A model generated the notes under the pieces. The model did no database searches. It was not told the origin of the DNA and saw nothing but the letters and a program-made list of their open reading frames with translations. Below, in pieces: positions 1 through 64,000 of a stretch of 64,000 nt of DNA; position 1 is the first letter of the stretch; the number at the start of each line of letters is the position of its first letter. Origin of the DNA: a virus; IMG/VR virus record IMGVR_UViG_3300024252_000004, positions 1 to 64,000 of that record; one strand, given 5' to 3'. A program made the position numbers and the translations under genes.

Positions 1-68
1 ATGAAAAATGGTGGTCCGATATCGGCAAAGAAAATGAACTAACAGAAGATGATGGTGAAGAATCATGA
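1..68 (+). CDS. C-terminal end of an upstream gene (partial)
   Basis: The reading frame starting at base 3 is open from the window edge and ends with TGA at 66-68, giving a C-terminal tail of 21 residues that is rich in Glu and Asp. The start lies outside the window. The stop overlaps the ATG of the next gene at 65 in an ATGA arrangement, the same coupling seen throughout this cluster, which supports it being a real gene end. No function can be read from so short a piece. Confidence 0.7.
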   Translation, partial: EKWWSDIGKENELTEDDGEES

Positions 69-628
69 CAAAAGATAAGCTAAGAAAAAGAATGTCAAGG
101 GTTGAAGCTACTCCGCTTCAGGCAAAAGTTGATCCCTTAAACAATAACAGAAGAGGTAAAAATCACGTTGACATGAGCACAGAAGAGGAGCTATCTCACG
201 ATGATTTCTTTGATTTCGAAAGGGATCTTGTTGACATCAAGTCATCCAGAAGCTTAGCTGCTGATGCTCCTGGCTCTCAATCCTTCTTTACTACAGACTC
301 ATACACTGGCAATACTTCGGCTGTAGATGAGAAGCCTCAGCCATCTTTTATTATGATGGAAGAGGCTGAAGAAGAAGAGGAACCTGTGCCTTCTTTCGGA
401 ATGATATTGGATGAGTTAGATAATGAAGAGACTAATAACGAAATTATAGATGAAGCGCTCGATGCTGCTCATCTCGTTGGCTTTGCGTTTGTCCGATGTG
501 GGGCAACAAAAGGCAATGGAGAGAGGTGCAAAAGACAGGCTCCGAAAGGATTTTCAACCTGTTCTATAGGCGCTCACAGGAAGCAGGAAGCTTCTATTAA
601 TAAGGAGAGGATTGATGAAGACGGATGA
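65..628 (+). CDS. Acidic phage protein with C-terminal Cys/His motif
   Basis: A 187-residue protein whose first two thirds are charged, strongly acidic in the middle and probably disordered. The C-terminus carries an evenly spaced Cys/His pattern, C145-x9-C155-x10-C166-x4-H171, followed by Lys and Arg residues. This resembles a small zinc-binding motif found in several short phage and bacterial proteins (Cys-rich, with a GxxCKR core); zinc binding is inferred. The start ATG overlaps the upstream stop (ATGA), and the end overlaps the next gene by 14 bases. It lies just before the neck-like and tail genes, so a structural or assembly role is possible, but no function is established. Confidence 0.7.
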   Translation: MTKDKLRKRMSRVEATPLQAKVDPLNNNRRGKNHVDMSTEEELSHDDFFDFERDLVDIKSSRSLAADAPGSQSFFTTDSYTGNTSAVDEKPQPSFIMMEEAEEEEEPVPSFGMILDELDNEETNNEIIDEALDAAHLVGFAFVRCGATKGNGERCKRQAPKGFSTCSIGAHRKQEASINKERIDEDG

Positions 629-848
629 TACGACATATAAGACCTCTGACTTACCTTTAGCAGCGTACCTTTCTATGAGGGGTCTAGCACTCTTAAAGGC
701 AACTAAAGGCAGTGACGGTAAATTTGAGTTTCAATTGGATGATCCTGAAGATGTAGCTGACATTCTCGCTGTCGAATATCTTAATAGTGACTGTAGTAAA
801 TTCGATTACCACGTTCGCAGAATTAAAAAGTTTCTATACAGCAAGTAA
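615..848 (+). CDS. DUF5659-like small protein
   Basis: A 77-residue protein if started at the ATG at 615, which has an AGGAG ribosome site at 603-607; a TTG three bases upstream is in frame but less likely. The pattern fits my recollection of the DUF5659 family: a threonine-serine-aspartate-leucine start, a hydrophobic helix (LAAYLSMRGLALLK), a glycine-bearing turn, a phenylalanine-rich strand, then an aspartate-rich helix and a basic C-terminal helix ending in a tyrosine. Members are common in phage genomes and of unknown function; the family call is from memory of the pattern, not a search. It overlaps the previous gene by 14 bases and is followed nine bases later by the next. Confidence 0.65.
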   Translation: MKTDDTTYKTSDLPLAAYLSMRGLALLKATKGSDGKFEFQLDDPEDVADILAVEYLNSDCSKFDYHVRRIKKFLYSK

Positions 849-857
849 GGATAAACA

Positions 858-1781
858 ATGGCAAACCCAAGATCATTAGCCGTACAAGGACAAGAAGTAA
901 CTCTTCAGGTTCAGTTCTACGACGCCAGCGGAGACGCTGTTGACGCCGACTCTACGCCTACGATTTCCGTAAGGAATACCGATGGCGAGGAGATTTTGGC
1001 AGCAACGTCTCGCGGTGTGCTTTCTGTTGACACTGGACTGTACGAGTATACTTATAGAGTTCCTGATGACGCAGAAGAAGGATCTTGGATGGACGATTGG
1101 ACTGCCATCATTGATGAGGTAGAATTCGAGACCACACTATTCTTCTCAACCGTAGCACCAGAGGTGACTCTTTCTGCGGATGTAGGACCGGGCATTATCG
1201 CGATTGCAGATGATGTAGTTTTTGATTTTGCGGAAGCAGAAATCTATGGAATTAATGTGCTCCTCAAGTACCTCAAAGCAAGACTTAGATCAACAGGCTT
1301 AAGGCCGGTTCGTGATGAATTCGGAGCTTTCGTTAAGGATGCTTACGGTGAATTCATTACAGAAGAATGCAATGTTTTTGATGATGACACACTTGTGTGC
1401 TTCTTATGTCAAGCTCTATCAGAGTTTAATATGATTCCATTCTTCACAACCTACGGTTTTCATGACCAAATTATTCAGACCCTATTTTCTTCAGCCATCG
1501 TTGAAGGGGCATATATTTTTGCAATTGCATCACAGGCAATCATCGAGAAGGGTCGTGACTTTACAATTACTGATGGCGGAGTTAGCTACCAGCCTCCACA
1601 GTTGGGTGACTTCTTGCAGTCCCACTATGGCACTTGGCTTACCAGTTACAGAGAAAGACTGAAGTTTATGAAGAATAGCATCAGACCTGGGCCGCGCGGA
1701 TTTGGAAGCTATTCCAACATGGCAAGTGGAGCACCTGCTTTCACAAGGCTCCGTCACCTAAGAGCAAGGAGGATTATCTAA
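858..1781 (+). CDS. Neck-like virion structural protein with N-terminal Ig-like domain
   Basis: A 307-residue protein. Residues 1 to about 100 alternate beta strands with a pattern of an Ig-like or macroglobulin-type domain (a VTLQVQFYD strand, then TGLYEYTYRVP and a tryptophan-rich strand). Residues about 115-307 are mostly helical with several Cys residues (ECNVFDDDTLVCFLCQAL) and a basic C-terminus. This two-part layout in a gene ahead of the tail cluster suggests a neck or head-tail connector component; that is inference. The start has AAGGA at 847-851, overlapping the previous stop. An AAGGAGG site at 1766-1772 inside its end serves the next gene, whose ATG overlaps its stop (TAATG). Confidence 0.6.
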   Translation: MANPRSLAVQGQEVTLQVQFYDASGDAVDADSTPTISVRNTDGEEILAATSRGVLSVDTGLYEYTYRVPDDAEEGSWMDDWTAIIDEVEFETTLFFSTVAPEVTLSADVGPGIIAIADDVVFDFAEAEIYGINVLLKYLKARLRSTGLRPVRDEFGAFVKDAYGEFITEECNVFDDDTLVCFLCQALSEFNMIPFFTTYGFHDQIIQTLFSSAIVEGAYIFAIASQAIIEKGRDFTITDGGVSYQPPQLGDFLQSHYGTWLTSYRERLKFMKNSIRPGPRGFGSYSNMASGAPAFTRLRHLRARRII

Positions 1782-2185
1782 TGGATGCAATTATCGAATA
1801 CTTAATTGCTAAGGGCGGGATTTGGGGCGTGCTACTTGCAGCTTCTCTTGCCTGGATCGTTTTCAGAGAAAGGGCATGGTCCTTGACCGGAAAGGACAAA
1901 ACTAAGAGCGTTGATATCAACGATTCTCTTAAGAAGCTTTCTTCAAAGCATGAGCTAACTTATAGCAAAATTGAAGATATCGGCAGAGCTATGGATGATT
2001 TCAAAGATATCAACCGCAAACAGGCCAAAGCCGCACATGCCCTACAGGAAAAACTACAAGAAGTCAACGATGAAAGAGTTGATGAGCTTAAGGAAGTCTT
2101 GCAGGATTATAACAAAACAATGGCAGAACTTTCTCTTGGCATTGATAAGATGAATTTCATTCTTGACATGAAGCTAGGAGATTAA
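1781..2185 (+). CDS. Single-span membrane protein, BhlA/holin-like
   Basis: A 134-residue protein with an N-terminal hydrophobic segment at about residues 5-27 ending in WIVFRERAW, followed by a long charged region likely to form a coiled coil (residues about 45-125). The layout (short acidic N-terminus, one membrane span starting after a glycine, then an Arg-Glu-Arg run and coiled coil) resembles BhlA/UviB-type holin-like proteins, but this protein is longer than most of those. It could equally be a virion or membrane anchor protein. Its ATG overlaps the preceding stop and has a strong AAGGAGG ribosome site eight bases upstream. Confidence 0.55.
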   Translation: MDAIIEYLIAKGGIWGVLLAASLAWIVFRERAWSLTGKDKTKSVDINDSLKKLSSKHELTYSKIEDIGRAMDDFKDINRKQAKAAHALQEKLQEVNDERVDELKEVLQDYNKTMAELSLGIDKMNFILDMKLGD

Positions 2186-2186
2186 C

Positions 2187-2378
2187 ATGACCTTTGGAAA
2201 ATCCTCTGATAAAAAAGAAATACAGAAGCTGCTTGATGAGTGCCTCAGCACCAAAGAATCATTTAGGAAAAGCCTAAAGAAACTTATTTCAAAAACAGAA
2301 GAGATGGGAAAAGAAAAGGAAATGAAACTTTCCCCTATTGACTCAGAACAAAAAGGAAAGCTTAAAGCATCAGTATGA
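2187..2378 (+). CDS. Small charged helical protein, unknown
   Basis: A 63-residue, lysine- and glutamate-rich protein, predicted almost wholly helical with no membrane segment or cysteine pattern of note. It starts one base after the upstream stop, with an AGGAG site inside the end of that gene, and its own TGA overlaps the next ATG (ATGA). The tight coupling supports that it is translated. No family is recognised. As a neighbour of a holin-like gene and an HExxH protein it could be an accessory protein to either. Confidence 0.6.
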   Translation: MTFGKSSDKKEIQKLLDECLSTKESFRKSLKKLISKTEEMGKEKEMKLSPIDSEQKGKLKASV

Positions 2379-2890
2379 TTATCATCTACGCCAGCGAGAA
2401 TACCGAAAAACTATATCTCTCGATTGAGAATTCTGTCAGATTGATCAAAGAGATCAAGGACGAACTTCGCACAAGAGACGTAGTAAAAGAGGTATGCAAA
2501 GAATATGGGTTCACTACCGATATCATTGATGGCGTTGTGATCAAATTTGATGACATCGAAACCTCTGCCGAAACTGTTAATGGGGAAATGGTATTGAATA
2601 ATGAACTCATCAAAGAAGAATTTGATGTGCTCATGCGATACCCCGTCCATGAGCTTGTCCATGTCTTCCAGCATATGAGAAGAGAAGGTACGGGAGGAGA
2701 TCCCTATGAAGGAGTTGAATACATTGACCGACCAGATGAGCAAGAAGCCTTCATCGCCCAAATCGAAGACGAAAAAGAATCAAGAGGCGAGGAAGCGGCT
2801 GAGGAATATGTGGATGAGTTGCTTACTTATCACAAAGTACCGGAACAAGAAAAGCCAGAAAAAAAAGAGATACTCTTAGGACTTAGTTAA
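2375..2890 (+). CDS. Putative zinc metallopeptidase-like protein (HExxH)
   Basis: A 171-residue protein carrying HELVH at residues 92-96, within the run HELVHVFQH, the active-site signature of gluzincin-type metallopeptidases. A conserved-looking acidic segment 25-30 residues later (PDEQEAF, E122 or E124) could supply the third zinc ligand. The N-terminal 60 residues look like a short alpha-beta lead-in and the C-terminus is acidic and lysine-rich. Proteins of this type occur in phage structural modules, where the substrate is usually unknown: virion maturation or peptidoglycan or host protein cleavage are options. The start overlaps the upstream stop (ATGA) and the end overlaps the next gene (TAATG). 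Confidence 0.6.
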   Translation: MIIIYASENTEKLYLSIENSVRLIKEIKDELRTRDVVKEVCKEYGFTTDIIDGVVIKFDDIETSAETVNGEMVLNNELIKEEFDVLMRYPVHELVHVFQHMRREGTGGDPYEGVEYIDRPDEQEAFIAQIEDEKESRGEEAAEEYVDELLTYHKVPEQEKPEKKEILLGLS

Positions 2891-4905
2891 TGTTGTCAAT
2901 TTCAGGAAAAACACCCGCAGAGGGTGAGAAGAATGTTGACCTCGACACCACAATCGAATTTTCTATTATCGATGATGGTACCGGGATTGACATATCTACG
3001 CTTATCGTTGAGGTCAACGGAGCCAGAGCATATGATGGCTCCGGGTTCGGCACTGGCTATGATGGAGCTTTTTCTGAAGTTACTCCTGATGGTGATGATT
3101 ATACAGTAGTTATTGATCGCGAAGCTGATTTCCTTCAGAGTCTTGTTGTTGGAGTGCAGGTACAGGTTAAGAGTGTTGATGAAGATTACTTAAATGATCT
3201 GTGGGCATTTAAAACGGTCCTTGCGGAACCTCAGCTTACTGACAATTCTCCTTCACAGGATGAGGAGCTTGATCAGCCTCAGCTAATCCATTTAGAGTTC
3301 GAAGACCTTATTGACGGAGTCGATCTTACTTCGATTGATATCTCCATCAACGGCTTAGGCTACATCGTTAGCGGAACTATCCAGACAGAATGGAACGGTG
3401 CTCTGTCATCGATTTCCGCTACGGACGATGGAGTCATCGTTCGCATAGATCCTCTGGAGTCCCTGAAGAAGGGAGCCTACACGGTTCAATACTCGGTAGC
3501 TGATAGCAACTCCAATTTTCTCAATGGTGTTCTAGACTTCTCTGTTGTTAAGAATTTAACGCTTCCGTCTGATATAAAACAAATAGGCTTTACAGGTTTT
3601 TTCCAAGGAATTAAGAAGACATCAGATCTTGGTTGCGGAGATTCCATCCGAGTCGAATGGCACAACCCTATTGTTAGAAGCGTAAATTACGAATCCTTTC
3701 TTTTGCTTTATAAAAATGAGAGTAGGCTGTCCACATTTGATGGCGATCCCTCATACATCGCACCATCAACAGTCACTCAGGGTGACATCAGTGGGCTAAT
3801 TCCAGGCGACACTATCTCTTACGGAGTTAGGGCCATGGAAGCAACGTTAGATGTGTGGGACCTTTCGGGCATGCAAGAAATGGATGATGGTCTTTACATC
3901 ATCCCAGGTAGGGCATCTGTTAGTACAAGCGCAACAGAGACGGATCTTAGAATTGAAGTAGATTCCACAAGTGGCTGGCCCGAGTCTGGCCTCATTAAGA
4001 TCGGAAATGAAGTGATGAGGTACACCTCAATCTTATCTGATTCGGATACGTTTGTAATTCATGATGACGGCAGGGGACTCTTTGGTTCAACGGCTGGCGT
4101 GTACGTTGAAGGAGATGAGGTTAGCCTCTTCGTGGCATGTCAGGATAATAACTCAGTCATCCTAATGGCTACACCGTCCTATCACGATGGTTACCAGTCA
4201 GGGAGAGAGATTAATTCAACGGGAATCATTGTTCCTGACTTCTCAGATAATGATAGTAAAGTTTTTCAGGGTTTTGATTTCTGCGGATATCACCATCCTC
4301 TGCCACAGCAAGTTCTTCAGAATGAGAAGTGCGGAAGCTATCTCGGCGGAGAGCATAATGGTTGGAGGGGTATGGACCTTTACGACAGAATGCTCAATAG
4401 GGAAGAAGTTCTTCTCGACCAGACTGGAGAGCCGATCATTCTATTGAGAAGGATTTGGGACGGAGAGAAGTGCTCTTGTGCCCACACAAGAAGAGACCAT
4501 CCGAAGCTGAAGTCTTGTGCTGAATGTTTTGGAACAACTTATGTTGGTGGCTACAGTCAATTCCTTAATCAGAGAAGAGCCGACAAGAGGATTATGATGA
4601 GCTTCAAGGAAGCTCCAGAAGATTTGAAGCATGGCGATCATGAGCAGTTGCAACAAGAGTTCGAGCCAGGGGCTTGGACATTGCCGATGCCAGCAATTAA
4701 AGATAGAGATGTGCTTGTGAGATTTGACTTCACAGATGATATTGAATACATCTATGAAGTATTAGATTCATCAAGAGAGAAGATTTTGTACCGACATTTC
4801 GGAAGACAGAACCTTAAGCTCAAGAGAATGGACAAAACTGATATCCTATATACACTAATAAAGAGTGCTATTATAGACAACACATTGTTGCCCACAATTG
4901 AATAG
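2890..4905 (+). CDS. Virion structural protein with Ig-like repeats and zinc-ribbon-like motif
   Basis: A 671-residue protein. Residues 1 to about 110 and about 115-220 are two related beta-sandwich repeats opening with proline and acidic residues (TPAEGEKNVDLDTTIEFS; SPSQDEELDQPQLIHLEF), typical of bacterial Ig-like domains. A fibronectin-like section follows, then at 528-546 a four-cysteine motif, C528-x-C530-x12-C543-x2-C546, followed by FGTTYVGGY. A C-x(1-2)-C then C-x2-C-F-G-T pattern is known to me from phage neck or minor virion proteins; zinc binding is inferred. The C-terminus is an alpha-beta region ending in basic helices. It likely belongs to the head-tail connector or upper tail. 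Confidence 0.6.
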   Translation: MLSISGKTPAEGEKNVDLDTTIEFSIIDDGTGIDISTLIVEVNGARAYDGSGFGTGYDGAFSEVTPDGDDYTVVIDREADFLQSLVVGVQVQVKSVDEDYLNDLWAFKTVLAEPQLTDNSPSQDEELDQPQLIHLEFEDLIDGVDLTSIDISINGLGYIVSGTIQTEWNGALSSISATDDGVIVRIDPLESLKKGAYTVQYSVADSNSNFLNGVLDFSVVKNLTLPSDIKQIGFTGFFQGIKKTSDLGCGDSIRVEWHNPIVRSVNYESFLLLYKNESRLSTFDGDPSYIAPSTVTQGDISGLIPGDTISYGVRAMEATLDVWDLSGMQEMDDGLYIIPGRASVSTSATETDLRIEVDSTSGWPESGLIKIGNEVMRYTSILSDSDTFVIHDDGRGLFGSTAGVYVEGDEVSLFVACQDNNSVILMATPSYHDGYQSGREINSTGIIVPDFSDNDSKVFQGFDFCGYHHPLPQQVLQNEKCGSYLGGEHNGWRGMDLYDRMLNREEVLLDQTGEPIILLRRIWDGEKCSCAHTRRDHPKLKSCAECFGTTYVGGYSQFLNQRRADKRIMMSFKEAPEDLKHGDHEQLQQEFEPGAWTLPMPAIKDRDVLVRFDFTDDIEYIYEVLDSSREKILYRHFGRQNLKLKRMDKTDILYTLIKSAIIDNTLLPTIE

Positions 4906-4913
4906 GAGAGAAT

Positions 4914-5252
4914 ATGTGGATTAAAAATACTTCCGGCAAAAAAGATGCAATGCTTACCTTCGCGTTAATCGCGTTTATGGTGACGACTGCAAATGTCTTG
5001 CTTTCTACTATTGGCAGCTTTTCGGCTGGCGATTTTCAGATTAGCTTTGAGGCGTTAGATGCAGCCATTATGTCGACTTACCTTGGAATTGCATTCTCAG
5101 CATACGTTGGCAGAAGATGGACAGATAAGAAATACGTGGACGAACTTGGTTTGCCGAGCGATCTGCAAGAGCCTCATTATGACGAGGTTGAGCAGGAAGA
5201 GCATTACTCCCAGGGCGAGGAGCCACCGGAGCCACCACCAAGTCTGCTGTAG
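4914..5252 (+). CDS. Two-span membrane protein, candidate holin
   Basis: A 112-residue protein with two hydrophobic segments at about residues 12-34 and 48-67, a lysine-rich N-terminus, a basic stretch after the second span (GRRWTDKK), and an acidic, proline-rich tail. Size and topology fit a class II holin or a virion-associated membrane protein. The start ATG is preceded by TAGGAGAG around 4904-4911. It is followed eight bases later by another small membrane protein, so a lysis role is reasonable but unproven. No recognisable endolysin is present in the window. Confidence 0.55.
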   Translation: MWIKNTSGKKDAMLTFALIAFMVTTANVLLSTIGSFSAGDFQISFEALDAAIMSTYLGIAFSAYVGRRWTDKKYVDELGLPSDLQEPHYDEVEQEEHYSQGEEPPEPPPSLL

Positions 5253-5260
5253 GGAATAAA

Positions 5261-5590
5261 ATGAAATGGTTTAAAAAGTTAAGCGCCAGAGCAAAAGTAG
5301 TGCTTGGCGTTATCACTTCTATATTTGGTTTCATCTTTTTTGTTTTCGTTAGAGGCAAGCTTAATGCAAAAAGTAAACTTAAGCATGAGCTTGACAATGT
5401 AAGGCGCCAGACAGAGATGGTCAATCTCGAAGAAGATTTCGAAGAGAGGGAGCGCAAGCTTTCTTCTTTAAGACAGAAGGAAAAAGATCTAAGAAAGAAG
5501 ATTAAAGAAGTAGAGGAAAGAGAGTATAAAGGAGAAGAGGTTTCCGTTGAGGAGATCGATGATTTCTTCAAAAGACGAGGTTTGATGTGA
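5261..5590 (+). CDS. N-anchored coiled-coil membrane protein, i-spanin-like
   Basis: A 109-residue protein with one N-terminal membrane span at about residues 12-32 and a long highly charged coiled coil (about residues 38-95), ending in DDFFKRRGLM. An inner-membrane anchor with a periplasmic coiled coil is the layout of Rz-type inner-membrane spanins; the sequence alone does not prove this, and many phage membrane proteins share it. AGGG at 5252-5255 precedes the ATG. The stop overlaps the next start, a GTG (GTGA overlap). Confidence 0.5.
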   Translation: MKWFKKLSARAKVVLGVITSIFGFIFFVFVRGKLNAKSKLKHELDNVRRQTEMVNLEEDFEERERKLSSLRQKEKDLRKKIKEVEEREYKGEEVSVEEIDDFFKRRGLM

Positions 5591-5775
5591 AAGAACTTAA
5601 ATACTTAAAAATCGTTATCCCTCATCTTGATAAGGACATGCGTAAGCTCGCCCAGTTTTTAGCTGCCGGTAAGATTACTATTGATCTATACGAGTTAGAG
5701 TCTATGATTAACCCTGAGAAATTCGAATTCCCTGAAGAAGAAGTTGAAATGGTTGGAGTGGATCTGAATGAATAA
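5587..5775 (+). CDS. Small hypothetical protein, GTG start
   Basis: A 62-residue protein read from a GTG that overlaps the upstream TGA. A GAGG site at about 5577-5580 is suitably spaced. It has a basic N-terminal half with a mixed hydrophobic helix and an acidic C-terminal half. No transmembrane segment is evident and no family is recognised. The end overlaps the next gene by eight bases, which suggests translational coupling inside this small-gene block. Confidence 0.55.
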   Translation: MKELKYLKIVIPHLDKDMRKLAQFLAAGKITIDLYELESMINPEKFEFPEEEVEMVGVDLNE

Positions 5776-6235
5776 GGCATTTAAGTTTATAGGAAAAGTT
5801 CTTTCGGTGATAGCGGTAGTTATGCTTGTAGCTTTTCCTGCGCATGCTGGTAAGAGATTGCCAGAGGGTACAGTCTTGGCAGAAGAGTCATACGTATTCA
5901 CAGTTGATGAAGCCACTGAACTAATGCAGACCATCGAATCGTTGGAAGCAAAGGTAGCTCAGCAAGAAGAAACAATTGTGCTCCATAAGGAGCTTGATGA
6001 AGTAAACGAAGAACAAGAGGTCGAGCTTGAGGTTCTATTGGAGATCAGGCACGAACAGATTACAGCTTATGAAGAGTGGGTGGTCGCAGACGCCGCAAGG
6101 ATTAAGGCACTTGAGAGGCAGAAGAGAATTACACAGTTGGAGAGGTGGGGTTTCCTCGCTATTGGTGTCGTAGTTACTGGTGGGGCCATAATCGTGGCAG
6201 ACCGGTTAGATGATCGTGTGCTTGAAAACAACTAA
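5768..6235 (+). CDS. Secreted coiled-coil protein with C-terminal membrane span
   Basis: A 155-residue protein with a clear N-terminal signal peptide (basic MNKAFK, hydrophobic core, then a PAHA cleavage-like end at about residues 25-28), a long glutamate-rich coiled coil (about 45-125), and a C-terminal hydrophobic segment (FLAIGVVVTGGAIIVA, about 130-146). There is no lipobox cysteine, so it is not a classical u-spanin or o-spanin lipoprotein, but an exported coiled coil held by a C-terminal span would suit a spanin-like or envelope-disrupting role. It closes the small membrane-gene block. Confidence 0.55.
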   Translation: MNKAFKFIGKVLSVIAVVMLVAFPAHAGKRLPEGTVLAEESYVFTVDEATELMQTIESLEAKVAQQEETIVLHKELDEVNEEQEVELEVLLEIRHEQITAYEEWVVADAARIKALERQKRITQLERWGFLAIGVVVTGGAIIVADRLDDRVLENN

Positions 6236-6280
6236 TTTCAGCATCCTGTATAGTGACAATATTAATTAGAGAGGCGTTCT

Positions 6281-9200
6281 ATGGGTAAATCTAAATATCC
6301 ATCACAATTAGATACTTCAGTAGAAATTCCTGCTGTAAGAGATAATATTCTTGAGGTCGGCTCCGAAGTTATCAACAGTCTGAGACATGCAATTTTTCAG
6401 ATTGAGAGAACTCTCGGCGTTAACCCCCAAGGTGCGTCTGGAAATACCGTCACGAGCAGACTTGACAAGGTAGTCGATGGCAATGGAAACATTAAAAAAG
6501 AGGCTCTCACTCAGGCTAATGTGCTTGCAGGTCCAGTCACCGACGCTGATGTATCAAAAGTAGCTGCAATCCGAGAGACAAAGCTTAAGCTTGATTATCC
6601 AACTAAGCTTCTACAGTCTGAAATTTCCGTACTTGGTAATCAGATTGATGCATTAGTTTCTCAGCTTGAGGATATGAATTCGATACTTTCAGTACACGTA
6701 CATCCTGATGCCAAGAATAGACACAAGGCTACTGCAATCTCTGTTGAGACCAGCACGATCTCCACAAGCTCAGAGGCAACTGCCGAGCTTGATGGTACAG
6801 ATGTGCAAGCAGTCCTTAGCTCACTATATGATGGACATATAAATTACGATGGCTCCGACATCACAGAAACAAATAGGTCTCACGAGGCTATGCAGATTTT
6901 CTTTGATGATACAAACGTCTCGGCACTTGTGCCGGCAGACAACGCACAGGATGCCATTGAGGGAGCTATCAACGCAGCTACACTGTCCCAGATTAATCAT
7001 CAGGACTTGTACCACGCCAATGGTTTCCATAGAGTTTCAAAGATTTACTCTGCTGATGACAGCACGGTAGGGACTCCAGTTATATCAGAAGAGACGATTA
7101 CGTTCGCCAAAAATGTTGGCGATTCCGATCCGACATTCTTAGTTACATTTTCATCACCATATGAGGAGTCAGAGCTTACTGTGGAGAATGGTGATGTTCT
7201 TACCATTCTTGACGAGAATGATGACGACAGCCTAATTAATGGTGACTACCAGATTTATAAAGTTTCAAGAGATGGAGATGGTTACGTAGAGTCTGTGAAT
7301 GTATTTGGAACATCAACCGAGAACTCTTCGGCAAGTGTCGTAGGAACAGTAAGGAAAGCATTTAGAAGAAAAACAAATCAGGCAGGGCTATTGGTTACCG
7401 CAAGGCAGTCCGCAGATTTAACATCCGCAAAGGTGTTGCAGGTCTGCGATCCAAATGCGGTCAGAGTTATCTCAAGATACATTCGCCCAGCAGAGATCAC
7501 AGCATCCTCAAATACGTTATCAATCGAGGTTGACGAAACAGATACTTATGATTTCGAACTGCATGATTCTACAAAAACCAGACAATCTATTGATTCACTC
7601 ATTGTGAAGTTTAATGAGAAAGCAGCAGAGGACAAGATTCCTTTGACAGCTTATCGTTTAGACCAAGAAGCAGGAGGTTCAGAACTCGTAATTGCTCATA
7701 TTTATCCAGACGAATCGGATAACTTTAGAAGCCTCAAGTTAAGTCAAGGAAGTGATGACGGAATCACCGCTCTTGGATTTAGCCACATTGAGGATGTTAA
7801 AGTTGTTGCGGTTTATGGTTCGCCCTTTTCCATAAAGGGCAAAGACTATAATGGACTTGTTGAAAAGCTTGATACGACAGATCTTGTGTTCTTTGCTGGC
7901 CTCAGAACAGTAAGCGTCGGAGAAGGCTCAACTGATTTCGAGGAGATTGGAATTAGGGAGGGAGATGTTCTTCTAATCTCTGGGTCAGAAGAGGCCAACG
8001 ATAATGGTGCATTTGTAATTGAAGCTGTTAATGCAACCGAGCTAACACTTGACAACGGACAACTTCCGTCAGGCTTTACGTCATCAAGTGGTGAGGACCT
8101 TAGGTTCCTTGTTTATAGCAACACTTTAAATATCGAATCCATTACTTTCAAAGAAGTAAGCGGTTCCTTTTCCTGTGCTCTTGTTGATGTCTTTATGGAC
8201 GAAAACAGAAGCATCTTTGGTCAAACAGCAATTGAGTACGCTACAACTCTGAACGGCACAAATGCTTTATTCGAAATTGTAGATTACTCTGGAGAGCTTG
8301 ACGGCCAAACCATTACTCTCAGTATTGAGAAGAATGATAGCGGAACAGGTGTGGACGTTTCTTTGGATGGCGGTGATGCGCTTCACGTACTTGGTAAGGA
8401 TAACTATATCAAAGTATGTTCTGGAACTTACAGTGTTGAGTTCACATTGCTGATAGACGATGCGGATGAGGTTTACACTTGGATTGATACTAATTCTACA
8501 ATCTCAACTTCTGTGTATACCTTTAAACAACTTGATACACATTCCAACCTTCATATCGCAAGAGTACCTTTCGGTAGCTTCTCTGGCCGAGTAATCGGTG
8601 GACCTGAAGGAACAGGAAGAATTACCTCCATTCTTGAAAAGGGTGGTCTTGGTGTTGATGATATCGCTACATCAGCGAAGTATGCATTAATCGAAAGGCC
8701 ACTTGATGAATTGAGAAGCAATGGTGTGGTTAAGAATGTAGAGATTAGTGGAGTCGGATTAGACGATGGTAAATATCAATTTACCCTATCTGCTGGTGTA
8801 TTCTATGTTGGCGGCTTAAGATATGATTACCCTGGCGGTTCATATATCACAGATCTTGACTCAGGAACTTACGATAAGATTTTCATCTTCGCAAACACAG
8901 ACGGAAATATTTGCTTTGAAGCAGCATTGAGTGCTCCAGCTTGTACATCTCCTGCCAGTGACAGTGATGTTGTATCTCTTTACACCCTTGAGTATAGCAG
9001 TTCTACCACTTACGCTTATGATATGAGACTCTTCATTACAGACCTTGATCTCAAGGTGCTTAATGCGGTCATCGTAAGTAACCAGCCCGGTATGGGACAC
9101 TTCACCGATCTTAGAAAAGCTTTAGATTACACAAGAAGATTTTCTCAGATTTTCCCGAAGGCAGGAACTCCATCTGTTCACTTCAAGTCTGGCACCTATG

Positions 9201-10615
9201 ACATTACTACCACTCATGATTACGCCTCAGTAACTGGTGTTAGTTATATTAATTGGGTCATCAACTTTGATGGCGACGTAGGTTCTACCAGAAAAGATTA
9301 TTACGATGCACTGTATGAGAATGGGCTTTTGGTAGACTTTCCTGTAACAATTACTGGAGAGGGCGATTCTACGATCTTCAAACTCAGAGATAGTTTTGAG
9401 TTTTCAGACGGAACCTTGATTGGAAGAGGTCCCTTTGTTTTTGTTGGAAGTGCTTTTGCTCAGACAACAAAGCCGATCACTGCTCCGACCAGCGGGTTCA
9501 CATCAATTAAAGATATTCGATTTGAACAATCATCCATTGGCTTATTAGACTACAACATCTATGATCCAACAAGTGGTGACGCTCAGTTCTATGGTGTAGA
9601 CATTGAAAGCTGCATTTTCGATCTTGGTGATGATACTGATGGTGATATCGATATTGATGTTACAAAGACGGCGATTCTTTTCGGAGAAGAAAGTGATACC
9701 TCCAATGAGAAGGGCAACCTTACAATTTCTAAGTGCAAATTCCTCAGAGGATTTATTAGGACTGGAGATTTTGGAGCCTCCTTCCCAACCAGAATGAACA
9801 ACATTACTGTGATGGGATGCTCAATGTATGGAGAATTTGATGACGGTATGACTAAGGGTGATATATTCTCCTTAGACTCTGCTGACAGAGAAGAGGAACA
9901 CAACATCTGCTTTGTCGGAAATCAGCACTTCTCTAACCAAAACACTTTGGCGAGTGGAAATGGACCTGACATGATTGATGCCAAGGGCGGAGATCGTTGG
10001 GGCGAAAGATTCAGCAGAGACGTTCACGTTGGTGCTGAGCTGGATGTAAAGGGAGCTATTGTAACGGAGACTTCAGTTGAGTCTCCGACATACACTTACG
10101 ATGCCACAAAGACTTTTACACAGGTAATTACCTTTGAGCATGCAGTGAATGCTACCGGAGGACCCGCAAGCTATGCTACGAACAATGTAACTTATAGTTA
10201 CGTTTTCAATGTATCAAATGGTTTATGGTGGAGAATGGATATTCCTACCGGCGACTCTGCCTATGTAAGAATTTTCCCTCCAAGTGGAGTTACCATTGAG
10301 GATATTATAATCGGTGTAAGTAGAGGTACCACGTCGGCAACTCAATATGATTGGACTGCCGAGATCCATACGCAAGCTCTGGATTCAAGTGGTACAGCAT
10401 CAGTATGGGGATCATCAACCGTAACCTCAACAGAACAGGGGAGCGGTAATAAGCCAGTTATTGCCTCATTCACAGATATTAATTTAGCCGTCAACTCTGA
10501 CGATAATCTTTACTGGTTAGAAATCCTACATGATCAGGCGAGCACAGAAGAAGTATATTGGATCAAGATTGTTTACGATGTCAGTAACCTTGAAGAAACC
10601 CTTGGATTGTCATAA
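6281..10615 (+). CDS. Fibre-like virion protein A, paralogue of the next gene
   Basis: A 1444-residue protein. Residues 1 to about 125 form a conserved N-terminal attachment-like domain that is about three quarters identical to the start of the next gene product. Near residue 145 is an H-x-H motif (HVHPDAKNRH). The middle holds repeated beta-rich domains. From about residue 925 there is a segment starting GMGHFTDLRKALDY that opens a region typical of pectate-lyase-like beta helices. The last 170 residues form a separate beta-sandwich-like domain. It is probably a tail, collar or head fibre; no catalytic motif for a depolymerase was identified. A GAGAGG ribosome site lies at 6269-6274, and the 45-base gap before the gene may carry a promoter. 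Confidence 0.65.
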   Translation: MGKSKYPSQLDTSVEIPAVRDNILEVGSEVINSLRHAIFQIERTLGVNPQGASGNTVTSRLDKVVDGNGNIKKEALTQANVLAGPVTDADVSKVAAIRETKLKLDYPTKLLQSEISVLGNQIDALVSQLEDMNSILSVHVHPDAKNRHKATAISVETSTISTSSEATAELDGTDVQAVLSSLYDGHINYDGSDITETNRSHEAMQIFFDDTNVSALVPADNAQDAIEGAINAATLSQINHQDLYHANGFHRVSKIYSADDSTVGTPVISEETITFAKNVGDSDPTFLVTFSSPYEESELTVENGDVLTILDENDDDSLINGDYQIYKVSRDGDGYVESVNVFGTSTENSSASVVGTVRKAFRRKTNQAGLLVTARQSADLTSAKVLQVCDPNAVRVISRYIRPAEITASSNTLSIEVDETDTYDFELHDSTKTRQSIDSLIVKFNEKAAEDKIPLTAYRLDQEAGGSELVIAHIYPDESDNFRSLKLSQGSDDGITALGFSHIEDVKVVAVYGSPFSIKGKDYNGLVEKLDTTDLVFFAGLRTVSVGEGSTDFEEIGIREGDVLLISGSEEANDNGAFVIEAVNATELTLDNGQLPSGFTSSSGEDLRFLVYSNTLNIESITFKEVSGSFSCALVDVFMDENRSIFGQTAIEYATTLNGTNALFEIVDYSGELDGQTITLSIEKNDSGTGVDVSLDGGDALHVLGKDNYIKVCSGTYSVEFTLLIDDADEVYTWIDTNSTISTSVYTFKQLDTHSNLHIARVPFGSFSGRVIGGPEGTGRITSILEKGGLGVDDIATSAKYALIERPLDELRSNGVVKNVEISGVGLDDGKYQFTLSAGVFYVGGLRYDYPGGSYITDLDSGTYDKIFIFANTDGNICFEAALSAPACTSPASDSDVVSLYTLEYSSSTTYAYDMRLFITDLDLKVLNAVIVSNQPGMGHFTDLRKALDYTRRFSQIFPKAGTPSVHFKSGTYDITTTHDYASVTGVSYINWVINFDGDVGSTRKDYYDALYENGLLVDFPVTITGEGDSTIFKLRDSFEFSDGTLIGRGPFVFVGSAFAQTTKPITAPTSGFTSIKDIRFEQSSIGLLDYNIYDPTSGDAQFYGVDIESCIFDLGDDTDGDIDIDVTKTAILFGEESDTSNEKGNLTISKCKFLRGFIRTGDFGASFPTRMNNITVMGCSMYGEFDDGMTKGDIFSLDSADREEEHNICFVGNQHFSNQNTLASGNGPDMIDAKGGDRWGERFSRDVHVGAELDVKGAIVTETSVESPTYTYDATKTFTQVITFEHAVNATGGPASYATNNVTYSYVFNVSNGLWWRMDIPTGDSAYVRIFPPSGVTIEDIIIGVSRGTTSATQYDWTAEIHTQALDSSGTASVWGSSTVTSTEQGSGNKPVIASFTDINLAVNSDDNLYWLEILHDQASTEEVYWIKIVYDVSNLEETLGLS

Positions 10616-13600
10616 TGCCAAAATCTAATTACCCAGATAAAATAGACACATCGGTAGAGCTTCCGTTGGTTAGAGATAACATCACGGAGCTTAACTCCGA
10701 AGTTATTAATAGCATGATTCGTGCTATCATTCAAATTGAGAGAACCCTCGGTATTAACCCTCAGGGTTCAACTGGTAACACCGTTGCTACAAGAGTATCA
10801 AAGACTCTGGATGGCAATGGAAATATCAAGAAGGATGCCTTAACTCAGGCTAACGTATTGGCGGGACCAATATCTGATGCAGATGTTTCTAAGGTCGCAG
10901 CGATTAGGGAGTCTAAGCTTAAACTTGATTTTCCAACTAAATTACTTCAGGCAGAGGTATCCATTCTTGGAAATCAACTTGATGCTTTAATTCAACAGTT
11001 AGAACAGCTTAACTCTGAGTTCTCTGTTCACATTCATCCTGATGCAAAAAATCGACATACCGCTTTGGCTATCACAGTGGAGTCAGATATCGTTCAGGAA
11101 AGCTCTGTAGCTACCCTTGCCTTGGAAGATGGTACGGCTCAGGAAGCGTTTGAGAAAATCTACAATGCACACATCAACTACACCGGTGATAACATTTCCG
11201 AAACGAATACATCTCATCGTGCAGAACAGATATATTTCGATAAGGATGATGTCAGCGATGTAATTTTCGGAGATGACCTGCAAACTGCTATGGTAGATCT
11301 TGCTGGCTTGCAGTCCGCAGGAATCAGAAATTCTGCTTTGAACTTAAGTTCAAATGGCAGGGTCAGATCTGGTTCTTCAACCGATGGGTTTGCGGAGAAC
11401 AGTCTTGGAAAACTACTTTTAGAATCGTCTTCCGTAACATATACCCAGGCAGGTGGGGCCTCAAGGACCACTTTTGCCCTGACCTCGCCGATAGAGCCAG
11501 AAGAGGCCGTAAGTGAATTTGATATCCTTACACTTTCTAACTCTACGACAGAGGCCGATAATAAGGAATACCAGATTGCATCCGTGACATTGTCCGGAGA
11601 TAGCGTATCCTCAATAGATGTATATGGTGGCCCATTTGGCGACCCAGAAAGCGGCATTTCAATTACGATTAGTAAGCCTATCTATGGAGCTTACAATCGA
11701 AATGGTTTAAATTCTGTAGTCAGACCAAGAAACAACAGATCTAATACTCCTGATGTTGTCGTTGCAAATCCTGACGCAGCAACCATTATAACATCAGGAA
11801 TCATCCCTGGACTAATTACATCAGATGTATCTTCTTTTGATCTAACTATAGATGACGGAAGTGCTTTAACAATTGAAGCTTACCATAGCGACGAAACGAT
11901 TCAGACATTTGACACAATCGTGAATAGAATTAATGAGCAATTCGTAGATCAACACCTCCCTGTCTTGGCATTCAAGGCAAAGGTTGGTGCTTGTTATGAA
12001 CTTGCCTTAACACATATGGTTCCTAACTTCGCAGGAGATGTAAAGAATAGGACCTTAATGGTGTCAGCAGCATCAACTACTGACGCCTCAGCAGAGCTTG
12101 GCTTTACAGACGTTTTAGATACAGAGTATCAGGGCGCAACAGGTAACAACGTTCATATCAATGGACACCTTCTATCTAATTTCGGAAAAATCATTATTCT
12201 TGACAGCACTGACGCAGAGCTTGTTCGGGGTTCATCTAACGTTGGATTATTCTCAGGAACCTTTGAGGCTCTCGGGGTAAGGGATGGAGACACACTTGTT
12301 GTCACAAATTCTGAAGACTCAACTGATGATGGGGCTTACAGGGTTAGAGAAGTTAATGGAGACACGGTTACCGTAGATTATGATGACGGCACATTCGATG
12401 GTGCAATGGGAGATACGTCTGCTGTTTATATCATCAGAAATGCCGCAGTCATTAATGAACTTACATTTACAGAATCAGTATCTGCAAATGGCTCAATCCT
12501 TTTCGATGTCTTCATGGATCAGGAAAAAGATGTCAATTACAAAAAGAGAATGGAAGTTGGTGGTGCATTGAGTTCAGGTTCATTCACTGCGGCAGTTGCG
12601 GATATATCAAGAGGGTTTATTATTGGCGGAGAGACTGGAGAGGTTGCAGTAGGAACCGATGGTTATGCATATGTGACAGGTCCAGACTCTCAGGTTGGAG
12701 AATCATTATTCGTTGGAGCAACAGGAACTTACAAGATTCGTTCTTCGGACACATTAGAATACATTTTGCTTGAGGTAAATGCTACAGGAAATCCATCTTC
12801 TCCAATCTCAGTAGATCTCTACGGCTTTGATGAAGTAGCCGATCATAACTACAGACTCAGCAGAGGACTGTTTGGAACATCTCTCGGCATTATCTTAGGA
12901 ACTTCTTCTGATGTAGGTGTGCCAGTACTTAGAGACAAGAGAATCAGCGGAACAATGGATGACACCATCGTCGCAGAGCCTATGCTTGAAAAGTATATCG
13001 AAGGCCCAAGAAACGAATTAAGAGCTTCCGGTATCATATCAGGATTGGGTGTGAGCGCAGTGACCGATGGTGGCACATATTACACGTTCGATGTATCAGC
13101 CGGAGTAGCGGTAGTTAATGGTATCAGATACGAGTACCCAGGAGTTCTTGGGTTCAGGGTAGACTTTACAGACTCATTCTATGTCGCTCTTGATGATAGA
13201 GGATGCATAATTGCTGGAGAGGAAATTGGGAATCCGGGTGGTGCAGATACTGCTGCTGGACTTTCAAACGTATCTCCATTCCACACAAGGAACGTAGCTC
13301 ACTTAGGGTATGTGGATTCATCAGATGACTCCCTAATTGATTTGAGGTTCTTTGTCAGCAGACTTGATTACAAGATGGCGAACCACATTGTCGTATCTTC
13401 TGAGCAGGATCACGGACACTTCACGACCCTGAATGATGCGGTTGATTATCTTAGAAGATTCACTGGAGTCTTCAACACCCTTGGAACACCGAAGATTTTA
13501 ATCGGGCCAGGAGAGTTTGAGTTCTCATCTCAGATAGTGATTGACTACGATCTTCTTATCGAAGGTAGTGGGCCATCTACTGTTCTTAGAAAGGTATCAG

Positions 13601-14181
13601 GAAGCACTCTTGGAAATGGAAAAGTACCGAGCGGAAGCGACATCTTTATGAGCCGCGCCCTTTTCTTGGTAGGAACTGATGCGGAGACAGCTTCAAGTAG
13701 GATTGAAAGTGGAGTAACGTTTAGAGATTTCACATATGAATCTAATGGTTTAACTAATGTAGGAATTGTAATTGCAATTGCTCAGGACCTTGATGCGTCT
13801 CCAGATGCAGCATTCAGAGTTGAGAATATTAACTTCGAAGGACCAGACACAATGGATGGTTCCGTAGCTGATGCTTCAAAGATTGGAGAGTATGCGGTAT
13901 ACATGGGTCAACAAGATCCGACAACAGGTTCTCCGGATTCAAGCTTGAATATGGGTAACTTAATTTTCAGAGGAAATTATTTAAACAAGATGGGACTTGG
14001 CAATGGAGCAATTTACTTCACAGAGTCTTCATCATCAACATTTAAGGATGTCGTAGTTGTTGGAAACATTGGACAAGACTTATCTCCGAACGTAGGTAAC
14101 ACGTCAGTGACTATCTTAGAGGTTCCATCAACACCGACTTCCACAAGATTCGTAGAGACTGGAAACGCAGTCTCCGATTGA
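10615..14181 (+). CDS. Fibre-like virion protein B, paralogue of the previous gene
   Basis: A 1188-residue protein beginning with the same N-terminal domain as the previous product, including runs such as GNGNIKK and LTQANVLAGP, and the same H-x-H motif (HIHPDAKNRH). The beta-rich middle domains also match in order. The C-terminal region has GHFTTLNDAVDYLRRF and then strand-turn repeats of a beta-helix type, but lacks the final beta-sandwich of the first paralogue. The start codon overlaps the upstream stop (TAATG). Tandem duplication followed by divergence of the distal part is the simplest explanation; the two may form related trimers or hetero-oligomers on the virion. Confidence 0.65.
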   Translation: MPKSNYPDKIDTSVELPLVRDNITELNSEVINSMIRAIIQIERTLGINPQGSTGNTVATRVSKTLDGNGNIKKDALTQANVLAGPISDADVSKVAAIRESKLKLDFPTKLLQAEVSILGNQLDALIQQLEQLNSEFSVHIHPDAKNRHTALAITVESDIVQESSVATLALEDGTAQEAFEKIYNAHINYTGDNISETNTSHRAEQIYFDKDDVSDVIFGDDLQTAMVDLAGLQSAGIRNSALNLSSNGRVRSGSSTDGFAENSLGKLLLESSSVTYTQAGGASRTTFALTSPIEPEEAVSEFDILTLSNSTTEADNKEYQIASVTLSGDSVSSIDVYGGPFGDPESGISITISKPIYGAYNRNGLNSVVRPRNNRSNTPDVVVANPDAATIITSGIIPGLITSDVSSFDLTIDDGSALTIEAYHSDETIQTFDTIVNRINEQFVDQHLPVLAFKAKVGACYELALTHMVPNFAGDVKNRTLMVSAASTTDASAELGFTDVLDTEYQGATGNNVHINGHLLSNFGKIIILDSTDAELVRGSSNVGLFSGTFEALGVRDGDTLVVTNSEDSTDDGAYRVREVNGDTVTVDYDDGTFDGAMGDTSAVYIIRNAAVINELTFTESVSANGSILFDVFMDQEKDVNYKKRMEVGGALSSGSFTAAVADISRGFIIGGETGEVAVGTDGYAYVTGPDSQVGESLFVGATGTYKIRSSDTLEYILLEVNATGNPSSPISVDLYGFDEVADHNYRLSRGLFGTSLGIILGTSSDVGVPVLRDKRISGTMDDTIVAEPMLEKYIEGPRNELRASGIISGLGVSAVTDGGTYYTFDVSAGVAVVNGIRYEYPGVLGFRVDFTDSFYVALDDRGCIIAGEEIGNPGGADTAAGLSNVSPFHTRNVAHLGYVDSSDDSLIDLRFFVSRLDYKMANHIVVSSEQDHGHFTTLNDAVDYLRRFTGVFNTLGTPKILIGPGEFEFSSQIVIDYDLLIEGSGPSTVLRKVSGSTLGNGKVPSGSDIFMSRALFLVGTDAETASSRIESGVTFRDFTYESNGLTNVGIVIAIAQDLDASPDAAFRVENINFEGPDTMDGSVADASKIGEYAVYMGQQDPTTGSPDSSLNMGNLIFRGNYLNKMGLGNGAIYFTESSSSTFKDVVVVGNIGQDLSPNVGNTSVTILEVPSTPTSTRFVETGNAVSD

Positions 14182-14192
14182 TAGGAGATCGA

Positions 14193-14699
14193 ATGAGTGA
14201 GAAGACACGAGAGCAATCTGCTGTTGATGTTATCTATGAGATGAAAAGTCTCGTTGAGAAGCTGGACAAGAAGTTAGACATTCTTGACGGAAACATCAAA
14301 CTGTTGAACAATAAAGTTGTAAAGCTTCAAAAGACCGTGAACAACCTGACTTTGGCTCCTGCTCCCGCAGCAAAACCTAAGGCAGCATTGAAATCTCAGA
14401 AACCTGAGGAACCGAATATAATAAGGACTGGTAAGCGTTCTGATAAATATGTGACCGGACCTATTAGAACCTTTGGCAAGATTATGTCAAAGGGTAGGAA
14501 GCCCATTCCGGACGTACAAGTGGCGGTGTTCAACGAGCAGAACGAGGTTATCAAGACGAGGAAGACAGACTCCAAGGGGTATTGGGAGGTCAGATTGCCG
14601 GAAGGCAGATATGGTGTGCAGTATACACACAAGAAATTTAAGCCGATTAATATCACAATCGAGCTTGACAAAAGCATTACTGAATATGAGGTGAAATAA
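14193..14699 (+). CDS. Coiled-coil protein with carboxypeptidase-regulatory-like domain
   Basis: A 168-residue protein read from the ATG at 14193, which has AGGAG at 14183-14187; an in-frame TTG at 14178 would place the ribosome site inside the gene and is rejected. Residues about 10-55 form a heptad-like coiled coil, 57-70 are an Ala/Pro/Lys linker, and about 95-165 form a beta-sandwich with the pattern of a carboxypeptidase regulatory-like domain (KPIPDVQVAVF, then TDSKGYWEVRLPEGRYGV). Such domains are protein- or glycan-facing modules in virion decorations. It may sit on or help assemble the neighbouring fibres. Confidence 0.6.
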   Translation: MSEKTREQSAVDVIYEMKSLVEKLDKKLDILDGNIKLLNNKVVKLQKTVNNLTLAPAPAAKPKAALKSQKPEEPNIIRTGKRSDKYVTGPIRTFGKIMSKGRKPIPDVQVAVFNEQNEVIKTRKTDSKGYWEVRLPEGRYGVQYTHKKFKPINITIELDKSITEYEVK

Positions 14700-14700
14700 T

Positions 14701-15003
14701 ATGCTGGTATTGAGATTTAATTTACCACGGAATAGACGTGGAGAAGAGTTCGGGGATTTGATTAAAAATCTTGTAAATCATATTGATAGTGATTTGGGGT
14801 TTGAAGAGGTGAAGGTTATGGTGGATAGGGACACGGTAGAGATAACTACTAAACCTGACTCACATAGTGGAAAAGTAGAAGATGATCTTATCTCAGTTGA
14901 ACTTATGGTATCGAGGAATATGGTTATTAATAACTCTACTATAGGTGAAGACGAAAGTTATCAGGCAATAAAGTCTGAACTGAAACGATTCATTAAAGAA
15001 TAG
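14701..15003 (+). CDS. Hypothetical protein, tail-terminator-adjacent
   Basis: A 100-residue alpha-beta protein with an arginine-rich N-terminal turn (PRNRRGEEFGD) and a likely helix at about residues 14-30, followed by strands with alternating hydrophobic residues and a charged C-terminal helix. It starts one base after the upstream stop and ends 14 bases before the next gene. No family is recognised. Its position before the likely tail terminator suggests a small neck or tail-completion component, but nothing in the sequence proves that. Confidence 0.55.
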   Translation: MLVLRFNLPRNRRGEEFGDLIKNLVNHIDSDLGFEEVKVMVDRDTVEITTKPDSHSGKVEDDLISVELMVSRNMVINNSTIGEDESYQAIKSELKRFIKE

Positions 15004-15017
15004 CAGGTAGACAGCAC

Positions 15018-15833
15018 ATGGCAAATGATCTTCAAAATTTACCCGGAACAGGTTTAAATGGAGATCATAGGGTATACTCAAATTTCTTTAGCGATAACTA
15101 TATCATACAACAGGTATGCATTGTTCAGCCAAAGAATTTGCTTATTGACGTGCTCAGAAGAAGATTTAAGCAGGACAATATCTACACCTACAGGACGGAT
15201 GAATTTGGTTTTCCATTGACTCCTGACATGACAGGTGGAGATATTGATAGTGAAGATACCACTAAGATTGTCATCTCTGATGTATACAGATATGATGTAA
15301 AATTCTATCCTGCAATCACGGTGAAGACGGGTGGCGGATCCTACAAGGCTCTGTCTATGAACCAAAACGCAACCTTCAAGTATCGAAAGGATGTTGTAGA
15401 AAATGATTATGGGAAATTGGTCGAGATAAAGACTCCTACACATAGGGTATATGCCGGACTGTGGGATATGAGCTTCGACGTAACCATATACTCAGAAAGC
15501 CATACAGAGCTTGAAGAGCTTACAGAAATTGTATCGACTGAGCTTCAGTATGTATCGTGGAACGATCTTCGTGCCAATGGATTATTTATTCAGGGCACAT
15601 CAATTTCCGCCGAAAACGCTGAGCCATATGCTAATGACTATGTGTACAGTCATACGGTTACATTAAAAACTCTGACTGAATGGAGAGCTGAAATTCCACT
15701 GGACAATGTAATCGAGAAGATAGTATTTTATTTCGATTCGACAAGGACTCCAATTCCACCGAACGCAACAGCAGAAGATGCGCAGCAACTTATGTTTGAT
15801 GATGTTCTGGAAATAGTCTCGATAGAGATATAA
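15018..15833 (+). CDS. Probable tail terminator / tail completion protein
   Basis: A 271-residue alpha-beta protein lying immediately before the sheath gene, the position of the tail terminator in many myoviruses. It contains a long central helix (SHTELEELTEIVSTELQYV), flanking beta strands, a proline-rich turn (RTPIPPNATAEDAQQL) and an acidic C-terminus. The assignment rests on gene order and overall fold pattern, not on a strong sequence signature. Terminators cap the tube and sheath and form the junction with the neck. AGCAGGTAG precedes the start. Confidence 0.5.
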   Translation: MANDLQNLPGTGLNGDHRVYSNFFSDNYIIQQVCIVQPKNLLIDVLRRRFKQDNIYTYRTDEFGFPLTPDMTGGDIDSEDTTKIVISDVYRYDVKFYPAITVKTGGGSYKALSMNQNATFKYRKDVVENDYGKLVEIKTPTHRVYAGLWDMSFDVTIYSESHTELEELTEIVSTELQYVSWNDLRANGLFIQGTSISAENAEPYANDYVYSHTVTLKTLTEWRAEIPLDNVIEKIVFYFDSTRTPIPPNATAEDAQQLMFDDVLEIVSIEI

Positions 15834-15900
15834 TTTAACCTACTAATATAAAAGAATTCAAATGAATCAGTCTGATCGAATATTTCGGAGGAATTAATCA
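15834..15900 (+). promoter_or_regulatory. Leader of the sheath gene, candidate late promoter
   Basis: A 67-base non-coding gap, one of the longer gaps in the window, directly before the highly expressed sheath gene. It holds TATAAAA at 15847-15853, loosely like T4-type late promoter cores, and CTACTAATA at 15840-15848, a 9-mer also found in the leader at 52076-52084. A good ribosome site GGAGGA is at 15887-15892, eight bases from the start. The promoter reading is a guess from position and sequence. Confidence 0.3.
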
Positions 15901-18900
15901 ATGCCTAATTTTCCAGGTCAAAGCGGATATCAAACCCCTAAAGTGATTGCAAGGGATAGAGTTGTATCCAGAGGTGTATCTATCCCTGGAGGTCTAAGGT
16001 TACCCTGCATCGTCGGTGAGGGTCTTAAAGAAGAAATCATAGTAGCATCTGCCGTTGGCGGTGGTGCTGATGGTAGTTCTGATTGCAGCCCTACAGGTTC
16101 AGGAGAAGGTAAATTCTTCGAGCTTGGAGTTGAAACTGTAGTTAGCGGTCGTACAGAGTTACGCCTTAATGGTACCTTACTATATGGTACCGAAGATGAA
16201 ATCGATGCTAACGGTTTCAGCAAAGAATTTGACTATAGAGTTGACCCAGACACCGGTTGCCTTGAGTTACAAGGTGCATCTATTGGGGATCAGGACGGAA
16301 AGAGCTACTCAGCAAGCTCTCTCAGCACAGGTACAGGAGTTATCATCGATGGCACCTGCGGTACTTTTGATTTAGTATCAGTTGTTGACGATTCCGCTCC
16401 TGCCGAAAGATGGACTGTAAGATGCGTAAGCGTCATTAGAGATTCAAATGGCGACCCGGTACCGGGCAAAGCTAAGTTCACATTAACAGGCTCCCTTTCT
16501 GGTCAATTAAGAGACGAGAGTGGTGGCGCAATCCTGTTCGACAGTGATTACAAAACCGGTACAGCAGGCGCTGTTTCCGGAACTGACGACATTTGTGCTG
16601 ACTCATTCATCGTAGCTGATAGCTCCGACTTTGAAGTTGGTTCTGCCGTGCTCAATGCCGGTGATGATTCTACTGGAACAACTGATACCTTCGAATTCCT
16701 TGGCGACTTGGTAACTCAGGGTCAGGCGCTTCCAGGTGATAGTCTCTGCATCGACGGTTACATTGGAATCGAAATCGATGAGATTGAATACGATACAAGC
16801 ACAGGAATCACAACCCTCACACTTGAAACAGACTCTCTTTCGACTGGTGCCCTTGGTATCGATTGGGAGATTAGAGCAAATGATCTCTTTATTGATGACG
16901 ACTCTGTAGCTCACAATGGCGTAACTGGAGCCCCAGCTACCGCAGGTGAGTTTGCCGCATCCGATATTGGAAAGGTTCTTATGATTTGCAGTGGAGATTC
17001 CGTTGGCAAATACGAGATTACCTCGATCACCTCTTCGAGAAGAATAAGGGTGGCACAATTTGGAGACCTAACGGCAGGCTTCCCAGCGATGGCTGATGAT
17101 GACGCAGATGGACTTGCAGAAACAGGTCTAACATGGCATCTTCTTCAGGACAATGGAATCCTATTGTTCGCTATTGATGAAGGAACAGTACCTTATGCAG
17201 TCGGAGATAAATTCTTTATCGATGTAGACTCAAGGGTTCTTGCAGCAGGTGATGAACTTGAAGCAAGATATGTATCTACTCTCGATCTGAACGATCCTGA
17301 GTTCTTCACCAGTGCAAACGAATTGGTAGCCAAGCATGGAACACCAAGCTTAACTAACACAGTGTCTCTTGCCGCACAAATGGCATTTGAGAACGGTGCT
17401 CCAGGCGTCTGGGCAGTTCAAGCTGCACCGGCATTGCCTGCGAGAACATCCCAGACTCTTGTAGAGGAAAGGGATAGTAACGGCGACGGTGGATTTAACG
17501 CTTGCGGTGGAAATGCAGATGACTGCGAGATTGACGATCTTAAGTTCATCATCCCAAGACCTCTTGAGGGATTGAAGAATGCGAAACCAGATGGTGACAC
17601 TCAGGTTAACATCTTCGTGGTCAGAGACGACGAAGAGACTCAGATTTTCCCGAACAAAGTTTCCTTCTACAACTCACAGTTTGATAGTTCAGTAGGACAG
17701 AACACTTTCATTACAAGTTCTGACTATACTTTCTCTTACACAGTTGTTAACACTGATACAGAGATTATCGCACAAGGTTATGACGGCGCTCTAACCTCCG
17801 CAGACGGAACATTCTCTACTGATGAGGTAGATTTTGATGCCGAGCATGTAGGTGCAATCATTGTTGTCCAGGCAGTTGAAGATGTTGACGGAGTTGTTTA
17901 CACAACCGCAGACGACATCAGCACATATCTCTTTGGAAACACAAGCACAGGCGTAGAGCTTATCGTTAAGTCAATCGAGGACGACAACACAGTTGATGTT
18001 CTTGGTAACGATGATGACGAAACAGCAATTATCGCTAACGGTTATGACATTCAGTTCTTTATCAAGGACGAAAGTGACACAACCAATACCAGCGCAGCAC
18101 TGATGCTACACAAGGACCTTGTAGATAGTGGAACCCTACAGGATGGCGACGGTCTTAGGATCTCTTACATCGATGAACTCGATGCAGACTTCTACGATGT
18201 CAACTGGTTCGAGGCTCTTGAGTCTCTCGAAGCAATTGATTGCCAGATTGTTGTTCCTGTTCCAACACAGAATAAGAGTGGAATCTTCAGAGCCACAGTA
18301 AATCACGTAGAGACAATGTCTTCTATCGCGATTCAGAAAGAAAGAGTTGCTCTCATTGGTGCGATGCAGGGTGTTACTGCTGACGCATTGATTGGTAACG
18401 AAGAAGTTGCAGTCGAGGACATCGGAGTTCTTGAAGGAATCCAGGGCGACGACGCCGAAGAGGTTCTTGATGGAAACACCGAAGACTTGGTGAACTACAA
18501 GTTAAGCGATAACTTCACGACTAAAAGAGCTATGTACTTCTGGCCTGACAGGATTGTCAGAAATGTTGCAGGAACAAATACCTACATCGATGGATTCTAC
18601 ATTGGTGCAGCAGCAGCCGGTTGGTTCTCTTCACAGCAGAACGTCGCGATTCCTTTGACTAACAAAGAACTTTCAGGATTCTCTATCCTTAGAGATAAGA
18701 AGCTTAAGCCACTCACCATGAATCAACTTGGTGGTGTCGGAGCAACTATTTTGCAGCCTATCACAGGCGGCGGAAAAGTGATCAATGGAAGAACCACAAG
18801 TCAGTCCGGATTTATTGAAGATGAGGAAATTTCCATAATCTTTATTAGAGACAGAGTAAAGGAAGTTCTGAGACAAGGTCTCCAGAGTTTCATTGGTACG

Positions 18901-19110
18901 GTTGAGGACGTAAACACACAGGGTGTTATAACTTCCAGGGTTGTAGGTTTGCTTAGCGCACTTGCAACACAAGGACTTATCAGCAGCTTCGAGAATGTCA
19001 GAGTAGAAAGAGATAAGGTTGACCCAAGGCAGTGGAACGTGTTCCTCAGATTTGCTCCGGTCTTCCCAATCAACTTCGTCTTCATCGACATCGAAGTTGG
19101 CGTTAGCTAA
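15901..19110 (+). CDS. Tail sheath protein (contractile), extra-large
   Basis: A 1069-residue protein. The C-terminal 250 residues carry the sheath core: a YFWPDRIVRN stretch, an IDGFYIGAAAAGWFSSQQN helix, a glycine-rich loop, IIFIRDRVKEVLRQGLQ, and a final beta strand pair ending DIEVGVS. The N-terminal part begins with the glycine- and proline-rich start typical of phage sheaths. Between them lie several hundred extra residues of beta-rich, Asp/Thr-rich domains, making the protein longer than the usual 400-700 residues. The sheath contracts around the tube to drive it through the host envelope. It is followed 11 bases later by the tube gene. Confidence 0.9.
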   Translation: MPNFPGQSGYQTPKVIARDRVVSRGVSIPGGLRLPCIVGEGLKEEIIVASAVGGGADGSSDCSPTGSGEGKFFELGVETVVSGRTELRLNGTLLYGTEDEIDANGFSKEFDYRVDPDTGCLELQGASIGDQDGKSYSASSLSTGTGVIIDGTCGTFDLVSVVDDSAPAERWTVRCVSVIRDSNGDPVPGKAKFTLTGSLSGQLRDESGGAILFDSDYKTGTAGAVSGTDDICADSFIVADSSDFEVGSAVLNAGDDSTGTTDTFEFLGDLVTQGQALPGDSLCIDGYIGIEIDEIEYDTSTGITTLTLETDSLSTGALGIDWEIRANDLFIDDDSVAHNGVTGAPATAGEFAASDIGKVLMICSGDSVGKYEITSITSSRRIRVAQFGDLTAGFPAMADDDADGLAETGLTWHLLQDNGILLFAIDEGTVPYAVGDKFFIDVDSRVLAAGDELEARYVSTLDLNDPEFFTSANELVAKHGTPSLTNTVSLAAQMAFENGAPGVWAVQAAPALPARTSQTLVEERDSNGDGGFNACGGNADDCEIDDLKFIIPRPLEGLKNAKPDGDTQVNIFVVRDDEETQIFPNKVSFYNSQFDSSVGQNTFITSSDYTFSYTVVNTDTEIIAQGYDGALTSADGTFSTDEVDFDAEHVGAIIVVQAVEDVDGVVYTTADDISTYLFGNTSTGVELIVKSIEDDNTVDVLGNDDDETAIIANGYDIQFFIKDESDTTNTSAALMLHKDLVDSGTLQDGDGLRISYIDELDADFYDVNWFEALESLEAIDCQIVVPVPTQNKSGIFRATVNHVETMSSIAIQKERVALIGAMQGVTADALIGNEEVAVEDIGVLEGIQGDDAEEVLDGNTEDLVNYKLSDNFTTKRAMYFWPDRIVRNVAGTNTYIDGFYIGAAAAGWFSSQQNVAIPLTNKELSGFSILRDKKLKPLTMNQLGGVGATILQPITGGGKVINGRTTSQSGFIEDEEISIIFIRDRVKEVLRQGLQSFIGTVEDVNTQGVITSRVVGLLSALATQGLISSFENVRVERDKVDPRQWNVFLRFAPVFPINFVFIDIEVGVS

Positions 19111-19121
19111 GGAGAATATAA

Positions 19122-19730
19122 ATGGCTACATATCCAAAATCAGGTAGCATTCTTGACAGCACCGTACATACCTCACTATCAACTCAGATAGTGATCATGG
19201 TTAACAATGAACCTGTAGGTGCGGTACAGTCTTTACAGATTGAGCAGAACAGACAGACTGTCCGCGTAGGCGAAGTTGGTTTCGATGGCACAATCGAGAT
19301 CGTCCCGAATGCCAAAACTGAAATCACACTTCAGATCGAAAGAATCGTTTATGATGGCTTGAGCATTACGGAGTCCTTTTCAAGAGGCTTCCAGAATATT
19401 CAGGCTCAGAGGATCCCATTCGACATTGTAGTAATCGATCAGTTCAGCGGAACCGGTAACGATGCTACTATCACAACATTCGTTAATTGTTGGTTTGAAT
19501 CATTGAGCAAGCCATACAGGGCTGAGCAATATATCATTACTGAGAACTGCCGTGTCGCTGTAGAAACAATTCATACACTCAGAGGCGGAGAAGCAGTTGC
19601 GCTCAGTCAGGGTGTAGGTGGCGGTAGGCAGCTTGCCGGTACACAGTTTGATGACATTGAGCTTGCGGCTGACTCTGGTTCCAGAAGAGGTTCTCTCGAC
19701 TTCCCAGGTCTAATCTCCGCATCCTTCTAA
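19122..19730 (+). CDS. Tail tube protein
   Basis: A 202-residue protein with the beta-barrel pattern of myovirus tube proteins: VNNEPVGAVQSLQIEQNRQ, then EVGFDGTIEIVP and an ITLQIERIVYDG strand, with the two-cysteine segment (NCWFESLS, ENCRVAVE) near residues 126-150. It is the length usual for gp19-like tubes and directly follows the sheath, as in most contractile tails. The C-terminus is glycine-rich. A ribosome site AAGGAGA lies at 19110-19116. The tube forms the inner conduit polymerised on the baseplate to the length set by the tape measure. Confidence 0.88.
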   Translation: MATYPKSGSILDSTVHTSLSTQIVIMVNNEPVGAVQSLQIEQNRQTVRVGEVGFDGTIEIVPNAKTEITLQIERIVYDGLSITESFSRGFQNIQAQRIPFDIVVIDQFSGTGNDATITTFVNCWFESLSKPYRAEQYIITENCRVAVETIHTLRGGEAVALSQGVGGGRQLAGTQFDDIELAADSGSRRGSLDFPGLISASF

Positions 19731-19755
19731 ATACAATCAATAACTAATTCAGTTT

Positions 19756-19787
19756 AAAAAGCGATACCTTAATTGGTATCGTTTTTT
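19756..19787 (+). terminator. Rho-independent terminator after the tail tube gene
   Basis: The inverted repeat CGATACC (19762-19768) and GGTATCG (19775-19781) has a six-base TTAATT loop and is followed by six T at 19782-19787. A run of A before the stem can pair with the T tract, extending the stem. This is a textbook intrinsic terminator shape. It separates the sheath-tube genes from the chaperone and tape measure genes and would limit read-through from strongly expressed genes. Confidence 0.85.
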
Positions 19788-19841
19788 ATCTGTCTTAATG
19801 GTAAAATGTAAACTGAACTATCTTATGCATAAGGAGTTGTG

Positions 19842-20423
19842 ATGAGTAAAAAAGTTGGGTCTGACCACCCTATGGCTGGCGGCAGAAGAAGAGGGCGTGG
19901 AGCCAAAGATGAAGCACCCGAAGAAGAGGAGTTAGCTCCCGCTAACCTTACTGGTGCTACCGCCAAGATGCAAGAGCTTATGGACTCCGAGTCTGTAGGT
20001 AATAAACCTCTAAAGGATTTCAAGCCAAGAGAATTGATGGACCTGAAAGATTTGGTCTTCTTGGGAAGGAATACTGCCGAAGTTGAGATTGGCGGATATA
20101 AGTTTAAAATTGCCACACTGACAAACTCTGAGAAAAGAGTTGTGATCAGAGAGCTTGCGAGCCGTGGAAAAGAAATGGCATCTTATGTTCAGGCATGCAC
20201 GTTGGCTATGTCCATACAGAGTATCAACGATGTCCCATTGAAAGATATCTATGAAGGGGGCGAAGACAGGGAGTATACAGATTACGAGAACTGCCTTCTT
20301 TATGTTGACACATGGCAATCAATACTTGTCAACAAACTGTTCCTTGAATATGAGAAGTTAAACTCCGGGTCTGAAGGGATATTTTCCGATGATCCCGAAG
20401 GTGAGGACAAACTAAAAAAATAA
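19842..20423 (+). CDS. Tail assembly chaperone, G-type short product
   Basis: A 193-residue protein (ATG at 19842; AAGGAG at 19831-19836 favours it over the in-frame GTG three bases upstream). Residues 1-35 are basic then acidic and probably disordered; the rest is helical and mixed alpha-beta (GGYKFKIATLTNSEKRVVIR; helices around YVQACTLAMSIQSIND). It lies between the tube gene and the tape measure gene, the place of lambda gpG-like chaperones. It ends in a run of seven A before its TAA, the frameshift site. The short product coats the tape measure during tail assembly in known systems. Confidence 0.75.
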   Translation: MSKKVGSDHPMAGGRRRGRGAKDEAPEEEELAPANLTGATAKMQELMDSESVGNKPLKDFKPRELMDLKDLVFLGRNTAEVEIGGYKFKIATLTNSEKRVVIRELASRGKEMASYVQACTLAMSIQSINDVPLKDIYEGGEDREYTDYENCLLYVDTWQSILVNKLFLEYEKLNSGSEGIFSDDPEGEDKLKK

Positions 20424-20857
20424 CGCAGGAGTCCGTAAGCAGGCTCCGCTTTAAACTATGCAAGATGTGGCAATGCACTGTTGACGATCCTGTGTTCGAA
20501 AATATTAATGGGGCTCAGTGGCGCTGGTATGCTCACATGATAGCTGCGGAAGAAGAAGAGACATTTAAGGGACAACTTGACTTGGTCGAATACCTCGCAT
20601 CCTTTACGAATGCTGATGGTGTGCGCAAAGTCAGAGACTACAGAGAAAGAAAAGAGAACCCACACCTTGATGAAGAACTTAAGGATGCTGTTGAGAGTGG
20701 CGACTACAAGGAGAATCCATTACTTAAGGCTCTACAGAAGATCAGAGAAAATGCTAATTTAACTGATAATGATGTAGAAAGTATGAGGCCCGCTAAAGTC
20801 AGAAGAGTTAAGGCTCCGATTGACTTAGATGAGTTGGCTAAAAAAACAAGGATTTGA
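19842..20857 (+). CDS. Tail assembly chaperone, GT-type frameshift product (join 19842-20420, 20420-20857)
   Basis: The frameshifted product has about 193 residues from the zero frame and 145 from the -1 frame, about 338 in all. The extension begins ITQESVSRLRFKLCKMWQ and includes ENINGAQWRWYAHMI, a pattern I recall from T-type extensions of myophage tail chaperones, then charged helices. The downstream frame has an ATG at 20465 but no Shine-Dalgarno sequence before it, and the protein pattern continues upstream of it, so independent initiation is unlikely. In known systems the fused form binds the tape measure and recruits tube subunits; the ratio is set by slip frequency. Confidence 0.8.
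20414..20420 (+). promoter_or_regulatory. Programmed -1 frameshift site A AAA AAA
   Basis: Seven A read as AAA AAA in the zero frame, immediately followed by the TAA of the short chaperone gene (20421-20423). A slip of one base backwards continues as ATA ACG CAG into an open frame that runs without a stop to 20857. GGAGT (20428-20432) can pair with GCTCC (20443-20447) as a weak downstream stem. The site sits at the place of the lambda G/GT frameshift, ahead of the tape measure gene. Confidence 0.85.
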
Positions 20858-20863
20858 TTCTAA

Positions 20864-22675
20864 ATGAGTATTGACGGAACAAGAGCGGGGTTCGAAGGGG
20901 TAGCTGCTGCTGCCGGTCGCACCGAAGATGCAATAACACAACTGACAGAGTCTATGGTTACTGGTGGTAGGCAGTTCGAACTTATGCTCGGTGCTGCAAA
21001 CTCAATGGTCGATGGGTTTGCCTCTGTTGGAACCGCAATTCAGGGAATTACTAATGGCGTGCCTGGGCTTGAGCTTCTTGGTGGTGTAATTGGTTACGGC
21101 AGTAATGCTATGGATGCTCTTGCTAAAAGTGTCACTGCCCTTATGGATACATATTATCAAGGGATGGGAGCCTTAGACGCTCTGAGTGCTGGACACAGAG
21201 CTCTCTATGGCGACATCTATGATGTAGGTACTCAATTCGGCAAAACTTTTGATGAGGCTCGTAGGTACGGTCAAAACATTAAGATGGTCGCAGCATCAAT
21301 TATTGGTGCTGATTTTGGTTGGCTCAAGGAGGAAAACCTTGTCGAGACTGCCAAGGCTCTTGCCGGTAACAGGGTAAGCCTTGATAGATTTGGAGATTCA
21401 ATCATTTCTTCTGCTGGAAAAATGGATCTTTTAACCGCAGCAACACTACAGGCTGGAGCTTCTGGTCTTGAGACGGCAGACTATTTCCAAACACTTTCTC
21501 AGGCTATGATTCGACAGGGTCTTGAATCGCAAGAAGCAATGGAACAGTTGGCTGGGTTCAAGGATACAGCGGAAGCAACAGGTCTCTCTGTCAAATCAAT
21601 CTCCGATGCACTTTCGAACCTTGGAAATACATTTTCTAAGATTGGACTCGCAGCAGACTTCGGCCGACCACTGGTAAAGAGCTTTGGTGATACGATTAGC
21701 GACATGGGGCTCGGTATTGAAAATGCAACTGAGCTTGCAGCAACTCTTTCAAACTCATTAGGAGCATTAGCTACCGATTACTCAACCATGTATGTGACTG
21801 CTCAAAGAGGAAATCTCGGAAGCATGATGGGTGGTGGAGCATTGGGCGCAGGCATTCAATTCCAAGCTCAGTTACTTGAAGCTGAAGGTGACCCGCAAGC
21901 ACAAGCCAAACTCGGTGGAGAAATGGCGACAGCACTGAGGGATACGATTGCCTCATTTGCTGGTGGAGATATCACTACGGTCCAAGAGGCTGCATCTAAT
22001 CCTGCACTCGAAGCTCAGTTCTATACTCAGCAGAGAATGTTGCAGCAGATGTACAACTTAGATGACCAAACAGCAATCAGAACATTAGACCTTCTTGATA
22101 GAATGGGCAAGGCAACCGAGTCTGGAAACTCAGACCTTGCACAAAGTCTTGGCGAAGACCTAACAGATATGATCACTAAGAATGATGAGACAATGGATCT
22201 ACAGGAAAAGGCAAACGCCTTCCTATCCGGTTTACTCTCAGAGGCTATGTCCACTAACGAAGCTCTTTTCTTTATTGGAAGAGAGACGCTGGGCGAAGCT
22301 GCCCTTTCAGAGATGAATGACGGTATGCGCGGGGGCCTTGATAAATTGCAAGAGGTTATGGGTGAGCATAGATCTGCTGCTGAAGATTCAATCAAAGCTG
22401 CAAGGAATGGGGACAATTCCCTTAAGGATCATATCAGTTCTATTTTCGGAGAAGCCTTCGGAACATCTGATGATCCAAAAGATGGAAAGGAAAATCCTTT
22501 AGGTGGAATCTCCAAGTATGATGAAATGATGTCGAATATTGATGCAATGATTCAAGATAATATTCTGACCAATTCTGCGGTTAGACAATTTATGAGTTTG
22601 GTCGGAGGAAACACTGCGACCGTAGATGCATCACCAAGTACAGGCCCAGGAACCGCTGGCGCCAAAGCAAACTAA
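20864..22675 (+). CDS. Tape measure protein
   Basis: A 603-residue, mostly helical protein rich in Ala, Gly, Ser and Met, following the frameshifted chaperones. Residues about 40-115 contain hydrophobic glycine-rich segments (GLELLGGVIGYGSNAMDAL), the rest alternates amphipathic helices, and a second glycine/methionine-rich part (GSMMGGGALGAGIQFQAQL) lies near residue 325. The tape measure fills the tube, sets its length and is ejected with the DNA. At roughly 0.15 nm per residue, 603 residues would correspond to a tail of about 90 nm, which is short beside the very large baseplate genes. The start has only a distant AAGGA site. Confidence 0.78.
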   Translation: MSIDGTRAGFEGVAAAAGRTEDAITQLTESMVTGGRQFELMLGAANSMVDGFASVGTAIQGITNGVPGLELLGGVIGYGSNAMDALAKSVTALMDTYYQGMGALDALSAGHRALYGDIYDVGTQFGKTFDEARRYGQNIKMVAASIIGADFGWLKEENLVETAKALAGNRVSLDRFGDSIISSAGKMDLLTAATLQAGASGLETADYFQTLSQAMIRQGLESQEAMEQLAGFKDTAEATGLSVKSISDALSNLGNTFSKIGLAADFGRPLVKSFGDTISDMGLGIENATELAATLSNSLGALATDYSTMYVTAQRGNLGSMMGGGALGAGIQFQAQLLEAEGDPQAQAKLGGEMATALRDTIASFAGGDITTVQEAASNPALEAQFYTQQRMLQQMYNLDDQTAIRTLDLLDRMGKATESGNSDLAQSLGEDLTDMITKNDETMDLQEKANAFLSGLLSEAMSTNEALFFIGRETLGEAALSEMNDGMRGGLDKLQEVMGEHRSAAEDSIKAARNGDNSLKDHISSIFGEAFGTSDDPKDGKENPLGGISKYDEMMSNIDAMIQDNILTNSAVRQFMSLVGGNTATVDASPSTGPGTAGAKAN

Positions 22676-22684
22676 GGGGATACA

Positions 22685-23584
22685 ATGGCAAAAAGAAATG
22701 TAATGCGATTTATCGTGCCGGTGGATTTGGATAGCCTTAGTTCATTCAACGTCTCAGCACGAGCAGTTATACCATTCTATGTAAACCCTGAGAACATTCA
22801 GATTCAGGATACAAAGCTGATTCAGAAGACACTAACGAAAGGTGGCTTTTCTGTTCAGTATTGGGGAGAGGACTTGTCCACCATGAGTGTCAGTGGCACA
22901 ACTGGATCAGGCGGTATCGAGGCTGCTTATTTGTTAAGAGACGTATATAGGCACGAGCAAATTCAAATGAATGGAATTATACTGGAGCGGATTAAGGAGG
23001 CTCAGATAGCCGCAGTCGCTGCATCAGCCAATGCAGAAGCATCTCCGGATACAGCTTACAATCTCATTGACCAATTAACTGGTGGAGCGGTGTCTCAAGT
23101 TGTTGATGGATTCAACTCTGTTATCGATGCAGTAAGCAACTCTTATTCGACAGAGGATCCTTCAATCGAAAAGATATACTTAACCCCAACAGCGGCAGCA
23201 TTTGCTACATCTATTGACCTTTACTTTGGTGGAGAAAGGTATAGAGGTTACTTCGAAAACTTTTCTATTACAGAGAATGCTCAGTCTCCTGGTATAATAA
23301 ACTATCAGTTCAGCTTTGTCATCACACGTAGGTGGGGTACAAGAAAGAACTATATGCCATGGCACAGAAGTCCCAGAGATATTGCTGGTAAACCTGTGCC
23401 TGCATCACCACCATCACAAGGTGCTGCTGTCGAAGAACTTTCTTTTCAAACAAGAGCAACTCAGCAAAGTCTAACTAACCCAGACCTTAGAAGCGAAAAA
23501 GATTCGCTTAACGAATTTGTTTCAGATGAAATTGTTCCCGAAGTAAACGCAGTACCGATCAACAGATCGGACAGTACTAAATGA
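22685..23584 (+). CDS. Distal tail / baseplate hub-proximal protein
   Basis: A 299-residue protein. Residues about 30-110 read FYVNPENIQIQDTKLI, then TKGGFSVQYWGEDL and a glycine-rich strand, then LLRDVYRHEQIQ; residues about 175-225 have a beta strand set ending KNYMPWHR. This pattern occurs in a family of myophage tail proteins encoded between the tape measure and the hub, known to me only as structural. The last 75 residues are polar and probably disordered. The stop overlaps the hub gene start (ATGA), suggesting the two proteins are made and assembled together. Confidence 0.6.
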   Translation: MAKRNVMRFIVPVDLDSLSSFNVSARAVIPFYVNPENIQIQDTKLIQKTLTKGGFSVQYWGEDLSTMSVSGTTGSGGIEAAYLLRDVYRHEQIQMNGIILERIKEAQIAAVAASANAEASPDTAYNLIDQLTGGAVSQVVDGFNSVIDAVSNSYSTEDPSIEKIYLTPTAAAFATSIDLYFGGERYRGYFENFSITENAQSPGIINYQFSFVITRRWGTRKNYMPWHRSPRDIAGKPVPASPPSQGAAVEELSFQTRATQQSLTNPDLRSEKDSLNEFVSDEIVPEVNAVPINRSDSTK

Positions 23585-26500
23585 GTTTCAACTTATCATT
23601 AAACAAAAGCATCGAGAATATTCTAACGGGAGCCCTATCTGGAAAGTATCCAGTAGTGGGTCGAGGTTTGCGTATTGATCTCGGTGAGTCTGCCGTAACC
23701 GCGACACAACCTGCATCAAGAAACATCGTAGTGCAAGAGCCTCAGGCATCTATCATTATAAAGAAGAAAGAGTTCTCGAACTTCAAACACCTTAATGATT
23801 TGCAGTGGCTTGACAGAACAGAGAAAATGTATCTCCGCACAGTCAAAGCTCTCTTTGCATATAAGTGTGCTCAGATTAGAGCCTATGAAGCATTGACAAA
23901 ATTTGAACAAGTTTTCGCCACAGATCACGAGGTCCCTCTTGAGATTTTCTCAGACATCCTCAGCACTGCCAAGTTCTTTGAGACCACAGACCCTAATGCT
24001 TTCATCACGAATTTCGAAGCAGCAACCCTATTTCAGAATGCCCTCACCAACTCGTTTCCTGCTAAGGAATATAACGACGTTAGAGATGATATCCTTAAGA
24101 TCGCAAAGCGAGGAGCCTTCCAGTCTTCACTTCCATTTACGACTTGGATTGTAGACCCTGACAATATTGAGAATTTTGGCACCGGGCCGGGAACTGGATC
24201 AATGGAACTTGGCACATTCACCAACTTCTCCACCTCCTGTGACCTTAATGCATCACCATCGAGTGCTTCTGTTTATATGGAAGACCCATATAGGATCACA
24301 CACATAACCGAATCAGAGATTGAACTTGCGATTGAAGAGGCGCTCTATGGTACCCTTGGAATCATCAATGAGATCGGAATGGGTACGATTGATTTAGCAA
24401 CTTTTGATGCCAAAAGTGTTGTGGGTGCTGCGTTTGAAATAGCCGGAGGTCCGCTGGATACTGGCATCGACACAGACTACATTAGAAATCAGTTAAGATA
24501 TAATTACATGGGCAAACCATTCATCAATGCTGGCGATGCTATCAGCGTATTCATTAGAGGAAATAAAACTCTTCAGGATTATGATGATGGGCACCTCTTT
24601 AATGAAGATTTGCTTGCTATCGATGAAACGATTCTTGAGGCGGAGAGGTACCTCTACACCGATAAGAAGATTAGCTTTGAGGATTACAAAAAGATTCGTT
24701 CTCTTCAAGAGAACTCTTTAGCTATGCAGCAGGTATATGGTGGAGTTGTTCTTAAAACCTCTCGCTCATTCTCCAGTGGATTCTGGTCTCTCAGCTTGGA
24801 ATGCGAAGACAACATGAAGTGGCTTGACTGGTCACGCTTTATGATTGAGCCTGCTCTACAGGATCCGCAGGGAATCCTCGAAGATCCATTAACTCCATAT
24901 GAGATTAGGACAGACGCATTAGGAATTCCTCTTGTTGGAGAGGGGCCTAAGCTTATTGATGAAAACGTTGAGCTTCTAAACTCTGGGCTATTGGCTTATG
25001 ATTCAGGCATCTTCAATGGGCAGTATGCCACAGAGACTAACCTGCTGCAAGGGCAATATAACCAGACCGGTTCTGCATCTGGAACTAAGATTATGCAGCA
25101 CGCTAATGGCTTTGTATATAGATGGAAGACCGGCATTATCACAGCTACCGCAGGAGCACTACTTAGAGATCCTTTGAATGAAAAAGATATCACCCTTAAA
25201 ATGTTGAATCAGACATATGGCCTGTCTGTAGCAGAAGATGTGCTTAACAATCTTGATGTTGCAAACGTGCTCAGCTTGCTCATTGTTGGGCAACCATACA
25301 ATGTAGAGTCCTTTATGGAGCAAGCATATCAAGCTCATAACATCAGCAAAGCTACGTCTGCGTCTTCACTGTCCCCGACCGATCCATTAACTTCAGTTAT
25401 CGATGTCATTAAAAGGCAGAACATTCGAATCGGTGGCTTCCGACCATACAGAATGATTACCTTGAGTCAAAGCTCTCTTGAGGAGACAGCTACGTCTAAC
25501 CTTATTAGAGGAGAACTCAATGAAAAAATTAAGCTCCTTAGGCAGAGGAAGATCGAACTCTCCACACTAATTGGAAGACTTAGAACTTCTGACTCTGAAG
25601 GTAACGCTGTTTTTATCAGGACAATGAACGAAGAACTTCAGGCTGTGCAGTTGGGTATTCAAGAACAAATCAAAATTGCAAACTCTACTACACTTGATAC
25701 AGCGGATCTTCTAACATCCAATTTCAACCTTCTTGGAAGGAATCGTGTGTTGCCACTGACTGGTAACTTCTCTGCGGATTATAATATCACCAGAGCGATG
25801 ATGATTGTTGGTGCAAGAAGAAGAATTGAAGACGTAAGGCTTAACCGTGACGACAACCTTTTCATTGTATCGGATCAGTACGAAGAGAACACAGACATCA
25901 GAGCTTACATCCTGAAACTCAGAGATTCAAATTACAGAATCTTCGATGGCAACTTCATCTCAATTCTTGAGAAGTGCCAACATGCAACCAAGTTCATTAA
26001 CTTTGAATTCTTCTGCAACCCGCAGGGGCATCTTGAGTTCCGTCCGCCACAGTGGAACAGGACTCCTCTATCTGTGCTTGAAAGATTATTCCAGATGAGC
26101 GAAGAGGAAGGCAGAACTGTCATTCCCCCATTCCTTACTCAAATGTTTGAGGATCGTTCATCCTCATTGAGAAGAGAAGTCCACGGACATAATATACAGA
26201 TTGTGCTCCTTTCGCTGCTGCTTGGCAGGTACCCTGATAGTTCTTTGATCCCTAACTTCAGAGACCCATCTCTTGTGACTATTTGGAAAAGAGGTAATGA
26301 GGCTATCACCAGAGCATACCTTAGATTCTTTGGTGTTAACCCTGAAGGTTTAGCATCCGGTGGAGATAAAAAGACTCTGCTTAGGGCAGGCTTCACAGCA
26401 ACGGTGCTTGGCGATCTCGTCAACACAGGCAATCAGTTAATTGGAGATGGACTATCTGTAAGCTTCGGAACCGGAGAAGATGGCGATACCATCAACGCAG

Positions 26501-28371
26501 ATACTTCAACAATCCTCGGCATCTTTGATCCTATTTTTCAAGAAGAGAAGAACCTTGTAAATAACTTACTCACAACCTCAATGAACGTTGAGGGTATTCC
26601 TGCCATTGAGTATGCTACGGCTGCTGGGCTGAATGCGGTAAGAGATGAGTTCAGAAAGGTAGGCGGATTCGATGCAGCCTCGGGAATCATTGGCAACACC
26701 CAGAGATTCTCTGAGAAAGATTTTGTCTTCTTTGCGGGGCATGATGAGGGCCGAAGGGCTGGGCTAATTGAGATGTATCTCGATGAATTAGCGTCTACAA
26801 TATCCAGCAGAGATAGGCTCGTAACAATCCTCGTCAGAAACGAGGAGAAAGCTACTGAGCTTGATGAGATTAACTCCATTCTTTCTGGTGAGTTTACAGA
26901 GGCTACAGGTGGTGATGATGGTGAGTTCGAAACTCCCATCTCGGACTTCATTGAGGGTAACATCATTGAACCGCTTGAAAAGACAGCCACAGCCATCAAG
27001 ACAATTAAGGATATCTTTACTGGAGAGGCAACAAAGAACTCATTGTTCGACCATCTCGTTGAGGATGATACAAGAAACCTTGTTGGCCCAGGCTCAGGAA
27101 GAAGATTCATCATTGAGGACCATGACATTAGATCATGCACATTCACCGAGACACCTCCAGAATTCAATCGAATTGATGTTGTTGGCGATGCACCATTAGG
27201 ACTTGGTTCGGCTTTGCAGTCAGAGTTTGAAGACAAATACTTCTGGGCAGGAGCTACTGATTTTGATTCGTGGAGACAGTTCGGTTACATAAGTGGTGGA
27301 ACAAAACAGCTTCCATTCGCAAGTGATCCTGAGCTTCAGTGTAGACCTTATGCGATTATGGAATTGCAACTTCAGAGAACCCAGATCAATAGGGGGGTAG
27401 TCACAGTAAACGGAAACGAATTCTATGCTCCGGGTGATGTTGTATTCATCAGAGATCAAGGCATGCTTTATTATGTCACGAGTGTATCGCATAGCTTTGC
27501 TTTTGGCGGCGCCTTTGAGACGCAGTTAAATCTTGAGAACGGACATGCCCCAGGTATCTATCTTCCAAGCCCAATTGATATCATCGGACAGGAGCTTACA
27601 AAGAACTTCCTTGAAGACGGCGCAATGCTTGTATACAGAAACCAAGATGGTGATGATTCATACAGAGCACTACAGCCAGACAGCAATCTTCTTTTCCCAG
27701 CAGGATTACAAGTTGAGGCTCCGGATAAAAATGTCAGCACTTTCCTTGATTACAAAAACAATCAGGTAAAATACACAAACATGATGATCGATCTTAATAC
27801 GATCACGGTTGGAAATAGAATGATTCTCCTCAGAGCTTTCGTAAAGGGAGATGCAGATGTTGCTGATGTAACAAAGAGACTTCAGGTTGTAAGACACCTC
27901 TTGGAGAATCCAATGCAAATCAGCCAGACAAATGGTGCTGGCGGAGATGATCTTTTTGACCTGAATGTGAATCTGAATGTAAATGTTGGTAGCTCCAAAG
28001 AGCTTAACACGATGATTCTTCCTAACGGTCTTGCGGCATCTCCAGTTCCATCTGATAGGATTCTTGAGCAAATAGTTTATCTTGACGGAACGGAAACTAC
28101 TGAGTTCTTATGCCTGAACTCTCAGCTATTAACTGGGGCTACACTTAAGGATAATATTAAAGCTCAGATTGATAAGCTATCTGTTGATGCAGGCAACTAT
28201 GCAGCAGTCTTTCCTAAAGGTGGACCCAAACAGAGTAGTTGGTTAGACCTTAGAGATGACTTAACAAACATTACGCGTATTATTGAAGTTGGAGTATTAG
28301 ATGTGCAAGCTGCTATCGAAGATGCTTCCTCCGAATCTGGAGTATCTGTAAACGTAGACCTTGGATTGTAA
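23581..28371 (+). CDS. Baseplate hub protein, very large
   Basis: A 1596-residue protein placed between the hub-proximal gene and the spike gene. Residues about 790-830 (SILEKCQHATKFINFEFF, then a stretch ending EFRPPQWNR) and about 1284-1310 (PGDVVFIRDQGMLYYVTSVS) match the pattern of hub proteins of the gpD/gp27 class, which have a domain that reads like a strand-rich ring and a late OB-like segment. The N-terminal 750 residues are additional helical and beta domains not seen in the small hubs of P2 or T4. The hub joins tube, spike and wedges. Cysteines are few. Other large baseplate proteins of jumbo phages are an alternative reading. Confidence 0.65.
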   Translation: MSFNLSLNKSIENILTGALSGKYPVVGRGLRIDLGESAVTATQPASRNIVVQEPQASIIIKKKEFSNFKHLNDLQWLDRTEKMYLRTVKALFAYKCAQIRAYEALTKFEQVFATDHEVPLEIFSDILSTAKFFETTDPNAFITNFEAATLFQNALTNSFPAKEYNDVRDDILKIAKRGAFQSSLPFTTWIVDPDNIENFGTGPGTGSMELGTFTNFSTSCDLNASPSSASVYMEDPYRITHITESEIELAIEEALYGTLGIINEIGMGTIDLATFDAKSVVGAAFEIAGGPLDTGIDTDYIRNQLRYNYMGKPFINAGDAISVFIRGNKTLQDYDDGHLFNEDLLAIDETILEAERYLYTDKKISFEDYKKIRSLQENSLAMQQVYGGVVLKTSRSFSSGFWSLSLECEDNMKWLDWSRFMIEPALQDPQGILEDPLTPYEIRTDALGIPLVGEGPKLIDENVELLNSGLLAYDSGIFNGQYATETNLLQGQYNQTGSASGTKIMQHANGFVYRWKTGIITATAGALLRDPLNEKDITLKMLNQTYGLSVAEDVLNNLDVANVLSLLIVGQPYNVESFMEQAYQAHNISKATSASSLSPTDPLTSVIDVIKRQNIRIGGFRPYRMITLSQSSLEETATSNLIRGELNEKIKLLRQRKIELSTLIGRLRTSDSEGNAVFIRTMNEELQAVQLGIQEQIKIANSTTLDTADLLTSNFNLLGRNRVLPLTGNFSADYNITRAMMIVGARRRIEDVRLNRDDNLFIVSDQYEENTDIRAYILKLRDSNYRIFDGNFISILEKCQHATKFINFEFFCNPQGHLEFRPPQWNRTPLSVLERLFQMSEEEGRTVIPPFLTQMFEDRSSSLRREVHGHNIQIVLLSLLLGRYPDSSLIPNFRDPSLVTIWKRGNEAITRAYLRFFGVNPEGLASGGDKKTLLRAGFTATVLGDLVNTGNQLIGDGLSVSFGTGEDGDTINADTSTILGIFDPIFQEEKNLVNNLLTTSMNVEGIPAIEYATAAGLNAVRDEFRKVGGFDAASGIIGNTQRFSEKDFVFFAGHDEGRRAGLIEMYLDELASTISSRDRLVTILVRNEEKATELDEINSILSGEFTEATGGDDGEFETPISDFIEGNIIEPLEKTATAIKTIKDIFTGEATKNSLFDHLVEDDTRNLVGPGSGRRFIIEDHDIRSCTFTETPPEFNRIDVVGDAPLGLGSALQSEFEDKYFWAGATDFDSWRQFGYISGGTKQLPFASDPELQCRPYAIMELQLQRTQINRGVVTVNGNEFYAPGDVVFIRDQGMLYYVTSVSHSFAFGGAFETQLNLENGHAPGIYLPSPIDIIGQELTKNFLEDGAMLVYRNQDGDDSYRALQPDSNLLFPAGLQVEAPDKNVSTFLDYKNNQVKYTNMMIDLNTITVGNRMILLRAFVKGDADVADVTKRLQVVRHLLENPMQISQTNGAGGDDLFDLNVNLNVNVGSSKELNTMILPNGLAASPVPSDRILEQIVYLDGTETTEFLCLNSQLLTGATLKDNIKAQIDKLSVDAGNYAAVFPKGGPKQSSWLDLRDDLTNITRIIEVGVLDVQAAIEDASSESGVSVNVDLGL

Positions 28372-28374
28372 CAC

Positions 28375-30762
28375 ATGTTTTCTGATTTAATTTTTGAGGC
28401 AATAATTGTCGACATAAATAGAGCTACAGGACACTGTACTTTAAACCCTACAACTGCAAATGAGAATGATACCGTTCCATCAGTTAAGCTTCCACACTTT
28501 GCAGGTGCTGGAAACGCAGGACTATTTGTGGGGCTAAGCATCGGCACAAGAGTTGTTGCGGCATATACCTCTGGCAGAAGCAGAGAGTCCGCAGTAATTC
28601 TGAACACTCTTCCGAAGGCAGAGCTATATCCAGATTCTTTTTCAGTCAATAACGGAAAAGGTGTTCGAGTTGGCACACAACCTTACCCAGATATAAAGGA
28701 ACATTCTACTGTTCTGCGAGGAAATCGCGGAGCAGAGATTGCGCTTCATGATAACGGAGACATCTCCCAGACAATCGCAGGTGGTGGAGGTACGTTCCTC
28801 AGAAATAATGGAATGAGAACTTCGTACACTACAGTGTCTGAGGCTATATCAGAATACTCTCAGGCAGGCAGAAGCATCTCTGGTGCAGCGAATAGAATTA
28901 GTCCAACAGTGAGGGCTCAGTCTCAGAAGGAAGGTCTTGCAGAGATTCCTTTATTTGCAGATACATTTTTCGCACAGCTTGCAGAGCCAAAGGGGTTCTT
29001 CCATGGTAGCCCTGCAAGATTACAGACTCTTGGCACATCACTCAGGAACCCTGAGATGTCAGAACATAGACACGTCATTAATGAGTTCAGTACGGACAGC
29101 ATGTTCACAGGATTTGTAGATGAAGTATCTCGACTGCAAGGCAACTTATCACTATTCACATATAGTGATGCGTTCCAAAGAAACAGGGAACCTGCGAACT
29201 CTTTACATATGGCGGAGCACGAACTTGTAGAGATCATTGGCGGAAACCTAATCGATATTCACGGCAAAGTTCTTGACATTAACTATCGCGAATTGAACTA
29301 CGGTGGTCCAGAGAATAAGGTACCCACTAAGCAAGTAGAGCAGTCATTTGATAGAGCGAGGAGAATTTCTCGTAGAGGTGTTGGATACCATTTCCAGTTG
29401 GCAACCAACTCTCGCAAAACTGACCCAAGCGCCTATGAAACAAATTTTGCTTTTGATGTAGATAAAGAAGGTGTATTCAAGTTGACTGTTCCAAGGTCAA
29501 CTAACACAGGAAACATTCCATTCACATCATCAGCAGACTACACTGCCCCTGGAGACAACGTAAATGTCTCTCTTGCCCAGGAATCTTCCAGCGAGAGGAT
29601 CCCTGTCATGTTGAGGGATAAGAATGGCGTTCCGTTAATCCCTGCTGGCCTCGAAGAATCCGAAGAAGGCAGAGGTACTGGAGTTAGGTTTTCCAATTCA
29701 AGGAAGAGTCCTTACTTCCCAGCACAAAGTGACACTGGAGTTGCAACCAGCCTTAGAGTTAACACGACAAGATACCATAATATGTATGCTGCTTGCGAAA
29801 GGCTCTTCGGAACCACAGTGCAGAAGGTATATATTCCGGAAGAGTTTACAAATAACTATGGCATCGGACAGGGCAACGCAACTGGTCAGCCATTCGAGGT
29901 ACTGGTTCCGTTAGAAGATCAAGAAGGCGAAACCAATGACTCTCCTATCGCGGCAATCTTGGATATCGCAGAGTATCTTTCAGATCCTAAGAAGCTCATC
30001 GAAGTTATTATCGAAGGAAGCAACTATGATGGATATCCTAAGTTCATGTCTACTGTGGGTGTTGGTCCCGAGCAGCCTGCAATTTATCCAGGTGGAGATA
30101 CAGTTGTTGCTGGAAATATTTTTGAGGATGATACTTTAAATCCACCATTCTCCAATCTTTTTGAGCTTGAGCTTGATGGTGATAACTTTGAAACAGAGAT
30201 TGTTGATGAAGGTGGAAATCCGGCAGTGGACGCTGGCGGTAGATCGGCCAATCTAAACTTCATGGGTCTGGTTGAGATGTCAATTGGCGCAGATAATTTT
30301 GATAAGAAGAGCTTAGTGCTTGACACTGAAGGCTCAGTAGTATCTTGGATTGGAAAGGATAAGAACAATAGAAGCATCATTACACAGACGGATGGAGGAG
30401 TCTTTGTTAATATTGGTGGTACATATAGCGGACAGGATACAACTGCTCCGCAGATGAACCCAGGAAGATTCTCTATGAGAGTTAATCTAACTGACAAAGG
30501 TTTCGTCGATTCTCAGTATGATAGTAGTGCAGTTGAAGATGATGAGAACAAGAACCCTATGGGCAACTCAGATGTGATGATTGATATCAGCGAAGCTGGC
30601 ATTGTTATTGCGGGTATGAATCCAGGCATTCCAATGGTCATTAGAAACTCTGGACAAATTCTTATTGAAAGCTCAGCCTCCCTAACTCTTAAGGGCAACA
30701 GGGTTGAAGCAGTCGGACCAGATGGTAAGGCGATTAACCTCTTAACAACGAAAAATGGATAA
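28375..30762 (+). CDS. Baseplate spike protein with N-terminal OB-fold
   Basis: A 795-residue protein. Residues 1-85 form an OB-like barrel (FEAIIVDINRATGHCTLNP, then a KLPHF strand and LFVGLSIGTRVVAAYTSGR), the usual start of gpV/gp5-type spikes. The middle is extended and polar. The C-terminal 180 residues are repeated short strands with Asp/Gly turns ending in strands such as QILIESSASLTLKGNRVEAV, consistent with an intertwined beta spike. No lysozyme domain was seen. It follows the hub gene after three bases, as spike genes do. The spike pierces the outer envelope when the sheath contracts. Confidence 0.72.
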   Translation: MFSDLIFEAIIVDINRATGHCTLNPTTANENDTVPSVKLPHFAGAGNAGLFVGLSIGTRVVAAYTSGRSRESAVILNTLPKAELYPDSFSVNNGKGVRVGTQPYPDIKEHSTVLRGNRGAEIALHDNGDISQTIAGGGGTFLRNNGMRTSYTTVSEAISEYSQAGRSISGAANRISPTVRAQSQKEGLAEIPLFADTFFAQLAEPKGFFHGSPARLQTLGTSLRNPEMSEHRHVINEFSTDSMFTGFVDEVSRLQGNLSLFTYSDAFQRNREPANSLHMAEHELVEIIGGNLIDIHGKVLDINYRELNYGGPENKVPTKQVEQSFDRARRISRRGVGYHFQLATNSRKTDPSAYETNFAFDVDKEGVFKLTVPRSTNTGNIPFTSSADYTAPGDNVNVSLAQESSSERIPVMLRDKNGVPLIPAGLEESEEGRGTGVRFSNSRKSPYFPAQSDTGVATSLRVNTTRYHNMYAACERLFGTTVQKVYIPEEFTNNYGIGQGNATGQPFEVLVPLEDQEGETNDSPIAAILDIAEYLSDPKKLIEVIIEGSNYDGYPKFMSTVGVGPEQPAIYPGGDTVVAGNIFEDDTLNPPFSNLFELELDGDNFETEIVDEGGNPAVDAGGRSANLNFMGLVEMSIGADNFDKKSLVLDTEGSVVSWIGKDKNNRSIITQTDGGVFVNIGGTYSGQDTTAPQMNPGRFSMRVNLTDKGFVDSQYDSSAVEDDENKNPMGNSDVMIDISEAGIVIAGMNPGIPMVIRNSGQILIESSASLTLKGNRVEAVGPDGKAINLLTTKNG

Positions 30763-30769
30763 CAGTTAG

Positions 30770-33700
30770 ATGGCATCATTTGTAGAAGCATTCGTTCCCC
30801 CATTCTCATTCGATGAGTGCGTACAGTACGTCCTCGAATGTGAGGGCAAACCTTCGTCTGAAACCGGTGCTGGAGATCTTGATGTTATTTTTCCAGAGTT
30901 CCTCGGAGACTGGCTTCCACTTGCTGGAGGCTCCATCGTCAGGTTCGATCAATCTAATTGGGGCTTGTCTGCCGATGAGAAGGTAGATTCTCTTGTCGGA
31001 AAGAGGCTGGCAGACCTTGGCGATCTGCAACTCAAGAATACACTCGATTCATTAAATGAATTCAGGATGACGCTGAATCGACTCCTTTTCAAGATGAGGG
31101 AGTTCAAGGTTCTTGAGTCCGGTGCTTCATCTAAGCCGCCAAAATTATTCTTCTCTTACTACCAGGGTGATGATGCTCTCCTTGATGACGAGAAGTCAAG
31201 TTCAAGCATTACGAGGATGTGTAAGTTCAAGCACATCCCCTACACTGCATTTAATATTGCTCTATCCTTGGTGGTACCAGCAGAAGAAGAGGATGACGAT
31301 TTTGGAAACGTCGTGGGAGCTTCAGGAAAGACCTTCCGTGAGTTGCTTAAGGCATCCGAAAAACCAAAGGAAAGCGACATCATTGATCTCGTCCTTGAGA
31401 TGTTCGCTGTTTTCAATATCAATGAGGACGACATTGTAAAGTCCAGAGGACCAGCAACAGAGGGCGGGTACTATACCATCTTTGATGAGAAGCTTTACAT
31501 TAAAATGCCTGACATAACCGGACGAGACTCCGCAGGCTACTACTCTGACATCTTTGACAAAGATTCTCACTTCTACATTGAGGCATCGAAAGGAAGAAGG
31601 AGCTACGGTAGGGGAGAATTCCCACTGATTGCTCTGCCCATCCTTGCAACGGTAGATGATGCCTCTGTGCCTTTGCCTGACACTGGCGACGTAGAAATTA
31701 CTATCGATACCGCAACAGATGCTAAAGACATTAAGAATGCATATTTATCTATCCTGTCCGTAGGTCAGACTGTTGAATCTTCAAAGAGGACGGTCAGATT
31801 CTACTCTGATAGCTTAGAAGTATTTTCCATTCCGATGCTTACCATCAATGATTACTTCAAGAACAGAGAGCCTACTATCGAATATGATCTGTCAACTAAG
31901 ACGGATGATATCGAGTTCTACATCAAGCCTGAAGAGGGTGGTATTAGTGTTGGTTCAGATAAAGAGAGTGCCGAAGAGACAGGCGTTCCGTATCTCGGCG
32001 GAGAATATTCTGCCGAGAGTTTCTTTGGTGAAAAGAATAGGGCAGAGATTGTCCTGACAGACTCAGAGAGCCCGGAAGCTGTAAACAAAAATGACAGAAG
32101 GTTCTTCTCTCCAAAAGCATACGGAGCGGTGCCTGTACTTGCAGGTGTTAGACCAAGAGTGCATCAGACAGTTCCAACAAAATGGATAGAGATGAATAGG
32201 GCAGAAGAAGGAGACGACGAAGATAAAGTTAGACTCCTTTTTGATCATTCGAAATTTGATGTGGTTAACTTCGATGCACTCAGCAATGAAGCATCTTTCG
32301 CCCTCTACTTGGAAGACGGCAATGGTCAAATCATTAAGGCTGCGGGTGAGAACATTACAATCTCTACTGGTCTGCCAACGGTTACAAAGGTTTCTCCTGA
32401 CGGATATAAGGGATCAGATGAGATCCTCGCCACATTAAAAGGAACTATCCTTCGCTTCTCTGGCGAGGGATTAACGAATGCAATTGGCATCAACGTTACG
32501 ATCAAAGGAACTGATTCAGTTACCACTACATTGTTCTCCGATCCTGCACTGGTCTACACTGGAAGTTCCACGCTTTCAACATTAGAGTGCAGCGCTCAGT
32601 TATCCTACATTGGTTTGGAACCTGGGCAGGAATACGAACTTTCGCTTCTTAGTATCTCTGGGGAAAGTGGGAATGGTAATTGCGTCTACGTGAATACAGC
32701 AGAGGGTGAAGAGCAGATCAGTAAGTCTAAAGAGCTTGCCAAGTTCAGGATCGATGAGTTCTCAGTTAGACGATTCAAATCAGGATATGTGAGTGAAATC
32801 CCTGTTCTCACAGAGACAAGCGCAGTCTTGCAATTAAAATCAAAGCAGAGATTGTTCACGGGAAATCTTGATATCTTTGCATACATTGGAATTACAGACA
32901 AAGATGTAGCTACCGCTATTGGTGGCGATGATGTGCTTGAGGTATCAGCAGTTGGCAAGACATTCTACGTTCCTCATAACTTAGAGTATGAATTTTCAGC
33001 ATCAGCAAGCGCCGATTTCTCAAGAAAATTCTTTAACGCAAGAGCTGACCTATCAATTCCTGGTTCCAGATATCAAAACTATAACCTTTTCCCATTGCTC
33101 AATGCACCGATTGGTTCTGCGATTATCTTTTACAACAAAAGGATCATAGAAGATGCTCCGACAGGAGTTGTTACCCCAGAAGATGGGGACTATGCAATTA
33201 CATGGCTCGGGCATAATGATGGAAGAAAGCCATTCGTGCTTGGACCGACGGTTCTTGGTTTGGTTGCGGAGCAACCCGGTGGAGAAGGACTCACTTCTAC
33301 ATTCACAATTGAAGAGAAAGATGCGGAGATTAAAAAATCATTTGGCGGAGCAACTCCTGACGTTGGAAGCATTTCAATGTTCCAGAACCTTACGAAGCTT
33401 GGCATCGTATTCTCATGCTCAAAAGGTTCAAACCTCAGAAGGCAACTTACGTTCTATATTGGGAAAACAAAACTGTCTGGACTTTCTGAAAAAATTAAAG
33501 ATCTTGGTGGTGGCAGATTCCTTGCTACGTTTGATAATGTATCTATCAAGGAAGAGGGCGTGCTTGAGGTACGCATTGAGAAAAAGGATAAGGTATTCAG
33601 ATATACCTCAAGTGGAGTTGTAGCTAAGAGAGCCTCATTCGGAATCGACGCGGGCACATACGCATTCAATCAGGATGATGGTGAGCTTACTCTCGGAGAA

Positions 33701-36700
33701 AGCTCCGTCAATTTCTATTCTGATGGTGCAGTAGACACAGATACAAATGCAGCGGATCTTATGATCCCGGGCGGAACATCTGGAGTTCTATTGAATCAGG
33801 CAACATCAACTGAGGCTGAACATAAATTCTTGTATCCGTTAACCATTAGACCTAACGTGTCAATGAAGATTAACATCAGCAATGTAACGTCACTTATCGG
33901 TGGGGCTTCAAACGAAATAGATGACTTAGAAAGATCTTATATGCAGGTTGACTCTGGGGAGGTAATGACGGGACGATCATTCTCTATCAGCGAGACTGGC
34001 TCAGCAGTTGGATATCTAAACTGGGACCTCACGAATGCTGCTACTATCAAGTGCAACGTTCCTGAAATTACGTTAATCAAACCAACCATCGAAGCAGCAA
34101 ATGGATTCACTCCCGACAAGATCAATGGTTCTTTATTGACAGCCGGCAGTGAGATTAAGATTGAAGTAGAGAATTGCAAAAAGAACTTCAAGGTTATCTT
34201 TAATGGCTTGTTCGCAGCGAAGACCAAGGGTCCGCCGCGACGCATCTCTCGTGGTAAGTATGAAGCTGTCATCACAGTTCCAGATGCGGTCATAGCATTT
34301 GACTGTATTGAGATGTGTGTGTCTACTGCCAACTCCCGAAGGCTTGGAGCTAAGCTCGCCATGGGAGAAAAATTCGTTCAGAATATCGGAAAGAACATGA
34401 CCGATAAGCTTGAAGGATTCATGAAGGACAAGACACCTGATATTGATGACCTAAAAGGGCTCATCAAGAAGTTCCCTCTTAGGTTCCTTCAGGTCAAACT
34501 TGACAACTCATTGGTACCGCTTGACCTTATCAAATCTTTCTGTGATTTCTCATGGCACTTAACAGCGGATCTCAAGATTGCGCTTAACGGTTTCCAAACA
34601 CTGCTCATCCCTATTCAGGTTATCCTTTGTATCATCGACGTTATCTGTTCTCTGTTACATCCAGGCAAACTGGCAAGTGCAGTCATCAGGTTGTTCTACT
34701 GTCTCTATGATCTATTGTTACTGCTTCCACAGATCTCTGTGCCAGTTATGTTCTTCAGCCTCATACTTCACCTCTTGAATCTTCTTGAGTGTGTTATCGT
34801 TAAGATCATTGAGACCGTTGTGGCCATCAATGAAATCATAAAGGCAATCGAGATAGCGACGCAGCAGCAGAACCTTTGGGACGCAATCATCACTCTTGAA
34901 GAGGTTATTAGCGAGTATCTTTTTGAATTGAATGTGGACTTGGATGTCCTCGAACCTATCATTTCAATCCTTGCAATCTTCCTACAGATTCTTGAATTGA
35001 TTTTCAACTTCCCATGCCCTCCGGACGACGGCATTGGAGATAAGAGTTGCGGTATTCAAGGCTCTATGCTTGCAGGTATGGTAGCAGGAAAGGTATCTCC
35101 TGGCGATGGAGAATATGATCCGGAGGCTTTAATTCCGGTTGCTCAATATTATACCAATGATTCAATTGAGGATATGATCAGCTCAAACTCTGGCAGTAGC
35201 TATGAAGAGTATAGTCTCGGAGACTCAATTATTGATCAAGGTACTGAAAGCTCATACCTGGAAGCAATGGATATTGATCCTGAGTCTCTAAGGACTACAA
35301 ATGGAGAAGACTTTGATGCTGCGTTCTCTGTATCATTCACTAAGTCAACTAAGGGGCTTGGGCAGCCTACTCTTGTCAAATTCAAATTCAAAGACAAACT
35401 TGACAACTCTGGGTTCTTTAAGAAAAAGGTTCTTGATCCTCTTTTGAATAGGGATGCTCCATTCCACCTTCTCGATAATGACAATGGCACATTAAAGATC
35501 GCTTCTGGTAAGGGCAACTTCATCAGTCCACTTGATGGCACCAAGTTCATCACAAAGGATGGAGAGACCGGTTCAGTTAAGCCTCTTACACTCACCTTCG
35601 AGTTTCCAATTATGGAACCTAACCCTGACACAGGGATGCTTGAAGAGACAGGTATCGAAGAGGTCACCAGAACATTTGATGATATTCCTAAAATGGCAAT
35701 AATGGATGAAGAGGGTAACCTGTACTTCATTGAGCCTGACGGAATTGAATTCGATAGCGACAACAATATTGATCAGATCAAAGCAAGAATTATAAATGAC
35801 ATCTCTGCACCTAAGTTTAGGTTCACAAGGGATGATCAAGAAGTTGATACCGACGATGACGATGTGCCAGATGATGAAGGCAGAGTGTTTGACCTTCCTC
35901 AGCTATTCTTTGTGGACATGAGATCGATTGCTGACGAACTTCAGAACTCTTGTTACGCAGCATCTTACAACGAGTTCCTGCTTGAGAACGAAGAGACTGG
36001 TGACACAGACGATATCGCAGACATCGTAGAGGGAGCGGTTGACTGTATCGAAACATACAGAGCCATCATCAGAGATATGATGAAACAGGTTAGGGAGTCA
36101 CTACAGGCAGGAGAAATTCCTGACCCAATGGATCTCGAAGCTATTGCTGAAGCACATCAGGCTCTCATCGATTGTTTGACTGACTCTGCTGATAGCATGT
36201 GTAGATTTGTTATGAACCCATTAAACTCTTCCTTCTTAATTGAGGAAGATGATGATGAGACTCCGCTCGCAGAGTACCCGGAGGTGTTTGATCCTTCAGA
36301 CCTCGATAATATCGATGTTGAGCAGAGCGGACCATCCTTCACTGGAGCAAGAGAGTTTGCTGGCGGTATTGGTGATAGCCATATTCTGGATATTGGAAAA
36401 GTAGCTACCATTAGAGTTACGCCTCGTGACAGCTATGACATAGAGATGCCAGGAGACTTGTCCGATAAAATTAAGATTAACATTCTGTCTGACAGTACAG
36501 GTAGTGCAATGATTCTTAAGAATGATGACGGTACAACTATAGAACAGAATGGCTCCGACTACTATGTTAGGATTAGTTCTACCAACGAGGGAGAGGTTAA
36601 GCTTGGAGCTTCAGTCTGTGGAAGGACTATTGCAGCGGTTACATATGCTGGAATTACAACCACAGAGGAAGAGGAAGAAGTTGACTGTGTGCCAGATGCT

Positions 36701-36871
36701 CCATCCGAAGTAGAGGAAGCTGCGGCCACAAGGCCAGGAGCACTTGTTAAGGTCGACAGAGTCTTAACACTTTACTACGTAAGACTTGCAAGCACCGCAA
36801 CTATTAAGCTTGATGGCGGAAAGACTGCAACCAGTACAGCTCAGACCTTCGGAACCGCATTGGAGAACTAA
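30770..36871 (+). CDS. Giant baseplate-region protein with hydrophobic helical stretch
   Basis: A 2033-residue protein between the spike and wedge genes. It begins with a globular alpha-beta part, then beta-rich domains; IPT/TIG-like strands appear near residues 533-585 (PTVTKVSPDGYKG) and 1097-1150. Residues about 1276-1414 are strikingly hydrophobic and helical: LLIPIQVILCIIDVICSLLH, then a second segment with LFYCLYDLLLLLPQIS and FFSLILHLLNLLECVI, and a third near LEPIISILAIFLQILELIF. After this come acidic beta domains. It has no recognised family name. Hydrophobic stretches in a tail protein could form a membrane pore or pack into a helical bundle. Confidence 0.6.
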   Translation: MASFVEAFVPPFSFDECVQYVLECEGKPSSETGAGDLDVIFPEFLGDWLPLAGGSIVRFDQSNWGLSADEKVDSLVGKRLADLGDLQLKNTLDSLNEFRMTLNRLLFKMREFKVLESGASSKPPKLFFSYYQGDDALLDDEKSSSSITRMCKFKHIPYTAFNIALSLVVPAEEEDDDFGNVVGASGKTFRELLKASEKPKESDIIDLVLEMFAVFNINEDDIVKSRGPATEGGYYTIFDEKLYIKMPDITGRDSAGYYSDIFDKDSHFYIEASKGRRSYGRGEFPLIALPILATVDDASVPLPDTGDVEITIDTATDAKDIKNAYLSILSVGQTVESSKRTVRFYSDSLEVFSIPMLTINDYFKNREPTIEYDLSTKTDDIEFYIKPEEGGISVGSDKESAEETGVPYLGGEYSAESFFGEKNRAEIVLTDSESPEAVNKNDRRFFSPKAYGAVPVLAGVRPRVHQTVPTKWIEMNRAEEGDDEDKVRLLFDHSKFDVVNFDALSNEASFALYLEDGNGQIIKAAGENITISTGLPTVTKVSPDGYKGSDEILATLKGTILRFSGEGLTNAIGINVTIKGTDSVTTTLFSDPALVYTGSSTLSTLECSAQLSYIGLEPGQEYELSLLSISGESGNGNCVYVNTAEGEEQISKSKELAKFRIDEFSVRRFKSGYVSEIPVLTETSAVLQLKSKQRLFTGNLDIFAYIGITDKDVATAIGGDDVLEVSAVGKTFYVPHNLEYEFSASASADFSRKFFNARADLSIPGSRYQNYNLFPLLNAPIGSAIIFYNKRIIEDAPTGVVTPEDGDYAITWLGHNDGRKPFVLGPTVLGLVAEQPGGEGLTSTFTIEEKDAEIKKSFGGATPDVGSISMFQNLTKLGIVFSCSKGSNLRRQLTFYIGKTKLSGLSEKIKDLGGGRFLATFDNVSIKEEGVLEVRIEKKDKVFRYTSSGVVAKRASFGIDAGTYAFNQDDGELTLGESSVNFYSDGAVDTDTNAADLMIPGGTSGVLLNQATSTEAEHKFLYPLTIRPNVSMKINISNVTSLIGGASNEIDDLERSYMQVDSGEVMTGRSFSISETGSAVGYLNWDLTNAATIKCNVPEITLIKPTIEAANGFTPDKINGSLLTAGSEIKIEVENCKKNFKVIFNGLFAAKTKGPPRRISRGKYEAVITVPDAVIAFDCIEMCVSTANSRRLGAKLAMGEKFVQNIGKNMTDKLEGFMKDKTPDIDDLKGLIKKFPLRFLQVKLDNSLVPLDLIKSFCDFSWHLTADLKIALNGFQTLLIPIQVILCIIDVICSLLHPGKLASAVIRLFYCLYDLLLLLPQISVPVMFFSLILHLLNLLECVIVKIIETVVAINEIIKAIEIATQQQNLWDAIITLEEVISEYLFELNVDLDVLEPIISILAIFLQILELIFNFPCPPDDGIGDKSCGIQGSMLAGMVAGKVSPGDGEYDPEALIPVAQYYTNDSIEDMISSNSGSSYEEYSLGDSIIDQGTESSYLEAMDIDPESLRTTNGEDFDAAFSVSFTKSTKGLGQPTLVKFKFKDKLDNSGFFKKKVLDPLLNRDAPFHLLDNDNGTLKIASGKGNFISPLDGTKFITKDGETGSVKPLTLTFEFPIMEPNPDTGMLEETGIEEVTRTFDDIPKMAIMDEEGNLYFIEPDGIEFDSDNNIDQIKARIINDISAPKFRFTRDDQEVDTDDDDVPDDEGRVFDLPQLFFVDMRSIADELQNSCYAASYNEFLLENEETGDTDDIADIVEGAVDCIETYRAIIRDMMKQVRESLQAGEIPDPMDLEAIAEAHQALIDCLTDSADSMCRFVMNPLNSSFLIEEDDDETPLAEYPEVFDPSDLDNIDVEQSGPSFTGAREFAGGIGDSHILDIGKVATIRVTPRDSYDIEMPGDLSDKIKINILSDSTGSAMILKNDDGTTIEQNGSDYYVRISSTNEGEVKLGASVCGRTIAAVTYAGITTTEEEEEVDCVPDAPSEVEEAAATRPGALVKVDRVLTLYYVRLASTATIKLDGGKTATSTAQTFGTALEN

Positions 36872-38589
36872 TGTCAGATACAACAGACCAGGAAGTAAAA
36901 TTAAAAGCTGCTATCGACGCAGCAAAGATATCGCTATCGAAAACCTTTGGCGATGCTGGAGCGGATAAGTATGAGTCATTGACTTATTTTCAAGAGGATG
37001 GCTTGGCAGAAGCTTACCAAAAGGAGGAGGTGTTTACCAATATGGCTAAACAGTTCTCCTCCCTTGGCAAGGAAGTGCGCTCAATGCGTTCATCATTTCT
37101 TCCAGTTGAGCTATTCAAAGAGGATGGAGCTTTATCTCCGGAGCTATCTGATGGACTCGGGAAACTTGAGTCTCATGAGAATGCTTTTATGAGAATGCTT
37201 GGAATGCCTCAGTCTGACGAACTTGGGCTTGCTTCGGGTGGAGCTTCAGATGATGATAGTGCGCAAACGGGTTCCATTACTTATGTCACAAAAAGCGGAG
37301 AGCATAAGCCTGGAGCTTCCTTTGCCGATGTAGAAAGAGAAGTTCTTGATCAACGTGCTAAAAGAAAAGCAGACAGAAAAGTTAAGGTCAACAATTACAT
37401 TTTCGATTTGGATAAAAAGACTGCTGATGAGGTCAAGAAAAAAGATGCAAATAGCCTTTCATTGAATGATGAAGTTCTTGACGAAGTCGATTATCCGAAA
37501 CTTGATGAGTTTGAGCAAAACCCATATGCCTTTAGCTACTTACTTTTTCCACCAATTCAAGACTCACGATTCTCAAAGTGCATTAATGAACCGGGAAAAA
37601 TCGTAGCCCCACTCTTCGGCAACCAGAGAGCAAGGCAAATCAACTCTACGAAAATTAAGCCGACGCTTCTTGAGAGCATCATAAGGATAAGAATCGACAG
37701 ACTCAGCGGTCAAGATTCGCAGAAGTCCTTAAAGATTGCGGCAGATAATATGGTCGAAGATGAAGCTGCGGTTTCTATAGATATCAGTGTAGGCTCAGGA
37801 GAAGAGGAAGACACAGTTGTTCCTTACAGTGAAAGCTATGGCATCCTTGAGGCTCTATTCATCATTAGACTGAGGAGCGCCATCCTTGGGCTGTCAAGAA
37901 AATTTGCGAAAGACAGAGAAGAGATTGTTGCGTCCATGGAGAAGATTGGAATGAAGGTAACTGAGCCAGGACCAGAGCCTGACCCAGATGGCTTAGGTTC
38001 TACATCAAATGGAGAAGCTTCTACCACCACAGAGTGGGATGAGATGATGCCCCTTGTTGCAGACTTCCTTGCAAAATCTCGTTTAGAAGAGCAGCTTCTA
38101 ATTGAGGATTCAATGATGGCCTTATTTGGTAACAGTTCTGGAGCAATTGATTTGCAGAAGAATACACAGAGAAACTCTTCTGTTCACGATGCTCACCTTA
38201 TGAGCGGACTTATTGGGGTTGTTGATGTCCCGCGTGGACGAATCAGAGAAAGGCTTGCTGAGATCCAAAGCAGAAGGGCCAATAATGTAATTTCCCAGAT
38301 TGACCCAATTAGAGAAGGTATCAACGCAATCCTTGGTACAGACATTGGAATTGGCAATCTCGACATGCTCGTATTCTCGCTTGCTCTTTTCTCAATTTCA
38401 GAAGTACATCTGCTAAATCTCCTATCAGACTCAGCTTACGACAGATTAAAAGAAGCTACACTTGGCGACGCGCTGGACAATATTGCGGATCGTAGTCTTG
38501 GGCGCGAAGGCAGAATTGCAGCAGTTAATGAAGTTACTGATTTCGCATATGCAGGCTATCAGGTTTTTGTAAAAGGAATTGCTGGCTGA
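36871..38589 (+). CDS. Unrecognised tail/baseplate protein
   Basis: A 572-residue protein, mostly helical, charged in the N-terminal half, with a probably disordered linker near residues 365-385 (Pro, Asp and Ser/Thr-rich) and a C-terminal helical part containing LVFSLALFSISEVHLLNLLS. Its ATG overlaps the upstream stop (TAATG). A 63-base gap follows it. No family is recognised. The position between the giant baseplate protein and the gp25-like wedge protein suggests a baseplate component or assembly factor. Confidence 0.55.
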   Translation: MSDTTDQEVKLKAAIDAAKISLSKTFGDAGADKYESLTYFQEDGLAEAYQKEEVFTNMAKQFSSLGKEVRSMRSSFLPVELFKEDGALSPELSDGLGKLESHENAFMRMLGMPQSDELGLASGGASDDDSAQTGSITYVTKSGEHKPGASFADVEREVLDQRAKRKADRKVKVNNYIFDLDKKTADEVKKKDANSLSLNDEVLDEVDYPKLDEFEQNPYAFSYLLFPPIQDSRFSKCINEPGKIVAPLFGNQRARQINSTKIKPTLLESIIRIRIDRLSGQDSQKSLKIAADNMVEDEAAVSIDISVGSGEEEDTVVPYSESYGILEALFIIRLRSAILGLSRKFAKDREEIVASMEKIGMKVTEPGPEPDPDGLGSTSNGEASTTTEWDEMMPLVADFLAKSRLEEQLLIEDSMMALFGNSSGAIDLQKNTQRNSSVHDAHLMSGLIGVVDVPRGRIRERLAEIQSRRANNVISQIDPIREGINAILGTDIGIGNLDMLVFSLALFSISEVHLLNLLSDSAYDRLKEATLGDALDNIADRSLGREGRIAAVNEVTDFAYAGYQVFVKGIAG

Positions 38590-38652
38590 GACTACACTCT
38601 TTCTATTATTTTCTCGAAGCTAAACGAGTGTATCTACAGAAAGGGAGTTGTG

Positions 38653-39084
38653 ATGTCTTTTGATTTGAAAATTGTTGGCGGTGATATAGCTATCAGCACC
38701 AGCGGTGATGTAGATATTGTCTTTAACAATGCAAAAATGAAGCAAGACATCGTTAAAATCCTATTGACTAAGTTAGGCGACAACAGATATCATCCACAAT
38801 ATGGTAGTGACATAGGTGTTTTGCAGATAGGTAACGTAGCTGATGCGGAAATTTTAGAACTTGATCTACAAAGTTCCGCAGAAGAAGCAATTCGTAAGCT
38901 CATTTCGTTGCAGCGTCAGCAGTCCAAAAGACAGTTTTTATCTCCCGCAGAAGTAATTGTAGACATTGTTGATGTTTCTGTTGCCAGAGATATTAATGAT
39001 CCACGAGCTTGGAACATTTTTCTCTCGGTCTTAACACAAAAGCTCACAACTCTGACCGAAGCTGTTCAGCTTAGGATTATTTAA
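38653..39084 (+). CDS. gp25-like baseplate wedge protein
   Basis: A 143-residue protein with the gp25/lysozyme-like wedge pattern: DLKIVGGDIAISTSGDVDIV, then KQDIVKILLTKLGDNRYHPQYGS, then long helices and strands. It has the usual length of the family and lies directly before the J/gp6-like gene, as in T4, P2 and Mu. The ATG at 38653 has GGGAG at 38643-38647; an in-frame GTG at 38650 is less likely. gp25-like proteins join the sheath initiator to the baseplate wedges. Confidence 0.85.
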   Translation: MSFDLKIVGGDIAISTSGDVDIVFNNAKMKQDIVKILLTKLGDNRYHPQYGSDIGVLQIGNVADAEILELDLQSSAEEAIRKLISLQRQQSKRQFLSPAEVIVDIVDVSVARDINDPRAWNIFLSVLTQKLTTLTEAVQLRII

Positions 39085-39094
39085 GGGAAGATAG

Positions 39095-42000
39095 ATGGCA
39101 AACCAGAGAACCTTCAGCCAAATTGTACAGTCAATGATGGAGAGGCTAAGACTAACACAGCCGAACTTGGACACAAAAAGCGGAACTGTTTCTAGAGATT
39201 TGTTTGTTGACATTCAGGCTGATGAATTTGACAGGCTCTATAAATCTATGAAGATTGTGTCTAACAAGCAAAGCCCGGAACTCGCAAGAGGCCGGGACAT
39301 TGATCGTTGGGCCCGTAACTATGGTTTGCTCAGAAAATCTGGAGCATTGGCTAACGGTATCGTGGTCTACACGACCAATGAGCTTAACTCTGATATCCCA
39401 ATTCCTAACAGTACAGTTAACACAGGAAAAAACGGTTATCAGTTTAAAACAATCGGCAGCTATGTTATGTCTGTCGCAGAGAAAAACAAATATGCTGCTA
39501 ATGCTAACAGGCTAAGATCTGCACTGAACCTTGCAGGCATTACAGATTCATTCGCGATTGAAGTCCCTGTCTCTGCCACAAGAGTTGGCACCAGTGGAAA
39601 CATCGCACCACTTCAGATTGTCAGTTCCGATCTTGCTGACGGGTTAAAGGTAGTTAACTTAGTATCCTTTAGCGGCGGAGCAAATTCAGAATCTGATGCA
39701 GCATTTAGAGCAAGGATCTTTGCTGTATTCAGTGGAGCTAACACGGGTACCGCATCGGGATATAGGAATGCCGCCCTCGGAACGAGTGGTGTCTTAGATT
39801 CCCTCGTCGTAAAACCAGGAAGCACTTTGATGCTTAGAGACGGCACAGAGACTATCGAAGTCAATGATGGCTCCTTTCGTATCCTTAACTCGGGAACAGG
39901 CGGAAAGGTAGACGTATATATCCTTGGTAAGAATCTTGAAGAAATCACTGAGTCTTATATCTACTCTGATTTGTCAGGAATCGGAGACCCTACAGATGAA
40001 AGGAATGATTATATCCCAGGACTGTTTGGTGTCGACAATTCTTTGACCTCAGAAGAGAGGAGAGTCCAAGCTTTCGAAGAAGGGAAAATTCCACTTCAGC
40101 CTGTGGATACCATTGTCTCTGTAGTTGGAAGTAGCTCAGGTATTTTTGCAGAAGCAATCATTGATGCTGACGGGAATCTCATAGGAAATTATGAACTTGT
40201 TAAAGATGAGAACGTAGAGACTGGCGGTAGTCCATTCGGGTTCGATAAAGTTAGATTCATTTCAAATATTAAAAACGTTGATGGTGAAAGCATTACTAAA
40301 TCTGCCATCAATAGTGTTGATGCGCTAAGATTCTCTGATGTTAAGCAGATTGAATCTGTTTATCAGGATGTGCAGATCTCCGGAGAGAATTCATCACGAG
40401 CACCCTCTGACAGATCAATCATTATTCTTAACCATACACCTATCGTCAGCGTGAGTCGAGTCTCTAACGTATCAACTGGAGAGGTTTATGCTATCGAGAA
40501 CCAGAACTTTGATTCCTCAGGTCTAAATGAGAGCGGAGAGATCTCGATCTCTGGTAAGACTCTGCCATCCAGAGCTGACGTTTTAAGTGTGGACTACACA
40601 TGGCGACACATGTTTGATAACTACATTGATTTCAATGGAGCAGAAATTGTTAGCATGTTCGAAGATGAGGACGTATCTGATTCGGTTGACTGGGGCGTTG
40701 GTAATGGAATCACAAATGAACTTTCAATAATCACACAGACAGATGATGGATTCGAATACACAATCGAAACAGATTTCTCAATCAGCAGAGTCCTTTCTGC
40801 ATTCTTTGCGGAAGAGGTTACTGCGACAGTAGCGTTGGTTGCTGACTCTGATGGTGTGGAGGTTAAGGGTCTTGAGCTTGAAGCTACAGACTCTGAAATT
40901 GATAACCTTATCTCCGTTACTGACAGTGATAAGGTAGAAGTCTATGACACTATTGATGCGAATGGAACCTTCTCAAGTAGGACTATTTACTTGCCTGACG
41001 ATACATCTGCCGTAGTAGGTGAGGAGCTTGTTGTCTTCTATAACAAGGTTGAGCTATTCGACATTGATGATGGAAATGGTTCATTCTCTGATACTACAAT
41101 TACCCTCCCATCTCAGGATATCTTGGAAGGCTCCAGCCTCTTTGACTCTGTTGATGAGGCATTCCTTTCCGAAGAGGATGTCTATGTTACATATGTAGCT
41201 GAGATTAACGAATTAATACCGACACTATCACTAACCTCGCTACCGATCAATGGAAGTGGTACGAGCAATGCACTGTTTGATTCCTCATTAACTTCCCTTG
41301 TAGGCAGTAACCAGCCTGTCTTCTTCGTTTACGATGAAGGTAGTGCAGTGATTGATATTTCAAGGTTTGGCCCTGCCAGGGTTGGAGTTGAAGTATCAGG
41401 CACAATCAAGCCGGGAAGAATTAAGGTAGTCGGAACTACCCTGAAGAGATATGAGCTAACCCTTACAGCAGGGCTGTCTATTTCCGGGCTCACCTTTGAT
41501 ATCGAGTCTGAATTAAAGGAACTTATGAATCTTTCATCTCTGCCAAGCTCATTGTTTGTAGCGAGAGTAGACAGCGTTGTAGGACTTGACTCAGATGTTG
41601 AATACGACTTGGCTGGTCAGCTATTAATGGATAACACTTATAGCTTTGGAGTAGCCGGACTTGATGATACTCTTGATGCGACAGAATTTACCCTTCCATC
41701 CACTGAGAACAATGACGAGATCAGTCTATCTAGTGGAGAAGAGGTTAAGGTTTCTGTTTTGATTGGAGACTCTAATGATTTCGAGACTCTATACTTCGGA
41801 GCAGACATGGAAGTAATCACAGACAAAAGATTCGCAAGGATTAGCACTGTTTCAGTATCATCTGGATTCAGAAGCTCTGCCGGAACTCTTGTTGGCACAG
41901 CAACTGTGACTCCGGTTAATCAACCAGATGATGGACTTACTTACAACGTAGTTTACAACTTTAAAGCTCCAACTGAAGGCGAAAGGATTTCCGTCAAGTA

Positions 42001-42406
42001 TAATCTGAATAGACTCGTAGGAACAGTGACAAGTAATATTGAAACTGTCCGACCAATCACCGCAGACGTTCTTGTGAAAGAAGCTTTCGAGATTGATATT
42101 GATGTTGCAGGAGAGATTGTCATCGCAAGTGATGCGGAGTCTGGAAGTCAGACCGTACTTGAGAATGTGATCAGCGCTGTAGTCAATCTTCTGAACACTT
42201 CATCCTTGGGCTCATCAATAGACTACTCTGATATCATTACGGTAGCAGCCGGAGTAACCGGAGTGGAGTCTGTAAATATTTCCCAATTCAATGAATCTGG
42301 AAAGCAGGGAAGAAAAACTTCTATCAGATCTTTGGACAACCAGAGTATCGTAGCGGGAAGCGTAAGCTTTACTGCCTCTTCAAGACAAGATTTTAGAATC
42401 ACTTAA
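39095..42406 (+). CDS. Baseplate wedge protein, J/gp6-like
   Basis: A 1103-residue protein. The first 320 residues have the Baseplate J pattern: a helical start (SQIVQSMMERLRL), SKIDRWARN-like helix ending RDIDRWARNYGL, beta strands of the central domain and GGANSESDAAFRARI at about 194-208. The rest is a chain of beta-rich, Asp/Ser-rich domains probably added at the wedge periphery. The gp25-like gene lies just upstream. gp6-like proteins form the wedge ring that links hub and fibres and transmits the contraction signal. The length is about twice to three times that of T4 gp6-like proteins in small phages. Confidence 0.82.
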   Translation: MANQRTFSQIVQSMMERLRLTQPNLDTKSGTVSRDLFVDIQADEFDRLYKSMKIVSNKQSPELARGRDIDRWARNYGLLRKSGALANGIVVYTTNELNSDIPIPNSTVNTGKNGYQFKTIGSYVMSVAEKNKYAANANRLRSALNLAGITDSFAIEVPVSATRVGTSGNIAPLQIVSSDLADGLKVVNLVSFSGGANSESDAAFRARIFAVFSGANTGTASGYRNAALGTSGVLDSLVVKPGSTLMLRDGTETIEVNDGSFRILNSGTGGKVDVYILGKNLEEITESYIYSDLSGIGDPTDERNDYIPGLFGVDNSLTSEERRVQAFEEGKIPLQPVDTIVSVVGSSSGIFAEAIIDADGNLIGNYELVKDENVETGGSPFGFDKVRFISNIKNVDGESITKSAINSVDALRFSDVKQIESVYQDVQISGENSSRAPSDRSIIILNHTPIVSVSRVSNVSTGEVYAIENQNFDSSGLNESGEISISGKTLPSRADVLSVDYTWRHMFDNYIDFNGAEIVSMFEDEDVSDSVDWGVGNGITNELSIITQTDDGFEYTIETDFSISRVLSAFFAEEVTATVALVADSDGVEVKGLELEATDSEIDNLISVTDSDKVEVYDTIDANGTFSSRTIYLPDDTSAVVGEELVVFYNKVELFDIDDGNGSFSDTTITLPSQDILEGSSLFDSVDEAFLSEEDVYVTYVAEINELIPTLSLTSLPINGSGTSNALFDSSLTSLVGSNQPVFFVYDEGSAVIDISRFGPARVGVEVSGTIKPGRIKVVGTTLKRYELTLTAGLSISGLTFDIESELKELMNLSSLPSSLFVARVDSVVGLDSDVEYDLAGQLLMDNTYSFGVAGLDDTLDATEFTLPSTENNDEISLSSGEEVKVSVLIGDSNDFETLYFGADMEVITDKRFARISTVSVSSGFRSSAGTLVGTATVTPVNQPDDGLTYNVVYNFKAPTEGERISVKYNLNRLVGTVTSNIETVRPITADVLVKEAFEIDIDVAGEIVIASDAESGSQTVLENVISAVVNLLNTSSLGSSIDYSDIITVAAGVTGVESVNISQFNESGKQGRKTSIRSLDNQSIVAGSVSFTASSRQDFRIT

Positions 42407-42416
42407 TGGATAAACA

Positions 42417-45400
42417 ATGGCGTTAAGACCAGTAGCATTTTCAATACCGTCTACCACTGAACTAAAGGTAACATTCTCAGAGAACCTTTCTGAGTCTCTG
42501 TCCTCAATACATTTTGAGGTCGAGTCTCTTAGTGGATCAGTGCGCGATCTTGAAGTCACTGGCGTAACCATTGCAGGTTCTGTAGCTCTTATCAAGACAA
42601 GGCCACAAGTCGCAGGTAACTATTACCTCCTTAAGTTCCTTGACGCAACAGATCTCAACTTCATATCCAACAAAGGGTCCAGGCTCCTTGATGACTCAAT
42701 CTCACGAGAGCTATTCTTTGTTGGAATTGATAACGTCAATCCTATCCGAGACAGGATCTATAGAAGGATCCCTGACCTGTTTGAGCTTGAAGGCTCTATC
42801 CTTAAGAACATTCTTTCTGCTCAGGCAAATGAACTATTCAAAGCACAGAAAGATATCGGCTCTGTCCTCTCTAACAATTATGTTTCAGAGACAGTAGTTG
42901 ACGAGTTCAGGACAAGATCGGCTGGAGCTTTCGACAGAATGGCTAACGAGAACGTCTACGAGGTCGTAAGAATAAGCAAGAAGCTCACCGGTGAAAGTAT
43001 CAAAACTGATACCATTGAGTTCAGCAGCGATGTGTCCGCTCCAAGAATGGAGATCATGCCGGTTTACCCTGTGCCTCTTCAGCAGGTTATCATTGAAGAT
43101 GAAGAGATCACAGTTGACTCCGAAGGCAATAGCTTTGAGGGATACCTATTAAGTCTTGCAAAAAAGAATGTAACAAAGATCCTTTCCGTATTGCTCATTC
43201 GTAGTGATGACAATGAAGACTGCGATGGTGATATCGGAATCAATTATGATGTTGAAAGATACAAGTACGCCATCACAAGCAACAGATACGATCAGGATTA
43301 TGGTTTTAATTTGCACACTCTTGAGTCTAACCAGATTCTTCTGTCCGAGTTCGGCAACCTTCCGAGACCTACGATCTATGATACGATCATTGTAACTTAT
43401 GCGTACAAGGATCTTGGCAGGCATATCTTAATCGATCAGATTGAGGTGTCCAGAGTTGAAGATGCAATAAGCGAAGCTGTACCAAGTAGCGCAACCTCAT
43501 TCTTCCTTGATAATGCTCCGGTCGTTAACTCCTCAAACAATGTGGCTACCTCTGGCGCTCTTACCTTTAGTGTTAGCGAGAATGACGGAACAACTCCTGA
43601 TGAGTTTGTTACAGAGATTACATTTAATGCTTCAAGGCTTCCATCTTTCCCTGGAGAGTGGTCATGTGACTACGAAACCGGAGAAGTCTTTGTGTATGGT
43701 AAGACCATCAACACTGAGGGTACGGGAAGAAATAATTACATTGTCGATTACCTATACAGAAAAGAGTTCAAGGAAGACCTTGACTATTCTATTAGCGACC
43801 AAGACTTGGTTGCTACACCAGACAGAGAGCTTGCGAACAAAGAAGCAGAAATCTTTATTAGATATGACTACGTCTTTGCAGAAGGTACTGACTACGAGAT
43901 GTCGTCTCATATTGAGGTGATGCCAGAGTTTATGGAGAATAGGCTGAATACATCGTTCAGCGTTATTCCCCAACACACACCTGTGACTGATGTGTTCAGG
44001 ATTCTTAACCAGACAACTGGAGAACTATACACGCCCATGTATCACAGCGACTCTGAGATCTTTTTCGCGGGGAATAGATCTCCAGAGATTAAGTCTGCTG
44101 AGGGCGAGAAGGCTAATTTTCAGAGAGTCAGAAACGAAGAGCTTGGAGTAATCGGAGAGTTCATTGCTCCAACACACACTGCTAAGATCACATCTGTTGC
44201 ATCAAATAATAGCATTCAATTCTCCCCAGGAATTCCGAGCGAACTTATCTCTCAGAACTCCAACGAGTATTACTTTAGAGAGCTTGAGAATGATGACGGA
44301 GACTATGTCGCAGAAGATGTACAGATTAAATTCTTCGGTGATGAAGACTCAGGCGGATTGATTACATCCGTGGGCATCAATGTGTCTGCATCTCCGCCGA
44401 CCAGAGGCTCCACAGTTATCATTGGACCAAGAGCGTTCGTCATTCACCTTGACAACGAAGGCATCTTAAATAAAAATAGTGATGCTCTCGGCTCGCTCGT
44501 TAACACTTCCTTTGTCGCTACTGACAAGGATGTCTTCGAGAATGAAAGGTACTTTGAGCCTATCCTTGTGAACCCAGGCTTTAGCTCCACAACATCAGGT
44601 GGAATCAGCCAAGCACTCACAGCAGATAAAGGAACTGATTTCTACTCCAACCTCGAAAGATTGAGAGTTGTGGGAGACTACCTTGTCGATTACAGATACG
44701 GAATTGCCTATGTAGCTGTAGGTTTGGAACAGGATGTAAATGTATCTACAGCTCATTACGCTTACGCTACACATAAGACTGCCGGAAAGAATATTCTTAC
44801 AGCATCTTCTGTGGCAAAGAAGACTAATGGTCCAGAGGACTTAACTCTTGCAACAAAGGTTTACTCAAACTACGGCCATAATGTCTTCGAGATAACCATT
44901 CATGATATTGAAGATGGTCTAACTTTATACGACGGAGTTACTGAGGCAGTTGATCTTAATGATAACCTTGCTATAATCTGTGAGGTTAGAGAGGACTATA
45001 CAGTTGTGGTTCCTCATAACATCCTTGCGATCAATAGCATCTTTAAAAGATCAGATCTTGAAGGTGTTAATTTAAACGCGAGTGATGAGGCTGACCGCAG
45101 CCCTGGATACTCAGCGGAAGATTTAACAACTGCCACCAAGAACGGCGGAAGAAACCTTTGTGACTCATCTTTCTGCACCTTCACAGACAATGTAATTGAC
45201 CTTAAGAAAGTTGTTGAGAAAAGAGCGTACATGAATGCTGACGGTGATTTCGAGTTCACCATTCTTGATTCAGATGCGAACACATTTGTTAAGTGTGTAC
45301 GCTCATCTACGCAGCTTGAATTCTTCTCAGACGAACTGAACATTACCAAGGTCGATGATCTAGAGGTAGTTAGCGTGGCTCTTGACGGCAGCGAGGTTAC

Positions 45401-48400
45401 CGTCTACATTGATTCCTCCACCTCCATTGCTGATGTGGATTCTGACGGAGATTTTGTTCTTGATGAGAACGGATCTCGATTCACCATCACAGATGTTGAT
45501 AGCTTTACATCTATCATTACAGTTGCGTCTCCAGCAGTAAATAATGTTACTGCAATACTCCCTGCGGTTGGACCAGTAACGGTTGTGGTTAAGCCTACCG
45601 TTACAATTACTGATACTGGAATGACTATCATAATCCCATCAGATTCAGGGATAGCAAACGGCGAAAAATTTGAGGTTACATATCTGCCAGATGGTACTCC
45701 TGAGATTCTCAGCACCGTTGCTGTGGACTATCGTTACGGATTCCATTACTTTGATTACACATATCTCAATGACGAGATCGTTGTGTGGTATGAGTATGGT
45801 GACAACGCAATTGACTGGAGCATCTCTGATGCGCTGACGGAAGGCGAAGGTTACTTCATAACTTATAAGTTCGGTGCATTGAGACAGGCGTTGAGAGCTA
45901 ATTTCGGTAGCGTAACAGATATACCATTTTTCAAAAACTTCCCTGTTGAAGTAAATAGGGAACTATACAGAGATGCATTAAAAGGAACTCTACAGGCATT
46001 CCCCAAGGGACCTACCATTCCTGCGTTCACTGAGCTTGTTAAAGCATTCACAGACATTGAGCCTGACATCGATGAGCTTGCCTTCGGAAATTGGATTCTC
46101 GGAAGAGATTACGTAGACCCAGCAGACATTCATTATGATGGTGTCCTTGACTTCACTGATGGCAAATTTGATAGCGGGCTTGTATACAATGATGACGTGG
46201 TTACATCTGTACCTGCGATCTCAAGTTTGCCTCTCAATGAGGGAACATTGGAATGCTGGATTAGACCAGAGTGGTCAGGTGTTGCTAATGATGCGACGCT
46301 CACATTTGATCTTGATAATCTCGGAAGAGCCAAATTCGGTATTAATGCCAAGCAGAGCCCTTATGATGATGGGTTTGTAATCTACCCTACTGATGGAGCA
46401 GTTGGCGGGACAGATGTGACGGGACTTGGTACGACCATTTTTAATTTCAGGACTGATGATTCTCAAGCTTCAGGCTTTGACCAAAGCAGGTTCGGTATAT
46501 TTAAGGAACTTACTACGCTTACGCAGTTAACCCCATCTGATCTCAGAGCTACAATGAAGATTGATAGGTTTGGTTTAGTGATGGATACCCTCGTGACAGA
46601 CACAGTTCCCGATCCGGCAATCTTTAGATTAGCCTCCCTCCTTACTCTTGATGACAAGAGAGAGGTTGGCGTAGAGCTTGCTCTAAGTCCTGTTGATGGA
46701 TTCGAATATCTCGTATCAACTGTGACAATGGAAGATGAAGAGATTCCTAATTTTGATCCTCCTTACCAGACAAGGAAGTGCAAATGCTTCTTGCTCAATA
46801 CACAATCTGACCTTGCACGAATTAATGACCTTGAGATTGAAATTGATCTTGGTTCGGAATTCGAATTGGACAACGCACTTGACGACTACAAGGTTATCAC
46901 TGATGACAACTCTGTGCTTCTCGTAGGAGATAGCGCTGGATACTTCTATGAAGTTATTAAGCTTATAGACCACAATGACGATGAGGTCAAGACGATCAAA
47001 GGAGACTTTGAGAAACTTATCGTTAAGAGAATCGCGGTAAACAATCCGTCAGCTACAACCAACTGGACCGATGAGATCAATGGAACTCTACCCACAGGAA
47101 CTCTTTATCTCTATGTGAAGACTGTTCTTCCGACTATCAACGACGGAGACGATAGCTCTCTTGCTTTCTTAAGCGATGCGGGATTTGTTTACGACTGGTC
47201 AGACTACACAGAGTACAGAGTTAACAGAAGGCCCAGCGAGAACCTTGTCGATGTTCATATTGGAACTGCAAAAGTAACTTACTTCTACACAGATTTCCTC
47301 AAGGTGCAAACAGATACCAATGATCTTAATGGTGTACTCTTTGCCGCATTGGACCAGTCAGTATTATCTGAGTTCAGCGTGTTGAGACACAGAGGACATT
47401 ACGACAATATCTTTAACCTCTCTGATGTATATATTGGAGCAGCAGGTTACAGCCCAACCGTGCATCCTTTCGGTGTTAACAAGGAAGACTCACCCGACAG
47501 CCCTCTTGGTATTCCAAAGAATATTGAGACTGATGAAGGTATCTTTATCTGGTTTGACGAACTATGCACCAACCCATTCTCTGACGAGGCTGGACAGTGG
47601 GTCATGAGAGTTAGGGCTGACCGCTCTGTGCTCTGCCCAGATGATGTAATCGTAAATGGATACCAAGATTATCAAAACGTCTTCATCTCAGAAACTGTCA
47701 CAAAGAAAGTTGAGGGTGATATTTATACCAGCGGGGACTTTGGTTCCGTTGTTAGATCACATCGCGACGAAACACTCGGCGGTTGTGATGTTGGAGAGGT
47801 ATGCTCTGCAACCTTTAGGTACTGCGGCAATGAATTGCTCGAATCAAATGGTTGGTATAAGTTAGAAGAGACAAGCTCCGATCTTATCAATGTTGTGCTC
47901 TCAGGAACTCCAACTGACAGAGTTGAATGGGTTAAACATGGCGACTTTGATACTTCAGAGTCCAAAGGAATCTATAGAGCAGGACCATCCGCACATCTAT
48001 TTGACTGTGTAGAGGAAGAGTCTGTTCTTGGTAACATGCTATATACAAAGCTGCCATGTTCAGGTGGGGATGTAGAGTACACTGTATCAATGAAGGTTGA
48101 TACATATGCGGCCGTATCAGGAACTGAAGTCGGTTCATTCTCTGGCTTTGTCAGTGGCAACTTAACTGGTATCACTCCTATCCATATGAGCGATGGGGAC
48201 ATAAGCGTTAAGGTATCTCTTGGATTCAACTCTATTGGAGAAAACCTTGTGCTTGTTATCGATGGTGAGACTGACGACGTAGTTGATGTGATCTCCTATG
48301 TATGGGACGACTCATTGTTCCACGAGTACACCATTATCAAAACCGAGGCATCAGGTGTTCTAAATGTCTATGTCGATGACATCCTATTGTCTCAGATTTC

Positions 48401-51400
48401 TCTTTCAGATTTCTCTGAGCCGAGCGAGTTTGACACAGGCTCTATTTACTCACAGGAATTCCTGGCGCTGCATATTGCGGACGCTGATCTCGTAGATTCT
48501 GCTGACCTCCACGCAATTGGTTCCAACACGGTAGACGTAGATCTAATCTTCTTCTCTGGTAGCTACACCGAGGGACTTCCAAATCTTGAGTCCACAGATA
48601 TCTTCATCCATACCGATGATAGAATTCAATTCTCATTCTCGATTGACGAACTCGATGTAGATGGCTACGGGTATGGGGATGCATACGATGGCTACGGCGA
48701 CTTAGTATCTATTGATGAGGTATTCATCTCTTCAGACAGAAGAAGATACATCGCAGACTCAGGAATTAAGGATGGCGACAGAAGGTTCTCCATCTTCAAA
48801 GATGGTAAGGGATTCTTAAACTTCAGGGTTTACGATGAATCATTATTCAAAGGAAGAGACTCAACGTTCTTCAACGTTTCAACTAACATCAAGCACTTCG
48901 TTGCTGGTGACCTACATCATGTTGCTGCAAGTTGGAAGCTGAACAGCGTTGACGAGAAGGACGAGATGCACCTCTTTGTTGACGGACAAGAAGCATCCAA
49001 CATTTACAAATTCGGTGGAAAAATTCCTGTCGCAGTGAACGATAAGTTCTCTGACGTAAGCAAAGAATCTCTTCAGAACTTCTTAGTAAGAGACATTGAC
49101 TTCTGCCAGATCTTTACTGATGGTACGACGGTGGCATTGTCCAGCATCTTTACTTCAGTGTCAGCTACATTTACAGAAGATATGGTTGGCCGTAGCATCA
49201 TTGTTACAGGCTCCAGTCTTTACGATACATTAATTGGGCAGCAGCTTATCATTGCATCTTACATTGATGAAAATCGAGTAACTTTAGCAACAGGTTCTAA
49301 CCTTGAAACGGTTACCTTCGTAGCCTCTGCAAGTGATATCGAATTCAAATTCGCTCCAGTTGCCGGCATACGCTCAGACATCATGACAGATCTAAGGAAC
49401 AATAGGTTCGTCATCAAGCGTTCTGATGCGTCTGGAGATATCGAAGAGCTTGGTGGTATTCTATACACTGTTGATGGCACCACCATCGATATCATACAGG
49501 GCAGCAATGTCTACGAGCCTAAGTTCAGAGCTAATATTGATACAAGAATAATTGAGTTTGTTGGTAGGGATGAAGAGTGTAGCTATCTACAGACAGTCTT
49601 CCCGACTGATCTGGATGTGCATGTTGAGACTCTCGGGTTAAACCTTGAGAACTGCAAGTTTATAATTGAGGTACCTCACTCCACGTACAGTACGTCTGGA
49701 GATTATACAAGTGGCCTCAGCGTTCTCAGAACAAGAAGTTCTGAGCCTGTCTCTCTTGATGATGTACGCATCACAAAAGTTATCTTGCCAAGGACCGCCT
49801 TGGAGATCCTTGATGCTACAGAGATCGGAGACAATAAGTTCCTAACCACATTTGACGTAAGCCTCGACGAAGATACCCACAAGGTATCTTCTGAGTCCGG
49901 AAGAGTTATCCGTAGCCAAAACCTTGGTCGTCTGCTTGAACTTAGATTCGAGTCAGACAACGTGAACTTCTGCGACTATACACTTGATGACGGTTACCAG
50001 GATGGATACCAAGATGGTACGACCGGCACAATCACAATCTATGGCCAGACAATAGACGGCATAGATGAAGAGACATTCTTCATCGGACGCAATGGTTCCT
50101 ATTTCGGCAGAAAATACTTCATTGAAGTAACAAGCGTGGAAGGTACGCTTGAGGTTGTTGACGAAGATTACTTCGAGCTTGGAGTCATTGAGATTCGAGA
50201 GGCTAACCCAATTACTACCTCGGATAACAATGGTGATGCAGCGGACATTCTTTCTTATAGGAATGGGGCGTTCACCTTTGCTACAAGTGGTTCAAATGGA
50301 GGGTTCCCATTCGAACTCCATAAGGGATACTACTCAGTTGATTACCCAACTTTCCTAAGGATTGGTCTGCCACAAGTTGGAGACAGACTCTACATCGGTT
50401 CTGACTATGAAGAAGCTCAGCAATTTGGCGGAGCTATTGACGAGCTTAGAATCATCTCCGAGATGTCATCAGATACCAGGGTAACGGAGCGAGACACTAA
50501 TGGAACAAGAAGCGTTACAGAAGATTTCAACAAAAGCATTCCGTTCTGTCCAGACTCTCAGACTACAGCACTGCTTCATTTTAACGATCCAATCGATAAA
50601 CAGCTTAGAAAGCTAAGAAGCATCTCTTTCCTTAACGAGGAGGATAACTATTCTTTCAATCTTTCCAGAGCACAGATCGAGGAGCTACTTGAGTACGTCA
50701 ATGACGGAGAGAAATTCGTCCTTAAGATGATCAACATGGGCTTTGACGAAGACAATGCTGTGAAGACTTTCTATGAAGTTCACAGAGCAGAAGGTGGGCC
50801 GCTTTGGGACGACTCTAAATACTACAGAACATATGCAGAATACATCTCAAGCTCAAGCAGCGTGAACAACGACTTCGGTTACTCAGGATACTTCGTAGAC
50901 GGTAACTCTTTACTCAAGCTAAATGAAGCTGGTGAGTTCCGTCACAAAGAAGGAACTATTGAGTTCTGGGCAAGTCCTGTCATCGACACTACCGTTGATG
51001 CGGAGCGTAGGTATTTCGTAGATGTATCCTCAGCAAGTAGAGATAGAATTAAGTCAACCTCTTCAAGAGTAATTGATTTACCTAACAAGGCTAAGAATAT
51101 CGTCAGTGTTAAGCTGATTAGCTCAGCAAAGAGACTGGAGACATTCTACACCGAGAGCGAGAAGAGCAGAATCCTTTTTGATGAGATTGCTCGAAGCGAA
51201 ATCTCCGGCAGACTTGAGGGTGGCACCGGTTCTGATAAAGACTTTTCGGTAGGTGCAAAGCTATCTGCCAACGGATCAAAGGTACTCTTGGCGGAGTCCC
51301 TCCCGGGGCAGAAAGTTGATGTCATTGTGACATACATCCCGCTTGACTCTTCAGGAGATAGAGTATCTGTTTACAAGGATGAAAATGGATACATGACCTT

Positions 51401-52073
51401 CGCAATTACCGCGAACAATGTTGATCACATTGTGAATAAGAAAATCGATTGGAAAAAGAATACATGGCACAGAGTAATGTGTACATATAAGACTGGCTCT
51501 AATGGGTACGACACAATGAAAATCTTTGTTGACGGTGAAGAGGGAGGAATCATCAGATACGGTGAGGGTTTGATTTACGGCACAGGATTCATCTATGGGC
51601 AGTACGCTCAGAGAGATGGACAATCTAAGAGTGTTGAGTACAAAATTGATCTCAACAGCGATCTTAAGCTAATTGCAATTGGCTCTGACATCTTCGGAGA
51701 TAATAACATTAGAGGAAGATTGGATAACTTAAGATTCAGCAGAGTCATCAGACCTACATCGAGAGATTCGGCAGGCAACTATGTTGACCTGGGTTATTCA
51801 AGTAATATAAACACAGTAAGGCCCGTCGTAAAAGACGACGCAACAACCTATCTGCAAGACTTTGATGCAGATGGTGAAAGGATTGATAAGTTCGCAACGA
51901 TTATCGATCCTGAAAATGGTATATTTGAATTTGACATTAATGTATTCGACAATTTCGATAGAGTAATCGGAGTTAACGATGGCGAAGTTGAGGAGCTACT
52001 TGTTGATCTTGTTAATAGGCTTAAGCCTGCTCACGCAAATGCCGTAGTAAGGTTCATTAAATCAAGATGCTAA
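42417..52073 (+). CDS. Giant 3218-residue baseplate/adhesion protein with LamG-like domains
   Basis: An N-terminal Ig-like strand set is followed at about 108-140 by helices (RDRIYRRIPDLFELEG). At about 1152-1230 lies a helical domain (FGALRQALRANFG, then FPKGPTIPAFTELVKAF) of the tail-protein-I kind. Concanavalin/LamG-like beta sandwiches follow around 1272 (GTLECWIRPEWSG), 2075-2190 (MHLFVDGQEASN), 2618-2687 (FGGAIDELRIISEMS) and 2845-3110 (EGTIEFWASPV, KIFVDGEEGG). The C-terminus returns to helices (NRLKPAHANAVVRFIKS). It directly follows the J/gp6-like gene, where a gpI/gp7-like wedge or fibre-connecting protein is expected. LamG-like domains suggest glycan or surface binding; that part is inference. 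Confidence 0.65.
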   Translation: MALRPVAFSIPSTTELKVTFSENLSESLSSIHFEVESLSGSVRDLEVTGVTIAGSVALIKTRPQVAGNYYLLKFLDATDLNFISNKGSRLLDDSISRELFFVGIDNVNPIRDRIYRRIPDLFELEGSILKNILSAQANELFKAQKDIGSVLSNNYVSETVVDEFRTRSAGAFDRMANENVYEVVRISKKLTGESIKTDTIEFSSDVSAPRMEIMPVYPVPLQQVIIEDEEITVDSEGNSFEGYLLSLAKKNVTKILSVLLIRSDDNEDCDGDIGINYDVERYKYAITSNRYDQDYGFNLHTLESNQILLSEFGNLPRPTIYDTIIVTYAYKDLGRHILIDQIEVSRVEDAISEAVPSSATSFFLDNAPVVNSSNNVATSGALTFSVSENDGTTPDEFVTEITFNASRLPSFPGEWSCDYETGEVFVYGKTINTEGTGRNNYIVDYLYRKEFKEDLDYSISDQDLVATPDRELANKEAEIFIRYDYVFAEGTDYEMSSHIEVMPEFMENRLNTSFSVIPQHTPVTDVFRILNQTTGELYTPMYHSDSEIFFAGNRSPEIKSAEGEKANFQRVRNEELGVIGEFIAPTHTAKITSVASNNSIQFSPGIPSELISQNSNEYYFRELENDDGDYVAEDVQIKFFGDEDSGGLITSVGINVSASPPTRGSTVIIGPRAFVIHLDNEGILNKNSDALGSLVNTSFVATDKDVFENERYFEPILVNPGFSSTTSGGISQALTADKGTDFYSNLERLRVVGDYLVDYRYGIAYVAVGLEQDVNVSTAHYAYATHKTAGKNILTASSVAKKTNGPEDLTLATKVYSNYGHNVFEITIHDIEDGLTLYDGVTEAVDLNDNLAIICEVREDYTVVVPHNILAINSIFKRSDLEGVNLNASDEADRSPGYSAEDLTTATKNGGRNLCDSSFCTFTDNVIDLKKVVEKRAYMNADGDFEFTILDSDANTFVKCVRSSTQLEFFSDELNITKVDDLEVVSVALDGSEVTVYIDSSTSIADVDSDGDFVLDENGSRFTITDVDSFTSIITVASPAVNNVTAILPAVGPVTVVVKPTVTITDTGMTIIIPSDSGIANGEKFEVTYLPDGTPEILSTVAVDYRYGFHYFDYTYLNDEIVVWYEYGDNAIDWSISDALTEGEGYFITYKFGALRQALRANFGSVTDIPFFKNFPVEVNRELYRDALKGTLQAFPKGPTIPAFTELVKAFTDIEPDIDELAFGNWILGRDYVDPADIHYDGVLDFTDGKFDSGLVYNDDVVTSVPAISSLPLNEGTLECWIRPEWSGVANDATLTFDLDNLGRAKFGINAKQSPYDDGFVIYPTDGAVGGTDVTGLGTTIFNFRTDDSQASGFDQSRFGIFKELTTLTQLTPSDLRATMKIDRFGLVMDTLVTDTVPDPAIFRLASLLTLDDKREVGVELALSPVDGFEYLVSTVTMEDEEIPNFDPPYQTRKCKCFLLNTQSDLARINDLEIEIDLGSEFELDNALDDYKVITDDNSVLLVGDSAGYFYEVIKLIDHNDDEVKTIKGDFEKLIVKRIAVNNPSATTNWTDEINGTLPTGTLYLYVKTVLPTINDGDDSSLAFLSDAGFVYDWSDYTEYRVNRRPSENLVDVHIGTAKVTYFYTDFLKVQTDTNDLNGVLFAALDQSVLSEFSVLRHRGHYDNIFNLSDVYIGAAGYSPTVHPFGVNKEDSPDSPLGIPKNIETDEGIFIWFDELCTNPFSDEAGQWVMRVRADRSVLCPDDVIVNGYQDYQNVFISETVTKKVEGDIYTSGDFGSVVRSHRDETLGGCDVGEVCSATFRYCGNELLESNGWYKLEETSSDLINVVLSGTPTDRVEWVKHGDFDTSESKGIYRAGPSAHLFDCVEEESVLGNMLYTKLPCSGGDVEYTVSMKVDTYAAVSGTEVGSFSGFVSGNLTGITPIHMSDGDISVKVSLGFNSIGENLVLVIDGETDDVVDVISYVWDDSLFHEYTIIKTEASGVLNVYVDDILLSQISLSDFSEPSEFDTGSIYSQEFLALHIADADLVDSADLHAIGSNTVDVDLIFFSGSYTEGLPNLESTDIFIHTDDRIQFSFSIDELDVDGYGYGDAYDGYGDLVSIDEVFISSDRRRYIADSGIKDGDRRFSIFKDGKGFLNFRVYDESLFKGRDSTFFNVSTNIKHFVAGDLHHVAASWKLNSVDEKDEMHLFVDGQEASNIYKFGGKIPVAVNDKFSDVSKESLQNFLVRDIDFCQIFTDGTTVALSSIFTSVSATFTEDMVGRSIIVTGSSLYDTLIGQQLIIASYIDENRVTLATGSNLETVTFVASASDIEFKFAPVAGIRSDIMTDLRNNRFVIKRSDASGDIEELGGILYTVDGTTIDIIQGSNVYEPKFRANIDTRIIEFVGRDEECSYLQTVFPTDLDVHVETLGLNLENCKFIIEVPHSTYSTSGDYTSGLSVLRTRSSEPVSLDDVRITKVILPRTALEILDATEIGDNKFLTTFDVSLDEDTHKVSSESGRVIRSQNLGRLLELRFESDNVNFCDYTLDDGYQDGYQDGTTGTITIYGQTIDGIDEETFFIGRNGSYFGRKYFIEVTSVEGTLEVVDEDYFELGVIEIREANPITTSDNNGDAADILSYRNGAFTFATSGSNGGFPFELHKGYYSVDYPTFLRIGLPQVGDRLYIGSDYEEAQQFGGAIDELRIISEMSSDTRVTERDTNGTRSVTEDFNKSIPFCPDSQTTALLHFNDPIDKQLRKLRSISFLNEEDNYSFNLSRAQIEELLEYVNDGEKFVLKMINMGFDEDNAVKTFYEVHRAEGGPLWDDSKYYRTYAEYISSSSSVNNDFGYSGYFVDGNSLLKLNEAGEFRHKEGTIEFWASPVIDTTVDAERRYFVDVSSASRDRIKSTSSRVIDLPNKAKNIVSVKLISSAKRLETFYTESEKSRILFDEIARSEISGRLEGGTGSDKDFSVGAKLSANGSKVLLAESLPGQKVDVIVTYIPLDSSGDRVSVYKDENGYMTFAITANNVDHIVNKKIDWKKNTWHRVMCTYKTGSNGYDTMKIFVDGEEGGIIRYGEGLIYGTGFIYGQYAQRDGQSKSVEYKIDLNSDLKLIAIGSDIFGDNNIRGRLDNLRFSRVIRPTSRDSAGNYVDLGYSSNINTVRPVVKDDATTYLQDFDADGERIDKFATIIDPENGIFEFDINVFDNFDRVIGVNDGEVEELLVDLVNRLKPAHANAVVRFIKSRC

Positions 52074-52121
52074 CACTACTAATAATACGACGTGATATTG
52101 AGTTGTGGATAGGAGAAATTA
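52074..52121 (+). promoter_or_regulatory. Leader of the fibre gene with T7-promoter-like start
   Basis: A 48-base gap. It contains TAATACGAC at 52083-52091, the first nine bases of the phage T7 promoter, but the following part matches only in patches (14 of 20 positions in all). It also holds CTACTAATA (52076-52084), shared with the sheath leader, and GAGTTGTG (52100-52107), shared with two other gene starts. A ribosome site AGGAG is at 52111-52115. A phage promoter is possible; the T7 match may be chance. Confidence 0.25.
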
Positions 52122-55100
52122 ATGGCTAAAGAAAACCGTTTGCCTACAGAAAGAATAAATTGGTTTGATGGTCAACGTGTGACTGAGACAGACTTAGACG
52201 TTGAGCAGATTTACGTTCAGAAGATTACTTCCGAGCTTGCACTTGATGCGATCGGAAGTGGTGTGGTACAGCCAGACCCCTTCGAAACAAGAGTCCTGCT
52301 TGATACAAGTAAGCCTGGAAAGTATACCGATGGCGATGACGAAAATTCCTCAAAACTTGATATTGAGGGCGGTACCTATGATGGTATGCCAATCTATTTT
52401 GACAGACAGGTATCAGACACTACGAGAGGAGTTCGACTTGAGGTCGAGCTTACTGACGTGGATGCAAAAGGGTTAGAGAAAACCAGAGTTCTTCTCTTGG
52501 GAAGGATCTTCGACGGTATTGATTCCGAAGGTGTCCTTACCGCAGAAGTACTTGACTTTGCCAGCAATGGCAAAAAGATCTCCAGCTATTACTTCAGAGA
52601 AATCATTGCAGTCTACTTCAATAACTTCTCTGGCGGTACTGGTGCAACACATTACGAATCAAGCAAAGAAAGCTTAGACCTAATCTCATTGAATAGCGGT
52701 AAGGCCGTAGTGAGAGAGGCTCCACCGCTTTGGGTTTATCCAACTCCGAGCATGTCAGAGCAAGCACAGTCACCTAACTTTGGCTTGGCTACATTCATTA
52801 CGTCTGCAACCTCCAACACTATTGAGGATGAGATCGAGGATGGCTTAGGTGCTTCTAATTCCGTTGGAGACCTATACCTTGATCTTGAAGGAAGAGAAGA
52901 GATTAAGCTTGAGGCTGATGCAAGCACGGCAATAGCTTATGGTCAGAAGTTCCTTGCAAAATGCAATAACCTTCAAAGGATCGATCTACTTCTATCTGCT
53001 GAAGAAGATGAGAGTGCAGCCTTAGGGGAAGAATACGATTGGTCTGGCGAACTTGTAATCTCAATTCATGAGCTTGCATCAGATGTTAACTGCCCAACCG
53101 ATGCCGTCCCTGATGACTTGATCGACTTCGATCCTGATATCACTCCGATTATTGAGGTGGCATTCAGCCAGGAGGATCTAGAGGAACTCGGATACTCACT
53201 TGGCGCTACACCTTCAATGGTTAGCTTTAACTTTGCTGGCACATTAATCGCAGATCCTAACATCGAACCGACAATCGAGGAGGATAAATACTATGCCTTC
53301 CTCTTGTCAAGAAGGGGCGATAATAGAACTGGAACCGTTATTCTTCAGAAGGGCTTCTCAACGAAGGCCGGAAAGGTAGAAGAGAATGTTCCCCTTACTG
53401 TATTTGAAGAATACGGAAAAGCTACTTCAAAGTTTTTCGAATTCGATCCCGTAACAAAGAGATATATAAGCGACTCTGATTCATCTATGTGGTACGTCGT
53501 ACACTGTGACTCCATTGGCGTTACAGATGGTACAGCATACTCTGATGAAGGTGTTGCCGTTACGCTACAAAAGACCGAAGAGTTTATTGGTGGCGCAGAG
53601 ATCTCCTTTATCCTTAAAAATATTCCTCTTGCTACTGTAGAAGAAGGCGAGTCAAACTATGTTGTCCTCTCCCATGTAGAAGAATTCACAACTCCTGACG
53701 TACATCCGCGAACCAATAACTTTGTGTTCAAGAGGATCAAAGATACGCTAGCCGTAACCGTAGTTGACAGCGCCGGACTTGAAGAGTTGCAAGAGGATAC
53801 TTATCCGCTATTACTGGCAAGAGTAAAAGACAAGAATGTCCGAGATGCTCAAACCATTACTGGCACATTTGACAAGCCCGGGTTCATCGATGTAACTAAG
53901 GTTATCATTGAAGACCCAAGCACCACGCTCCTGTCGGCCAATCTTATCGGAAGAGTTATCGTTCCCGACACAGACTGTAATTGCACAGCCAGATACCGAG
54001 TAGTTAAAGCTGAGTGTTTACAGGTACTTGCTGGCGATCTTGACCGAGATGGTGAGATCACTCAGAATGACGTTCTTGAGATGCTGGATGTGGTTGGCAA
54101 TACAATTAACTCAGAAGATACAGAACGTTCGATCCTCGGTGGAGAGATTGACATCATTGATTTCTTGGCTGCGGATCTTAATGCTGACGAGAGTGTCGAT
54201 GGTGATGACATCGAGCTTCTTGAGGATGCTGTCGATGGTTATGTTAACTTTACCACAGAAGAAAAACTCACCTACCTTGTGCTCCACTTAGAGAATATCC
54301 TTGAAACCCAGGACTATCCTGAGATTTATGAAGATGATGCTTCAACCGGAGAGACAACTGCTGATACAGATTCTATAGAGTTCACAGCATCGGACAGAGC
54401 TGCTCTCATCATTCGCCCAGGAGACTTGATCGAAATTGAGTCCGGTAGCGATTCGGGCACTTATGTCATCTTAACGAAAACAATCTCCTCCGACAATACC
54501 ACCGTTACTTTGACGGTAGAGAATCAGGACGGAACAGGTGTATCTTTTGCAGGAGACACAGGCTTTGATGTAACGCTAACCAGTGGAACCAAGGTCAATG
54601 TCTTCGCAGACAACACAGCCCTTGCCCAAATTCCTTTTGCGGAAAGCAGCTACGAAATCTCCTTTGTGGAATCTCCATTCTCTGCTGAGTTTTTAGACAT
54701 CTGTGATTTAAGAAGACTAGTTGGCCTGAGTTTCATTGAGGAAAAGAGTTCTTCCTGTGAGTGTGAAGAGTCAGCATGTGTTGATGAAGATGCATGTGAT
54801 CCGATTTATAAGAATCAACAGTACCTCTCTGGCGATCTTTATTTGCCAGATGGTAACATCCTTTCTGCTCCTGATACAGCTCACAGACTTGATAGTGAGT
54901 ACTCGAACATTAAGATCACCTTGCCTCCTGGCACGATCGATGACTGTGCTATAGATCTTTACAATACTTTCATTAAAGCTGAGGACGACGGTTGCAAAAC
55001 TTCCGCAGGCTATCCAGCTATGAAGTATTCAGATGGAACCTACGTTGGCTGTAGCGATGATGGCACAGATACTGACATAACTAAAGGAAGAATTAAGTTC

Positions 55101-56672
55101 TCTAAGGCAATTTGCAGCTTGTATGTAGATAGTCTTATCGACGGTTACGGTCTTGATGGATATGCTGACGAGACTGATATAGGACTCGGCGTAGAGTCAG
55201 TTGCTGAATCCTTTGTAGACAAGAGCTACACAGGCTTCTCGGACTGGACAGACGACCCAGGCAACAATACATCTATCACTAACATTGATAATCCAACTGG
55301 CGCTAACGAACCTGCTGTATTTGACATTACCACTTCTGGAGACAGCGGTGCAAGGTACGGAAGAATCGTATCTCCTGTTGACGCTCAAGATTTCGAAGGT
55401 GATTTCATTGTAGATTTCTTCGCGACCAGAACTACATGGATTGATAGCGATCTTTCTGGTGGAGAAGTATCAGCGTTTACTACGCTGACGATTACCAACA
55501 CCGATAGCTCAGTAGCTACTCTGAAACTTGGTTGGAAGCTGGTCGGTGGCAATGCAACTAAGCTGTTCTACTCTGGTGTAATTGAAGATGCCACGATGAC
55601 TGTGCTAAGCACATTCGAATATCAAATTGATGCACCTGAGTCCGTTGGCGATGAAGTTAAGTTTAGACTAAGAAGAGAAAATGATGTTGTAAAGGCTTAC
55701 TATATCGTCCCAGGGCAGCTTGACGGGACAGATCTTTCCAGCTTCGGTGGTTATGTTAGACTCGGAACGAACCCGGATATGCAGCCCGGCAAAGGAACTG
55801 TCTTAGCTGAGTATGAAATTACTCAGGACAATTCTCCATCCGCAGGTAAGTCATTCTTCGTAAGATTATCTGAGTTCAAAGTGCTATCAGCTTACTCTTC
55901 AGATGATGAAAAGACTTCCGTCAATATCGGAAGAGATGAAGCATCTGATGAAATCGAAAGAGGCACCTTCACATTCCCTGTTTCAGTTACGAGCAAGACA
56001 AACATTGTTGAAGCTTTCTTGAAATTTGAATCTGAAGTCTCTGGTGATTTTGATGATGATTTTAATGTTATTGGAATCAATGTTCTTAATACAGATAATC
56101 TGGGAGAGATCTTTAACCTCCCGCTATTGGATGATGCAGATAAGATTGTTACATTCTCCCCTGGGACACTTGCTGTGGGTGATGAGCTTGCTGTCGATGT
56201 CACGAACATCATTGTTTCTTTCATCTCAACTGCGGGTCATTTGCCTGGGCAGCTTAAGGGCTTTATGATTGAGCCTGATGCTTCAGCAGACTCTACGATT
56301 ACTGTATCAAATGTGGCTACTCTGGAGATTGGTTACGAAGATGTAACTACAGGGGTTATTTTCAAAGTGGGTACCTCGCTTGATATGAGCACAGGTATTG
56401 TTACATTGAATACAAGGAATATCTTGTACGATGCCCTTGTACCAGAAAACAGAACGGTTCTTAACTTCGGAGTATTCCTTAAGAAAGCTGGATTCATGAA
56501 TAGCGACATTGATGTTGGTATTGATGATCTCAATAGAATTGGAATTGGAACGTGTACCGATGAGACGGTGCTTGATGAAGATGATGAGTGCTTCTTCATT
56601 ACAGGTGATACAGGAACTGGCACATTTGTCCAGGGCCCGTTTCCTTGCAATTTTCACTTTCCTGCCTCTTGA
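52122..56672 (+). CDS. Fibre/baseplate protein with dockerin-type loops
   Basis: A 1516-residue protein with a start (LPTERINWFDGQRVTETDLD) typical of phage tail or fibre proteins bound to the baseplate. Residues 639-650 (D-x-D-x-D-G-x-I-x3-D) and 685-696 (D-x-N-x-D-x2-V-x3-D) match the 12-residue dockerin/EF-hand-like calcium loop. A cysteine cluster, C879-x-C881-x4-C886-x5-C892, follows. The C-terminal 550 residues are beta sandwiches likely to be carbohydrate-facing. The protein lies at the distal end of the tail cluster, consistent with a host-contact role. Calcium binding and cohesin partners are inference. Confidence 0.62.
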   Translation: MAKENRLPTERINWFDGQRVTETDLDVEQIYVQKITSELALDAIGSGVVQPDPFETRVLLDTSKPGKYTDGDDENSSKLDIEGGTYDGMPIYFDRQVSDTTRGVRLEVELTDVDAKGLEKTRVLLLGRIFDGIDSEGVLTAEVLDFASNGKKISSYYFREIIAVYFNNFSGGTGATHYESSKESLDLISLNSGKAVVREAPPLWVYPTPSMSEQAQSPNFGLATFITSATSNTIEDEIEDGLGASNSVGDLYLDLEGREEIKLEADASTAIAYGQKFLAKCNNLQRIDLLLSAEEDESAALGEEYDWSGELVISIHELASDVNCPTDAVPDDLIDFDPDITPIIEVAFSQEDLEELGYSLGATPSMVSFNFAGTLIADPNIEPTIEEDKYYAFLLSRRGDNRTGTVILQKGFSTKAGKVEENVPLTVFEEYGKATSKFFEFDPVTKRYISDSDSSMWYVVHCDSIGVTDGTAYSDEGVAVTLQKTEEFIGGAEISFILKNIPLATVEEGESNYVVLSHVEEFTTPDVHPRTNNFVFKRIKDTLAVTVVDSAGLEELQEDTYPLLLARVKDKNVRDAQTITGTFDKPGFIDVTKVIIEDPSTTLLSANLIGRVIVPDTDCNCTARYRVVKAECLQVLAGDLDRDGEITQNDVLEMLDVVGNTINSEDTERSILGGEIDIIDFLAADLNADESVDGDDIELLEDAVDGYVNFTTEEKLTYLVLHLENILETQDYPEIYEDDASTGETTADTDSIEFTASDRAALIIRPGDLIEIESGSDSGTYVILTKTISSDNTTVTLTVENQDGTGVSFAGDTGFDVTLTSGTKVNVFADNTALAQIPFAESSYEISFVESPFSAEFLDICDLRRLVGLSFIEEKSSSCECEESACVDEDACDPIYKNQQYLSGDLYLPDGNILSAPDTAHRLDSEYSNIKITLPPGTIDDCAIDLYNTFIKAEDDGCKTSAGYPAMKYSDGTYVGCSDDGTDTDITKGRIKFSKAICSLYVDSLIDGYGLDGYADETDIGLGVESVAESFVDKSYTGFSDWTDDPGNNTSITNIDNPTGANEPAVFDITTSGDSGARYGRIVSPVDAQDFEGDFIVDFFATRTTWIDSDLSGGEVSAFTTLTITNTDSSVATLKLGWKLVGGNATKLFYSGVIEDATMTVLSTFEYQIDAPESVGDEVKFRLRRENDVVKAYYIVPGQLDGTDLSSFGGYVRLGTNPDMQPGKGTVLAEYEITQDNSPSAGKSFFVRLSEFKVLSAYSSDDEKTSVNIGRDEASDEIERGTFTFPVSVTSKTNIVEAFLKFESEVSGDFDDDFNVIGINVLNTDNLGEIFNLPLLDDADKIVTFSPGTLAVGDELAVDVTNIIVSFISTAGHLPGQLKGFMIEPDASADSTITVSNVATLEIGYEDVTTGVIFKVGTSLDMSTGIVTLNTRNILYDALVPENRTVLNFGVFLKKAGFMNSDIDVGIDDLNRIGIGTCTDETVLDEDDECFFITGDTGTGTFVQGPFPCNFHFPAS

Positions 56673-56770
56673 TATAAAACTCAATTGGCATCATTGATTA
56701 AGATCTTTTATCACGGGTACTAGATCCTAGACAAGGGTTAATCAAATAAGGTTTCCCTTAGGAGATGGGT
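56673..56770 (+). promoter_or_regulatory. Intergenic leader before the glycosyltransferase region
   Basis: A 98-base gap, one of the two longest in the window. TATAAAA (56673-56679) directly follows the stop codon and resembles the one in the sheath leader. A TTGATT block starting near 56692 with a weak -10-like block further on is possible but poor. AGGAG at 56760-56764 is the ribosome site for the next gene. It may hold the promoter for the following small gene and glycosyltransferases. Confidence 0.3.
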
Positions 56771-56995
56771 ATGCACTGGACTGATGTAAATATGGTTGTC
56801 CTGAGGGACGATGGGACTTGGCAGGCGATCACTACGGATGCGAGCGCCTGTGGGGTCAGCACAAAAAGGGTTATCATTTTTGTGGATACCTTTGATAATA
56901 GGGTGATGGCTCAAAGGCTGACCTGCACCGATCCCTCCAGACAAATTCATATCCTTCGGGATGATAATACATTAGAGGAGCTAAAACTGTGCTGA
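56771..56995 (+). CDS. Small hypothetical protein before the glycosyltransferases
   Basis: A 74-residue protein, read from the ATG at 56771, which is six bases from AGGAG (56760-56764); the ATG at 56765 is in frame but abuts the ribosome site. It is strand-rich, opening HWTDVNMVVLRDDGTWQAI, with three cysteines and an acidic end. Its last seven bases overlap the next gene. No family is recognised. Tight coupling to a glycosyltransferase gene suggests a related or regulatory role. Confidence 0.55.
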   Translation: MHWTDVNMVVLRDDGTWQAITTDASACGVSTKRVIIFVDTFDNRVMAQRLTCTDPSRQIHILRDDNTLEELKLC

Positions 56996-58095
56996 AAATT
57001 CGTTCACATTCTATCTTCGGCACGCACCATAGTTGGGCAGTCACGATGAGATCTTTATTCGGAGAATTCATTAAGGATGGCCACGATCCGTACATCCAGA
57101 GCATCAATAAGTATTCGTGCGTGCCTAAGGAATGGGAGCAATATTGCAGAAGAAACGTTTTGGATCCCGATCTTGACATCTCCTATACTGCTCCTATCAA
57201 TTTTCATAGCCGCTTCACAACCGACGCTAAAGTAAAAGCTGCCATCTATAATTATGAAACGATCCCTCTTCCTGAGGTTTTCGGCAAAGCTTACGAGCAT
57301 GTAGATTACGTGCTACCTTCGTCGGAATTCTCGAAAAGGGTTTTTGTTGAAGCTGGCTGGCCGGAGGAGAAGCTCGTTGTGGTTCCTCATGGTATCCACA
57401 TGGAAGACTTCAATAACAAGGATAAGCTTAAGCTTAGAAACAAAAACACATTCAGATTCCTGAACGTATCCATTGCACATTATAGGAAGAATATTCCTTT
57501 ATTGGTTCAGGCATATTACGATGCTTTTACGTCTAAAGACGATGTATGTTTGGTTATCAAGACACAGATTACTCCGACCATCGGAAAGAAAAGGAATCGT
57601 TTCGAGCAGCTTGTGGCACGAGACATTGCCCTGCTTCAAGATAAAATGATTCAAAATGGTAGAGCAGCAGACTCCCTACCTCTTATCGAACTCATTGAGG
57701 AGAAGTTTCCATCTATGGTTCCGCTATACAATTCCTGCGACGTGTTGGTCTCAGCTACCTCGGCAGAGGGTTTTGGCATTCCATTGCTGGAAGGGCTCGC
57801 AGCTAACATGCTTGTCATTGCGCCAAGATGCACAGGGCAGCTTGATTTCCTGAATGATAATAATTCTCTGCTTGTTGACGTAGCAACGATGAAGGCTTCT
57901 CCTCAGTACCAGTATTGGACAGTGACAGATAAGGCATGGACTTATATTCCGATTAAGAAATCCTTATCCATGCAGATGAGAAATGCTTTTGAGAATGATA
58001 AAAAGCTTCGGAAGAAGTTCAAAAAAGGACGTGCCGAAACGCTTGAGCAATTCACATGGGAGAACGCAGCAAAGCAAATTTTGGAGCTGGTATGA
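56989..58095 (+). CDS. Glycosyltransferase, GT4-like (GT-B fold)
   Basis: A 368-residue protein with a GTG start overlapping the upstream gene; AGAGGAG at 56974-56980. The N-terminal half holds a Rossmann-like part, then VVPHGIHMEDF, a usual GT-B interdomain signature. The C-terminal half carries the E-x7-E donor-binding motif EGFGIPLLE at 260-268, followed by a CTGQLDFL segment. It would transfer a sugar from a nucleotide-sugar donor; donor and acceptor are unknown. The stop overlaps the next ATG (ATGA). Confidence 0.82.
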   Translation: MLKIRSHSIFGTHHSWAVTMRSLFGEFIKDGHDPYIQSINKYSCVPKEWEQYCRRNVLDPDLDISYTAPINFHSRFTTDAKVKAAIYNYETIPLPEVFGKAYEHVDYVLPSSEFSKRVFVEAGWPEEKLVVVPHGIHMEDFNNKDKLKLRNKNTFRFLNVSIAHYRKNIPLLVQAYYDAFTSKDDVCLVIKTQITPTIGKKRNRFEQLVARDIALLQDKMIQNGRAADSLPLIELIEEKFPSMVPLYNSCDVLVSATSAEGFGIPLLEGLAANMLVIAPRCTGQLDFLNDNNSLLVDVATMKASPQYQYWTVTDKAWTYIPIKKSLSMQMRNAFENDKKLRKKFKKGRAETLEQFTWENAAKQILELV

Positions 58096-59648
58096 AAGTA
58101 TTTGATTCGCTCAAGAATAAAAAGTGGAATGGGAAAGGAATAGTCTTAAACAAAGACATTATGGTGATGAAGGCGAAATCCAGAATCAGCCACAACATAG
58201 ATTTGAAAGCAGGAGAACACACCCTTCATATCCTTGGCAAGAAGCGCTCAGGAAATGGAAGGGTATCTCTGCATGTGATGACCGAGAACGGAACCCTTCT
58301 GTTGTCCGAGGATATTGAATTCCAGAGAAGTTCTACAGCAGAGGTGCGATTCAAATTCGATGTCCCATTAGATTATGGTCTCGGAGCCATCCATTTGAAA
58401 AGGGCAGGTAATTCTTTCGGAACGATTGAGCTAAGCAGAATTAGACTTGTCCGAGAAGAAACAGAAGAGAAAGCTAAAAGAGCCGAGGATATCTTGGAGG
58501 ATAAGAAGAGGAATCGGAATCCCGTTCCTGCAATCTCATTTGACGGGGGCCTCGATATCAAAAAGAAAATCGCGTTTGTCATTCCTTATGGGATCTATGG
58601 CGGAGCCGAGGTTTATATTCAGAGCATTATTCAGAACATTGATTTGTCAGGATACCAAATGGACTTCTTATTTCTTGGGAAAAATAAGTTGATGAATGTG
58701 CTTCAGGATCCAAGATTAAAAATGAAGTTATGTAGAAACCTTGACGCATTAAAAGGCTCTCTGATCTCAACGGATTATGATTACATTGTGTATTACAATA
58801 GGGCAGATGTTTATAGGCTGCTTGAGTCACTGAAGGCAGGCACCCAAATATCCTCCAGGCTCATAGAGATTTACCATAGCGACTTTGAATGGCCGGGAGC
58901 TTTATCTAAGGTGAAGAAGAGGAAGTATGTAGACACCATGTTCCGTGTTGCTCCGTCTTTAGCTAAAGATATTTCAGGTGTATCTACAGAGAAGAAGGTA
59001 ACGATCCCGGTCGGTATCAATCTTGATAAGTTTTCGCACGCACACCGAGACAAGAAATTAAGGAAGAAACTTTTACGAGAGAAGAAAGCTGTGATTGGCA
59101 CTGTGGCAAGAATGTCTCCAGAGAAGAATATTGAATACATTCTTAAGCTTGCAACAAAGATGCCTGATTACTCTTTCGTCCTTGTTGGGGATGGACCATT
59201 GCTCAAATCCTCAAGAAAATATGTGGAAGATAAAGGAATGGACAACGTTGCTTTCATGGGATTTCAGCAGGATGTGCATAAACTGTATCCCAATTTTGAC
59301 GCATTCTTATTGCCTTCAAAGATGGAAGGAACTCCGATATCTATACTTGAAGCAATGTCTTCGGGTACAATAGTATTTGCATCCAATGTCGGAGCCATCT
59401 CTGATATCCTTGAGCATGACAAGACGGGATTTTTTATTAGTGGAACTCCGGCAAAAGACAGGAAGTTGATTCAAGAAAACTTGGAGAGGCTTGATGTGAT
59501 TGGAAATGCAAGAAGGTATGTTGAGGAGAACCATGACATCAGAACAAACGCTCGTGAGTTTATGATTGCAATGATTGACTCCGAACAACATTTTTCTGAA
59601 ATGGAGAATGGAGACTACGTGGTAAAGCTAAAGGGTAGGTTTATATGA
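58092..59648 (+). CDS. Glycosyltransferase, GT4-like, with N-terminal beta domain
   Basis: A 518-residue protein from the ATG at 58092 (ATGA overlap); an in-frame TTG upstream at 58056 would add twelve residues inside the previous gene and is rejected. Residues 1 to about 125 are a strand-rich, probably beta-sandwich domain, unusual for GT4. A charged linker follows, then the GT-B fold starting at about 157 (KKKIAFVIPYGIYGGAEVYI), with VPVGINLDKF-type interdomain signature and E-x7-E EGTPISILE at 412-420. The added domain may bind the acceptor glycan or protein. ATGA overlap links it to the next gene. Confidence 0.8.
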   Translation: MKVFDSLKNKKWNGKGIVLNKDIMVMKAKSRISHNIDLKAGEHTLHILGKKRSGNGRVSLHVMTENGTLLLSEDIEFQRSSTAEVRFKFDVPLDYGLGAIHLKRAGNSFGTIELSRIRLVREETEEKAKRAEDILEDKKRNRNPVPAISFDGGLDIKKKIAFVIPYGIYGGAEVYIQSIIQNIDLSGYQMDFLFLGKNKLMNVLQDPRLKMKLCRNLDALKGSLISTDYDYIVYYNRADVYRLLESLKAGTQISSRLIEIYHSDFEWPGALSKVKKRKYVDTMFRVAPSLAKDISGVSTEKKVTIPVGINLDKFSHAHRDKKLRKKLLREKKAVIGTVARMSPEKNIEYILKLATKMPDYSFVLVGDGPLLKSSRKYVEDKGMDNVAFMGFQQDVHKLYPNFDAFLLPSKMEGTPISILEAMSSGTIVFASNVGAISDILEHDKTGFFISGTPAKDRKLIQENLERLDVIGNARRYVEENHDIRTNAREFMIAMIDSEQHFSEMENGDYVVKLKGRFI

Positions 59649-60766
59649 GCAACGTATCGGTCAGGTTTTTCGGACCTTTAAATAACTACTCTGGGTATGG
59701 TAATGCTGTAAAGAATTTTGCACTGGCCTTCTCAGAGTCCGAGTGCGATACGCATTTTGCTTTTGCCAACAAGTTAAAGATAGATTATGCTGAGACATAT
59801 GATCGTCTATACCATTACGATGGGAAATGCATGGTTGACTTTTATCTGCATGGTCCGCCATGGAACAAGCATAGGTCAAGAGCCAAATATAAAATCGGGT
59901 ATTTCTATTGGGAAGCAGATAAGCTGCCACCTGTATGGCTGAAGGGGCTCAACTCTGTGAATGAGATTTGGGCGCCTTGTAATCTTGTCAGGAATGCTTG
60001 CAAGCAGGCAGGATTTAGAGGAAGGATCAGAGTGGTTCCTACGCCCGCAGAGACGTGGTACTCTAATAAGAAAGCTGTAATCCCGTCTGGATTTTCTGAT
60101 GACTACATGTTGTCAGATGAGGTTTTCAAATTTTACTCTATTTTTCAATGGAACGAGAGGAAGGGATATAAGGAGCTTCTAAATTCTTATTACAGAACCT
60201 TTACGCGAAACGATAAGGTAGTCTTAATTGTAAAAACGAATCCACTTAACATCAATGGAAACACCAGAGAGAAGATCAAGTATGAAATTCTTGATATTAA
60301 AAGAAGGCTAAACCAGAAGTATTATCCTCCTGTCTATCTGATGGATGACATCATTCCTGAGGAGCATATTCAGGCGCTGCACATGACCGCAGATTGTTAC
60401 ATTTCTCCGCATCATGGAGAAGGGTGGGGTATGCCGATTCATGACGCAATGCTTTCTGGCAAGCAGATTATTACAACCAAATTTGGCGGAGTAACTGAGC
60501 ATCTCGATAATGATTCAGCTCATATCATTAACCACACTATTGGGCCGGTAAGGAATATGGCATGGTCATCATTATATACGAACAAGCAGAACTGGGCGTA
60601 TCCGAAGGTCAACCATTTGAAGAAGTTGATGAGAGATGTTTATGAGAACCATGAACTGTATGAAGAGAAAGGGTATAAAGCTCGTGAGATTGGGGAGACA
60701 ATGACGGTAGAGACTGTTGCTGATTTTATAACAAGGGAACTTACAAGGGAGAAGCTAAGACTATGA
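59645..60766 (+). CDS. Glycosyltransferase, GT4-like, E-x7-D variant
   Basis: A 373-residue protein with GPLNNYSGYGNAVKNFAL at its start, a GT-B donor-side pattern and PHHGEGWGMPIHD at 255-267, where the usual second acidic residue of E-x7-E is Asp (E259, D267). The following GGVTEHL segment fits GT4 enzymes. It is smaller than the preceding protein and has no extra domain. The start overlaps the previous stop and its stop overlaps the endonuclease gene start, both ATGA. Confidence 0.78.
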   Translation: MSNVSVRFFGPLNNYSGYGNAVKNFALAFSESECDTHFAFANKLKIDYAETYDRLYHYDGKCMVDFYLHGPPWNKHRSRAKYKIGYFYWEADKLPPVWLKGLNSVNEIWAPCNLVRNACKQAGFRGRIRVVPTPAETWYSNKKAVIPSGFSDDYMLSDEVFKFYSIFQWNERKGYKELLNSYYRTFTRNDKVVLIVKTNPLNINGNTREKIKYEILDIKRRLNQKYYPPVYLMDDIIPEEHIQALHMTADCYISPHHGEGWGMPIHDAMLSGKQIITTKFGGVTEHLDNDSAHIINHTIGPVRNMAWSSLYTNKQNWAYPKVNHLKKLMRDVYENHELYEEKGYKAREIGETMTVETVADFITRELTREKLRL

Positions 60767-62157
60767 TAGATAGGCAGGAATTTACCAATAAATATATTGA
60801 CACCTCTCTGTCTATATCTGACATAGCAAAGCTATTCGATTTGAGCAATGCTATGGTTTATTATTATGGAAAAAAGTTTAATCTGAAGAGAATCAAAAAA
60901 CACCATAATCCAGAATGGCTCAAAGAAAAGTACGTAAATGAAAATTTATCAATGAGAGAAATCGGAGAATTGGCTGGCACAGGTCCTGATAATATTAGTC
61001 TTTTGTTAAAGAAGTTTAATATTACAAAGGGAGATGAGAAGATTGTTTCATCAAGGCGAAAAACTATGCTAAAAAGATATGGAGGAGATACTCCTATGAC
61101 TTCGCCGATTCTTTTGGAGAAGATAAACTCCACAAAATTTGAAAAATATGGAACAATAAATACATCCTCTTTGAACTCTGTAAAGATGAAGCTTCCGAAG
61201 TCAGTAGATATTTATGGTTATCCTGCAAATTATTGGTCCAAAAAATATGGAGTGCCCAGAACTAGTACTCTTTCAATATATCGCTCAAATTGCTTCGATG
61301 GGGTAGATGAATTTATATCTTTACTTAAAAACTATCAGGTTAAAATTAGCGATATTGAAAATATTTTTCATAAGAAAACAAACATAGCGTTTCATAACAG
61401 ATATTTCGATAAAGATATTTATCCAAATTTGAAATTTAAGCCAGATTTTAAACTATCTGAAAAAATTGCACTTAATACCGATGGTTTATACTGGCATTCT
61501 GAAGAAAGAACACCTAACAAGCTTTATCACTTTAACATGAGAAAAGAATATGAAAATAATGGATTAAGAATTTTTCAATTCAGAGAAGATGAAATTAAGA
61601 ATAAGTTTGAAATCATTCTGTCAATGATAAATAATTCATTAGGATTATCCGAAAGAAGAGTATATGGTAGGAAAACGATTTGCAAAAAGGTATCGAATGA
61701 CGATGCGCAAGCTTTCCTAAATGAGCATCATCTTATGGGCGCAATAAGCTCAAGACATATTGGGCTTTATTACGAAAATGAATTGATATCAGTTATGTCT
61801 TTTAAAATAATTGATCAAACTATAAAGGTAGATAGGTTTTGTTCTAAAGTTAATTTTGTAGTTATTGGAGGATTAAGCAAATTGATGAAATTCATAACAA
61901 GGACCTCTTCTGCAAAGAATATAGATTATTGGGTAGATTTAAGATACGGAACAGGTAAGCACTTAGAAGATAAAGGATTTCTTTTAGAAAAAGAAACTTT
62001 AGGATGGAAGTGGACTGACTTTAAGGAAACCTATAACAGGTTGAAATGCAGAGCCAACATGGATGAACGAAATTTGACTCAAGCAGAACATGCAGAAGAG
62101 ATGGGCTGGGTAAAAATATATGATGCCGGGCAAAGGCTATACAGGAAGAAATTATGA
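60763..62157 (+). CDS. Free-standing homing endonuclease, Vsr-like/PD-(D/E)XK class
   Basis: A 464-residue protein with two helix-turn-helix repeats (about 13-45 and 55-90), two KYG-type repeats (KRYGGDTPMTS and EKYGTINTSS), then PDFKLSEKIALNTDG at 227-241 followed by LYWHSE, and a C-terminal region with DLRYGTGKHLEDKGF. This is the layout of phage homing endonucleases related to F-CphI and to Vsr. Where relatives I recall have an acidic residue before the DG/NG pair, this one has N238, so activity is uncertain. The gene is AT-rich (13 G or C in 61321-61380) and splices between glycosyltransferase genes with ATGA overlaps at both ends. Confidence 0.8.
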   Translation: MIDRQEFTNKYIDTSLSISDIAKLFDLSNAMVYYYGKKFNLKRIKKHHNPEWLKEKYVNENLSMREIGELAGTGPDNISLLLKKFNITKGDEKIVSSRRKTMLKRYGGDTPMTSPILLEKINSTKFEKYGTINTSSLNSVKMKLPKSVDIYGYPANYWSKKYGVPRTSTLSIYRSNCFDGVDEFISLLKNYQVKISDIENIFHKKTNIAFHNRYFDKDIYPNLKFKPDFKLSEKIALNTDGLYWHSEERTPNKLYHFNMRKEYENNGLRIFQFREDEIKNKFEIILSMINNSLGLSERRVYGRKTICKKVSNDDAQAFLNEHHLMGAISSRHIGLYYENELISVMSFKIIDQTIKVDRFCSKVNFVVIGGLSKLMKFITRTSSAKNIDYWVDLRYGTGKHLEDKGFLLEKETLGWKWTDFKETYNRLKCRANMDERNLTQAEHAEEMGWVKIYDAGQRLYRKKL

Positions 62158-63071
62158 GCAGACTTAAAATTATGGATTTTTACGTGCATCAGGGTCATCA
62201 ATACGAGTTCTTCAAAGGTAAGCATGACTTTTACCTATCAGGCTGCAACTCTCTACCGCCAGATTGGAATGCCGATCATAGGCCCACTCACGAAAACATG
62301 ACATTCATTGATGAAAGGGATGCGTTACTCAATCATAATTTTGATGTAATTATGGTTCGTTCGCCATTGAATGCAAAACGATATGAAGCATTTCATAAGA
62401 GGGGAGCTACAGGTATTGCGGTAGTTCAGACAACAGATCCTTTTCCGATCCCTGGGTGGGTTCCTTTCGTTGTGTGGAACTCTGAGGACGTAATGCGTCG
62501 CTGGAAAGGCAGATTTCCAAAGAAGCAACACTTCTATATTCCTCATGGATTCGATCCAGACGAGTTTCGGGACTTATCTCTTGAGAGGATTGGTCCGGCA
62601 TTAAGTGTGTGCAATGCATTCCGACAAAGGGCAGGATTCCTTGGTTATGATCTATGGAAATATCTTAGCAAAAGAAGTAAGTGTAAGATATACGGACATG
62701 GTAACGAGAAGATGCGGCTCGACATCAGAGAGTGCGACAATTTTGAAGAGCTAATAAACGTGTATAATACACATAAGCTATACCTGAATACAACTCTTCA
62801 CTCTGCAATGCCAAGAGCGAGGGCTGAAGCAATGATGTGCGGCATGCCATTGGTCACAACAGATAATTATGACATTGGAAAATATGTAGAGAATAAAAAG
62901 GATTGTATCCTTACAAATGATAGAAACAAGATGCTTAAAGGAATCAATAAACTTCTTAAGTCCGAAGAGATGAGGGCGGAGTATGGTTCGCGTTCCAGAG
63001 AGATTGCGATAAAGCATTTTCATATCGATACTTACTTGGACAGATGGGACGAAGTTTTTAAGAGGGCCTAA
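62154..63071 (+). CDS. Glycosyltransferase-like protein, GT-B
   Basis: A 305-residue protein with a GT-B pattern: a VPFVVWNSED strand, IPHGFDPDEF interdomain signature, then PRARAEAMMCGMPLVTTD, the donor-side helix of group 1 enzymes. The second Glu of the E-x7-E motif is E225, but the first position is Ser, so the catalytic pair is incomplete. The N-terminal half is short. The start overlaps the endonuclease stop (ATGA) and the end is followed one base later by the next gene. Sugar and acceptor are unknown. Confidence 0.72.
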   Translation: MSRLKIMDFYVHQGHQYEFFKGKHDFYLSGCNSLPPDWNADHRPTHENMTFIDERDALLNHNFDVIMVRSPLNAKRYEAFHKRGATGIAVVQTTDPFPIPGWVPFVVWNSEDVMRRWKGRFPKKQHFYIPHGFDPDEFRDLSLERIGPALSVCNAFRQRAGFLGYDLWKYLSKRSKCKIYGHGNEKMRLDIRECDNFEELINVYNTHKLYLNTTLHSAMPRARAEAMMCGMPLVTTDNYDIGKYVENKKDCILTNDRNKMLKGINKLLKSEEMRAEYGSRSREIAIKHFHIDTYLDRWDEVFKRA

Positions 63072-63072
63072 G

Positions 63073-64000
63073 ATGAAGATTCTATATATTGACAATAGGG
63101 TATATGGGCATAACTCAGATCTGCACATAAAGTTTTTTCAGTATATGGAGAAGCGAAAGTATCATTCGATTTATGCCTACGGAGAGCATATGCCTCTCTA
63201 TTTCAAAAGAAGCTACGTACCTAAACGAGACAATGTAGCTAAAGATTTTGATAAGCTTCTTAAGAAAGTTAGACCCGATATCATTTTGACATATAACTGC
63301 AATGGTTCGAGCTACGAGATTGGATTAGATAACGTAGCTCAATTCAAATGGATTGCTCCGACTTTATCAAAGGTAGACATTCCTAAGTTTCATATAACTA
63401 CAGATTATTGTAGGTCTGGGTTCAGGAAAGAACAGGCGAAGTGGTTTGAGGATGTTAATTACACGGCAGCATTCTTCAGGCATAAGGTGGCATTGGATCA
63501 TCCGATTGAGGTGCCTGCATTTTGGTTGCCATTTTCTGTTGACCGAAGACTTTACCAAAGAAATTCTCAGATAAATGTTTCAAGGAAAAAACCAAAGGTA
63601 GGGTTCCTTGGGGCGGCACACAATTCTTCCAAGAAGCTGTATGCGAATAGGATTGCGGCATTTGACATGCTTGAGGAGAAAGATATGCTGGTTACATCCG
63701 CAGTCACCAATCCGATCAAAGGAACTCGAAAGATGTATTTCGGGGAGCAGTATGTTAGATTTTGGACAAGGAATATGTTTGGGCTAACATGTGGTGGAAC
63801 ATGTAATTTTATGACGGCAAAGTATTTTCAGATTCCGGCAGCGTATAGTATGCTCGTGTGCTCTCCGACAGAGGGTTTGGAAATTTTCCCTAAGGACACC
63901 TACATTACTTATGATCGAAAGAATATTGAGCAGTTGCACAAAGATCTTATTTGGCATATCAACAATTACTCAATTACAAAACAGAAGATAAGGACCTTGA
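63073..64000 (+). CDS. Glycosyltransferase-like protein, cut by the window end
   Basis: An open frame from the ATG at 63073 to the window edge, 309 full codons with no stop. The N-terminal half is strand-helix (ILYIDNRVYGHNSDLHIKFF), then GFLGAAHNSSKKLY opens the second lobe, and AKYFQIPAAYSMLVCSPTEG with a following IFPKDTYITYD matches the donor-side part of Glyco_trans_1_2-like GT-B proteins. The C-terminus is missing. It lies one base after the preceding gene and continues the glycosyltransferase array. Confidence 0.72.
   Translation, partial: MKILYIDNRVYGHNSDLHIKFFQYMEKRKYHSIYAYGEHMPLYFKRSYVPKRDNVAKDFDKLLKKVRPDIILTYNCNGSSYEIGLDNVAQFKWIAPTLSKVDIPKFHITTDYCRSGFRKEQAKWFEDVNYTAAFFRHKVALDHPIEVPAFWLPFSVDRRLYQRNSQINVSRKKPKVGFLGAAHNSSKKLYANRIAAFDMLEEKDMLVTSAVTNPIKGTRKMYFGEQYVRFWTRNMFGLTCGGTCNFMTAKYFQIPAAYSMLVCSPTEGLEIFPKDTYITYDRKNIEQLHKDLIWHINNYSITKQKIRTL

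Follow-up and report, generated by a model that had tools for sequence, protein, structure and literature searches.

A conserved hydrophobic helical module in a baseplate-region protein of uncultivated contractile-tailed phages is a candidate membrane-conduit element

The passage of DNA through the cytoplasmic membrane once a contractile tail has fired is poorly understood. Opening of the membrane for DNA entry is usually assigned to a tail protein other than the one described here. The tape measures of diffocin (CD1366), TP901-1 (TMP) and Pam3 contain membrane-like helices and have been proposed to act as an inner-membrane conduit (PMC10996793, PMC5099701). For the second hydrophobic region of the TP901-1 protein, the authors of that study question a membrane role and suggest chaperone recruitment (PMC5099701). 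In phi29, the tail knob contains the L-loops of gp9 as a helix bundle, which is later converted into a helix barrel with membrane activity (PMC6542822). The megatron proteins of RcGTA and R4C carry an iris/penetration domain, a set of hydrophobic tail-tip helices proposed to form a membrane pore; in RcGTA the iris comprises about 46 residues at the extreme N terminus, and both tails are non-contractile, with the domain aimed at the outer membrane (PMC7296036, PMC10276861). The R4C tape measure keeps two transmembrane (TM) segments, and the published models make it the inner-membrane channel in R4C as well, with the megatron N termini forming the outer-membrane pore (PMC7296036, PMC10276861).

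We analyzed positions 1 to 64,000 (the window) of the 395,127-base record IMGVR_UViG_3300024252_000004, which comes from an uncultivated phage. Profile matches and gene position identify a contractile-tail operon, whose central genes encode, in order, proteins of 1596, 795, 2033 and 572 aa, a gp25-like protein, gp6/BaseplateJ and a protein of 3218 aa. The genes considered below are as follows:

15901-19110, sheath (PF17482, a weak match)
19122-19730, tail-tube-like protein (phrog_985; also a weak MlaD match, PF02470, E 0.003)
starting at 19839 and 20465, chaperone-like genes
20864..22675, + strand, tape-measure-like gene of 603 aa, assigned by its position after the tail chaperones, with no TM-like segment
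starting at 22685, tube-initiator-like gene (PF23980)
23581-28371, 1596-aa gene, a tail component
28375..30762, + strand, upstream conserved neighbor of 795 aa, OB-fold/spike-like by eye and placed by synteny
30770..36871, + strand, module-bearing tail/baseplate-region protein of 2033 aa, long form, ATG start
36871..38589, + strand, next gene and conserved neighbor of 572 aa
38650..39084, + strand, gp25-like baseplate wedge protein (phrog_2669, E 2e-10; phrog_43, E 4e-4)
39095..42406, + strand, gp6/Baseplate J protein, our synteny anchor (phrog_6, E 5e-36; PF04865, E 3e-21)

The initial annotation had assigned the 2033-aa protein to the baseplate region, and the gp25-like and gp6/BaseplateJ genes just downstream bear this out. 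The same synteny suggests that the protein is part of the virion. In the 1596-aa protein, the region 769-831 is similar to gp185 of Bacillus phage G (E 4e-3) and to phrog_14367 (E 2e-6), and appears to be a tail component common to both phages. Elsewhere in the window, four small genes upstream of the operon (1781-2185, 4914-5252, 5261-5590 and 5768-6235) each encode a protein predicted to have one or two membrane segments, mostly at the N terminus, and are candidate lysis or envelope genes. A TTG-start ORF at 14178-14699 has a carboxypeptidase-regulatory-like/SpaA-like Ig domain (PF13620, E 3e-9), and directly after the tail genes, at 56989-63071, lie four glycosyltransferase-like genes and one DUF7487-like gene.

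Several strongly hydrophobic stretches had been reported at residues 1276-1414 of the 2033-aa protein (34595-35011, within one base of the earlier placement), and both Kyte-Doolittle peaks and a shuffle test agree with this description. Among all 19-residue windows of the protein, hydrophobicity is highest at 1278-1296 (2.63), followed by 1326-1344 (2.28), 1393-1411 (2.21) and 1301-1319 (1.93); none of the remaining large genes in the window peaks above about 1.8. Over 139 residues, the best window starts at 1278 with a mean of 1.36, compared to a maximum of 1.04 in 2000 composition-preserving shuffles (mean 0.49, sd 0.12). Aspartate, glutamate, lysine and arginine account for 13.7% of the segment, compared to 26.1% in the remainder of the protein. 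We conclude that the hydrophobicity of residues 1276-1414 is far beyond chance.

Searches with the whole protein returned only the same virus, and it had no Pfam or PHROG match. Using the segment alone as the query recovered homologues at 37 and then 46 loci, all on viral contigs. The encoded proteins, like the window protein, are of a long form, 1554-2763 aa where complete (the L042 frame is shorter), and are 27-36% identical to it overall. As far as their contigs reach, the gene order is 1596-795-[module protein]-572-gp25-gp6-3218. At L013 (8663-8792), a locus that shares its contig with L020, the module gene is split between two frames, while the near-identical L012 is intact; this split is probably an assembly or sequencing frameshift. 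Mean identity between the window protein and its long-form relatives is 0.61, 0.64 and 0.50 in the bins 1251-1300, 1301-1350 and 1351-1400, compared to about 0.25 (range about 0.11-0.47) in the 50-residue bins outside 1251-1400. The hydrophobic stretch is therefore the most constrained part of a fast-evolving protein. The module to which it belongs is:

34520..35017, + strand, conserved hydrophobic helical module, residues 1251-1416 (about 165 aa), all-helical

Because these loci had been ascertained through the module itself, we repeated the search with gp6 only. This returned 80 loci, and we examined the 46 that had enough upstream DNA. The module HMM matched in 46/46 (E 6e-16 or better), each time in a gene located after the OB-fold/spike-like gene and before the 572-like gene and gp25-gp6. 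This search also revealed a short form of 615-755 aa in which the module lies near the N terminus, starting at about residue 60, and is followed in some proteins by a Big_1/Invasin_D3 Ig-like domain. A profile-profile comparison related the long and short modules with a probability of 99.8 (E 1.9e-29). Scanning for short forms gave 137 places with confirmed relatives, 80 of which were kept for analysis. A 1596 homologue is present in 78/80 of these loci and a 795 homologue in 79/80; for the downstream genes the counts are 71 for gp25 and 67 for gp6, and 69 of the loci extend far enough in that direction. In total, clearly more than a hundred related viral genomes carry the module, and several of the contigs are 400-480 kb long.

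Scanning 84,980 prokaryote genomes twice revealed no relatives of the module. A tblastn search of 50,697 phage records, in which low-complexity filtering may mask the segment, also gave none; because of this possible masking we additionally searched these records with the flanks and several full-length homologues, again without a match. A PDB sequence search with the module produced nothing significant, and neither did Foldseek with medium-confidence models (a 631-aa model against PDB and BFVD, a 246-aa model against PDB). Among the short forms, 2/23 match phrog_305 (E 8.3e-6) and 2/23 match phrog_4200 (E 1.6e-4). Both are tape-measure families, and these weak matches fall on the hydrophobic module where this can be seen; they may come from common composition. 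We found no membership of the module in any named family. The initial annotation knew of no name for such a segment, which is true of this module, but tail-tip membrane-penetration segments are known as a kind.

Two AlphaFold2 monomer runs concur on four helices (about 1249-1296, 1301-1316, 1320-1365 and 1369-1412), supporting at medium confidence the helices claimed earlier for the segment (mean pLDDT 70 and 65, pTM 0.49 and 0.40; pLDDT 71-83 across most of the module in the second model). The features of the module and the region before it are:

34052..34339, + strand, putative Ig domain of IPT/TIG type preceding the module, at about residues 1095-1190 (weak Foldseek similarity to EBF1/EBF3 IPT/TIG, E 0.34 or worse)
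34514..34657, + strand, helix H1, residues 1249-1296 (AlphaFold2/DSSP), hydrophobic half 1275-1296 with the CIIDVIC motif
34646..34648, + strand, C1293, invariant in long and short forms
34670..34717, + strand, short helix H2, residues 1301-1316, proline-flanked, with K1300, R1307 and D1314 on one face
34727..34864, + strand, helix H3, residues 1320-1365, first half hydrophobic and truly TM-like in short forms
34874..35005, + strand, helix H4, residues 1369-1412, second half hydrophobic
35015..35017, + strand, C1416, invariant in long and short forms

The hydrophobic parts are thus H1b, H2, H3a and H4b, which would lie at one end of the module if the long helices are antiparallel. C1293 and C1416 would then be at the same end, making a disulfide between them possible in such a model. 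Invariant residues in the long form include C1293, P1298, P1320, P1325, C1416 and C1427, with C1287 and D1290; the aligned short forms likewise keep C1293, P1298, L1308, P1320 and C1416 without exception. H1b and H2 each have one polar stripe at i, i+7 and i+14, and the rest of their surface, a 321-degree arc, is nonpolar.

To compare membrane propensity, we used our own implementation of a position-dependent insertion scale, so the dG values (kcal/mol) are comparative only and come from one calculation throughout. The three best helices of the window protein score 1.2, 1.4 and 1.8, and long-form relatives go down to about -0.8. In the short forms the median best dG is -3.44, with values below 0 in 76/80 and below -2 in 69/80; three membrane-like helices are predicted in 67/80, and the best scores of the window protein are at the same three positions. 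Among the controls, the TP901-1 tape measure scores -1.22, the N-terminal part of T4 gp29 0.86 and T4 gp7 0.58, and the other T4 tail and head proteins tested score 2.98 or higher. Set against these controls, the short forms look truly transmembrane and the window form borderline. The scale is neither necessary nor sufficient as a criterion, since phi29 gp9, reported to be membrane-active, has no TM-like segment and none with a dG below 3. We conclude that the module has predicted membrane-spanning helices, clear in the short forms and borderline in the window protein.

We next consider what else in the tail could supply such helices. None of 20 tape-measure-like proteins checked, from 14 long-form and 6 short-form contigs, has a membrane-like segment, and the other core tail gene families have none or almost none, except for the 572-aa neighbor, which has a TM-like stretch in 18/33 relatives. 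The earlier claim that no other gene here fills the role thus holds to the extent that no tail gene of the window has a strongly membrane-like segment apart from the module, which is nearly true of relatives as well. The hydrophobic stretch of the 572-aa protein, at about residues 495-518 (GIGNLDMLVFSLALF), is conserved and TM-like in, for example, L024 and L050; the conserved family pattern GxG..D.....LALF looks more like that of a globular helix. This protein may be a partner of the module. We also considered other identities for the module protein. By position it is not a tape measure: the place after the chaperones is taken by the 603-aa gene, and the module gene comes after genes of 299, 1596 and 795 aa. 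Tape-measure family models do not match the 2033-aa protein itself but weakly match the few short forms named above. A T4-type wedge identity (gp6, gp7, gp53 or gp25) was rejected given the absence of any Pfam or PHROG match and the presence of gp25 and gp6 as separate downstream genes, and gp7 in particular is better fitted, by position only, by the 3218-aa gene after gp6.

A serious rival, at least for the long form, is that the module is a permanently buried core that never meets lipid, its helices joined in an oligomeric bundle that keeps the hub or inner baseplate intact and may pack against the hydrophobic helix of the 572-aa protein. Its hydrophobic residues are nearly invariant, and long forms tend to vary on faces other than the hydrophobic ones, although the entropy moments are small. 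Positions 1303, 1310, 1340 and 1344 accept charged and hydrophobic residues alike, consistent with an exposed polar face. Protein packing would predict these properties for at least one state, and the module is therefore likely a buried bundle in the virion. Permanent burial would also fit the regular long-helix arrangement on which both AlphaFold2 models agree, the conserved stretch in the 572-aa neighbor and the TM-like score of T4 gp7, a wedge protein. However, H3a of the short forms has a dG of -3 to -5 and has lost its polar stripe, which is unusual for purely soluble cores, and the tails of phage G, Myrna, Phrappuccino and LE2-3 do without such a segment. We regard a core that stays buried throughout as less likely than a conduit, though the next best reading. 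A pore and a buried bundle had been posed as opposites, but the two can coexist, as the L-loops of phi29 gp9 illustrate (PMC6542822).

The reading we favor, with a probability of roughly 0.55, is that a tail-tip protein other than the tape measure, at the hub or adjacent to the spike, carries the module as a conduit element that inserts into the membrane. In the virion, the long helices would form a bundle that buries their hydrophobic halves. Sheath contraction and shedding of the spike would release this bundle, and H1b, H3a and H4b, with the proline-flanked H2 between them, would insert into the host cytoplasmic membrane as an oligomer through which DNA leaving the tube could pass into the cell. 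The module would thereby take over the role that tape-measure transmembrane regions have in other phages. We infer each of these elements, from virion presence, burial and release to insertion, oligomer formation and DNA passage.

We favor this conduit because the module is the most conserved part of its protein, is present in all gp6-anchored loci and has TM helices in the short forms, while the tape measures and nearly all core tail genes lack such segments; the weak tape-measure PHROG matches and the narrow polar stripes on H1b and H2 point in the same direction. The pore originally suggested is thus supported in part, by a discrete, universally kept module with predicted TM helices in the short forms and none in the tape measure. 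On the other side, the helices of the window protein are borderline, one segment of T4 gp7 has a lower dG than they do, and the hydrophobic faces of the long form are, weakly, not the variable ones, which fits protein packing better than lipid contact. The tolerance for charge at the four positions above also counts against a conduit, as does the large C-terminal region after the module, since with three crossings the parts before and after the module would end up on different sides of the membrane.

Two further alternatives keep the hydrophobic helices but change their task. The module could penetrate the outer membrane rather than form an inner-membrane conduit, as proposed for the megatron iris of RcGTA and R4C; it does sit in a hub or tip protein, and the short forms, with an N-terminal module followed by an Ig/adhesin-like region, resemble the megatron order. 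We consider this improbable, as breaching the outer membrane would be expected of the contractile spike. Alternatively, a tail chaperone could bind the helices during assembly, with no role in infection, as the TP901-1 authors propose for tape-measure hydrophobic regions (PMC5099701). Docking of this kind would not require the invariant Cys, Asp, Arg and Pro residues found throughout the module, and no dedicated chaperone gene was identified beside the module gene, making it the most doubtful of the possibilities considered here.

On the furthest-reaching reading, a large clade of uncultivated and mostly jumbo contractile phages would have moved the inner-membrane conduit from the tape measure into a dedicated, universal four-helix module of a spike-adjacent protein with minimal (about 700 aa) and enlarged (2000-2760 aa) forms, constituting a new protein family for membrane passage in contractile tails. 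We offer this proposal tentatively and rate it at slightly under even odds. Regardless, the module is absent from Pfam and the cultured-phage records searched, and the pattern CIIDVIC...NP...RLF...LPQ...PC provides a marker for this widespread group, of which those records yielded no cultured member. Being universal in the group, small (about 170 aa in the short form) and confined to a protein other than the tape measure, it is a clean test object.

Judged by gp6, the closest cultured phages are Bacillus phage G and some of the actinobacterial phages, with about 25-28% identity over the first 300 residues. Phage G, the Ceeclamvirinae (Myrna) and Phrappuccino have comparable tail gene order as well as gp6 similarity, but no hydrophobic module. 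Scanned against the complete records of phage G, Myrna, LE2-3 and LR745208, the module profile gave no match, and a profile comparison of two possible counterparts of the 2033-aa protein, phage G gp186 and Phrappuccino gp83, found no relation. The conduit reading has precedents in the tail proteins of diffocin, TP901-1, phi29 (gp9), R4C and RcGTA (megatron). As in the diffocin, TP901-1 and Pam3 tape measures, several membrane-like helices occur in one tail protein; unlike in those systems, the tape-measure-like protein has none and the helices belong to a separate protein encoded after the spike-like gene. Compared by description only, the megatron iris is N-terminal, whereas the module begins at residue 1251 in the window protein and at about residue 60 in the short forms. 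The phi29 system differs in being short-tailed, and gp9 residues 417-491, with a mean of 0.16 and no TM-like segment, are much less hydrophobic than the module; neither a sequence search of the PDB with the module nor fold searches with its medium-confidence models gave a significant match. The proposed working principle is nonetheless the same as that of the pore-forming L-loops of gp9, in which a helix bundle in the virion later becomes membrane-active.
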